Shown here piece after piece: positions 1 through 40,435 of a stretch of 40,435 nt of DNA. The translations under genes were made by a program, and so were the position numbers. Below the pieces are notes generated by a model, which saw nothing but the letters and a program-made list of their open reading frames with translations, was not told the origin of the DNA and ran no database searches. Positions within the stretch are counted from its first letter, which is position 1. The number at the start of each line of letters is the position of its first letter. The DNA is from Natronohydrobacter sp. (GTDB lineage: Bacteria > Pseudomonadota > Alphaproteobacteria > Rhodobacterales > Rhodobacteraceae), in the NCBI GenBank assembly GCA_020832585.1, contig JAFIEL010000010.1, forward strand, positions 1 to 40,435, written 5' to 3'.

Positions 1-1100
1 GCAAGCTGGATATGGTGGGCATGACCCGCGCGCATATGGCCGATCCGCATATCGTAACCAGGATCATGCGCGGCGAGGAAGATCGCATCCGCCCTTGCGT
101 GGGCGCGAATTACTGTCTGGACCGCATCTATCAGGGGGGGATGGCGCTGTGCCTGCACAACCCCTCGACCGGGCGGGAACTGGAGGTGCCGCATGAGATT
201 GCGCAAGCTGACAAGCCCCGCCGTGTCGTGATCGTCGGCGCTGGCCCTGCCGGGCTGGAAGCGGCGAGGGTGGCGGCCGAGCGCGGGCATGAGGTGGTGG
301 TGCATGAGGCGGCCAATGATCCCGGTGGGCAAATCCGCCTGACCGCCCAGACCCCGCGCCGGGCCGAGATGATGCAGATCATCCAATGGCGGTTTGCCGA
401 ATGTGAACGGCTGGGGGTGGTGTTCCGGTTCAACTCCTTTGCCGATGTCGAGACAGTGCAGGCCGAGAACCCTGATGTCGTCATAATCGCCACAGGTGGC
501 CTGCCCCATATCGAGGTTCTGGAGCAGGGCAATGATCTGGTGGTTTCTAGCTGGGACATTCTGTCAGGCGATGCAAAGCCGGGTGAAAATGTCCTGATCT
601 ATGACGATGCGGGCGATTACCCTGCCCTGCAAGCTGCCGAAAAGATCGCAGCAACCGGGGCCAAGGTCGAGATCATGACCCGCGACCGCAGTTTCGCGCC
701 CGAAGTCATGGCCATGTCGCTCACCCCCTCCATGCGCGAGCTGCAAAAACAGGATGTGACCTTCACGGTCACATGGAAACTCGATGCCGTCACGCGCGAA
801 GGCAACCGGCTGGTTGCCCGGATCGGCAGCGATTATGGCGGCGTGACGCGCACGCGCGAGGTGGATCAAGTCGTGGTCAATCACGGCACGCGGCCCTTGG
901 ATGAGCTCTATTTCGACCTTCGCCCCAAGTCGGTGAACCTTGGTGCAGTCGATTACGAGGCGCTGGTCGCAAGCGCGCCCCAGACAATCAGAACCAACCC
1001 CGAAGGTGGCTACCAGCTTTTCCGCATCGGCGATGCTGTTGCGGCACGCAACACCCATGCCGCGATCTATGATGCGCTGCGCCTTGTGCGCGCCCTGTAA
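1..1100 (+). CDS. FMN/FAD N-demethylase-type oxidoreductase, C-terminal part (5' end outside window)
   Basis: The reading frame is already open at the first bases of the window (frame of the ATG at 12), so the N-terminal flavin TIM barrel lies upstream. Visible are the end of the barrel (motif MVGMTRAHMADPHIV), a cysteine segment CVGANYC followed 12 residues later by CLHNP, and a dinucleotide-binding domain starting at VVIVGAGPAGLEAA. This is the layout of the trimethylamine dehydrogenase/old yellow enzyme family, including N-methylproline demethylase and dimethylglycine demethylase subunit DgcA. In trimethylamine dehydrogenase the 4Fe-4S motif is CxxCxxC; here the middle cysteine is alanine, which I believe is common in the demethylase branch. 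The Rieske oxygenase and reductase genes downstream support a role in stepwise removal of N-methyl groups from a betaine. The exact substrate (dimethylglycine or N-methylproline) is not decidable. Confidence 0.85.
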   Translation, partial: KLDMVGMTRAHMADPHIVTRIMRGEEDRIRPCVGANYCLDRIYQGGMALCLHNPSTGRELEVPHEIAQADKPRRVVIVGAGPAGLEAARVAAERGHEVVVHEAANDPGGQIRLTAQTPRRAEMMQIIQWRFAECERLGVVFRFNSFADVETVQAENPDVVIIATGGLPHIEVLEQGNDLVVSSWDILSGDAKPGENVLIYDDAGDYPALQAAEKIAATGAKVEIMTRDRSFAPEVMAMSLTPSMRELQKQDVTFTVTWKLDAVTREGNRLVARIGSDYGGVTRTREVDQVVVNHGTRPLDELYFDLRPKSVNLGAVDYEALVASAPQTIRTNPEGGYQLFRIGDAVAARNTHAAIYDALRLVRAL

Positions 1101-1181
1101 TGGCACAGGTCGCCGAACAACGCGGTGCGCACACATGGCGCGAGTGAACCAAATTGCGCCGCTTCCGTGCGCGCTGCATCC

Positions 1182-1212
1182 GTGGTCTGCCGTCAAGAAA
1201 ACGGCAGACCAC
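1182..1212. repeat. Perfect 12-bp inverted repeat with 7-nt loop
   Basis: GTGGTCTGCCGT at 1182-1193 pairs perfectly with ACGGCAGACCAC at 1201-1212 around the loop CAAGAAA. It lies between the flavin demethylase gene and the Rieske oxygenase gene. No T-run follows on either strand, so it is not a typical intrinsic terminator. It could be an mRNA-stabilising or attenuating hairpin between two genes of one operon, or a protein-binding palindrome. Confidence 0.75.
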
Positions 1213-1267
1213 ATACGACCAGATCCTATCCGGAACTCCCTGATCTCTTGCCACGAAGGTTCCCCCG

Positions 1268-2503
1268 ATGATCAGCAATTCTGACCTGCTTTACCTGCTC
1301 ATGTCGCGCAAGCCGTGGCATTCGCTGCCGCAGCCCTTCTACAACGATCCAGACATCTATCAGGCCGATCTGCGCGAAATCTGGCAGCGGGACTGGATTT
1401 TCGCGGCCCCTTCGGCAGAACTGCCAAAGACCGGCAGCTACATCACGCTGGAAATCGGCACGGCGTCGGTGATCATCGTGCGCGACGCGGATCGCGTGAT
1501 CCGGGCGTTTCACAATTCCTGCCGTCACCGGGGCAGCAGGATTTGTGCGGCGGAAAAGGGCACGTCGCCCAAACTGGTCTGTCCCTATCACCAATGGACC
1601 TATGATCTGGACGGCAAACTGCTCTGGGCGCGCGAAATGGGCGCGGATTTCGACCCCTCGCAGCATGGGCTGGGGCTGGTCCATTGCCGAGAGATCGCAG
1701 GCATGGTGTTCATTTGTCTGGGTCAGGACGCGCCCGACACCAGCGCGCTGGAAGCACAGGCCGCGCGCTACATGGGGCCGCATGATCTGGCCAATCTCAA
1801 AGTCGCGCATCAATCCAGCATCATTGAGCAGGCCAACTGGAAACTGGTGCTGGAAAACAACCGTGAATGTTATCACTGTTCAGGCTCGCATCCCTCGCTA
1901 TGCGTGACTTTCCCGGATGATCCGAACCTCGTCGGCGCCGATGACAGCACCACCAGCAATGCAGGCCGCGCCCATGTGGACCGTTGCGAGGCCGCCGGTC
2001 TGCCCGCAAAATATCTGATTGATCCCTCCGAACGCTGGCGCTTCGTGCGCATCCCGTTTCTGAACAAGGCTGTCAGCTACACGCTGGACGGCAAGGCGGC
2101 GGTCACGAAACGCATTGGCTCTGTGCCGTTCGATGATGCGGGATCGTGCCTGTTCTTCCATTACCCCAACACCTGGAACCACTTCTTGTCCGATCAGGTG
2201 CTGACTTTCCGCGTGCTGCCGGTCGGCCCGATGCAAACGCAGGTCACGACGACTTGGCTTGTCCACAAGGATGCCGAGGAAGGGCGCGATTATGATCTGA
2301 AGCGCCTGACCGAAGTCTGGATCAGCACCAATGACGAGGACCGCCGCATCGTCGAGGAAAACCAGCGCGGCATCAACTCGCCCGGCTATCTGCCCGGCCC
2401 CTACAGTCAGGTGCAGGAAGGCGGCGTCAACCAGTTCGTGGACTGGTATTGCCGCACGCTGCAAACGGCCCTGATGGGGCCGCGCCAGATCGCGGCGGAG
2501 TAA
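1268..2503 (+). CDS. Rieske non-haem iron oxygenase, betaine N-demethylase type (GbcA/Stc2-like)
   Basis: 411-residue oxygenase component. The Rieske [2Fe-2S] site is visible as C85-x-H87 and C105-x2-H108 (motifs CRHRG and CPYHQW). The mononuclear iron region follows at about residues 197-210 (ENNRECYHCSGSHP, likely ligands H203 and H208). The family hydroxylates an N-methyl group so that it leaves as formaldehyde. GbcA (glycine betaine) and Stc2 (stachydrine/proline betaine) are the closest types I recognise. The start at 1268 is supported by GAAGG about 9 nt upstream. The stop is 4 nt before the reductase start, so the two are co-translated electron-transfer partners. Substrate assignment is inference; carnitine-like or other quaternary amines remain possible. 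Confidence 0.88.
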   Translation: MISNSDLLYLLMSRKPWHSLPQPFYNDPDIYQADLREIWQRDWIFAAPSAELPKTGSYITLEIGTASVIIVRDADRVIRAFHNSCRHRGSRICAAEKGTSPKLVCPYHQWTYDLDGKLLWAREMGADFDPSQHGLGLVHCREIAGMVFICLGQDAPDTSALEAQAARYMGPHDLANLKVAHQSSIIEQANWKLVLENNRECYHCSGSHPSLCVTFPDDPNLVGADDSTTSNAGRAHVDRCEAAGLPAKYLIDPSERWRFVRIPFLNKAVSYTLDGKAAVTKRIGSVPFDDAGSCLFFHYPNTWNHFLSDQVLTFRVLPVGPMQTQVTTTWLVHKDAEEGRDYDLKRLTEVWISTNDEDRRIVEENQRGINSPGYLPGPYSQVQEGGVNQFVDWYCRTLQTALMGPRQIAAE

Positions 2504-2507
2504 CACC

Positions 2508-3581
2508 ATGATCCCGATGCCGACCAAGGACAGCCCGATCTGGCGCGATGACGAGGAACTGGAATGCGTGGCGATCCTGCCCGAAGCGCCGGGCGTCAAG
2601 ACTTTCGTGTTTCGCCCGCCCTCCGCGTCGATCTTCGTCTATCGCGCAGGCCAGTTCCTGACGCTTGATCTGCCTGTCCCCGGCGGCAATGTGCAGCGGA
2701 CCTTTACGATTTCATCGTCGCCCATCACCTCGGCCTATCTCAGCATCACCGCCAAGGTGCAGCCCGATTCAGTCGGGACGCGCTGGATACATGACCATCT
2801 GCAAGTGGGGATGCGCCTGCGCGCCTATGGCCCCGCCGGACTGTTCCACCTACCGCCACAACCCGAAGGCAAGTACCTGTTCATCTCGGCAGGGTCCGGC
2901 GTGACGCCGATGATGTCGATGGCCACCACGCTGTTCGAGCGCGGCGAAGACCCGGACATCTGTTTCATCCAATGCGCGCGCAAACCGAGTGACCTGATCT
3001 TCCGGCGCAGGCTGGAATACATGGCCTCGCGCGTGGCCGGGCTGGCGCTGCATTTCGTCGTCAGCCAACCCGAACCCTACGAGGTCTGGACCGGCTATCG
3101 TGGCCAGTTCAACCAGTTGATGCTGGGCCTGATGTGCAGCGACTATCTGGAACGCGATGTCTATTGCTGCGGGCCAGAGACTTTCATGACGGCGGTGCGC
3201 GAAATCCTGATCTCGCTGGGCTATGACATGGCGCGCTATCATCAGGAATCCTTTCACGCCCCGGCCGAAACCGTGGCCGAGATCAAGGAATTTGACGATC
3301 CAGTGCCCGATGACACGGCACTGGCCGAAATCGTCTTCGCGCGCTCGGGTATTTCTGTTACCTGCACCGAAGGCGACACGATCATGCAGATCGCCCGTGC
3401 ACAGGGACTGCCTGTCGCATCAGGCTGCAATTTCGGCCTGTGCGGCACCTGCAAGACCCGCAAGATCTCTGGTGATGTGCATATGGTCCATAATGGCGGG
3501 ATCAGTGACGAAGATATCGAAGCGGGGTATATCCTCGCCTGCTGCTCCAAACCGGTGGGCCGGATCGAGATCGATGCCTGA
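2508..3581 (+). CDS. NAD(P)H-dependent reductase with C-terminal [2Fe-2S] ferredoxin (GbcB-like)
   Basis: 357 residues with three modules: an FAD-binding barrel (RTFTISSSP at 64-72), an NAD(P)H-binding domain (SAGSGVTPMMS near 127-137, and CCGPETFM near 220-227), and a plant-type ferredoxin domain with C307, C312, C315 and C345 in the C-x4-C-x2-C-x29-C spacing. It passes electrons from NAD(P)H through flavin and iron-sulfur to the Rieske centre of the oxygenase encoded immediately upstream. Length and domain order fit GbcB/Stc-type reductases. Only 4 nt separate it from the oxygenase gene. It runs convergently into the pxpA-like gene, whose stop lies 6 nt away. Confidence 0.9.
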   Translation: MIPMPTKDSPIWRDDEELECVAILPEAPGVKTFVFRPPSASIFVYRAGQFLTLDLPVPGGNVQRTFTISSSPITSAYLSITAKVQPDSVGTRWIHDHLQVGMRLRAYGPAGLFHLPPQPEGKYLFISAGSGVTPMMSMATTLFERGEDPDICFIQCARKPSDLIFRRRLEYMASRVAGLALHFVVSQPEPYEVWTGYRGQFNQLMLGLMCSDYLERDVYCCGPETFMTAVREILISLGYDMARYHQESFHAPAETVAEIKEFDDPVPDDTALAEIVFARSGISVTCTEGDTIMQIARAQGLPVASGCNFGLCGTCKTRKISGDVHMVHNGGISDEDIEAGYILACCSKPVGRIEIDA

Positions 3582-3587
3582 ACAGGA

Positions 3588-4364
3588 TCACGCTGCGCGC
3601 TGTCCCTCAAACGCGCGTAGCGCAATCCCCTCGGTCGTCAGCCTTGCATGAAGCGCCTGGGCCAGCGCTACGGCCCCGTGAGTATCACCGTGTAGACAGA
3701 TCGTGTCGATCTGCGCAGGCAGATGCGTGCCCCGAGCGGTGATGATCGCCCCGGCTTCGAGCATCGCCAGAATACGGGCGCAGACCTGATCCGCGTCATG
3801 GATCACGGCACCGGGCAAGCGACGATCCATCAGCAAGCCATCTTCCGAATACCCCCGGTCGGCAAAAATCTCTTGCGCCATACGCGCACCCAATGCGCGC
3901 GCGGCGCGCGCCTGCGCCGTGCCGGAAATCACCATCAGGATAATCTCCGGGTCAACGGCCAGCGCGCCTTCATAGCAGGCGCGGGCCAGCGCCTCATCTT
4001 CTGCGGCCATATTGGCCAAGGCACCATGCAGTTTCAGATGCCGCACATGGCCGCCTGCCAGCCGCGCCATGGCCTGCGCCGCGCCAAGCTGATAGGCCAC
4101 AAGGTGACGCGCTTCATCGGGGGCAAGCTGCATCCGCCGCCGCCCGAAACCCTGCAGATCAGGCAAGCCCGGATGCGCCCCGATCCCGACCCCGTGCGCC
4201 ACCGCCTGAGCCATGGCCCGCACCATCACGTCAGGATCACCGGCATGAAAGCCACAAGCGATATTGGCCGAGGTGATCACCCGCAAAAGATCGTCATCCG
4301 CGCCCATCGGCCAGGGGCCAAAACTTTCGCCCATATCTGCGTTCAGATCGATATGTCTTGTCAT
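3588..4364 (-). CDS. pxpA: LamB/YcsF family protein, 5-oxoprolinase subunit A (PxpA-like)
   Basis: 258 residues beginning MTRHIDLNADMGESFGPW, the diagnostic start of the LamB/YcsF family, followed by SANIACGFHAGDP near residues 34-46 and the C-terminal ICLHGDTHGAVALA segment. In the characterised system PxpA works with PxpB and PxpC to open 5-oxoproline to glutamate with ATP. No pxpB or pxpC is present in the window, which is unusual because they are normally linked. The reading frame extends upstream, but the ATG at 4364 is preferred because AAAGGA lies about 8 nt before it and the family motif begins there. Whether it still acts on 5-oxoproline here is inferred from family only. Confidence 0.88.
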   Translation of the reverse strand: MTRHIDLNADMGESFGPWPMGADDDLLRVITSANIACGFHAGDPDVMVRAMAQAVAHGVGIGAHPGLPDLQGFGRRRMQLAPDEARHLVAYQLGAAQAMARLAGGHVRHLKLHGALANMAAEDEALARACYEGALAVDPEIILMVISGTAQARAARALGARMAQEIFADRGYSEDGLLMDRRLPGAVIHDADQVCARILAMLEAGAIITARGTHLPAQIDTICLHGDTHGAVALAQALHARLTTEGIALRAFEGQRAA

Positions 4365-4546
4365 GCCCCTGTCCTTTCCAGATCGTCGCCGCATGTCACG
4401 CTTCTGGTCAGTTGATAAGCCAGAAGACCGGCCATGTCATGCGGATCGCGGATCAGAGGCAACAGCGCAGGCGCGCCGCACGAAAGATGGGGCATGATCC
4501 GGCAACGCGTGGCGAATTGACGGCGCGACGGCGACCGACACAAAGC

Positions 4547-5590
4547 TCAGCCCGGCATGTCCTGAACCGGCATCGGCGGCAGATTATAGGGTGTCGCAAT
4601 GAAAATTTCGCTCGATTGTGTCGGCACATGCTGCGACAGCTTTCGGGGCGACTCGAGCACCATCATGAACAGTTTCCGCATATCCTGAGACAGATCATGG
4701 TGCAGGACATAGCTGATCGCGCTTTTCGCAAGCAAAAGCCGGTTCTCTCGATCAAGATCATGGGCGACATAGACCAAAGGGCGCTGGCGACATTCGGACA
4801 GTTTGCGCAGGATCGCCGCATTCCCGCCGCCCATTGAATACACTGCCGTGACAGCCTCCCCTCTGGCCAGGATTGCATCCAGCGACCGGGCCGTAGCCAC
4901 AGTCATCCCCGCGCCACCTGTCGCGTCCATGAAGTGCACCCCCGGCTTCAGGCTGGTCAGCAGATCACGAAAAGCAGTCAGGCGATCTGTTTCGCCCCGA
5001 AAACTGTCCTGACTGCGCGATGTCAGCACAGTTGCGCCGCGCTCAGGCAGGCTTTGCGCCATGAGATAGGCAGCGATCCGTCCCGCCTGTGCATTGTCCA
5101 GCCCAAAATATCCTTGCCGCACACTGCCCGGCAGGTCCGTGACCAGAGTATAGACCGGAATTCCCGCCCTTGAGAGCCGCTCGACCATGGCACGGATCGC
5201 AGGCGTATCGCGCGCTTTCAGGCAAAGACCCTGACTTCCCCGATGCGCAATACGCTCCAATGCCGCCAGTGTCTCGGCCTCGGACATGATCTCCTGAAAC
5301 TGAAACCGGACCCGGATCGCGGTTCCGGGGAAAGATCGCAGCGCAGTTTCAGCCGCAAACCGGATTTCCCGCGAGAACCGCTTCGGCGCTTCGGCCAGCA
5401 CATCCAGAAACACCCGCCTGCCAGTTGCGGCCAGTTGCGCTTCCTGCGCTTTCAACTCGCGCAGCGCCAGTTCAACGCGCTTGCGCGCTTGCGGGCTGGC
5501 ATTGGGTCGGTTGTTGATCACACGGTCCACGGTGGCGGTACCCAGGCCCGCCTGACGTGCAATCTCCTTGATCGGAAAACGATGCGCCAT
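4547..5590 (-). CDS. LacI-family transcriptional regulator, divergent from PhyH oxygenase gene
   Basis: 347 residues with an N-terminal helix-turn-helix (FPIKEIARQAGLGTATVDRV) and a periplasmic-binding-protein-like sensor domain, ending with an extra tail rich in Pro and Ser. The DNA-binding helix reads TATVDRV rather than the usual VSxxTVSR pattern, as in a minority of the family whose ligands are often polyols or sugars. Start chosen at ATG 5590 because the family begins about there; an upstream TTG (5626) would add 12 residues. No strong ribosome-binding site is visible. Its 5' end faces the PhyH oxygenase gene 87 bp away, so that gene is the obvious target. Ligand unknown. Confidence 0.87.
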   Translation of the reverse strand: MAHRFPIKEIARQAGLGTATVDRVINNRPNASPQARKRVELALRELKAQEAQLAATGRRVFLDVLAEAPKRFSREIRFAAETALRSFPGTAIRVRFQFQEIMSEAETLAALERIAHRGSQGLCLKARDTPAIRAMVERLSRAGIPVYTLVTDLPGSVRQGYFGLDNAQAGRIAAYLMAQSLPERGATVLTSRSQDSFRGETDRLTAFRDLLTSLKPGVHFMDATGGAGMTVATARSLDAILARGEAVTAVYSMGGGNAAILRKLSECRQRPLVYVAHDLDRENRLLLAKSAISYVLHHDLSQDMRKLFMMVLESPRKLSQHVPTQSSEIFIATPYNLPPMPVQDMPG

Positions 5591-5677
5591 TGATGTATTT
5601 CTGATGTGTTTTTCAGTCCGGGGCAAGCCGTTTCAGGATTAGAAACAGAAGCAGAGCTTTTGAAAAAGGTGCCGACC

Positions 5678-6862
5678 ATGACCCTCGATCTTTCACACCC
5701 CCCGATAGGCTTTTATGACGAAGCCACCTGTGATCTGGCCGAATTCGAAGCCTTGACGGCGCAGACAGTCGATCCTGGCATGATCCCCCATGCGACCAGC
5801 GCCGCGCGAAACGTGCCGGTCTATAAGATGGGTGCGCTTGCCGCAAAGCTGACCGACCCGGCAACGCGACGCACGCTGATGTCGGAATGGGCGCGCATCC
5901 TGCATCATGGCGCTGGGGTTTTCGTACTGAAACAGGCCTGCCCAGACCATGCGGCGATCGATCAGGCCACAGAGGTTTATAACCAGATCATTGCCGAGGA
6001 ACGCAGCGCAGGCAGTGCCGGGGCCGACCATTTTGCCGCTGCGGGCAGCAATGACCGGATCTGGAATTCGCTGCAGAAGCTTGCACTGAAATCGCCCGCG
6101 ACCTTCGTGCGCTATTTTGCCAGCCCCGCGATAGATGCGGCCTGCGAGGCGTGGCTTGGTCCGAATTACCAGATGACCGCACAGATCAACCTTGTTCACC
6201 CCGGCGGACAGGCGCAGCAGGCGCATCGCGATTATCACCTTGGTTTTCAGACTGCCGAACTCAGCGCGACCTATCCGGCCCATGTGCATGACCTGTCACC
6301 CCTGATGACACTACAGGGCGGTATCGCGCATTGCGACATGCCCATCGAGTCCGGTCCGACAAAGCTTCTGCCCTTCTCGCAACTCTACCGCCCCGGATAT
6401 GCGGCCTGGCGTCGCGATGATTTTCGCGCGCATTTCGAGGCGCATTTCGTTCAACTGCCGCTTGAGAAGGGCGATGCGATTTTCTTCAATCCAGCGCTGT
6501 TCCATGCCGCCGGGACAAATTCCAGCACTGACATTCACCGCATGGTCAACCTGCTGCAAATCTCTTCTGCCTTCGGACGCGCCATGGAGAGCGTGGATCG
6601 CAGGGCAATCTGCAAGGCCATTTTTCCTGACCTGCGCAAGGCAGTCGAAACGGCACGGCTGCCCGAAATCGCGCGAGAGGCCGTCCTTGGGGCCGCAGCA
6701 GAAGGCTATTCCTTCCCCACCAATCTGGACCGCGACCCACCTGTGGGCGGACTGGCCCCCAAGACGCAAAAGGCGCTTTTGCGCGAAGCAGTGCTGGATG
6801 CATGGACCCCGCCAGAACTGGCCGAGGCGCTGGACGCACTGGCAGAGCGACAGCTGCCCTGA
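5678..6862 (+). CDS. PhyH (phytanoyl-CoA dioxygenase) family Fe(II)/2-oxoglutarate oxygenase
   Basis: 394 residues. The iron-binding triad is visible as H183-R-D185 (motif QQAHRDYHLGF) and distal H276 (FFNPALFHAAGTN), with R288 (DIHRMVNL) placed to bind 2-oxoglutarate. The family hydroxylates small molecules or lipids using O2 and 2-oxoglutarate; it includes ectoine hydroxylase and phytanoyl-CoA hydroxylase. This protein lacks an obvious EctD signature and is longer than EctD, so I do not call it EctD although ectoine genes lie 14 kb away. Start at 5678 is supported by AAAGGT 7 nt upstream; an in-frame codon at 5606 is less likely. Divergent from the LacI gene, which probably controls it. Substrate unknown. 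Confidence 0.82.
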   Translation: MTLDLSHPPIGFYDEATCDLAEFEALTAQTVDPGMIPHATSAARNVPVYKMGALAAKLTDPATRRTLMSEWARILHHGAGVFVLKQACPDHAAIDQATEVYNQIIAEERSAGSAGADHFAAAGSNDRIWNSLQKLALKSPATFVRYFASPAIDAACEAWLGPNYQMTAQINLVHPGGQAQQAHRDYHLGFQTAELSATYPAHVHDLSPLMTLQGGIAHCDMPIESGPTKLLPFSQLYRPGYAAWRRDDFRAHFEAHFVQLPLEKGDAIFFNPALFHAAGTNSSTDIHRMVNLLQISSAFGRAMESVDRRAICKAIFPDLRKAVETARLPEIAREAVLGAAAEGYSFPTNLDRDPPVGGLAPKTQKALLREAVLDAWTPPELAEALDALAERQLP

Positions 6863-6938
6863 AATGGGGACCGCGCCCTTGCGGCTGTGCCCATGATCAG
6901 CCTAGTGTAGGTGCGTCACATTCCCCAAGAGCATTGAT

Positions 6939-7133
6939 ATGCGCCTGATCGATCCTGACCATCCGTTCTACCGCCCGAAATGGCGCCGCTACCTACTGGT
7001 TGCGGCACCCTTCATCTGGGCAAGTCTGGAATGGGGTTTCGGCAATCCGTTCTGGGCCTATCTGTCGGCTGCGATTGGCGGCTATCTGGCGTGGCATCTG
7101 GTGCTGAACTGGCGCTCTGACGGCGCGGATTAG
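6939..7133 (+). CDS. Small two-helix membrane protein, conserved-hypothetical type
   Basis: 64 residues beginning MRLIDPDHPFYRPKWRRYL, then two hydrophobic segments (about 18-32 and 36-56) separated by a short polar turn. The basic N-terminus before the first helix suggests the N-terminus faces the cytoplasm. AAGAG lies 8-10 nt before the ATG. Proteins of this look are frequent in Rhodobacteraceae without known function; I cannot assign one. Its stop (TAG 7131-7133) overlaps the stop of the decayed dehydrogenase remnant on the other strand. Confidence 0.7.
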   Translation: MRLIDPDHPFYRPKWRRYLLVAAPFIWASLEWGFGNPFWAYLSAAIGGYLAWHLVLNWRSDGAD

Positions 7134-7415
7134 TCGGCGGGCAAATCCACGGGCAGGCCTGTTGCGCGCGAATGCGTTGCAGCATCGGCCAGCATTTGGG
7201 CGCGCAAGCCGTCCATAATCCCCGGTTCGGCCTGCGCCGCCCCGGTTGTCGCCGCCACAAAGGCGCGCATTTCGGCCAGATAGGCGGCCTCATAGCGTTC
7301 CAGAAAGACGAGCTCAGCAGGACTGCGCCGGAAACCTGTGTCTATGGCGATTTAAATGTTGCTTTTCTACGGGTTCTCGGCACGCAGCATGCCCGTTTGC
7401 CGATCAATTCCAGCC
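7130..7415 (-). pseudogene. 3' remnant of an inositol dehydrogenase-like (IolG/Gfo-Idh-MocA) gene
   Basis: The minus strand of this apparently empty stretch encodes the C-terminal end of a Gfo/Idh/MocA dehydrogenase. In one frame it reads GMLRAENP, then an in-frame stop (7367-7369), a second stop (7352-7354), then LVFLERYEAAYLAEMRAFV, and finally LADAATHSRATGLPV before the normal end at 7130. These are the landmarks of the IolG tail (GMLRAxN, FLERYxxAY, LADAAxxSxxTG). A fragment just upstream (LRLELIG) is in another frame, so there is also a frameshift. Everything N-terminal is gone. It lies directly behind the aldolase gene in the same direction, consistent with a lost last gene of the iolDCB operon. 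Detected by my own translation, so boundaries are approximate. Confidence 0.75.
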
Positions 7416-7423
7416 TCAGAGTT

Positions 7424-8263
7424 TCATGCCTTTCCCGATGCACCAAGGCCCCGAATGACCGCGCGGGCGGCATCGAAGACCGGATCATGCGTTTCTTTCA
7501 GTATCGACACCCTGTCAAATCGCGCGGGATCTACATTGACCGCTTCGCGCAGCGCCTTGCCGAAGGCCATGCGCAACTCCGTCCCGATATTGAATTTCGC
7601 AATGCGCGATCCGGCGGCGAGGGCGGCGCGCTGTGCATATGGCACGCCAGATCCGCCATGAATGACCAGCGCCACCTCAGTCACGGCCTCGATCGCGCGG
7701 ATGCGGGCTTCATCCAAGCCACCCTCATGGTCGGTCTGCAGATGCATATTGCCCACGGATATGGCCATCGCATCCACGGATGTTTCGCGCGCGAAACATG
7801 CGGCCTCTTGCGGGTCGGTTCCCGCAGAGTTTTCGCCGCCCGAATAGCCTACAAAGCCAATTTCGCCCTCGCAGGAAATCCCTGCTGCATGCGCCATTTC
7901 CGCGACTTGCGCGGTCTCGTCGATATTCTGCGCAAGCGGCTTGCGCGAGCCGTCAAACATCAGCGATGTGAACCCTGCCTCCAGTGCCTCGCGGCATTCA
8001 GCCAAGGTATAGCCGTGGTCAAGATGCACAACGACGGGCACATCAACACTGACCGCCAGATGGCGCATCATCGCCCCAAGCACCGGAAGCGGCGTATGCG
8101 CCCGGCACGATGGCCCGGCTTGCAGGATGACCGGCGCGCGCTCGGCCTGCGCGGCGAGCGCATATGCGCGCATGTCCTCCCAGCCCAGACAGACAAGGCC
8201 AGGAACAGCATAGCCGCCTTTCAGCGCGGGTTGCAGAACGTCTGACAGCGTGGCCAAGGTCAT
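7424..8263 (-). CDS. iolJ: Class II ketose-bisphosphate aldolase, IolJ-like
   Basis: 279 residues of the zinc-dependent class II aldolase family. Visible are the HLDHG motif (H80, D82, H83), the acidic CEGEIG loop (131-136), H174, and the phosphate-binding IHGGSG (201-206). In the inositol pathway this family cleaves 6-phospho-5-dehydro-2-deoxy-D-gluconate to dihydroxyacetone phosphate and malonate semialdehyde. That role is inferred from its place as last intact gene after iolD, iolC and the iolB-like gene; it overlaps the iolB-like gene by 4 nt (ATGA). A general fructose- or tagatose-bisphosphate aldolase would look similar. The stop is followed immediately by the iolG-like remnant. Confidence 0.87.
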   Translation of the reverse strand: MTLATLSDVLQPALKGGYAVPGLVCLGWEDMRAYALAAQAERAPVILQAGPSCRAHTPLPVLGAMMRHLAVSVDVPVVVHLDHGYTLAECREALEAGFTSLMFDGSRKPLAQNIDETAQVAEMAHAAGISCEGEIGFVGYSGGENSAGTDPQEAACFARETSVDAMAISVGNMHLQTDHEGGLDEARIRAIEAVTEVALVIHGGSGVPYAQRAALAAGSRIAKFNIGTELRMAFGKALREAVNVDPARFDRVSILKETHDPVFDAARAVIRGLGASGKA

Positions 8264-9099
8264 TTGAACTTGGCCACCATATCCATGATGCCGGGGATCG
8301 TGTGCAGTTGCGCGGCATGAGTGGGCTGGAAATACTGCTTCAGGCTGCGCTGTGACTGCCCGCCAAGGATGGTGAAATAATACATCTCATAGCCCGGCAA
8401 GACGCAGCAGGGGTGATAGCCCTTGTCGATCAGCACGGTCGAGCCATTGACGATGTGATAGGCGTCACCCGGTTCGTTATCGACCCGTTGCAGCATTTGA
8501 AGCCCCGAACCGTAATCGGGCTTGAAGCGGAAATTGTAGCATTCGTCATGGCGGGTTTCGTCGGGCAGACGGTCTGTGTCATGCTTGTGGCTGGGAAAGC
8601 CCGACCAGCCGCCCGCGCCCACGGTGAAGAGTTCCGACACCAGCAACCGCCCGACCCGGTCGTGATGTGCAGCCCCAAGGATATGCTTGATCTTGCGATG
8701 GGTCTTGGTGTCGTCGCTACCATATTGCACCACGTCCAGATCAGCGGCACGCACGGCAAAGGGTTTGAGGGTTTCGGCAAACTGTGCGCCTGCAATGAAG
8801 CACTCGGTATCTGTCAGGGCGGTGATCCGCGCGCCGGTATCGCTGGGCACATAAACGCCCTCTGGCTCTCCATCCCAGACATCGGCGCCGCGCTGGCCGA
8901 TATTGGCGTAGGTTTCGCCAGCGGTTTCCACCGTGATCGTGCCGGTTGCGGGCACGACGCAGGTTTCATAGCCTTTCACGCGATAGTCGAAATGTGCACC
9001 GGCTTTCAACTTCACGATGTTGAAATAGACCAGCGGCACATGCGCGTCATTCATGTCCACGATGGGCCGGTTCTGATTGTCGAAGGGGGCGATATGCAT
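8260..9099 (-). CDS. IolB/KduI-superfamily isomerase, first (divergent) IolB paralogue
   Basis: 279 residues of the double-cupin IolB family, which isomerises 5-deoxyglucuronate to 5-dehydro-2-deoxygluconate. A metal site is visible as HKHD (171-174), E186 and H229 (KGYHP). It differs clearly from the canonical IolB at the end of the transport operon: the segment between the metal ligands is DECYNFRFKPDYGSGLQML instead of EETYYHRLDP. ATG 9099 is preferred over the longer frame because AAAGGA lies 8 nt upstream. It sits between iolC (11-nt gap) and the aldolase (ATGA overlap). It may be a redundant IolB or act on a different uronic or deoxy sugar; sequence alone does not decide. Confidence 0.83.
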   Translation of the reverse strand: MHIAPFDNQNRPIVDMNDAHVPLVYFNIVKLKAGAHFDYRVKGYETCVVPATGTITVETAGETYANIGQRGADVWDGEPEGVYVPSDTGARITALTDTECFIAGAQFAETLKPFAVRAADLDVVQYGSDDTKTHRKIKHILGAAHHDRVGRLLVSELFTVGAGGWSGFPSHKHDTDRLPDETRHDECYNFRFKPDYGSGLQMLQRVDNEPGDAYHIVNGSTVLIDKGYHPCCVLPGYEMYYFTILGGQSQRSLKQYFQPTHAAQLHTIPGIMDMVAKFK

Positions 9100-9110
9100 G
9101 ATCTGTCCTT

Positions 9111-10079
9111 TCAGGCGGCGCTTGGATCGGCATGGCGTTTCAGGAAATCGTCGAGTTCCGCGCGCGTGGGCATGGCGGGCGCGCATCCGACCCGCGCGAC
9201 CACCATCGCGGCATTGGCAGAGCCTTGCAGCACGGCATCGCGCACCGGCAAGCCATCCGCCAGCCCGGCGACCAGCCCGCCCATGAAGCTGTCGCCTGCA
9301 CCTGTGGGTTTGAGCGCTTTGGTCGGGAAGATGCCGGTCTTGATCTCGCCTTCGGGTGTGACCGTGATCGCGCCTTTCTCGCCCATCTTGTAGACTGCCA
9401 GCTTCGCACCCTGCGCGACCAGTTCGCGCGCCTTGTCCAGCCCGCGCGTGTAATCGCCTGCCATGAAACCAAATTCCACATCATTGCCGACGATCACGTC
9501 ACACATGGCACCTGCGCGCGAATACACCTCTGCCGCAACCTGCGCCGAGGGCCAGCTATAGGGGCGATAGTCGATATCGAAGATCAGGGGCAGGCCCGCC
9601 GCCTTGGCCAGTTCAAACCCCCGGAACGCGCCTGTGCGCGAGGGTTCCGCCGCGAAAACCGTGCCTGTGGTGATGAGCGCGTCATAGGCGGCGTAATCCA
9701 CGGCCTCGACATCCGCCGCCGTCATCTCGAAATCCGCCGCACCGTTGCGGTAGATGACGGATTGATGATCCTCGATTCGGGACTCGACCACGGCCAGCGA
9801 ATTGCGCGCCTCTCCCCCCACGGAACGCACATGGGCGCGGCCAATGCCGTATTTGTCCAGCTCATTGAGCGCGAAACGCCCGATCGCATCATCCGAGACG
9901 CAAGTCACCAGATCAGCGCTGCCGCCCAGCTTGCAGATCGCAACCCCGATATTGGCAGAAGACCCGCCCAGACAGGCGAAGAAGCGCGTGGCCTCTTCGG
10001 TCCTGGTGCCGGGCGGGTCGGGGTAGAAATCCATGCCTGCGCGCCCGATGATGACAAAGCGATTGCCGGTCAGCCGCAT
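9111..10079 (-). CDS. iolC: 5-dehydro-2-deoxygluconokinase
   Basis: 322-residue PfkB/ribokinase-family kinase. Glycine-rich CLGGSSANIGV lies near residues 36-46 and the catalytic anion-hole motif PTGAGDSFMGG at 258-268, with D263 as base. IolC phosphorylates 5-dehydro-2-deoxy-D-gluconate with ATP. The motifs YRPYSW and GNDVEFGFM are typical of IolC rather than other sugar kinases. There is no C-terminal DUF2090 domain, which some IolC proteins carry. The start ATG at 10079 lies 1 nt after the iolD stop, with the G-rich end of iolD serving as ribosome-binding site, so translation is probably coupled. Confidence 0.92.
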   Translation of the reverse strand: MRLTGNRFVIIGRAGMDFYPDPPGTRTEEATRFFACLGGSSANIGVAICKLGGSADLVTCVSDDAIGRFALNELDKYGIGRAHVRSVGGEARNSLAVVESRIEDHQSVIYRNGAADFEMTAADVEAVDYAAYDALITTGTVFAAEPSRTGAFRGFELAKAAGLPLIFDIDYRPYSWPSAQVAAEVYSRAGAMCDVIVGNDVEFGFMAGDYTRGLDKARELVAQGAKLAVYKMGEKGAITVTPEGEIKTGIFPTKALKPTGAGDSFMGGLVAGLADGLPVRDAVLQGSANAAMVVARVGCAPAMPTRAELDDFLKRHADPSAA

Positions 10080-10080
10080 C

Positions 10081-11952
10081 TCACACCCCCTGACGCTGGC
10101 GGGCGCGGGTGGCCTCGATCTCGGCATGTTTCGCGCGGACATTAGCATTATCGGACACTTGCGGCGTGCCGACTTCCCACCAGGCATGGCCTTGCGTGGT
10201 CCAGCCCTCGTAAGGGTCCACATGCATGACAATGACCGTGGTCTTGTCGGACGCCTTGGCGCGGGTAAACGCCTCGCCCAGTTCCGCCGGGTTGGCGACG
10301 GTGACGGCATCGGCCCCCATCGCGCGGGCATGGGCTTCGAAATCGACCACGAAGGGCTCGGGCACTGTCGGGCAATCCGCGATCAGATTGTTGAAACTGT
10401 CTTGGCCCGTGTTGTTCTGCAGCTTGTTGATGACGGCAAAACCGCCATTGTCGAGCACAAGGATGATCAGCTTCTTCTGCGTCAGCACACTGGAATAGAT
10501 ATCCGAGTTCATCAGCAGATAGCTGCCATCGCCCACAAAAACGATGGTGTCGGCCTCTGGTTCGCTCTCGGCCTGCGCGATCCGCGCGCCCCAGCCGCCG
10601 GCGATTTCATAGCCCATGCAGGAAAAGCCGAATTCGACATCGACGGTGCCGATTTCCAGCGTGCGCCAGTTGGCGGTCACTTCGGCGGGCAAGCCGCCCG
10701 CAGCCGTCACCACCCGGTCGCGCGGATCGCAGAGTGCGTTCACCACGCCGATGGCCTGCGCGTAGCTGTTGGGGCGGTTTCCGTGGCTGACATTCTGCGC
10801 AACATAGCCATCCCATGCGCGGCGCTCGTCTTGCGCGCGGGCGGTCCAGTCGGTGGGAGTGCGATATTCGCCCAAGGCAGCGCCAAGCTGCGGAAAGGCC
10901 AGTTTCGCATCGCCCACCACGGGCAGGGACAGGTGTTTCATCGCGTCATGCCGCCCGACATTCAGCCCGATCAGTTGCGCATCCTTGGCGAAAGCGGTCC
11001 AGGACCCGGTGGTGAAATCCTGCAAGCGTGTGCCCACGGCAAGGATCACATCGGCGGCTTCCGCAATCGCATTGGCGCTATCCGATCCGGTCACGCCAAT
11101 CGGGCCTATGTTCAGCGGATGGCTGGCCAGCATGTTGGCGCGGCCTGCGATGGTTTCGACGACAGGGATGCCATGCGCTTCGGCGAAGGCGGTCAGTTCC
11201 GCGACCGCGCCGGAATACTGCACGCCGCCGCCCGCAATGATCATCGGGCGCTTGGCCCGTGCCAGCGCGCGCGCGGCATCGGCGATCTCGGCGCTATCTG
11301 GTGACTGGCGACGGATGCGGTGCACGCGGCGGGCGAAGAATTCCGACGGATAGTCATAAACCCAGCCCTGCACGTCCTGCGGCAACCCGATAAAGACCGG
11401 ACCGCAATCAGCGGGGTCGAGCATCGTGGCGAACGCGGCAGGCAGCGACTGGATCACCTGCGCGGGATGGGTGATGCGGTCCCAGAATCGGGTCACGGGT
11501 TTGAAGGCGTCGTTGACGCCGAGGGTCGGGTTTCCGAAATGTTCAAGCTGTTGCAGCACCGGGTCAGGCAGGCGGGTTAGAAATGTGTCGCCGCAGAGCA
11601 TCAGCATGGGCAACCGGTTGGCATGGGCCAAAGCCGCAGCAGTCAGCAGATTCGCTGTGCCCGGCCCGGCGCTGGCCGTGCAGAACATGAAGCGGCGGCG
11701 CAGATGGTATTTCGCATAGGCCGCCGCCGCAAAGCCCATGCTCTGTTCGTTCTGGCCGCGATAGAGCGGCATCTCGGCATGGTGGGGATAGAGAGCCTCG
11801 CCCAGACAGGGGACGTTGCCATGTCCGAAAATACCAAAGCCGCCACCGCAGATCCGGGTTTCCTTGCCGTCAATCTCGATGAACTGGTTCAACAGATACC
11901 GCGTGATGGCTTGGGCCGTTGTCAGCCGGATGGTGTCGCCCGTCTGTGTCAT
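10081..11952 (-). CDS. iolD: 3D-(3,5/4)-trihydroxycyclohexane-1,2-dione hydrolase
   Basis: 623-residue thiamine-diphosphate enzyme. The cofactor-binding motif runs from GDGSYLLMNSD to LDNGGFAVIN in the C-terminal third, and the N-terminal domain has the conserved glutamate in GQNEQSMGFAA. IolD hydrolytically opens the ring of trihydroxycyclohexane-dione to 5-deoxy-D-glucuronate, the step after IolE. ATG 11952 is chosen because GGAGGGAGAG precedes it directly; an upstream in-frame ATG lacks such a site. It is first gene of the leftward operon iolD-iolC-iolB-like-aldolase. Its promoter region is shared with the divergent dehydrogenase gene and contains the LacI-type palindrome. Confidence 0.94.
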   Translation of the reverse strand: MTQTGDTIRLTTAQAITRYLLNQFIEIDGKETRICGGGFGIFGHGNVPCLGEALYPHHAEMPLYRGQNEQSMGFAAAAYAKYHLRRRFMFCTASAGPGTANLLTAAALAHANRLPMLMLCGDTFLTRLPDPVLQQLEHFGNPTLGVNDAFKPVTRFWDRITHPAQVIQSLPAAFATMLDPADCGPVFIGLPQDVQGWVYDYPSEFFARRVHRIRRQSPDSAEIADAARALARAKRPMIIAGGGVQYSGAVAELTAFAEAHGIPVVETIAGRANMLASHPLNIGPIGVTGSDSANAIAEAADVILAVGTRLQDFTTGSWTAFAKDAQLIGLNVGRHDAMKHLSLPVVGDAKLAFPQLGAALGEYRTPTDWTARAQDERRAWDGYVAQNVSHGNRPNSYAQAIGVVNALCDPRDRVVTAAGGLPAEVTANWRTLEIGTVDVEFGFSCMGYEIAGGWGARIAQAESEPEADTIVFVGDGSYLLMNSDIYSSVLTQKKLIILVLDNGGFAVINKLQNNTGQDSFNNLIADCPTVPEPFVVDFEAHARAMGADAVTVANPAELGEAFTRAKASDKTTVIVMHVDPYEGWTTQGHAWWEVGTPQVSDNANVRAKHAEIEATRARQRQGV

Positions 11953-12000
11953 CTCTCCCTCCCTCGTTTCGCCTGACATCTGCAATCGATGAATTGCCAG

Positions 12001-12047
12001 TTGCGTCGGCGCGTGTGTCAGGATAACAATTTTGCAACCGGTTGCAA
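12001..12047. promoter_or_regulatory. Divergent iol promoters with palindromic operator TTGCAACCGGTTGCAA
   Basis: A perfect 16-bp palindrome occupies 12032-12047, the classic form of a LacI-family operator with central CCGG. Rightward, TTGCGT (12001-12006), 17 nt, TAACAA (12024-12029) forms a promoter-like pair whose start point would fall in the palindrome. Leftward, TTGCAA within the palindrome, 16 nt, TATCCT could serve iolD. The same palindrome recurs at 16323-16338 before the transport operon. The obvious ligand-responsive repressor is the LacI protein encoded at 15242-16243. The palindrome is seen directly; promoter assignments are inference. Confidence 0.8.
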
Positions 12048-12077
12048 GTGACCTGAGCGACAGGGGGGAGACAAATC

Positions 12078-13193
12078 ATGCGCAAGATCGGAATCGGTCT
12101 GGTCGGCGGGGGCTATATGGGCAAGGCGCATGCCGTGGCCTTGTCGGCAGTTGGCGCGGTGTTTGACATGCCGCTGCGTCCTGTTCTGGAAATGGTCGCC
12201 GCATCCAGCCTGGAATCAGCAGAAAGATACCGCGCTGCCTATGGGTTTGCGCGCGCGGCACAAGACTGGCAAACGCTCGTCGCAGACCCGAATGTGGAAG
12301 CCGTCGTCATCGCCGCCCCGCAAACCGCGCATCGCGCGATTGCAGAGGCCGCTTTTGCCCTGGGCAAGCCCGTGTTCTGCGAAAAACCCCTTGGCGCGTC
12401 GCTTGATGATGCGAAGGCCATGGTTGCCGCCGCCGAGCGCGCTGATCTGCCGAATATGATCGGCTTCAACTATGTCCGAACGCCCGCCACACAGTTTGTG
12501 CGTCAATGTCTGTCCGAAGGCGTGATCGGACAGGTCACATGGTTTCGTGGCGAGCATACCGAGGATTTTCTGGCGGACCCGGCCACCCCTTTCAACTGGC
12601 GTTGCGAAGGGCGTGCGAATGGCTGCATGGGCGACCTGGCCCCGCATATGATTAACTGCGCGCTGGCGCTGATGGGCGGGATTACTGAACTCTCGGCCCG
12701 GATAGAAACCCTGCATCCCACACGCCCCGGTCCGGATGGCCCGATCCGCGTGGACAATGACGATCACGGGCAGATGATGGTGCGTTTCGCCTCTGGCGTC
12801 ATGGGGCATCTCTATTTCAGCCGCACAGCGACCGGGCGAAAGATGGGATATGCCTATGAAATACATGGCACAAAAGGCGCGATTCGCTTCGATCAGGAAG
12901 ACCAGAACGCGGTCTGGCTGTATCGTGCGGACGGCCCTGAGGCGCAGCGCGGTTTCACGAAAATCCTGACTGGTCCAACCCATCCCGATTACCTGCCCTT
13001 CTGTCAGGGGCCGGGACATGGCACCGGGTATCAGGACCAGATCATCATCGAGGCGCGCGATTTCCTGCGCGCGATCGAGACCGGCCAGCCTGTCTGGCCG
13101 ACCTTCCGCGACGGGTTGGCTGTCGCGCAGGTCATTGATACCGCCTTTGCCGCTGCCGCTGATGGCCGCTGGCATCCTGTTCCCTCTGTGTGA
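12078..13193 (+). CDS. Gfo/Idh/MocA-family dehydrogenase, inositol-type (first)
   Basis: 371 residues. N-terminal Rossmann fold begins IGIGLVGGGYMGKAHA, the family EKP motif is at 102-104 (lysine for NAD(P) and substrate), and the catalytic pair lies in MGDLAPHM (D186, H190). The family oxidises inositol isomers, related polyols and sugars at a ring hydroxyl. It is first gene of the rightward iol operon, with GGGGGAG about 9 nt before the ATG and the operator palindrome 31 nt upstream. It probably supplies one of the inositol dehydrogenase activities lost with the iolG-like remnant, but myo-, scyllo- and chiro-inositol cannot be told apart here. Confidence 0.87.
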   Translation: MRKIGIGLVGGGYMGKAHAVALSAVGAVFDMPLRPVLEMVAASSLESAERYRAAYGFARAAQDWQTLVADPNVEAVVIAAPQTAHRAIAEAAFALGKPVFCEKPLGASLDDAKAMVAAAERADLPNMIGFNYVRTPATQFVRQCLSEGVIGQVTWFRGEHTEDFLADPATPFNWRCEGRANGCMGDLAPHMINCALALMGGITELSARIETLHPTRPGPDGPIRVDNDDHGQMMVRFASGVMGHLYFSRTATGRKMGYAYEIHGTKGAIRFDQEDQNAVWLYRADGPEAQRGFTKILTGPTHPDYLPFCQGPGHGTGYQDQIIIEARDFLRAIETGQPVWPTFRDGLAVAQVIDTAFAAAADGRWHPVPSV

Positions 13194-13205
13194 AAGGCAC
13201 ATCGC

Positions 13206-14096
13206 ATGACGATCCGCATCGGCAATGCCCCCTGTAGCTGGGGCGTCGAATTTCCAGATGATCCGCGCAATCCGCCTTGGCGACAGGTGCTTAGTGAATG
13301 TGCCAAGGCCGGATATACAGGCATCGAGCTTGGGCCGGTGGGGTTCATGCCTGAAGACCCTGCCGTGCTGGCAGACGCACTGGCCGAAAACGGGCTGGAG
13401 TTGATCGGCGGCGTGGTGTTCCGCGCCTTTCACGATCCGGCGCAATGGGAAAATGTGCTGGATGGGGCCGTGCGGACCTGCAAGGCGCTGGTCGCGCATG
13501 GGGCGCAGCATCTGGTACTGATCGATTCGATCTCGCCACGCCGGGCACCGACTGCCGGGCGTGCAGATGCGGCTGAACAGATGGATGCGCAGGAATGGGC
13601 GGCATTCCGCGACCGGATCGCCCATGTCGCGCGGATGGGGGCCGAGGAGTATGGGCTGACAGTCTGCATCCATGCCCATGCGGCAGGCTTCATCGACTTT
13701 GAGCCGGAACTGGAACGGCTGCTGGAGGAAGTGCCTGAAGACATTCTGAAAATCTGCTTTGACACGGGCCATCATTCCTATGCCGGCTTTGATCCGGTGG
13801 CGTTCATGCGCCGCCATATGGGGCGGATTTCCTACATGCATTTCAAGGATATCGACCCTGTGGTGAAAGCGGATGTGATCGCCAATGGCACAGGGTTCTA
13901 TGATGCCTGCGGGCAGGGAATTTTCTGCAATCTGGGCAAGGGCGATGTGGATTTCCCGGCTGTGCGGCAACTCTTGCTTGATCACGGGTTTGAAGGCTGG
14001 TGCACGGTCGAGCAGGATTGCGACCCGACGCTCGATGTCTCGCCGGTGACGGATGCGCGGGCCAATCGTGAATATCTGCAAAGCATCGGGTTCTGA
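13206..14096 (+). CDS. iolE: Inosose dehydratase-like TIM-barrel protein (IolE-type)
   Basis: 296 residues of the xylose isomerase-like TIM barrel family, beginning TIRIGNAPCSWGVEF, a signature of IolE proteins. Metal-binding segments are CIHAHAAGF, ICFDTGHHSYAG, YMHFKDID and the C-terminal TVEQDCDP. IolE removes water from 2-keto-myo-inositol (inosose) to give the dione substrate of IolD. No other dehydratase candidate exists in the cluster. It lies 12 nt after the first dehydrogenase and 10 nt before the second, so the three are one transcript. An inosose isomerase (IolI-like) of the same fold is the main alternative. Confidence 0.85.
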   Translation: MTIRIGNAPCSWGVEFPDDPRNPPWRQVLSECAKAGYTGIELGPVGFMPEDPAVLADALAENGLELIGGVVFRAFHDPAQWENVLDGAVRTCKALVAHGAQHLVLIDSISPRRAPTAGRADAAEQMDAQEWAAFRDRIAHVARMGAEEYGLTVCIHAHAAGFIDFEPELERLLEEVPEDILKICFDTGHHSYAGFDPVAFMRRHMGRISYMHFKDIDPVVKADVIANGTGFYDACGQGIFCNLGKGDVDFPAVRQLLLDHGFEGWCTVEQDCDPTLDVSPVTDARANREYLQSIGF

Positions 14097-14106
14097 GGGG
14101 GCCAAA

Positions 14107-15237
14107 ATGAAGCTGAACTGGGGATTGATCGGCGGGGGCGAGGGCAGCCAGATCGGTCCTGCGCACCGCTTGGGCGCGCAGGCTGACGGGTTGTTCACCT
14201 TGACCGCTGCGGCGCTGGATGCCGATGCCGACAAGGGCCGCGCCTATGCGCAAACTCTGGGCGTGGCCCCGGATCGCGCCTATGGCGACTGGCGTGAGAT
14301 GCTGGCAGGCGAGCGCGGACGTGCGGACCGGGTGGAACTGGTGACTGTCGCCACGCCGAACGCCACGCATTTTGAAATCACCAAGGCATTCCTTGAAGCC
14401 GGGTTTCATGTGCTGTGCGAAAAGCCCATGACGATGAGCGTGGAAGAGGGTGAGGAGATCGTGAAAATCGCCTGCGCCTCGGGGCGGATTTGTGCGGTGA
14501 ATTATTGCTATTCTGCCTATCCGATGGTGCGGGAGATGCGCGAGATGGTGCGCAGCGGGGCTTTGGGCAAGATCCGGCTGGTGGTGACGAATTTCAGCCA
14601 TGGCCATCATGGCGATGCAACGGATGCAGACAATCCGCGCGTGCGCTGGCGTTATGATCCGGCGATGGCGGGGGTATCGGGGCAGTTTGCCGATTGCGGG
14701 ATTCATGCGCTGCATATGGCGAGTTTCATCACTGGCGAACAGGTCGCAACGCTATCGGCGGATTTCGCTTCGACCATTTCCAGCCGCGTTCTGGAAGATG
14801 ATGCGATGGTGAATTTCCGCATGTCGGGCGGCACTGTGGGGCGGCTTTGGACCAGTTCGGTCGCGATTGGCCGCCAGCATGGGTTTGATATTCAGGTGTT
14901 TGGCGAAACCGGCGGGCTGCGCTGGGCGTCGGAACAGCCCAATCAGGTCTATTACACCCCTGTCGGCGGGCGCACGCAGATCATGGAGAAGGGTGAGGCG
15001 GGGCTGAGCAGCGAGGCCGCGCGCCTGAGTCGCGTGGCGATTGCGCATCCCGAGGGCTTTCCGCTGGCAGTTGCCAATATCTATGTCGATCTGGCCGCAG
15101 CCATAAAGGGCGAGGCACGCGACGGGCTACCCCTGGCGGAAGACGGGCTGCGGTCAATGGCGGCGGTCTATGCTGCGGTCGCTTCGGCCAAGGCTGACGG
15201 CGCCTGGGTCGATGCGCGGCCCCCGATGTTTCGATAA
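14107..15237 (+). CDS. Gfo/Idh/MocA-family dehydrogenase, inositol-type (second)
   Basis: 376 residues with Rossmann start LNWGLIGGGEGSQIGPAHR, family motif EKP at 105-107, and catalytic-type segment FADCGIHALHM about residue 198-208. The GGGEGSQIG loop marks a different subgroup from the first dehydrogenase, so the two probably act on different inositol isomers or stereocentres (scyllo- or chiro-inositol, or a keto intermediate). ATG 14107 is preferred because GAGGGGG lies just upstream and the Rossmann strand begins there; the longer frame overlaps iolE. The stop is 5 nt from the convergent LacI gene. Confidence 0.86.
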   Translation: MKLNWGLIGGGEGSQIGPAHRLGAQADGLFTLTAAALDADADKGRAYAQTLGVAPDRAYGDWREMLAGERGRADRVELVTVATPNATHFEITKAFLEAGFHVLCEKPMTMSVEEGEEIVKIACASGRICAVNYCYSAYPMVREMREMVRSGALGKIRLVVTNFSHGHHGDATDADNPRVRWRYDPAMAGVSGQFADCGIHALHMASFITGEQVATLSADFASTISSRVLEDDAMVNFRMSGGTVGRLWTSSVAIGRQHGFDIQVFGETGGLRWASEQPNQVYYTPVGGRTQIMEKGEAGLSSEAARLSRVAIAHPEGFPLAVANIYVDLAAAIKGEARDGLPLAEDGLRSMAAVYAAVASAKADGAWVDARPPMFR

Positions 15238-15241
15238 AGGC

Positions 15242-16243
15242 TCAGGTCGGACAGGGGCGCAGGGTTCCGCGCTCGATCACGCGGCAAGGAAACAGGCGGG
15301 TTTCAGGGTGGCGGTCGGGGCGCTCGATCGTGCCGACCACCAGATCAATGGATGCCTCTATGATCTCTGCGACCGGCTGACGAATTGTCGTCAGGTTGAT
15401 GTTCTGCCAGCGCGCCATGGCCATGTCATTCAACCCGATGACCCCGACATCCTGCGGAACACGCAAGCCCTTGTCCGCAATGGCCGACATCGCACCGATC
15501 GACAGCACGTCGTCCCCGCCGAAATAGGCTTCAGCCGGGTCTGATTGCAACAGGCGGGCCATTTCCTCGCGCCCTGCGTCGAAAGAATAGGCGCGGGCAT
15601 AGCTGACGCTGGCCTCGATTTCGGGATGACTGGCCAGTGCATCGAAAAACCCCCGTGCGCGGTCCTGGGTCGAGGTCGCGCCTTCTGGACCGCCCATGAA
15701 CGCGACGCGCTTGTGGCCACGCGCGATCAATGCCTCTGCCGCCATGCGCCCGCAGGCGATGTTGTCAATGCCCACGACATGCACATGCGGGCTGGTCGTG
15801 TAGCGCCCGAAGGAATGGACCACTGGCACGCCGGCATCGCGGAACGCCTCGGCAAAGCTGGGGGGAAGGGTCGAGGAGGCGACGATCACCCCGTCAACCG
15901 AATACTGCCGCAACATCCTGACCGAATTTGCGGGATCGGTTTCATGGCTCAGATTGACCAGAAGCGGGCGCAATCCACGATCCTGCAGCCCACGGGTGAA
16001 CAGGTCGAACACTTCCAGAAACAGCGGGTTGTGAAAGTTGTTCGACACAAGCCCGATAAGTTTCGTGCGCCCCGTGGTCAGCGACGATGCAAGGGCGTTC
16101 GGGCTGTATCCCAGTTCATTTGCAGCAGCTTCGACCTTGGCGCGGGTCTTGGGCGAGACAGAGGCACCTTCCGTGAAGGTGCGCGAAACTGCAGAGCGTG
16201 ACACGCCCGCCCGTTCCGCCACTTCTTTTAGCGTAACCGCCAT
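15242..16243 (-). CDS. LacI-family repressor of the inositol regulon (inferred)
   Basis: 333 residues. The N-terminal helix-turn-helix reads VTLKEVAERAGVSRSAVSRTF, followed by the hinge helix region NALASSLTTGRT and a periplasmic-binding-protein-like effector domain. The gene lies between the two rightward iol operons and faces the importer genes. A perfect palindrome (16322-16339) sits between it and them, and the same palindrome sits in the iolD promoter region. This makes it the likely repressor of the whole cluster, released by an inositol-derived ligand. ATG 16243 is chosen (GGAG 7 nt upstream); a GTG at 16267 would add 8 residues. Repressor identity is inference; no binding data. Confidence 0.9.
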   Translation of the reverse strand: MAVTLKEVAERAGVSRSAVSRTFTEGASVSPKTRAKVEAAANELGYSPNALASSLTTGRTKLIGLVSNNFHNPLFLEVFDLFTRGLQDRGLRPLLVNLSHETDPANSVRMLRQYSVDGVIVASSTLPPSFAEAFRDAGVPVVHSFGRYTTSPHVHVVGIDNIACGRMAAEALIARGHKRVAFMGGPEGATSTQDRARGFFDALASHPEIEASVSYARAYSFDAGREEMARLLQSDPAEAYFGGDDVLSIGAMSAIADKGLRVPQDVGVIGLNDMAMARWQNINLTTIRQPVAEIIEASIDLVVGTIERPDRHPETRLFPCRVIERGTLRPCPT

Positions 16244-16321
16244 GACACTCCGTCCAACTGGATACACAGGTCCGTTATCGCAAAGCCCTGATCAAAGAAA
16301 TAGTGCCGCAACAGAAAGATG

Positions 16322-16361
16322 TTTGCAACCGGTTGCAAAATGCTCGATTCGGGTCTAGAGT
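16322..16361 (+). promoter_or_regulatory. Importer-operon promoter overlapped by the LacI-type palindrome
   Basis: An 18-bp perfect palindrome TTTGCAACCGGTTGCAAA lies at 16322-16339. Its right half provides TTGCAA (16333-16338) as a -35-like element; 17 nt further is TAGAGT (16356-16361) as -10, placing the start about 50 nt before the binding-protein ATG. A repressor on the palindrome would cover the -35 box. The inner 16 bp are identical to the site before iolD. Confidence 0.8.
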
Positions 16362-16420
16362 TCTGCAAGGGCGAAACGGGAGCAGCCTGGATTCGCCCGA
16401 TACATGTTTGGGAGGACATC

Positions 16421-17368
16421 ATGAAGGCAACCTTGAAGAAGCTTGCGGTAAGCGCTGTTGCGGTCTCTGCGATGATGGGCGGCACGGCCGCGATCGCCGA
16501 GGGCGAGCGCTATGTTCTGGTAAGCCACGCGCCTGATAGCGACAGCTGGTGGAATACGATCAAGAACGGTCTTGCACTTGCAGGCGAGCAGATGAATGTC
16601 ACCGTCGAATATCGCAACCCGCCGACAGGCGATCTTGCAGATATGGCGCGGATCATCGAACAGGCCGCCGCAAGCAATCCGAACGGGATCATCACCACAC
16701 TGGCAGATCCGGATGTGCTGTCCGGCCCGATTTCCGCAGCGGTAGATGCGGGCATCGACGTGATCATCATCAATTCCGGCACGCCGGATCAGGCACGCGC
16801 GCTGGGTGCGCTGATGTATGTGGGCCAGCCGGAATATGATGCAGGCTTTGCTGCCGGTCAGCGCGCGGCGGGCGATGGCGTGACCAGCTTCCTGTGCGTG
16901 AACCACTACATTTCATCCCCCTCCTCGACCGAGCGGTGCCAGGGCTTCGCTGATGGGCTTGGGATTGATCTGGGCAATCAGATGATCGACAGCGGGCAAG
17001 ACCCGAGCGAGATCCAGAACCGGGTCATGGCCTATCTGAATGCCAACCCGGACACGGATGCGGTGCTGACGCTTGGGCCGACTTCGGCTGATCCGACGAT
17101 TCTGGCGCTGCAGCAGATGGGTCTGGCCGGGGATATCTATTTCGGCACCTTCGATCTGGGCGGCGATATCGTGCAGGCGATCCGTGACGGCGTGATTCAG
17201 TGGGGCATTGACCAGCAGCCCTTCCTGCAAGCCTATCTGCCGGTGATCGTGCTGACCAACTACCACCGCTTCGGCGTGCTGCCGGGCAACAACATCAATT
17301 CCGGCCCCGGCTTCGTGACCGCCGACGCGCTGGATCTGGTGGCGGAACTGGCGGGCGAATACCGCTGA
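16421..17368 (+). CDS. ABC transporter periplasmic binding protein, inositol/sugar type
   Basis: 315 residues beginning with a signal peptide: basic MKATLKK, hydrophobic core to residue 25, likely cleavage after AIA. The mature part is a type I periplasmic sugar-binding fold (VLVSHAPDSDSWWNTIKNG; later GIDVIIINSGTPDQ), similar to ribose/inositol binders such as IbpA. It captures the substrate in the periplasm for the permease and ATPase encoded downstream. Context in the iol regulon suggests inositol. GGAGGA precedes the ATG at 16421; the longer frame has no signal peptide and is not used. A strong hairpin follows the gene, as expected for a binding protein made in excess over its transporter. 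Confidence 0.9.
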   Translation: MKATLKKLAVSAVAVSAMMGGTAAIAEGERYVLVSHAPDSDSWWNTIKNGLALAGEQMNVTVEYRNPPTGDLADMARIIEQAAASNPNGIITTLADPDVLSGPISAAVDAGIDVIIINSGTPDQARALGALMYVGQPEYDAGFAAGQRAAGDGVTSFLCVNHYISSPSSTERCQGFADGLGIDLGNQMIDSGQDPSEIQNRVMAYLNANPDTDAVLTLGPTSADPTILALQQMGLAGDIYFGTFDLGGDIVQAIRDGVIQWGIDQQPFLQAYLPVIVLTNYHRFGVLPGNNINSGPGFVTADALDLVAELAGEYR

Positions 17369-17382
17369 CGGGCTGAGTGCCA

Positions 17383-17415
17383 AAGGCGGGGCCTGCGGGC
17401 TCCGCCTTGCTTTTC
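17383..17415 (+). terminator. Attenuating hairpin after the binding-protein gene
   Basis: AAGGCGGGGCC (17383-17393) pairs with GGCTCCGCCTT (17398-17408) over 11 bp with one G-T wobble and a 4-nt loop, followed by GCTTTTCTTA. It fits a partial intrinsic terminator that lowers transcription into the permease gene, 33 nt downstream. Confidence 0.75.
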
Positions 17416-17447
17416 TTAGATTTCACGACATTGGGGGAGGAGTTGCG

Positions 17448-18563
17448 ATGTCCAGCACAGGCGCGGCCGTTGACGAACGCATCAAGGAAACATCGAGACT
17501 GCGCAAGGCACTGATCCGCCCGGAACTGGGTGCGATTGTCGGCACTTTCGCGGTATTCCTGTTCTTCATCATCTTCGCGGGCGACAGCGGCATGTTCAAC
17601 GCGCAAGGTGTGCTGAACTGGTCCACTGTCTCGGCGCAGTTCGTGATCATCGCGGTCGGAGCCTGCATGCTGATGATCGCAGGCGAGTTTGATCTTTCGG
17701 TCGGCTCGATGATCGGTTTTGCGGGCATGTCGATTGCGATCTTCTCGGTCACGCTAGGCTGGCCGGTCTGGCTTGCGATCCTGCTGACTTTCGCCATCTG
17801 CATCGCCATCGGGGCGCTGAATGGGGTGATCGTTGTCCGCACGGGCCTGCCCAGCTTCATCGTAACGCTGGCCTTCCTGTTCATCCTGCGCGGCTTCACC
17901 ATCTTCTTTCCGCAATTGATCGAGCGCCGCACGATCATCGGCGGCATTGCCGAACGCGCTGCGGGCGACTGGCTGGCCCCTGTTTTCGGTGGCAAGGTCG
18001 GCGGGTTCTTCTTCGACTGGCTGGCCAGTCAAGGCCTGATCGCCGTTTTCGAGCGCGGCAATCGTATGGGAGAGCCGATTGTAAACGGTATCCCGATGCT
18101 GATCGTCTGGGCGCTGGGGCTGATGGTTGTCGCGCATATCGTGCTGACACGCACCCGTTTCGGCAACTGGGTCTTTGCCGCAGGCGGCGACGCACAGGCC
18201 GCGCGCTATGTGGGCGTTCCAGTTGCACGGGTGAAAATCCTGATGTTCATGTTCACCGCTTTTTGCGCCACGGTCTTTGCAACCTGTCAGGTCATGGAAT
18301 TCGGATCGGCGGGCGCGGATCGCGGCCTGTTGAAAGAGTTCGAGGCGATCATCGCCGTGGTGATCGGCGGCGCGCTGCTGACCGGGGGCTATGGGTCGGT
18401 GATCGGGGCGGCGCTGGGCGCGCTGATCTTCGGGGTGGTGCAGCAGGGGCTGTTCTTTGCGGGCGTCGAATCCAGCCTGTTCCGGGTGTTTCTGGGGGTG
18501 ATCCTGCTCTTTGCGGTGATCCTGAACACCTATATCCGCCGGATCATCACAGGGGAGCGCTGA
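17448..18563 (+). CDS. ABC transporter permease, inositol/sugar type
   Basis: 371 residues with about ten hydrophobic segments of the ribose/inositol (RbsC-like) permease family. A family landmark is the cytoplasmic loop [18 protein letters not shown] near residues 246-263, which contacts the ATPase. The [13 protein letters not shown] segment near residue 80 is also typical. It forms the membrane channel for the periplasmic binding protein upstream. GGGGGAGGAG lies before the ATG. The stop is 1 nt from the start of the ATPase gene, indicating translational coupling. Corresponds to IatP of Caulobacter-type inositol importers by position and family. Confidence 0.9.
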
Positions 18564-18564
18564 G

Positions 18565-19356
18565 ATGAGCAGTTTTGACCACAACCCGATTGTCGAGATG
18601 CGCAATATCGAGAAGCATTTCGGCCCGGTCATCGCGCTGAACGGGGTCAGTTTCGACATCCGCCCCGGAGAATGCCACTGCCTGCTGGGCGATAATGGCG
18701 CCGGGAAATCCACCTTCATCAAGACCATGTCCGGGGTACACAAACCAACGAAGGGTGAAATCCTGTTCGAGGGCAAGCGCATGGATTTCGCAAGCCCGCG
18801 CGATGCGATGGAAGCCGGGATCGCGACGGTTTATCAGGATCTGGCGATGATCCCGCTGATGTCAGTGACGCGCAATTTCTGGATGGGGCGGGAACCGGTC
18901 AAGCGCGTCGGCCCTTTCAGTTTCATGGATTTCACCAAGGCCAATGACGTGACCATGGAAGAAATGCGCAAGATGGGAATCAATCTGCGATCACCGGATC
19001 AGGCGGTGGGCACGCTGTCGGGGGGCGAGCGGCAGACGGTGGCGATTGCGCGCGCCGTCTATTTCGGGGCCAAGGTGCTGATCCTGGATGAGCCGACCTC
19101 GGCGCTGGGGGTGCGTCAGACCGCCAATGTGCTCTCGACCATCGACAAGGTGCGCAAGACCGGGATCGGTGTGGTCTTCATCACCCACAATGTGCGCCAT
19201 GCCATGGCGGTGGGCGACCGCTTTACGGTGTTGAACCGGGGCAAGACGCTGGGCACGGCGCAGCGCGGGCAGATCACCCCCGAAGAATTGCAGGATCTGA
19301 TGGCGGGCGGGCAGGAACTGGTCGCGCTGGAAGGTTCGCTTGGCGGAACCGTGTGA
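18565..19356 (+). CDS. ABC transporter ATP-binding protein, single-domain, inositol/sugar type
   Basis: 263 residues with one ATPase domain: Walker [10 protein letters not shown] (42-50), signature LSGGERQ (151-157), Walker [13 protein letters not shown] (171-182), and switch histidine in FITHNVRHA. Sugar importers of the ribose type often have a tandem ATPase of about 500 residues; here only one domain exists, so it should work as a homodimer. It energises import through the permease encoded 1 nt upstream. The last base of its stop codon is the first of the iolB ATG, so the four genes form a tight operon. Confidence 0.9.
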
Positions 19357-20165
19357 TGGGCAGCTTGCTGCGCAAACCAAAGGGCCAGACCGGACTTGTC
19401 CACGCCATCACCCCCGAGGATGCTGGCTGGGGCTATGTCGGGTTTGATCTGTGGCGGCTGGCACCTGAAGAGATTGCGGCGGGCAAGCTGGAGGGGCGCG
19501 AGGCGATCCTTGTGCTGGTAGAAGGGCGTGCGGAACTCACTGCGGCGGGGCAGAGCCTGGGCGAACTCGGTGGGCGAATGAGCGTGTTCGAGCGCACGCC
19601 CCCGCATTGCGTTTATATCCCGCCCGGCACGACATGGCAGGCGCGCGCGACAACGCCCTGTGTGCTGGCGGTGTGCAGCGCCCCCAGTCCCGGCGGGCGG
19701 CCCGTGCAGATGCTTGGCCCTGACGGGATTGTGCTGGAAAGCCGCGGCGAGGGCACCAATGCCCGCTATATCAACAATATCGCCATGGAAGGGCGCGATG
19801 TGGCCGACAGCCTGCTGGTGACGGAAGTGTTCACACCGGCAGGGCATTGGTCGTCCTACCCGCCGCACCGGCATGATGAAGACAACTTCCCTGATCTGAC
19901 CTATCTGGAAGAGACCTATTACCATCGGCTGGACCCGTCAGACTGTTTCGGGTTCCAGCGGGTTTTCACGGATGATCTGAGCCTGGATGAAACCATGGCA
20001 CCGGCGGATCACGATGTGGTTCTGGTGCCAAAGGGCCACCACCCCTGCGCGGCCCCGCATGGGGTCGAGATGTACTATCTTAATGTCATGGCGGGCCCGC
20101 GCCGGGCATGGCGTTTTCAGACACATCCGGCCTTTGCGCATATGATGGGCCCGCGCGTCACCTGA
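19356..20165 (+). CDS. iolB: 5-deoxy-glucuronate isomerase, canonical
   Basis: 269-residue double-cupin enzyme. The metal site is HRHDEDN (171-177), EETYYHRL (185-192) and KGHHP (226-230), followed by GVEMYYLNVMAGP, all hallmarks of IolB. It isomerises 5-deoxy-D-glucuronate to the open 5-dehydro-2-deoxygluconate phosphorylated by IolC. The ATG at 19356 overlaps the stop of the ATPase gene; a GTG one codon earlier is possible. Being in the importer operon ties uptake and catabolism together. A second, diverged IolB-like gene lies in the iolD operon. Confidence 0.92.
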   Translation: MGSLLRKPKGQTGLVHAITPEDAGWGYVGFDLWRLAPEEIAAGKLEGREAILVLVEGRAELTAAGQSLGELGGRMSVFERTPPHCVYIPPGTTWQARATTPCVLAVCSAPSPGGRPVQMLGPDGIVLESRGEGTNARYINNIAMEGRDVADSLLVTEVFTPAGHWSSYPPHRHDEDNFPDLTYLEETYYHRLDPSDCFGFQRVFTDDLSLDETMAPADHDVVLVPKGHHPCAAPHGVEMYYLNVMAGPRRAWRFQTHPAFAHMMGPRVT

Positions 20166-20180
20166 GGACGCGCGCGCGGC

Positions 20181-20654
20181 TCAGACGCCAGACACGGGCG
20201 GGTCCGGTTGCGGAAGTGCTGGCGCGTCCTCGGCATCGAACAGCGCGCCGAGCCGCTGCGTCACACTCAGAATCAGTGTCTGCTCCCAATCGGCAAGCGC
20301 CTCGAAGCGCTCCGTAAAGCGGGTTTGCAGCGGGTCGGGGATATCATCGAGCAACGCGCGCCCCGCATCTGTCAGAATCACCCAGATCGCGCGCCGGTCC
20401 GCTTGGCGCCGCTCGCGCCGCACCAGCCCGCGCGCTTCGAGCTTGTCGATCTGCAGACTGATCGTCGCCTGCCCCACACCCAAGGCGCGCGCAATATCAC
20501 GCGGCATTTCCTGTCCGTGGCGCGCGACTTCGAACAGGACCAGTAACTGCGCCTGCGTCAGATTGGAGGCCCGTGCCATCGACCGGGCGTTGGTATCAAG
20601 GACATGCACGACCCGGCGCAATGCGATCAGGGTCTCGGCGGAACGGTCAATCAC
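20181..20654 (-). CDS. ectR: MarR-family regulator of ectoine genes (EctR-like)
   Basis: 157 residues with the winged helix of MarR proteins: LTQAQLLVLFEVARHG, ARALGVGQATISLQIDKLEARGLVRRERRQADRRAIWVILTDAGRAL (wing with DRR). A MarR gene divergent from ectABC-ask is the arrangement known for EctR, a repressor that relaxes under high salt. The 280-bp intergenic region shared with ectA contains an imperfect palindrome over the ectA -10 box. Identification as EctR rests on family plus position. It is convergent with iolB (stops 15 nt apart). Confidence 0.88.
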   Translation of the reverse strand: MIDRSAETLIALRRVVHVLDTNARSMARASNLTQAQLLVLFEVARHGQEMPRDIARALGVGQATISLQIDKLEARGLVRRERRQADRRAIWVILTDAGRALLDDIPDPLQTRFTERFEALADWEQTLILSVTQRLGALFDAEDAPALPQPDPPVSGV

Positions 20655-20870
20655 AGGCGCCTCGCGAAGGGGAAAAGCACTGAACTTTGCAACTTTGTGT
20701 GTTGCAGCACAAGGTCAGGACAGCGGCCACTTCCGATTTGCTTATCATTATAAATAATTTGCATTTCGATGTATTTTTTGTGATTCTAGAGCTGTTTCGA
20801 TCCAGATTTCGCATTAAATTATTGTTTTTTAGTATTTTTATAGTCAACTGGAGTTGGTTTTTGCTTCGTA

Positions 20871-20900
20871 TTGAAAATCAAATAGGGATCGCTATATACA
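20871..20900 (+). promoter_or_regulatory. ectA promoter with candidate EctR operator, in AT-rich leader
   Basis: TTGAAA (20871-20876) followed by TATATA (20893-20898, spacing 16) or TATACA (20895-20900, spacing 18) gives a good sigma-70 promoter about 35 nt before the ectA ATG. An imperfect palindrome (20880-20897, 7 of 9 pairs, AAATAGGGA / TCGCTATAT) overlaps the -10, resembling the position I recall for EctR sites in methanotrophs. The block 20740-20900 is strikingly AT-rich against its surroundings. Confidence 0.65.
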
Positions 20901-20934
20901 TGCCTTGACCAAAGAAGCAGCACAAACGGGACAC

Positions 20935-21477
20935 ATGTCGAAACATTTCTCCACTCCGAAATCGCGCGAGGCGAGCCAGATCACCTTCCGCCGCCCGGTG
21001 AAGGCGGACGGGTCTGACGTCTGGAAGCTCGTAGCCGCCTGCCCGCCCCTCGATCAGAACTCGATGTACATGAATGTCGTGCAGTGCGATCACTTCGCCG
21101 ACACATGCATCATCGCGGAACGTCATGGACGGATCGTCGGATGGATTTCAGGGCATGTTCCGCCAGAGAATCCGCAGACCCTGTTTGTGTGGCAAGTCGC
21201 GGTGCATGCCGATGCGCGCGGCCTGGGGTTGGGCAAGCGCATGTTGAAACGGCTTCTTGACCGCCCGTCCTGCCGCACCCTGCGCAGGCTGGAAACGACG
21301 ATCACGCGCAGCAATGACGCGTCCTGGGGTCTGTTCCGCAGCTTTGCACGCGACCTGGGCGGAACGCTTAGCGACGCTCCGCATTATGAACGTGACGCCC
21401 ATCTGGACGGGCAACACGCCACCGAACATCTGGTCACCATCAGCCTGCCGCGCAACGCAATGCGTATCGCGGCCTGA
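20935..21477 (+). CDS. ectA: L-2,4-diaminobutyrate N-acetyltransferase
   Basis: 180-residue GNAT acetyltransferase. The segment WKLVAACPPLDQNSMYMN is diagnostic for EctA, and the acetyl-CoA loop is seen in QVAVHADARGLGLGKRML. It acetylates L-2,4-diaminobutyrate at the gamma nitrogen, the second dedicated step to ectoine. ATG 20935 is used with the weak GGGA before it; a TTG at 20905 is in frame but would fall at the transcription start of the predicted promoter. First gene of ectA-ectB-ectC-ask, 28 nt before ectB. Confidence 0.95.
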   Translation: MSKHFSTPKSREASQITFRRPVKADGSDVWKLVAACPPLDQNSMYMNVVQCDHFADTCIIAERHGRIVGWISGHVPPENPQTLFVWQVAVHADARGLGLGKRMLKRLLDRPSCRTLRRLETTITRSNDASWGLFRSFARDLGGTLSDAPHYERDAHLDGQHATEHLVTISLPRNAMRIAA

Positions 21478-21505
21478 CAGAGCGACAATACGAAAGGTTT
21501 TCCCC

Positions 21506-22771
21506 ATGACTGATATTTACACACGCCGCGAATCGCAGGCGCGCAGCTACTGCCGCGCCTTCCCCGTCACCTTCACCAAGGCGGTGAATGCCACGATGAC
21601 GGATGATCAGGGTCGCGAATACATCGACTTCCTTGCTGGCTGTTCGTCTTTGAACTACGGGCACAATGATCCCGACATGAAAGCCGCGCTGATCGCGCAT
21701 CTGGACCTGGATGGCGTGACGCATGGTCTGGACATGCACACAAGCGCCAAGGAAGCCTTTCTTGAGGCGTTCGAGCGCCTGATCCTTGCCCCGCGCGGGA
21801 TGGATCACAAGGTCATGTTTACCGGACCCACCGGCACAAATGCCGTTGAAGCCGCGATGAAACTTGCGCGCAAGACGACTGGGCGTGACACGATCATCGC
21901 GTTTACCAACGGGTTTCACGGCATGACCATGGGTGCGCTGGCCGCGACCGGCAATGCCGGCAAACGCGCGGGTGCCGGAACCAGCCTGACCGGCGTGGTG
22001 CGCATGCCCTTTGAGGATGCGCTGCCCGGTGTGGACTCGCTGGCCATGATCCGTGCCATGCTTGAAAACCCGTCCAGCGGCATTGACGCCCCGGCGGCAT
22101 TCCTGATCGAGCCTGTGCAGGGTGAGGGCGGTTTGAACGCGGCCTCGAAGAAGTTTCTGCAAGGGATTGAGAAGCTGGCGCGCGAGCATGGCGCACTGGT
22201 GATCATGGATGACATTCAGGCGGGCATCGGGCGCACAGGGCCTTTCTTCAGCTTTGAGGAGATGGGTGTGACCCCGGATCTGATCCCGCTGGCAAAATCG
22301 CTGTCCGGCATGGGGCTGCCGATGGCCGCGCTGCTGATCCGCCCGGATCTGGATATCTGGAAACCGGCTGAGCACAATGGCACGTTCCGCGGCAACAATC
22401 ATGCCTTTGTGACCGCGCGCGTCGCACTTGGAAAATTCTGGTCAGACGACCGCTTTCAGCGTCAGACCGGGGAGAAGGCCAGTTTCCTGACCCAGCGCCT
22501 GCGCGATATTGCCGCGCTGGTGCCCGGTGCAAGCCTGAAGGGTCGTGGAATGATGCAGGGCATCGATCTTGGTTCCGGCGACATGGCCGCCAGTGTCTGC
22601 GCGACCTGTTTTGACAACGGTCTGATCATCGAAACCTCGGGCGCGCATGATGAAGTGATCAAGGTGCTGGCCCCGCTGACAATCCCGCAGGCGCAACTCG
22701 CGCGCGGTCTGGACATTGTCGAGGCCGCCGTGAAGGCTGAGACCCGGACACAGAAAATCGCAGCGGAGTAA
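21506..22771 (+). CDS. ectB: L-2,4-diaminobutyrate transaminase
   Basis: 421-residue class III aminotransferase. Landmarks are the start [16 protein letters not shown], the PLP-phosphate segment [13 protein letters not shown] (105-117), acidic [13 protein letters not shown] (233-245) and the Schiff-base K264 in [10 protein letters not shown]. EctB transfers the amino group of glutamate to aspartate semialdehyde. The in-frame extension upstream runs through ectA and is rejected; the ATG at 21506 has GAAAGG 8 nt upstream and matches the family start. 4 nt separate it from ectC. Confidence 0.96.
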
Positions 22772-22775
22772 CCAG

Positions 22776-23162
22776 ATGATCATTCGTGACTTTCACAAGG
22801 CCAAGTCAACTGACCGGCGTGTGGCCGACCAGCAATGGGAATCGGTGCGCATGTTGCTGGCCGATGACGGGATGGGGTTTTCCTTTCACATCACGACCAT
22901 TGCGGCTGGAAGTGAGCACACCTTCCACTACAAGAACCATTTCGAGAGCGTCTATTGCATCTCGGGCGAGGGCGCGATTGAGGATCTGGCCACCGGCGAG
23001 GTGCATGAGATCCGCCCCGGTGTGATGTATGCGCTGAACCTGCATGACAAGCACACGCTGCGCTGCACGACCGAATGTGTCTTCGCCTGCTGCTTCAATC
23101 CGCCTGTGACGGGCAAGGAAGTGCATCAGGCCGATGGCTCTTACGCGCTGGAACATTCCTGA
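22776..23162 (+). CDS. ectC: Ectoine synthase
   Basis: 128-residue cupin of normal EctC length. It starts [10 protein letters not shown], and the iron-binding residues match the positions known for EctC: E57, Y85 and H93. It closes N-gamma-acetyl-diaminobutyrate to ectoine by removing water. The product is a cytoplasmic compatible solute for salt stress. No ectD follows, so 5-hydroxyectoine is not made from this locus. A hairpin separates it from the aspartokinase gene. Confidence 0.96.
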
Positions 23163-23169
23163 ACAAAGG

Positions 23170-23197
23170 GCGGCAGGGGTGAAAAGCTACCTGCCGC
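23170..23197 (+). repeat. Intra-operon hairpin between ectC and ask
   Basis: GCGGCAGG (23170-23177) pairs with CCTGCCGC (23190-23197) around a 12-nt A-rich loop, ending 7 nt before the aspartokinase ATG. No T-run follows. It could protect the ectABC message or reduce aspartokinase translation, since no clear ribosome-binding site is left free between stem and start codon. Confidence 0.6.
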
Positions 23198-23204
23198 ATG
23201 ATCC

Positions 23205-24629
23205 ATGACCCATACAGTCGAGAAAATCGGCGGCACCTCGATGAGCCGCGCCCCTGAACTGGTGGAAACGCTTTTTCTGGGCGGTCGCAAAGCGGCGGAA
23301 CTCTACAACCGCATCTTCGTTGTCTCTGCCTTTGGCGGCATCACGAACATGCTGCTGGAGCACAAGAAAACCGGTTCGCCCGGTGTCTATGCCCGTTTTG
23401 CCGCTGATGACAGCGGCGCGGGCTGGCAAGACAGCCTGCGCGAGACGGCCACCCGGATGGGCGACATTCACGCGGAGATCCTGACCCATGCTGCAGACCG
23501 CGAGCGCGCGGATGCTTTCGTGCGCGACCGGATGGAAGGCGCGCGCGCCTGTCTGATGGATTTGCAGCGTCTGGGCAGCTATGGGCATTTCCGCATCGCG
23601 CAGCAGATGCACACGGTGCGCGAATTGCTCTCGGGCTTGGGCGAAGCTCATTCCGCCTTTGTGCTGACGCTTCTGTTGCAGCGCCACAAGCTCAATGCCC
23701 GGTTCATCGATCTGTCCGGCTGGCGCGACAGCGAGAACCCGGACTTGCACGCGCGTCTGGATCAGGCCATGGCTGGGGTCGATCTGAGCACGGAAATGCC
23801 CATCGTCACCGGCTATGCCCATTGCGCCGAGGGGCTGATGCGCGAGTATGACCGGGGGTATTCCGAAGTGGTCTTTGCCCATCTGGCGGCCCAGACCGGC
23901 GCGCGCGAGGCACTGATCCACAAGGAGTTTCACCTTTCGAGCGCCGACCCGAAGATCGTCGGCGTGGAAAACACCGTCAAGATCGGGCGCACCAGCTATG
24001 ATGTGGCGGACCAGCTCTCGAATCTGGGTATGGAAGCGATCCACCCCAATGCCGCGCGGGTCCTGCGCCGGGCCGATGTGCCCTTGCGCGTGACCAACGC
24101 CTTCGAGCCACATGATCCCGGCACGCTCATCGGACCGAAAGGCGGCGAACCTGGCCGTGTCGAGATGGTCACCGGGCTGGAAGTGCAGGCGTTCGAGCTG
24201 CATGAACCGGACATGGTGGGTTTGAAAGGCTATGATGCCTGCGCGCTGGAAGCCCTGACCCGGCACAAGCTCTGGATCGTGTCCAAGCATTCCAACGCCA
24301 ATACGATCACACATTATCTGAGCGGCTCGCTCAAGGCGATCAAGCGGGCCGAGGCGGATGTGCTAAAGACCTATCCCAACGCAACGGTTACAGCGCGCAG
24401 TCTGGCGCTGGTCTCGGCCATCGGGTCGGATCTTGGCGAGATTCAAGTGCTGTTGCGCGGGCTGCAGGCGTTGCAAGATGCCGGGATTGAGGTGCAGGCC
24501 GCGCAGCAGGGGCTACGGCGGGTCGAGGTGCAGTTTCTGGTGCCCAGAGAAGATCTGAATGCCGCCATCAAGGCACTGCATGGCGCTTTCATCCGCCCCG
24601 CTGACACAATCACCCGCGCAGCCGCCTGA
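23205..24629 (+). CDS. ask: Aspartate kinase of the ectoine operon (Ask_Ect)
   Basis: 474 residues. The amino-acid kinase domain begins VEKIGGTSMSR, with FVVSAFGGITNMLLEHK close behind and the ATP-site region PIVTGYAHCAEG near 200; C-terminal regulatory (ACT-like) segments include VGLKGYDACALEAL and VSAIGSDLGEIQVLL. KIGGTSM instead of the general KFGGTSV marks the ectoine-specific branch, thought to escape feedback inhibition by lysine and threonine. It supplies aspartyl phosphate towards aspartate semialdehyde for EctB. Last gene of the ect operon; convergent with hutC. Confidence 0.95.
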   Translation: MTHTVEKIGGTSMSRAPELVETLFLGGRKAAELYNRIFVVSAFGGITNMLLEHKKTGSPGVYARFAADDSGAGWQDSLRETATRMGDIHAEILTHAADRERADAFVRDRMEGARACLMDLQRLGSYGHFRIAQQMHTVRELLSGLGEAHSAFVLTLLLQRHKLNARFIDLSGWRDSENPDLHARLDQAMAGVDLSTEMPIVTGYAHCAEGLMREYDRGYSEVVFAHLAAQTGAREALIHKEFHLSSADPKIVGVENTVKIGRTSYDVADQLSNLGMEAIHPNAARVLRRADVPLRVTNAFEPHDPGTLIGPKGGEPGRVEMVTGLEVQAFELHEPDMVGLKGYDACALEALTRHKLWIVSKHSNANTITHYLSGSLKAIKRAEADVLKTYPNATVTARSLALVSAIGSDLGEIQVLLRGLQALQDAGIEVQAAQQGLRRVEVQFLVPREDLNAAIKALHGAFIRPADTITRAAA

Positions 24630-24755
24630 CATCACCAGCAACACATGCTTGGCGCACGGACCAATCCCTGTCGGGTTGGCCCGTGTCTGGTGCATTGGGC
24701 GATGGTCTTGCAATGATATCTGTGCGCCATCAGAACCGACCCGCTCCGGGCGCTC

Positions 24756-25457
24756 TCAAAGCCGCGTGTGCATCCGATAGCCCGGATGGAATGCCAGTCG
24801 GACCGATGTGATGATCTGCCCGTCATGTTGTGTTGTCCGGTCCAGTGCCAGCAGAGATGCGCCTTGACTGCAGCCCAACACCCCGGCTTCTTTTTCTGTC
24901 GCTGTCAGTGCCGAGACAGTGAAATCGCCCCCGTCGAAAGGCACCTCTCGGACCAGCCATTCATTCGGGCTGAGCGACCGGAAATCCGCAGACAGCACAT
25001 CGGGAACGGCATTGGAGTTGATCCAGCGTGTCTCGAACGCATAGGGCAGATTGTCGGCGGTGTAGAGTGTCTGCAGATACAGGATCGATATCCCGCCGGA
25101 AAGCTGAAGGCGGGCCTGTACATCTGGCGGTGGCACCCGCATCTCGCGCAGGAATATCTTGTAGTCGTAGCGCTGGCCCTTGCCCTCGATTTCTTCGCGA
25201 ATGACCGGGATGCTGAATTCGGCGCGGCGCACCGGGTTCAGCGTGACGCGCGTGCCAGCCTTGCGCCGACGGTCCAGAAGGCCCGCCTCGGCCAAGCCGC
25301 GCAATGCGCGGTTCACAGTGGCGCGCGCGCAGCCAAATTGCTGTGCCAGTTCCGCCTCATGCGGGATCAGTTCACCCGGCTTCCAGATGCGCTGGCTGAT
25401 GCAGCGACGCACTTCGTCCTGCACCGCTTGCCATGTCTTGCGGTCTTCCTCAGTCAC
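24756..25457 (-). CDS. hutC: GntR/HutC-family repressor of histidine utilisation
   Basis: 233 residues: N-terminal GntR winged helix (VRRCISQRIWKPGELIPHEAELAQQFGCARATVNRALRGL, spanning about 16-55) and C-terminal UTRA effector domain. The GELIPHEAELA and CARATVNRAL segments are typical of HutC, which is released by urocanate. It faces hutI-hutH-hutU, and a palindrome lies in their promoter. Start is GTG 25457, directly inside the end of the hutF-like remnant (whose TGA is at 25450-25452), the overlap expected if the two were once co-translated. Confidence 0.92.
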   Translation of the reverse strand: MTEEDRKTWQAVQDEVRRCISQRIWKPGELIPHEAELAQQFGCARATVNRALRGLAEAGLLDRRRKAGTRVTLNPVRRAEFSIPVIREEIEGKGQRYDYKIFLREMRVPPPDVQARLQLSGGISILYLQTLYTADNLPYAFETRWINSNAVPDVLSADFRSLSPNEWLVREVPFDGGDFTVSALTATEKEAGVLGCSQGASLLALDRTTQHDGQIITSVRLAFHPGYRMHTRL

Positions 25458-25677
25458 AGGCCATGTCCAGCAGCTGACCGGTCAACCACATATCCGGCAT
25501 CATTCGATCACCCCTTGCGAAAACAAAGCTATCGGGAACCTTGTCGCCCTGCCTGATCATCGGGTCAATATGGGAACTGTGCAGCACCAACGGATCCACG
25601 CCACGCGCACTGGTCGTTGCAAGGAGCCCCCGGTTACGGCCCTGACGGGTCAGCGCTTGATCTGCACAGGTTCGCAT
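25450..25677 (-). pseudogene. 3' remnant of hutF (formimidoylglutamate deiminase)
   Basis: The minus strand ahead of hutC holds a reading frame whose last 30 or so residues read QGDKVPDSFVFARGDRMM followed by PDMWLTGQLL. This matches the HutF tail (GDALLDSFVFAG-D-RMVRDVWSAGRHLV). The segment before it (RGVDPLVLHSSHIDPMI) aligns with the DLVxLDxxHP region. The rest of the roughly 450-residue amidohydrolase is missing, and no start codon with a ribosome-binding site is present. The fragment has lost catalytic parts and is a pseudogene. HutF normally converts formimidoylglutamate to formylglutamate; that step must be encoded elsewhere. Identification is by eye. Confidence 0.65.
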
Positions 25678-25689
25678 GCAGCAACCCTC

Positions 25690-25717
25690 TTGACATGAAA
25701 TTATGTATGCACATAAT
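25690..25717 (+). promoter_or_regulatory. hutI promoter overlapped by palindromic (HutC-type) operator
   Basis: TTGACA (25690-25695), 16 nt, CATAAT (25712-25717) forms a strong sigma-70 promoter 32 nt before the hutI ATG. Between and over the -10 is the perfect inverted repeat ATTATGT (25700-25706) / ACATAAT (25711-25717) with a 4-nt centre. A HutC dimer bound there would exclude RNA polymerase. Sequence is seen; HutC as binder is inferred from position. Confidence 0.78.
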
Positions 25718-25748
25718 AGACATATACCCGCATTAATCAAGGTCTGCC

Positions 25749-26936
25749 ATGCTTCTGACAAATGCGACCATCGCCACTGTGACCGAAACAGGGGGTTACG
25801 GCCTGATCCCTGATGGCATTGTCGCCATTCAGAGTGAAACCATCGTCTGGACCGGACCGGCCAAGTCACTGCCAACGCTCTATCACGCCGAAGACGCGCT
25901 TGATCTGGAGGGTCGGCTGATCACGCCAGGGCTGGTAGACTGCCACACCCATATCGTCCATGGCGGCAACCGCGCGCGCGAATTCGAGATGCGCCTGCAG
26001 GGGGCGAGCTACGAGGAAATCGCGCGCGCTGGCGGGGGCATTGCCTCGACCGTCCTGCAAACGCGCGCGACCTCGGAAGACGCGCTGGTCGCCGCTGCCT
26101 TGCCGCGTGTCGATGCGTTGATTGCCGAAGGCGTGACCACGCTGGAAATAAAGTCGGGATACGGGCTGGAGTTGGATACGGAGTTGCGGATGCTGCGCGC
26201 GGCCCGGCGGATTTCCGAAATACGGCCAATTCGCGTGCAAACCAGCTTTCTGGGGGCCCATGCCACGCCGTCGGGGATGACGGCTGATGCCTATATCGAC
26301 AATATCTGCCTGCCTGCGCTCGATGCCGCATATGCAGAAGGGCTGATAGATGCCGTGGACGGATTTTGCGAAGGGATTGCCTTTTCGCCCACGCAAATGC
26401 GCCGCGTTTTCGATCGCGCGCGTCACTTTGGACTTCCGGTGAAGCTGCATGCAGAACAGCTCTCACACACGGGCGGCGCGCGCCTTGCAGCCGAATTCTG
26501 CGCCTTGTCGGCGGATCATCTGGAATATGCCGACGATGCAGATGCAGCGGCTATGGCGCAATCAGGGACCGTGGCCGTCATCCTGCCCGGTGCCTTCTAT
26601 ACGCTACGCGAAACACAGGTTCCGCCGATTGATGCCTTCCGCCGTCACAATGTGCCGATGGCGCTGGCAAGTGATTGCAACCCTGGATCATCGCCCATGA
26701 CGTCGCTTTTGCTGACGATGAATATGGGGGCGACCCTGTTTCGCATGACGCCCGAGGAATGTCTGTCAGGTGTCACCCGGAACGCGGCGCGCGCGCTTGG
26801 GCTGCGTGACCGTGGCACCATTGCTGCTGGCATGCGGGCCGATCTGGCGATCTGGAATGTCGAGCACCCGGCAGAGTTATCCTATCGCATCGGGTTCAAT
26901 CCGCTGTGGAAACGCGTTTACGGAGGAAAACTGTGA
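25749..26936 (+). CDS. hutI: Imidazolonepropionase
   Basis: 395-residue amidohydrolase. Metal-binding HTH at 66-68 in the motif [16 protein letters not shown], then [12 protein letters not shown] and [11 protein letters not shown] further on, all characteristic of HutI. It hydrolyses 4-imidazolone-5-propionate to N-formimidoyl-L-glutamate, the third step of histidine breakdown. AAGG lies 8 nt before the ATG. Its stop overlaps the GTG start of hutH by 4 nt. Confidence 0.96.
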
Positions 26937-28468
26937 GCATTGTCCTGACCCCCGGCACCGCGACCCTTGCGCAACTGGAGGAGATCTGGCGTAGCGGAAC
27001 AGATGCTCGCCTGACTGACGCGGCACGCCCCGCAATTGACGCTGCCGCCGAATTGGTCGCGCAGGCTGCGGCAGGGGATGCGGCGGTCTATGGGGTAAAT
27101 ACCGGCTTTGGCAAACTCGCGTCAGTGCGTATCGCGCCACAGGACACCGCGCAGTTGCAGCGCAACCTGATCCTGTCTCATTGCTGCGGGGTGGGCGACG
27201 CGCTGGACATCCCGACAACGCGGCTGATGATCGTGCTCAAGTTGTTATCGGTCGGGCGCGGGGCTTCTGGCTTGCGCTGGGAAACCGTCGCGTTGCTGCA
27301 GGACTTTCTGACACACGGCATCACGCCCGTTATTCCCGCGCAAGGCTCTGTCGGAGCATCGGGCGATCTGGCACCGCTGGCCCATATGGCTGCCACGCTG
27401 ATCGGCGCTGGTGATGCCTATTTCAACGGCGAGCGCATGCCATCGGACGCGGCGCTGGCGCGCGCGGGCCTGACGCCCGTGACGCTTGGCCCCAAGGAAG
27501 GACTGGCCCTGATCAACGGCACCCAGTTTTCCACGGCCTGTGCATTGGCGGGATATTTCGAGGCGATGCGCAACGCGCAAAGTGCGGTGGCCATTTCCTG
27601 CCTGTCAACCGATGCGATCATGGGATCAACCGCACCGCTGGAACCCGAGATTCACACGTTGCGAGGGCACAAGGGACAGATCGACGTGGCGCGTGCCATG
27701 CGCCAGATCATGGCCGACTCCGTGATCCGCGAAAGCCATCGCGACAGCGACGCCCGCGTGCAGGACCCCTATTGCATCCGCTGTCAGCCACAGGTGACGG
27801 GCGCAGCACTGGAGTTGTTGCGCTTTGCGGGCCGCACGCTTGAAGTTGAAGCCAACGCTGTTTCAGACAATCCGCTGGTTCTGGTCGACGCGGGAAAGAT
27901 CGTCTCTGGCGGGAATTTCCATGCCGAACCCGTGGCCTTTGCCGCGGACCAGATCGCCTTGGCCATCGCCGAGATCGGCGCAATTGCGCAGCGCCGTATT
28001 GCGCTTATGGTGGACCCGACACTCAGCCACGATCTGCCGCCCTTTCTGACGCCGGAACCGGGGCTGAATTCTGGCCTGATGATTGCCGAAGTGACCTCTG
28101 CTGCAGTGATGAGCGAGAACAAGCATCTGGCAAACCCCTGTTCCACAGACTCCACCCCCACTTCGGCCAATCAGGAAGATCATGTATCCATGGCCGCGCA
28201 TGGTGCCCGGCGGCTGGCACGGATGAATGCCAACCTGAGCGTCATTCTCGGGGTCGAACTGCTTTGTGCCGCGCAGGGTGTAGAGTTTCGCGCGCCACTG
28301 GCAACATCTCCCGTCTTGCAGCGGCTCTTGCGGATCACCCGCGACCGCGTGGCACCCTTGGGCGCAGATCGCTATATGGCCGATGATCTGAGCATTGCCG
28401 CCGACCTGATCCGCAACGGCGATGTGACACAGGTCTGCGATGTTGGACAGTTGCTTAACGGCCCATAG
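26933..28468 (+). CDS. hutH: Histidine ammonia-lyase
   Basis: 511 residues. The self-forming MIO cofactor comes from A142-S143-G144 in [16 protein letters not shown], and the catalytic loop YGVNTGFG is at 53-60. It removes ammonia from L-histidine to give urocanate, the first pathway step. The start is GTG 26933 inside the hutI stop region, with GGAGGA about 6 nt upstream; the longer frame to 26906 is unlikely. 54 nt separate it from hutU. Confidence 0.95.
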
Positions 28469-28522
28469 CCCTGGCCCAGACATGACGCCATCAACACACG
28501 CACCAATTCCAGGAGGCCATAG

Positions 28523-30196
28523 ATGACCAACCCACGCCACAACCTGCGCGACATCTACCCGCCCACCGGTTCTGACATCACCGCCAAAAGCTGGCTGACC
28601 GAAGCCGCGATGCGGATGCTGATGAACAACCTGCACCCCGATGTGGCCGAGAACCCGCATGAGCTGGTGGTCTATGGCGGCATTGGCCGCGCGGCCCGCA
28701 CTTGGGAGGATTTCGATCGGATCGTTGCCGGTCTGAAAGACCTTGAAGCCGATGAAACGCTTATCGTGCAGTCAGGCAAGCCTGTTGCCATCATCCGCAC
28801 CCACGCAGACGCCCCGCGCGTGCTCATCGCCAACTCGAACCTTGTGCCGCATTGGGCCACATGGGCGCATTTCAATGAGCTCGATCGCCGTGGCCTGATG
28901 ATGTATGGCCAGATGACCGCAGGCTCGTGGATCTACATTGGCACGCAGGGCATCGTTCAGGGCACCTACGAGACCTTTGCCGAAGCCGGACGCCAACACT
29001 ATGCCGGATCACTCAAGGGGCGCTGGATTCTGACGGCTGGCCTTGGTGGCATGGGCGGCGCACAGCCCTTGGCGGCGGTGATGGCGGGCGCGTGCTGTCT
29101 TGCGGTGGAATGTGATGAAACCCGCGCCGATTTCCGGATCCGCACCCGCTATTGCGACGCCAAGACGCATGATCTTGATGAAGCGCTGGAAATGATCACC
29201 GGCTGGACCAAAGCCGGAGAAGCCAAATCCGTGGCCCTGATCGGCAATGCTGCCGAGGTGTTCCCCGAGATTTACCGGCGCGGCATCCGCCCCGATATCG
29301 TCACTGACCAGACCAGCGCACATGATCCGGTGCATGGCTATCTGCCGGTAGGCTGGAGCGTGGCCGCGTGGCGCGAACAGCAGGAAAGCGATCCCGAAGC
29401 TGTCGAAAAGGCGGCGCGCGCGTCCATGAAAACCCATGTCGCCGCGATGGTCGATTTCTGGAATGCGGGCGTGCCGACACTGGATTATGGCAACAATATC
29501 AGGCAAGTGGCCCTTGAAGAGGGTCTGGAAAATGCCTTTGCATTTCCGGGTTTTGTGCCTGCCTATATCCGACCGCTGTTTTGCAAGGGCATCGGGCCGT
29601 TTCGCTGGGTTGCCTTGTCGGGCGACCCTGAGGATATTTACAAGACCGATCAGGCGATGCGTGAGCTGTTCCCCGACAATGATCACCTGCATCGCTGGCT
29701 GGACATGGCGCGCGAGCGTATTGCGTTTCAGGGTCTGCCTGCCCGGATCTGCTGGCTGGGACTGGGCGATCGTCACCGTGCCGGGTTGAAACTCAACGAA
29801 ATGGTAGCCTCGGGTGAATTGAAAGCGCCGATCGTGATTGGCCGCGACCATCTCGACAGCGGTTCGGTCGCAAGCCCCAACCGAGAGACCGAAGCCATGC
29901 TGGACGGGTCGGACGCGGTGTCGGACTGGCCACTTCTGAATGCGCTGATGAACACTGCCTCGGGCGCAACATGGGTCAGTCTGCATCATGGCGGCGGGGT
30001 CGGCATGGGATTCTCGCAACATTCGGGCGTCGTCATCGTCGCCGATGGCACAGCCGAGGCCGCACGGCGGTTAGAGCGTGTGTTGTGGAATGATCCTGCT
30101 TCGGGTGTATGGCGCCATGCCGATGCGGGCTACGCGGATGCGCTGCAATGCGCAAGGGATCACGGGCTGCGACTGCCGGGGATACTGGGGAACTGA
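28523..30196 (+). CDS. hutU: Urocanate hydratase
   Basis: 557 residues, the usual length. It has the typical N-terminus [20 protein letters not shown] (split by family into residues 3-22), [14 protein letters not shown] near 51-64, the NAD-binding region [10 protein letters not shown] near 172-181, and [17 protein letters not shown] near 487-503. It hydrates urocanate to imidazolonepropionate with tightly bound NAD as electrophile. CAGGAGG precedes the ATG. Last gene of hutIHU. hutG is not in the window, so the final step is encoded elsewhere. Confidence 0.96.
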
Positions 30197-30605
30197 CAGT
30201 GCCTTAGTCTGCCGCAAGGGCGCGCAGCACGGCACCCCGGCCGCGAATGTCGTTTGGGCACCCCCCCTGACGGCCAGCCGTGGCATATCTTGTCCCGGAT
30301 GGGCGACGCCTTGTCCGCTCAGATCGCGGGCATCGATTTTTGTGGCACCGCAGGTCACTGCATGGATCATCTCATGCCGCTCAGGACATCGGGACTGCCT
30401 GCTTGCCGTCGCGCGACCACGCCCATGACAGCCGTGTTCAGCATCTTGTCTGGCGTCACTGCCTGACCAGCGCACGCTCTGGCCACCGTTGCGTAACGCA
30501 CCATTGGCATAGTGCCGATCCCACAGCACCGCACCCTGCCCCGGCCACCCGTCGCATCGGGCCTTGGTCGAAACGGCCCACCCCACATCCCAAGGGAGCC
30601 CCTTA
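30197..30605. other. 409-bp intergenic stretch without recognised gene
   Basis: Between hutU and the M15 peptidase gene. Reading frames on both strands are open over parts of it (for example a minus-strand frame ending GRGAVLRALAAD with stop near 30205), but none has a family signature or a convincing start. It may contain remnants of a lost gene. No tRNA, palindrome or terminator with a T-run was seen. Confidence 0.5.
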
Positions 30606-31286
30606 ATGGCCGATACAATCCGCACCTTCCGTCACTTCCGCGATATGCCTGCACATCTCTGGCGCTGGAAGAACTTCTCGCCTGCTGAAATCGCCTGTCG
30701 TGGCACTGGTCAGTTGAAGCTGCACCCGGAAGCGCTGGACAAGCTGCAGGCGCTGCGCGACCGGCTGGGCAAGCCGCTGATCATCCGCTCTGCCTATCGC
30801 TCGCCCCAGCACAACCGCGCTGTCGGCGGCGCACCGCGTTCCAAGCATTTGGACGGCACGGCGTTCGACATCGCGATGTCGAACCACGATCCGGCGCAGT
30901 TTGCACAAGCTGCCCGTGCAGTCGGGTTTCTGGGCTTCGGCACCTATCCGCGTTCGGGCTTCATGCATATCGATCTTGGCCCCGCACGTCACTGGGGCGA
31001 GCCGTTTCCCAAGCGGCCGACGCCCTTCGCGGTAGAAGCGCCGCAGGCGCGCGAGACTATCGCGCATAGCCGGACGCTAAAGGGCACCGGGGCGGCGGGC
31101 ATGGCCACGGTCGGTGCCGCCGGCATCGAGGTCGCGCAAGAGGCTCTGACCGAGGCACAAGGCGCGGTTCTGCCGCTGGTGCCTTACATGGATACGCTGC
31201 GCTGGGTGTTCATCGTATTGGCGCTGAGCGGGATTTGCCTCGCCATCTGGGCGCGGGTCGATGACTGGAAAAAGGGTCTGCGCTGA
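30606..31286 (+). CDS. M15-family D,D-peptidase with C-terminal membrane anchor
   Basis: 226 residues. The N-terminal two thirds are a VanX/endolysin-type zinc peptidase: SAYRSPQHNRAVGG (62-75), SKHLDGTAFDIA (79-90, zinc ligands H81 and D88) and FMHIDLG (119-125, H121). The C-terminus carries one transmembrane helix (about 198-215) followed by a basic tail. No signal peptide is seen, so export is not obvious; the layout recalls small phage or gene-transfer-agent lysis enzymes, where a holin-like anchor is present. ATG 30606 has AAGGGA 9 nt upstream. Solitary gene with no phage neighbours; role in wall peptide trimming or domesticated lysis is inference. Confidence 0.82.
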   Translation: MADTIRTFRHFRDMPAHLWRWKNFSPAEIACRGTGQLKLHPEALDKLQALRDRLGKPLIIRSAYRSPQHNRAVGGAPRSKHLDGTAFDIAMSNHDPAQFAQAARAVGFLGFGTYPRSGFMHIDLGPARHWGEPFPKRPTPFAVEAPQARETIAHSRTLKGTGAAGMATVGAAGIEVAQEALTEAQGAVLPLVPYMDTLRWVFIVLALSGICLAIWARVDDWKKGLR

Positions 31287-31323
31287 CAGGATGCGACCTG
31301 CAGGTCCGACTGCGCACAAATGC

Positions 31324-31345
31324 ACGCAGCAAAAGCGTGCTGCGT
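31324..31345. repeat. 8-bp inverted repeat after the peptidase gene
   Basis: ACGCAGCA (31324-31331) and TGCTGCGT (31338-31345) with a 6-nt loop, 38 nt behind the peptidase stop. It may help end that transcript, but no T-run follows. Confidence 0.45.
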
Positions 31346-31513
31346 CAAGAGCGGCCCCGGCACTGCCACAGGGTGAAAACCTGACTGACCAATCAACGCG
31401 CGACCTGGGCCATGACGGATCGTGACGACTGACTGACGACAGCTTACCTTGCGATCCGCGCGGCGTGACCCTATCGTGGGGACACTATCTGCTAGCCCCT
31501 GGACAGGTGCCCC

Positions 31514-32512
31514 ATGCGCGTGGATGTTTTCAGCACCAAGCCACATGACGTTGTTTTCCTGCAGGATGCAGCCCAAGGCAAGGCGTTGAACCTGCAGTTT
31601 CATGAAGCACGTCTGAACCCGGACACGGCGCGACTGGCGCAAGGGGCACAGGCGATCTGTGCCTTCGTCAACGATGACCTTGGGCGGGATGTCATCGCGG
31701 CACTGTCGGCAATGGGGGTGCAGCTTATCGCGCTGCGCTCGGCTGGATTCAACCATGTCGATCTGCGTGCGGCCCGCGATACCGGTCTGATCGTGGCCCG
31801 CGTGCCCGCCTATTCACCCCATTCGGTGGCCGAACACACGATTGCGCTCATCCTGACACTCAACCGCAAGACACATCGCGCCTTCAACCGGGTCCGCGAA
31901 GGGAATTTCGCACTCGACGGGCTGATGGGCTTTGACATGCACGGCAAGGTCGCAGGGATTGTCGGCACTGGGCTGATCGGCACCGTGCTGGCGCGCATCC
32001 TGTCCGGCTTCGGTTGCGAAATCCTGGCAAGCGACCCCTATCCCAGCGCCGAATGCGAAGCGATGGGTGTGCATTATGTCGAGATGGACGAGCTTTTGGG
32101 TCGCGCCGACATCATCACGCTGCAATGCCCGTTGACACCCGGCACGCATCATCTGATCGATGATAGCGCGATCGCCCGTATGAAACCGGGCGTGATGCTG
32201 GTCAACACATCTCGCGGCGCAGTGATCGATACGCGCGCTGTCATTCGCGGGCTGAAGTCAGGCCAGATCGGCGCGCTTGGGCTGGATGTCTACGAGGAAG
32301 AGGCGGATCTTTTCTTCGAGGATCTGTCGCAAAGCTACATCCCGGACGATGTGTTTGCCCGCCTGCTGACATTCCCGAATGTGCTGATCACCGGGCATCA
32401 GGGCTTTTTCACACGAGAGGCGCTGCGCGCGATCGCCGCGACCACCATTGCCAATCTCACGCAGTTTCAACGCACAGGCGCCGCGCTGCACCCTGTCAGC
32501 CTGCCTGACTGA
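31514..32512 (+). CDS. ldhA: D-lactate dehydrogenase (NAD-dependent)
   Basis: 332 residues of the D-2-hydroxyacid dehydrogenase family. NAD-binding motif GTGLIGTVLA at 151-160, catalytic R234 (NTSRGAVID), acidic residue in VYEEEADLFFED (259-270) and catalytic H295 (ITGHQGFFT). The YEEEADLFFEDLS and PDDVFARLL segments closely follow fermentative LdhA of Escherichia coli. It interconverts pyruvate and D-lactate with NADH. The lactate permease gene begins 1 nt after its stop, so the pair probably handles lactate exchange. No oxygen-responsive box is visible in the 227 bp upstream. Confidence 0.9.
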   Translation: MRVDVFSTKPHDVVFLQDAAQGKALNLQFHEARLNPDTARLAQGAQAICAFVNDDLGRDVIAALSAMGVQLIALRSAGFNHVDLRAARDTGLIVARVPAYSPHSVAEHTIALILTLNRKTHRAFNRVREGNFALDGLMGFDMHGKVAGIVGTGLIGTVLARILSGFGCEILASDPYPSAECEAMGVHYVEMDELLGRADIITLQCPLTPGTHHLIDDSAIARMKPGVMLVNTSRGAVIDTRAVIRGLKSGQIGALGLDVYEEEADLFFEDLSQSYIPDDVFARLLTFPNVLITGHQGFFTREALRAIAATTIANLTQFQRTGAALHPVSLPD

Positions 32513-32513
32513 C

Positions 32514-33971
32514 ATGCAGGCGCTGCTGGCTGGTTTACCGCTTCTGGTCGTGCTTGCGGCGATGGCCTTGTTGCAGTGGCGTGCGGCGTTTGCCGGGGCG
32601 GCGGGGCTTGGCGTTGCCGTGGCTGTCGTCTTCAGCTTTGGCGGACTGGATGGCACATTGCTGGTCGGGGTTGCCCTGGAGGCGGCAAGCAGTACTGCCA
32701 CGATCCTCTGGATCATCTTGCCCGCGCTCGCGATCTTTGAATTGCAGTCTCGGGTGGGCGCGATGGAGCGCTTGCGCCATGCGCTTGCCCGGATCAGCGA
32801 TGACAGAGCCGTGCAGGCGCTGCTGATTGCATGGTTTTTCGGCCTGTTCATGGAAGGGGCGGCGGGTTTTGGCACACCTGTTGCGCTTGCTGCACCGCTG
32901 CTCATGGGTCTTGGCTTCGGGCCGGTTCGGGCTGTCGCACTGGCACTTCTGGGTCATGCGGGCGGTGTTTCCTTCGGTGCCATCGGCACCCCTGCTCTGA
33001 CACAGGTCGAATTGCTGGACCTGCCCGCGACCGCAGTTGCGGGCTGGACGATGGTGCTGCACATGCTGCCGATGACCTTGCTTGCACTTGCCGTGATGCG
33101 GCTTGCGCAGGACGCCGCGCTGACACGCGCGCAGATCCGGCTTGCAGTTCTGGCAGCGGCCTGTTTCATATTGCCCGCGACCGCGCTTGCATGGCTGATC
33201 GGGCCAGAATTGCCAACCCTGGGCGGGGCACTGGTCGGCGGGGCGGTCTTCGCGGCTCTTGTCCGGCAGAGGGGTGCACAGGGTCAGACATCCTGGCCAA
33301 TCGCCGACCTCATGCCCTATCTGCTGATCCTTGCGCTGGTGCTGGTCACGCGTCTTGTCGCCCCGCTGCAGGCGTCCCTGTCAGGTTTGTGGCTGGGCTG
33401 GAACTGGGGCAGCTACTCTGGCGGGATTGCGCCGCTCTATCACCCCGGCAGTCTGCTCGTGCTGGGATTGGTCCTTGCTGCGACAATGACCGGGCGTGGC
33501 ACCGAACTGGCCCCCGCAGCAGGCGCTGCCCTGCGCAGGCTTGCGCCGGTAGCGCTGGCGCTTTTCGTGATGCTGACACTGGCGCGGTTGATGGTCCATG
33601 GCGGGCTGATCGCGCAGGCCGCCGAAGCAGCGGCGCAGGCAGGAGCATTCTGGCCGCCTCTCGCCCCGCTTGTGGGCGCTCTGGGCACATTCGTCAGCGG
33701 GTCTGCCACGGCCTCAAACATCCTTTTCACCGAATTTCAGGCCGCAACTGCGCGCAGCCTGGACCTGCCACTGGCTCTGATGATCGCGGCGCAGGGCGTG
33801 GGCGCGGCAATCGGAAACGCCATCGCACCGCACAACATCATCGCAGGCACGGCCACAGTCGGCCTGAGCGGTCGCGATGGCGAGGTTCTGTCATACACCC
33901 TCGTTCCGGTGCTGGTCTATATTCTCTGCGCGGGCGGTGTTGTCGCGATGCTGGTCACAATCGGGCTATGA
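32514..33971 (+). CDS. L-lactate permease family transporter (LctP/LldP)
   Basis: 485 residues, almost entirely hydrophobic with about 12-14 membrane segments. Family landmarks are FFGLFMEGAAGFGTPVALAAPLL (about 113-135), GTPALTQVELL, FVSGSATASNILF and GAAIGNAIAPHNIIAGTATVG. These proteins carry lactate or glycolate with protons. ATG 32514 follows the ldhA stop by one base; the longer frame would overlap ldhA. Linked with D-lactate dehydrogenase rather than the usual lldD or lutABC, so uptake of D- or both lactate isomers, or export, is plausible. Confidence 0.9.
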   Translation: MQALLAGLPLLVVLAAMALLQWRAAFAGAAGLGVAVAVVFSFGGLDGTLLVGVALEAASSTATILWIILPALAIFELQSRVGAMERLRHALARISDDRAVQALLIAWFFGLFMEGAAGFGTPVALAAPLLMGLGFGPVRAVALALLGHAGGVSFGAIGTPALTQVELLDLPATAVAGWTMVLHMLPMTLLALAVMRLAQDAALTRAQIRLAVLAAACFILPATALAWLIGPELPTLGGALVGGAVFAALVRQRGAQGQTSWPIADLMPYLLILALVLVTRLVAPLQASLSGLWLGWNWGSYSGGIAPLYHPGSLLVLGLVLAATMTGRGTELAPAAGAALRRLAPVALALFVMLTLARLMVHGGLIAQAAEAAAQAGAFWPPLAPLVGALGTFVSGSATASNILFTEFQAATARSLDLPLALMIAAQGVGAAIGNAIAPHNIIAGTATVGLSGRDGEVLSYTLVPVLVYILCAGGVVAMLVTIGL

Positions 33972-34092
33972 CCAGAAGCGGTCTGCCGTGAGGATGGGTG
34001 GGGCCCGACAGTCGCAGGTCGCTGGGGTTCTTTCGCCCAAACTTCGATCCCCGGCAGATACAACGGGAAATGCGTGACGCTTTGTTGCACGC

Positions 34093-34584
34093 TCACGGTT
34101 TCGACCTGCTGGCATCCAGCTTCAGCAGATGATCAAGCGACACGCGCCCCGGACCATGTGCCACGACCACCAGCAGCGCTGCCGCCCAAAGACCATGCGT
34201 CACCCAGGCATCTGGAAAGACGAAGATCTGGATAACCGCGGTCATGATCAGCAGCCCGAACGCCGAGACGCGCGCGAACAGTCCAAGGATCAGCAGAACC
34301 GGCAGGACATGCTCTGCGACTGTGGCAAGGACTGCGGCGGGCGCGGATGGTATGAGCGGCAGGGCATAAACATGCTCGAACAGAAAATAGGTCGAGTCCT
34401 TGATTGAGAACCCATCGACCTTGGTGCGGGCGGATTGCCAGAAGATCATCGCCGGGAAGACCCGCGCCACCAGAGCAACCACATCTTGCGGCATGTAGTT
34501 TGCCATGCTGTTCAGACGGCGGACCAGTTCGCGCCCACGCGAAACACTGCCTTGGGCGGGGGATGTATCGGTTGAATGGGTCAT
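34093..34584 (-). CDS. DoxX-family membrane protein of the bufferin-type operon
   Basis: 163 residues with four hydrophobic segments. [18 protein letters not shown] near 43-60 and [17 protein letters not shown] near 92-108 are typical of DoxX. Proteins of this kind often end DUF692/DUF2063/DUF2282 operons (BufD position). Function in the system is not settled; a redox or quinone-linked membrane role is a guess. Its ATG overlaps the DUF2063 gene by 4 nt. Last gene of the leftward operon, convergent with the lactate permease gene. Confidence 0.87.
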
Positions 34585-35330
34585 GCGACCGCTCCTCTAT
34601 CCGTGTCAATGATCAGTCCGTGGCGCAGCAACAAGGTCAGCGCCGGGGTCGGGTCGGCCTTGGTGGCGGCATGGCCAAGGGTTGCGCCGTCGCGCAGTTC
34701 TGCGAGCACGGCCAATGTGTCGGGCATGATGCGTTCCACAATCACCGTGAAATCCGGCTGGCGCGCGATCAGCGCATGATCCGGGCCCCGCGCGAATGGC
34801 CTGCGCGTGCTGCCCGGCTGATGGGACTGCCAGATTTGCACCGCTGGCATCTGCGAGGTGAAGAGCGCAACAGATGGATGCAGAACCAGCCGCAAGGCAC
34901 CCGGATCGGGAACCGTCAGGGCCTCGGGTGCCACAGGGTCCGCATCCGCTGCATGACAGGCGCAGCCGCGCGCGTATTCCAGCCGCGCAACATCGGCCAG
35001 ATAAGGCAAGTGCGAAACCGGCGGGAAACCCGCCAGAAACGTGGCGAAACAATCGCCCCAACGCAGCAACACCGGGTCGCGGGGGGGCGCGTTTGCGATG
35101 AATACGCGCGCCATCGCGGTGAAGAACTCTGCGCCGACCAGCTGTTCAATGACGGGAAAACGCGCCGCAAGAGCGCGGGTCAGACTGTGCTGGACATTGT
35201 TGCGATAGACCTTGAACCGCTGCGCCACATCTGCGCGGTCCGGGGCAGTTACCCCCGCCGGAGGCTCTATTCCCCAGATAGCTTTGTGAAAGGCGCGTTC
35301 GGTTTCGGCATGGGACAGATCATGCAGCAT
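34581..35330 (-). CDS. DUF2063 protein (BufC-like), MNIO partner
   Basis: 249 residues. The N-terminal half has the DUF2063 pattern: [42 protein letters not shown] (37-65) and [25 protein letters not shown]. The family was first annotated as DNA-binding but is now regarded as a partner of DUF692 enzymes that presents the precursor peptide. The C-terminal half is less conserved. Start overlaps the end of the DUF692 gene by 11 nt, and the stop overlaps the doxX ATG, so the three are translated together. Confidence 0.88.
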
Positions 35331-36171
35331 GGGACTGGCCCGGCTTCACACTCTGCAGCAAGGCTTGCGCATGCGCGGCCTCTGCCAGCAGGACCGGATA
35401 GCCCGGCACATCCGTATCCCATTCGATCAGCGTTGGCACAGGGCCGATCTGGCCCAGAACTTCGGCATAAAGCGCCCAGACCGGATCCGCGACCGGTGCC
35501 CCGTGACTGTCGATCAGCAGAGGGCCAGAAGGCAGTTCTTCGGTGTCATGCCCGGCAAGGTGAATCTCGCCGACAGCCGCAAGCGGAAATGCCGCCAGAT
35601 AGGCGCGCGCGTCAAAACGATGATTGGTGGCCGAAACGAAGACATTGTTGATATCCAGCAGCAACCCGCAACCCGTGCGGCGGGTGATCTCTGTCAGGAA
35701 ATCTGTCTCTGACCATGTAGACTGCGTGAATGTGACATAGGTGGCCGGGTTTTCCAGCAGCATCCGGCAGCCAAGCCTGTCCTGCACCTGATCGATATGG
35801 GCGCAGATCGTGGTGAGTGTCTGTTGCGTATAGGGCAATGGCAGCAAATCATTCAGCCACGCAGCCCCATGGCTGGACCAGGCGAGATGCTCGGAAAAGC
35901 TTTCTGGTTGGTAGCGATCGATCAGCTTGCGCAACCGCGTCAGATGATCTGCATTCAGCTTGCCCGCGCCGCCAATGGACAGCCCGACGCCATGGATCGA
36001 CAAGGCGTGATCAGCGCGCAAGGCAGCAAGCATCGCATGCGGCGCGCCACCATCGCCCATGTAATTCTCGGCATGTATTTCGAAAAATCCGATAACACCC
36101 GGTTCGGCCATGATGTCGCGGAAATGCTCGGGCTTGAAGCCCAGTCCTGTCGTGCGGGGAAGCTGAGGCAT
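35320..36171 (-). CDS. DUF692/MNIO multinuclear iron enzyme (BufB-like)
   Basis: 283-residue TIM-barrel enzyme of the DUF692 family (MbnB and relatives). Likely iron ligands and neighbours are visible: [12 protein letters not shown] (31-42), [11 protein letters not shown] (58-68), SFSEHLAW (91-98), LLENPATYV (138-146), [15 protein letters not shown] (170-184), EIHLAGHD (202-209) and [11 protein letters not shown] (248-258). Known members oxidatively remodel cysteines in a small peptide, giving oxazolone/thioamide (methanobactin) or thiooxazole groups (bufferins). The substrate here should be the four-cysteine peptide encoded upstream. GGAGAG precedes the ATG. A hairpin separates it from the precursor gene. 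Confidence 0.92.
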
Positions 36172-36186
36172 GATACTCTCCGGGAA

Positions 36187-36229
36187 ATGACACGGGGCGA
36201 GGCCGAGGCCGCGCCCCGCCGTTTGTCAT
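36187..36229 (-). terminator. Strong hairpin between precursor and MNIO genes
   Basis: Core arms 36194-36204 and 36207-36217 pair with one mismatch (GGGGCG-a-GGCC against GGCC-g-CGCCCC), extended by outer arms ATGACA (36187-36192) and TGTCAT (36224-36229). On the minus strand it follows the precursor gene stop and is followed by only a short T stretch (TCATTTCCC). It would stabilise the precursor message or partly stop transcription, giving more peptide than enzyme. Confidence 0.72.
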
Positions 36230-36537
36230 GCTGGCGGCAGGTCGCGGGCCAGCTCTTCCAGCGATCCCATGCGGGCCGTTCCGTCGGCCATTGCGGGCAG
36301 TTCGATTTCGGCGCAAGTGCCCGCCGCAACCAGTGTCCAGGCGTTGCCCTGATAATCCACGGTCGAGGTGCCCGAGCAGGTCGTGCCGGGGCCCGCAGCG
36401 CAGTCATTCGCACCTGCCAGCGAGATGCCAAAGCATTTTTCCATGGTTGCGGATTGCGCATGAGCATATCCGCCAGCCAGTGTAAGTGCCGTTGCCAAGG
36501 AAGCCGCGAGCGGCAGGGCGAGGGTTCTCGTCGTCAT
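36226..36537 (-). CDS. Exported four-cysteine DUF2282 peptide (bufferin precursor, BufA-like)
   Basis: 103 residues. A signal peptide covers about 1-27 ([10 protein letters not shown], hydrophobic core, cleavage after AHA). The mature part has exactly four cysteines, C35, C46, C54 and C75, in the DUF2282 pattern MEKCFGI, NDCAAG, TTCSG and AGTC. In characterised bufferins the central cysteines are converted by the DUF692 enzyme and the product binds copper in the periplasm, protecting the cell. Here that is inferred from family and neighbours. AGGAG lies 10 nt before ATG 36537. It is first gene of the operon and divergent from the sigma-factor gene. Confidence 0.9.
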
Positions 36538-36724
36538 GAATTTGCTCTCCTGTTGATGGGCGCTTATGTGCAGTCCCGGAAAGCGTTACGCGACGACAAG
36601 TACAGGCATTACACAGGTCACGCGGACGTGATCCGGTGTTTCTGAAATAATCGTTTCAGGAAAACTTCTCGCCTTGCTATGTAACAACGCGCGTGCGCCC
36701 CCCGAACAGAGGACTCGACCGGAT
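36538..36724. promoter_or_regulatory. Divergent control region between bufferin operon and ECF sigma gene
   Basis: A GTAAC element, a common -35 core of ECF sigma factors, occurs once towards each side: on the minus strand at 36589-36585 (52 nt before the precursor ATG) and on the plus strand at 36681-36685 (before the sigma gene). This would fit joint activation by the locally encoded sigma factor. The matching -10 boxes are not clear (CATAAG and CCGAAC at suitable distance do not agree), so this stays tentative. Confidence 0.4.
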
Positions 36725-37267
36725 TTGGAAGACCTCGATGCTCTGGAGGATCTCATGCGCGCTGCCAATCGTGGAGACACGATGGCCTATCACCGCTTGC
36801 TGATGGCGATAACCCCTGTCCTTCGCAAGGTTGTGCGTGCGCGCGGTGCAGCTTTGGGCCCCGAGGGCTGCGAGGATGTCTTGCAAGACGTTCTGCTGGC
36901 GATCCACAGCAAGCGGCACACATGGCACGAGGACGCGCCGCTGCGCCCGTGGCTATACGCCATCGCACGCCACAAGGTCGTGGATGCGTTTCGGGCGCGC
37001 GGCCGGCGGGTCGAAGTGTCGATTGATGACTTTGCAGAGGGGCTTGCCGCGGCAGCGGGCTCTGATCCGGCAGAGGGGCGCGATATGGAGAAGGTGCTGA
37101 GCAAACTTGAACCTCGCGCAGCAGAGATTGTTCGCGCCTTCGGCCTGAACGGCGAGACGACCGCCGAAACTGCCGCGCGACTGGACATGTCCGAGGGCGC
37201 GGTCCGTGTCGCCTTGCACCGGGCGCTGAAATCCATCGCCCGATTGCGCGAAAGGATGATCGAATGA
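36725..37267 (+). CDS. ECF RNA polymerase sigma factor (SigF-like)
   Basis: About 180 residues. Region 2 is seen in LMRAANRGDTMAYHRLL, GCEDVLQDVLLAIHSKR and PLRPWLYAIARHKVVDAFRAR; region 4 in LEPRAAEIVRAFGLNGETTAETAARLDMSEGAVRVALHRALKSI (within the last 60 residues). This branch is normally paired with a DUF1109 anti-sigma factor, which is the next gene (ATGA overlap). The start is uncertain: TTG 36725 keeps the usual 8-10 residues before LMRAAN, while ATG 36755 has the better ribosome-binding site (GGAGG). Likely activates its own operon and the divergent bufferin operon under metal stress. Confidence 0.9.
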   Translation: MEDLDALEDLMRAANRGDTMAYHRLLMAITPVLRKVVRARGAALGPEGCEDVLQDVLLAIHSKRHTWHEDAPLRPWLYAIARHKVVDAFRARGRRVEVSIDDFAEGLAAAAGSDPAEGRDMEKVLSKLEPRAAEIVRAFGLNGETTAETAARLDMSEGAVRVALHRALKSIARLRERMIE

Positions 37268-37896
37268 AAACCGAAGATCTGATTTCGGCACTTGCCGCGG
37301 ATACAATGCCGCGCGCGCCTGTCGGCCAGCAGCTGGGCAGTGCCTTGCTGGTAGCCATCGGCGTATCATTGGCCGCTTTCGCAGTATTCTGGGGACCAAG
37401 GCCGGATATCTGGGCAGCGCTTGGCTCATTCGCAGTGTTGAAAACCCTCGTGCCCTTGGCGTTTGTGTTGCTGGCATTGGCGTTTGCACTCGCGATGGTT
37501 CATCCGGGGTTTCCACATAAACGACGTGGGACGGCGCTTGGCGCCTTGATCGCGCTGGCGGCACTGACATTCATGATCGCACTTGCGCGCGAAGGTCAGG
37601 TCGGACTGGTCAGCGCGCTTTCGACACCCAGCCTTGTCACCTGCCTGCTGTCCATCCCGGCCCTTGCGATGCCGCTTCTGGCCGCAGCGATCTGGGGGCT
37701 GTCATCCGGGGCCTCGACGCGCCCAAGGCTGACAGGTGCAACCGCCGGATTGGTGGCGGGCGGAGTCGCTGCAGCCATATACTCGCTCTATTGCGACAAG
37801 GATATGATGCTCTTCGTGCTGCCTGCCTACGCCACAGCGATCGGAACCGTGATGCTTGCAGGCGCCTTGCTTGGGCCACGGATTCTGAAATGGTAA
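37264..37896 (+). CDS. DUF1109 membrane anti-sigma factor (NrsF-like)
   Basis: 210 residues with a short polar N-terminus (MKTEDLISALAADTMPR, the sigma-binding part in this family) and six hydrophobic segments. Two cysteines only, C127 (SLVTCLLSIP) and C177 (SLYCDKDM), 50 residues apart at membrane edges; as I recall, the Caulobacter NrsF also depends on two cysteines with this spacing for sensing heavy metals. It should hold the sigma factor at the membrane until metal or thiol stress frees it. Overlaps the sigma gene by 4 nt. Confidence 0.9.
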   Translation: MKTEDLISALAADTMPRAPVGQQLGSALLVAIGVSLAAFAVFWGPRPDIWAALGSFAVLKTLVPLAFVLLALAFALAMVHPGFPHKRRGTALGALIALAALTFMIALAREGQVGLVSALSTPSLVTCLLSIPALAMPLLAAAIWGLSSGASTRPRLTGATAGLVAGGVAAAIYSLYCDKDMMLFVLPAYATAIGTVMLAGALLGPRILKW

Positions 37897-37946
37897 ACCT
37901 GTTCGGGTGCCCTGAAGGGCGCTAAAGCAGCTAGCGAATTATCCCA

Positions 37947-38483
37947 TTAGACATTGGCAGGTCGAAACGCCTGACAACACGCAGGGTCTGTTTCAATTCG
38001 ACCTGCCCCAATCAAGTCCAGACAATAAGGGACAGCTGCGAAAACAGCGCCCAGACAGGTCGCAATCGCAGCAGGCTTGCCCGGAAGGGTTATGAACAAT
38101 GTCTTCCCACGCACGCCTGCGCCCTGACGCGACAGGATCGCAGTCGGTACCTCACGCATCGAGGCACGGCGCATTTCCTCGCCGAAGCCGGGCAAATCGA
38201 AATCGATGATATCCGCCAATGCCTCTGGTGTGCGGTCGCGCGGGGCGGGGCCGGTTCCGCCGGTAATCAACACCAGATCAACGCCATCCTCCGCAAAGCT
38301 TAGCAATGTGCTGGCCACAACCTCGCGACCGTCCGGAACAATACGGCGCGATACCTCGATGGGCGAGGAGATCGTCCTTCTCACCCAAGCCTCGGCCGAG
38401 GGGCCGCCCTGATCCACATATTCTCCACGAGATGCGCGGTCTGACACGGTCAGGATGGCAATACGCACAGCGTCACGCAGCAT
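37947..38483 (-). CDS. Molybdopterin-binding protein MoaB/Mog family
   Basis: 178 residues. It starts VRIAILTVSDRASRGEYVDQGGP and contains LVLITGGTGPAPRDRTPEAL (about 70-89), the molybdopterin-binding signature, and ITLPGKPAAIATCLGAV. Mog adenylates molybdopterin before molybdenum insertion; MoaB proteins of the same fold also occur, so the exact role is open. Its start overlaps the end of the DUF2478 gene by 11 nt, making a two-gene operon that reads away from two FNR boxes and lies behind nitrate reductase genes, which need the cofactor. Confidence 0.9.
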   Translation of the reverse strand: MLRDAVRIAILTVSDRASRGEYVDQGGPSAEAWVRRTISSPIEVSRRIVPDGREVVASTLLSFAEDGVDLVLITGGTGPAPRDRTPEALADIIDFDLPGFGEEMRRASMREVPTAILSRQGAGVRGKTLFITLPGKPAAIATCLGAVFAAVPYCLDLIGAGRIETDPACCQAFRPANV

Positions 38484-38982
38484 TCTGTAACCCCGCCTGC
38501 AGACACCAACCGGTCACATGAACCACATCCGCAGGCAGCGCTTCGGCCATCCCACTGGCAAAACTCTCGAAAGCGCGCAGGTTCAGGCCATTCACACCCA
38601 CAAGCACCGGCAGCCCACGGCAAAGAGCCTCGCCAATAAGGGGCGCAAACCCTGCACCCTCGGCTTCTGTCTTGCCGAATTTATTGACAACCAGAAGTTC
38701 TGCATCCGACAAGGCGGCCTCGGTGGCGGCGACGGCTTGCACAAGAACGCCGATGTCAAGCGTGCACCCCCGCGCGAAAGCTCCACGATCCTCGCTGATG
38801 CGCAATACCTCACCTGTTGCCAGCAGCCGCAGATCCATATCGCATTTGCGCCGATCTGCGCGGGCTGTATTGGCCTGCACGGTTCCGCACAGCCGCAAGC
38901 GACCTTCCAGACCTGCCACCACTTGCGTCAGAAACCGATCACTCTCTCCGCGTCCGGGCGGGCTGATATATCCCAATCTCAT
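38473..38982 (-). CDS. DUF2478 protein, molybdenum-linked
   Basis: 169 residues beginning MRLGYISPPGRGESDRFL, with CDMDLRLLATGEVLRISEDRG (about 47-67), LDIGVLVQAVAATEAAL and LLVVNKFGKTEAEGAGFAPLI (about 96-116), which are DUF2478 landmarks. The family is related to NTPases of the THEP1 fold and is often found by molybdenum transport or cofactor genes. The N-terminal glycine loop has glutamate where a Walker A lysine would be, so nucleotide hydrolysis is doubtful. AAAGGA lies 10 nt before the ATG. Two FNR boxes are 66 and 151 nt upstream (centre to start). Confidence 0.82.
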   Translation of the reverse strand: MRLGYISPPGRGESDRFLTQVVAGLEGRLRLCGTVQANTARADRRKCDMDLRLLATGEVLRISEDRGAFARGCTLDIGVLVQAVAATEAALSDAELLVVNKFGKTEAEGAGFAPLIGEALCRGLPVLVGVNGLNLRAFESFASGMAEALPADVVHVTGWCLQAGLQNAA

Positions 38983-39041
38983 GACTTGCGTCCTTTGTGC
39001 GAAGATTCACCCCTTTCTGGGGTCTGCTACATCCAAGATCA

Positions 39042-39055
39042 TTGATTTAAATCAA
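39042..39055. promoter_or_regulatory. FNR/FnrL box TTGATTTAAATCAA
   Basis: Exact match to the FNR consensus TTGAT-N4-ATCAA and a perfect palindrome. Its centre is 66 nt before the DUF2478 ATG, a distance allowing activation from about -41.5 with a 25-nt leader. It suggests anaerobic induction of the DUF2478-mog operon by FnrL or Dnr. Confidence 0.88.
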
Positions 39056-39126
39056 ATGTAAATCCAAAACATATAGGCTTAATTTTGATGCCTTTATGGT
39101 TTCTTAGACAAGATACGATTTTTGGT

Positions 39127-39140
39127 TTGATTTTAATCAA
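39127..39140. promoter_or_regulatory. Second FNR/FnrL box TTGATTTTAATCAA
   Basis: A second exact TTGAT-N4-ATCAA match, 85 bp from the first, in an AT-rich stretch (39040-39145). It may assist activation of the leftward operon. No rightward gene starts nearby. Confidence 0.85.
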
Positions 39141-39395
39141 CTATTCCCTCACCACCGATCTGTTCCGCCCATGAATCCAGGATAGCGGTCAGTTCGGAAC
39201 GCCAGCACCTCGACCAGTTCGGCGCGCGCCATATGCTCTGCCTGAGTCGGCATCATTGCCCCGCCATATGCCCTGCAAACACGTCCCCCACCAACTGCCA
39301 CGACACAAAAGCTGTTACCGGATCGAGCCGGTGTCGTGGCCAAGAAGACTTTCGTGATTTGCCGTCGTGCCGGACATGGCCGACCCCTTTCATGC
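39141..39395. other. Intergenic stretch behind the nar operon with a 10-bp inverted repeat
   Basis: Between the FNR boxes and the PpiC gene stop. GCCACGACAC (39297-39306) and GTGTCGTGGC (39331-39340) are perfect arms; a competing pair ACCGG (39317-39321) / CCGGT (39328-39332) overlaps the right arm. The minus strand holds short open frames, including a 20-codon one beginning MSGTTANHES and a 35-codon one beginning MMPTQAEHMARAELVEV, neither recognised. It could be a terminator region for nar transcripts or a gene remnant. Confidence 0.45.
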
Positions 39396-40175
39396 TCAGG
39401 CGGCTTGCAGCATAACGCCCTCAATCTGCGCTTGCGCGACAAGATCGGCCGTGAAGCTGGCAGCCGCACGTGCCCATGCCGCCTTGGCATGAGCATCGCG
39501 CAACCGTGGCAACACTGTCTCGAATGGCAGAACATCGCCGCGCGCGCGAGCATCCAGCCGGATCAGATGCAACCCGAAGCGAGTTTCCACCGGATCGCTG
39601 ATCTGGCCCTCCTCCAGCGCCTCGAGCGCGGCCTCGAATTCCGGCACCGTGTCGCCCTGCCCCAACTGGCCAAGCAGCCCGCCATTGTCCTTGGACGAAC
39701 AGGCCGAATGGGTGCGCGCCAGTTCGGCAAAGCGCCGCGGGTTGGTGCGCAACTCTGACAGGACACCATCAGCATGGGCGCGCAAGGCCGCCATATCATC
39801 CTGACGGGGGAAGAGGATATGCGCGGCCTCATAGAGCGAGGGCGCGCGGAACCGGTCGGGATGGGCGTCATAGACGCGGCGCAACTCGGCGTCGTTCGCA
39901 GGGACGGGCGTGATCGCCTGCTCGCTGAGTTGGCGGATCAGCGCTTCATCATCGGTTTCCACCTGCCCCGGTGCAATTTCCACCGGATCAGGGGACAGGC
40001 CACGCGTGCGGGCCTCTTGCAGCATCAATTCGCGGATGGCGAGCGCGCGCGCGGCGGCTTTCCAGGCCAGCCCCGGTTTTTCTTTCGGGGCTGGATGGTT
40101 CTGGGCTTCGGCCGCAATGCGTTCGGCCGAAATCTCAACGCCGTTGACAAAAACAGGCGGCAGAAGCGGTTTCAT
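39396..40175 (-). CDS. PpiC-type peptidyl-prolyl isomerase of the nitrate reductase operon
   Basis: 259 residues. The C-terminal half is a parvulin domain: YEAAHILFPRQDD (about 118-130), FAELARTHSACSSKDNGGLLGQLGQGDTVPEFEAAL (148-183) and VETRFGLHLIRLDAR (196-210). The N-terminus starts LLPPVFVNGVEI without a signal peptide, as in NifM/NarI-linked foldases in the cytoplasm. It follows narI by 12 nt on the same strand, and parvulins are commonly the last gene of narGHJI operons, where they assist maturation of the enzyme. AAGGA lies about 8 nt before the ATG. Confidence 0.9.
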   Translation of the reverse strand: MKPLLPPVFVNGVEISAERIAAEAQNHPAPKEKPGLAWKAAARALAIRELMLQEARTRGLSPDPVEIAPGQVETDDEALIRQLSEQAITPVPANDAELRRVYDAHPDRFRAPSLYEAAHILFPRQDDMAALRAHADGVLSELRTNPRRFAELARTHSACSSKDNGGLLGQLGQGDTVPEFEAALEALEEGQISDPVETRFGLHLIRLDARARGDVLPFETVLPRLRDAHAKAAWARAAASFTADLVAQAQIEGVMLQAA

Positions 40176-40187
40176 GGGGCTGGTTCC

Positions 40188-40435
40188 TTATTCGGCAGGG
40201 GTTGGGGCTTTGGGCTTCGGGGCCAGCCCCGCCGCTTTCAGCGCACGCTTGTCGCGGGCAAAGGGCTTCAGGCCCGTCCGCACTGGTTTCGCCCCATCGC
40301 GCGAGCGCACGATCTGATAGCCAGGCCGCCACAGAAAGCGGATCGGAACCGACAGCATGTGCACCAGACGGGTGAAGGGAAAGAGCGCCACGATCACCAT
40401 GCCAAGGAAGATGTGGAACTTGTAGAGCCAATGCA
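40188..40435 (-). CDS. narI: Respiratory nitrate reductase gamma subunit, C-terminal part (start outside window)
   Basis: About 82 codons of a frame open to the window edge. The segment HWLYKFHIFLGMVIVALFPFTRLVHMLSVP is the last transmembrane region of NarI, including a histidine (LVHM) that is a haem b ligand in the family, followed by the cytoplasmic tail PIRFLWRPGYQIVRSR. NarI carries electrons from quinol to NarGH. The tail after GYQIVRSR is extended by about 35 residues rich in Lys, Pro and Ala. narG, narH and narJ should lie beyond the right edge. Confidence 0.93.
   Translation of the reverse strand, partial: HWLYKFHIFLGMVIVALFPFTRLVHMLSVPIRFLWRPGYQIVRSRDGAKPVRTGLKPFARDKRALKAAGLAPKPKAPTPAE

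Follow-up and report, generated by a model that had tools for sequence, protein, structure and literature searches.

A Buf1-type bufferin gene cluster adjoining a SigF/NrsF pair in Natronohydrobacter sp., with a putative operator in the shared control region

Background

Bufferins are a recently recognised and widespread means of copper handling in bacteria, and the literature that we found on their regulation is the work on Caulobacter. A locus in Natronohydrobacter sp. (assembly GCA_020832585.1, contig JAFIEL010000010.1) raises the question of how such an operon is controlled in a member of the Rhodobacteraceae, and whether the sigma factor encoded beside it accounts for all of this control. 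An earlier note, made from the letters of the 40,435-nucleotide stretch analysed here (the window), had described the locus as a self-contained module for metal sensing and sequestration, in which a bufferin-type peptide operon lies divergent from an ECF sigma/NrsF pair in a Rhodobacteraceae-type host.

Gene content and identity

Open reading frames and Pfam matches place six intact genes at 34093-37896, four leftward (buf/doxX) and two rightward (sigF/nrsF; Table 1). None of them is interrupted by stop codons or frameshifts; doxX and bufC overlap by 4 bp, bufC and bufB by 11 bp and sigF and nrsF by 4 bp, and bufA and bufB are 54 bp apart. Positions, strands, overlaps and the divergent arrangement, which recurs in relatives, are as the earlier note had given them, and its assignment to a Rhodobacteraceae-type host holds. 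Because of the Pfam family scores and the conserved synteny chance is ruled out, and the locus is real. DUF2282, PF05114 and NrsF each have a single match in the assembly, which is 86.6% complete.

Table 1. Features of the bufferin locus (positions in the window)
Feature	Position	Strand	Description	Evidence
bufA	36226..36537	(-)	bufferin-1 (DUF2282) precursor, 103 aa	PF10048 82.6 bits, cut-off 22.4
bufB	35320..36171	(-)	MNIO bufferin maturase, 283 aa	PF05114 MbnB_TglH_ChrH 352.3, cut-off 25
bufC	34581..35330	(-)	DUF2063 partner, 249 aa	PF09836 80.2, cut-off 27.2
doxX	34093..34584	(-)	DoxX-family membrane protein, 163 aa	PF07681 56.5, cut-off 23.6
sigF	36725..37267 (probable start; ORF from 36674)	(+)	ECF16-type sigma	Sigma70_r2; Sigma70_r4_2 43.7, cut-off 25.7
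nrsF	37264..37896	(+)	anti-sigma NrsF/DUF1109, 210 aa	PF06532 130.7, cut-off 26.8
sigF promoter (predicted)	36681..36706	(+)	GTAAC-N17-CGAA	exact ECF16 consensus; position as in relatives
bufA promoter (predicted)	36587..36612	(-)	GTAAT-N17-CGTA	two mismatches to ECF16 consensus; in register with relatives
palindrome	36618..36631		TCACG-N4-CGTGA; candidate operator	5 bp upstream of bufA -35
hairpin	36172..36225	(-)	bufA-bufB gap, G+C-rich; possible partial terminator or mRNA stabiliser	

The bufferin-type identity claimed for the peptide operon is borne out by the DUF2282 match of the precursor and by the score of BufB against the NCBIfam family NF050167 MNIO_BufB (387.8 bits, cut-off 310); BufB stays under the cut-off of each of the four other MNIO equivalogs in the NCBIfam list and also matches 3bww in a phmmer search (E 1e-36). 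Cysteines 35, 46, 54 and 75 of BufA are each present in all 44 aligned rows, that of the window counted, and the protein has a predicted N-terminal signal peptide (AHA/QS, judged by eye). An identity with the HvfABCX/oxazolin systems fails on the NCBIfam equivalogs, as HvfB (235.7, cut-off 360), HvfC (50.1 for BufC, cut-off 142) and HvfX (49.6 for DoxX, cut-off 80) are all missed, and the precursor is of the DUF2282 type and does not consist of EGKCG repeats. With a four-cysteine DUF2282 precursor, a BufB-group MNIO enzyme and DUF2063 and DoxX partners encoded by overlapping genes of the same operon, the locus is a Buf1 bufferin cluster with an ECF16 sigma/NrsF pair, an already known type and not a new kind of system.

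The sigma protein scores 215.4 against NCBIfam PRK12512 (cut-off 198). Its open reading frame, as called by the program, begins at 36674, upstream of the predicted sigF promoter; a promoter box would thus lie inside the longer frame, and translation therefore probably starts at TTG 36725 or ATG 36755. The anti-sigma protein scores 64.8 against the NCBIfam NrsF equivalog, whose cut-off of 300 it does not reach. Its cysteines C127 and C177, spaced by 50 residues, are invariant in 13 of 13 sequences; in a separate alignment of 38 rows C127 occurs in all and C177 in a fraction of 0.97. A DUF1109/NrsF protein with two conserved cysteines and six transmembrane helices, encoded in one operon with its sigma factor, is what characterises ECF16 pairs; the present pair shows the family match, the cysteines and the overlapping genes.

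Two predicted ECF16 promoters between the operons

ECF16-type boxes precede both the sigma operon and the presumptive target operon, one exact and one with two mismatches. The bufA box is supported by its position in relatives and not by its sequence, since boxes with two mismatches or fewer are found at 65 sites across the window where 59 are expected; both its position and the CGTA -10 recur in congeners. Among the 80 nearest named loci of at least 580 confirmed relatives, a sample and not a census, 43 loci share the divergent layout, and a box with at most one mismatch is found before bufA in 34 and before sigF in 36 of these; in collinear loci of the same sample it precedes bufA in six of six. 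Of the 30 sampled loci without a sigF/nrsF pair in the stretch, four carry a box (shuffles, 1.0). The contig breaks off within one of these four (L090), and some 2 kb from L152 there is a weak match to a sigma factor. ECF16 boxes are thus common where sigF/nrsF adjoin and rare at other places.

Exact GTAAC-N17-CGAA occurs at four sites in the whole assembly against 29 for a reversed-pattern control, and exact boxes are therefore not enriched genome-wide. The box before sigF is the only one of the four judged to lie directly 5' of a gene. The others were rejected as signs of a SigF regulon outside the module: one is intragenic (C167), one is antisense within the window gene 2508-3581, and the third (C44) overlaps a leftward open reading frame at its start and has no close rightward gene downstream. 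A search for the exact pattern misses weaker boxes such as that of bufA.

A conserved palindrome next to the bufA promoter

Of 65 promoters (72 candidates less seven near-duplicates or short sequences, the doubtful L086 and L112 being kept), 34 have the palindrome TCACG-N4-CGTGA with at most one mismatch at the same distance, compared with 0-1 at control offsets. In Yoonia vestfoldensis DSM 16212 (L085), a cultured relative with the module, both the palindrome and the bufA box are exact. The palindrome also precedes bufA at 14 of 20 loci where sigF/nrsF are not adjacent (expected 0.3), and three carry a sigF box; in the genomes of two of the loci (L018, L020) nrsF lies some 4 kb away, and the two sigF-less samples have one locus or more in common, as L147 and L017 look the same. 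The expectations of 1.0 for the boxes and 0.3 for the palindrome derive from first-order Markov resamples, and the rows share descent. In the same rows the half-sites are conserved and symmetric, the N4 is free and the flanks are unconserved; the G closing the left half-site is nearly uninformative (0.04 in the 65 rows). Where the sigF box is lacking, the palindrome is kept before bufA, often accompanied by extra half-sites.

Judging from this pattern, the palindrome is probably the operator of a putative second regulator. A doubtful alternative, to which we nevertheless give some weight, is that it forms part of the promoter, such as an UP-type element, or is a relic of the lineage. Its position would fit an UP element (about -45), the rows that carry it share descent, and 20 promoters without it are A/T-richer at that position (63% vs 44%), if somewhat A/T-richer elsewhere too. 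However, a symmetric element with conserved half-sites, a free spacer and unconserved flanks, which persists before bufA in the absence of a sigF box, is better accounted for by an operator. Such a palindrome between the two operons would call for a factor whose gene lies outside the module, and the description of the module as self-contained may then be wrong, while the sensing and sequestration logic proposed along with it is supported through homology to Caulobacter.

Extending the operator reading, we slightly favour the view that the bufferin operons of Rhodobacterales and some other Alphaproteobacteria have a common DNA-binding regulator at TCACG-N4-CGTGA, whose role would differ with the promoter type. 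At sigma-F-type promoters it would bind adjoining the -35 as a co-regulator, and in operons without sigma-F, which are often linked to thrS and often have repeated half-sites, it would alone drive a housekeeping-type promoter. If so, the older control would be the one that these operons have in common, and the sigma-F/NrsF switch an interchangeable addition to it. In any case, a single 14-bp palindrome provides a testable clue to a putative second regulator of bufferin operons with or without sigma-F.

Exact palindromes number seven in the genome itself (two for the reversed pattern) and 61 across 12 genomes (11 for the reversed pattern). Five of the 61 are bufA sites; the other 56 were inspected, and 26 fell within open reading frames and 30 did not, by a crude calling under which one of the 26 (L211) is in fact a bufA site. 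No metal regulon emerged from these 56 sites in 12 genomes, and by eye no transcription-factor gene was seen among the neighbour clusters present at at least four sigF-less buf loci. Three places unrelated to metals were each met in a pair of genomes (L171/L230, L172/L236 and L227/L234) and could belong to a wider regulon. One further palindrome lies between genes that look, by eye, msrP-like and DUF302-like.

Proposed mechanism and the nature of the signal

We are largely confident that the locus is a bufferin module of the Buf1 type and that sigma-F and NrsF control it. SigF would be held at the inner membrane by NrsF until the periplasmic Cys127 and Cys177 are acted on by a metal, of which copper is the likeliest, or by an agent that reacts with thiols; the SigF thus released would transcribe its own operon and bufABC-doxX from the back-to-back ECF16 promoters. 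By analogy with the bufferin literature, BufB and BufC would convert the central cysteines of BufA (46, 54) to thiooxazoles, the outer ones (35, 75) would form a disulphide, and the peptide, exported by the Sec pathway, would chelate periplasmic copper. A second, putative DNA-binding protein would probably act at the palindrome adjoining the bufA -35. The hairpin 3' of bufA may favour the precursor over the enzyme: the stretch 36172-36240 folds with -31.9 kcal/mol (z -2.51), and the window has a z-score in the range -2.1 to -3.0, as have five relatives out of seven (0.25 and -0.92 for the other two; 13 relatives were folded without controls), so that its conservation is suggestive only.

The metal signal, the peptide chemistry and the copper binding are ascribed to the locus from Caulobacter and the bufferin literature, and a role in copper handling is thus suggested by homology. 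The Caulobacter vibrioides/crescentus genes CC3252-CC3257 (CCNA_03273, 03362-03366) comprise the same six families with the DUF2282 gene first in the operon, similar SigF promoters stand before both operons there as here, and C131 and C181 of the Caulobacter NrsF are likewise 50 residues apart. This cluster of the same content is reported to be induced by copper as part of the core copper response, and a sigF::Tn5 mutant to be copper-sensitive (PMC8224329); SigF-dependent promoters and the NrsF cysteines were shown in Caulobacter by mutation (PMC3511200). The Caulobacter regulon differs in including a second buf operon and msrPQ, whereas a single DUF2282 gene and a single NrsF are found here.

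Chromate, cadmium, hypochlorite or reactive oxygen species (ROS) are reported as signals for SigF/NrsF and its ECF16 kin, and the same module might instead respond to oxidative or reactive-chlorine stress at the NrsF thiols, the peptide being thiol-protective or sacrificial. This we regard as unlikely. It would be in line with the activation of Caulobacter SigF by chromate and cadmium, with the reportedly impaired stationary-phase oxidative stress response of a sigF mutant (PMC8224329), and with the ECF16/DUF1109 system BcrS/AbcS, which responds to HOCl and shares the consensus (T/C)GTAAC-N17-CGAA and two anti-sigma cysteines with the present pair (PMC8315932). The target of BcrS/AbcS, however, is an msr-type HOCl-resistance operon, whereas the partner here is a bufferin operon, and no MsrP gene was recognised with the Oxidored_molyb profile in the 86.6% complete assembly. 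In addition, sigma-F-dependent genes of Caulobacter were not induced by ROS-generating agents; the regulon there belongs to the core copper response, and loss of sigF leads to copper sensitivity. Against the main reading speaks the 2012 Caulobacter study, in which viability under dichromate or cadmium is reported not to be lowered by loss of sigF, CC2906 or CC3255. It is highly improbable that the weak bufA box goes unused in this host, with the cluster being either inactive or constitutive. The two mismatches of that box speak for this, whereas the recurrence of its position and -10 in congeners and the six undamaged genes speak against it.

The sole Oxidored_molyb match over the cut-off (L077) was rejected as an MsrP candidate; by eye it is SoxC with a SoxB-like neighbour. 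If two mismatches are allowed, the soxC-like stretch contains 11 boxes (5.4 expected), a number attained in 6 of 200 shuffles. The best box, with one mismatch, overlaps the SoxB-like stop codon about 9 bases 5' of the soxC-like gene; we treat it as most likely a chance match. The stretch contains no palindrome within one mismatch.

Relation to other systems and distribution

The landscape study of MNIO enzymes reports Buf1 clusters with the core bufferin-MNIO-DUF2063-DoxX and with sigma and NrsF genes, and the portion of its text consulted makes no mention of a shared operator or of promoter co-variation (PMC12452194). By their descriptions, the gig/dax operon of Cupriavidus metallidurans, which is described as the corresponding cluster and as induced by Au, Ag and Cu (PMC8224329), and the GIG system of Legionella pneumophila are related. 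The captophorins fontiphorin, oxazolin and gonophorin, reported to be copper-associated 5-thiooxazole peptides made by an MNIO enzyme and a partner, derive from precursors with EGKCG repeats, in contrast to the four-cysteine DUF2282 type of BufA; in the same preprint, the captophorins also take in the bufferins and the group of DUF2282 precursors (PMC12668002).

Within the family, DUF2282 was found in 211 of 295 sampled genomes and NrsF over the cut-off in 41 of 295. Bufferin genes are thus common in this family, and the locus is notable mainly because it is little studied there. It shows switch and effector kept together as one conserved module in a genus of the Rhodobacteraceae of soda-lake type. 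Occurrence in the genus is patchy, with the module in 3 of 13 genomes and in the additional genome G199; in the three congeners examined the six genes stand together and the flanks differ, and relatives are found on plasmids, which together hint at possible lateral transfer of the module.

Gene content of the module

All six genes of the module (34093-37896) are intact, lie on the strands expected from the earlier note, which had described a bufferin operon divergent from an ECF sigma/NrsF pair, and score over their Pfam cut-offs (Table). The bufferin type proposed there is borne out by the DUF692/MNIO enzyme as well: with NCBI's curated model for bufferin maturases BufB reaches 387.8 bits, where 310 is the cut-off, and it stays under the cut-offs of the four other listed MNIO equivalogs. 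Sequence search links it to the solved structures 3bww, a TglH-type set that includes 8hci, and MbnB entries. The listed sigma ORF starts upstream of its own predicted promoter, and the true translation start is therefore probably TTG 36725 or ATG 36755. The finding is real and was correctly read, and the module is an ordinary example of a known, widespread kind.

Features of the window discussed in the text
Feature	Position	Strand	Remark
bufA	36226-36537	leftward	over Pfam cut-off
bufB	35320-36171	leftward	over Pfam cut-off
bufC	34581-35330	leftward	over Pfam cut-off
doxX	34093-34584	leftward	over Pfam cut-off
sigF (listed ORF)	36674-37267	rightward	over Pfam cut-off
nrsF	37264-37896	rightward	over Pfam cut-off
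ECF16 site before sigF	36681-36706		exact consensus
ECF16 site before bufA	36587-36612		GTAAT-N17-CGTA
Palindrome TCACG-N4-CGTGA	36618-36631		
bufA-bufB gap with hairpin	36172-36225		z -2.51
Glycine-betaine monooxygenase-like subunit	1268-2503		under cut-off
iolD	10081-11985		over cut-off
ectA, ectB, ectC, aspartate kinase	20905-24629		over NCBIfam cut-offs
hutI, hutH, hutU	25749-30196		over cut-off
DUF2478 protein	38473-38982		function unassigned

Comparison with Caulobacter

Copper induces a Caulobacter cluster with the same gene content, whichever of the two media and two cell types was tested, and disruption of sigF by insertion makes the cells sensitive to copper (PMC8224329). In Caulobacter Buf1, the central cysteines are the modified residues, and the thiooxazoles derived from them chelate copper (PMC12452194). 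By homology, NrsF would most likely hold SigF at the membrane until it is released by copper or some other thiol-reactive agent; SigF would then transcribe both operons, BufB and BufC would modify the central BufA cysteines, and the modified peptide would be exported and bind copper. The four cysteines of the BufA precursor are kept in all 44 aligned rows, the window's included. In NrsF, C127 is present in 38 of 38 aligned rows, C177 in a fraction of 0.97, and both are invariant in a separate alignment of 13 sequences. Their spacing of 50 residues equals that of C131 and C181 in the Caulobacter protein, where serine substitutions of these two cysteines increase regulon expression (PMC3511200). 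Our literature search on bufferins, NrsF, DUF2282/DUF692 and ECF16/DUF1109 returned no title or abstract on this module in Rhodobacteraceae; three genome papers on the family (PMC11278168, PMC11595833, PMC8273931) contain the term DUF692.

Promoters of the two operons

The reported ECF16 consensus, (T/C)GTAAC-N17-CGAA (PMC8315932), occurs exactly before sigF. The site before bufA is in register with those of relatives, and its CGTA is common to the congeners; by sequence alone it is unremarkable, because 65 sites in the window have at most two mismatches to the box where 59 are expected. Among the 80 nearest of 580 confirmed relatives (L089, with an isolated NrsF match upstream, being left out of the counts by class), a box with at most one mismatch precedes bufA in 34 of 43 divergent loci (shuffle expectation 0.80), in six of six collinear loci (0.20) and in four of 30 loci without the sigF/nrsF pair in the stretch (1.00); before sigF it is found in 36 of the 43 divergent loci (1.00). 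A one-mismatch box elsewhere in the assembly (L077, G000:C64, 2337-2362), over the end of a SoxB-like gene and just before a SoxC-like gene, is probably due to chance. The hairpin between bufA and bufB is G+C-rich and may set the ratio of precursor to enzyme; of seven relatives tested, five have a comparable one.

A conserved palindrome upstream of bufA

Alignment of the divergent region from the genus and near relatives revealed a conserved palindrome, TCACG-N4-CGTGA, beside the bufA -35 element. In a scan of 65 non-redundant promoters anchored on this element, it occurs at position -19 (+-1) exactly in 15, with at most one mismatch in 34 and with at most two in 43, compared with 0-1 palindromes (at most one mismatch) at each of twelve control offsets. 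Most of the information lies in TCAC and CGTGA, with nearly none in the terminal G of the left half, the N4 or the flanks. The anchored scan found no palindrome in 20 of the 65 promoters, 13 from records labelled as Rhizobiales/Hyphomicrobiales families, six from Rhodobacterales or the window's family and one (L002) from a class-mate; in L109, counted among them, it lies ten bases further upstream. A/T content at the place of the palindrome is 63% in the lacking group versus 44%.

The palindrome also precedes bufA in loci whose fetched stretch lacks sigF/nrsF, in 13 of 30 (0.55 expected; nearest 80 of 580 relatives) and in 14 of 20 from a second sample (0.3 expected) that shares at least one locus with the first. 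Three of these 14 have a sigF box directly downstream. Judged by eye, a second CGTGA-like half-site is present in about half of the palindrome loci that lack a box, and a TAGGGTTT-like -10 can be made out in some. We read the palindrome as the putative operator of a second regulator, the part of the finding that could be new. In L237 (G254:C12) the palindrome lies between two genes that by eye are msrP-like and DUF302-like.

Distribution and genomic neighbourhood

Of 295 genomes sampled across the family, 211 have DUF2282 and 41 have an NrsF match over cut-off. Buf genes accompany NrsF in 21 of 30 fetched loci (2.2-3.6 kb, the window's own included), with bufA divergent in 19 of the 21. The 80 nearest of the 580 relatives comprise 43 divergent, six collinear (sigF downstream of doxX) and one odd locus; the other 30 show no such pair within the stretch. 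Within the genus, DUF2282 is present in three of 13 genomes, plus G199 from the family sample; six of those lacking it are at least 95% complete. Three congeners examined have all six module genes, and ten other window proteins found no match in the 14-16 kb fetched from them. Plasmids of Paracoccus and Gemmobacter carry relatives with 65-72% identity, and the sigma and DUF1109 genes are collinear downstream in two of three loci inspected; at a Paracoccus plasmid locus (L160) a thioredoxin-family gene (6759-7169) separates doxX from the collinear sigma gene. Two bufA genes precede one bufB in L111, L113, L115, L120, L122, L125, L128 and L135. A putative thrS, assigned by eye, lies near SigF-less buf operons at 14 of 31 loci (L124, L131, L135, L139, L140, L142 and others), which is a different, stable genomic home.

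Host and other genes of the window

The window is contig 149 of a 3.3 Mb assembly that is 86.6% complete. The best named BufB matches are in a Roseinatronobacter MAG (85%) and then a Natronohydrobacter MAG (81%). The host is very probably a member of the latter, a soda-lake genus. The ectoine operon is fitting for a salt-adapted host, and the window also encodes histidine utilisation (hut) and inositol catabolism (iolD) genes. The DUF2478 gene overlaps a molybdopterin adenylyltransferase-like gene, and its product has a match in 12 of 13 genomes of the genus.
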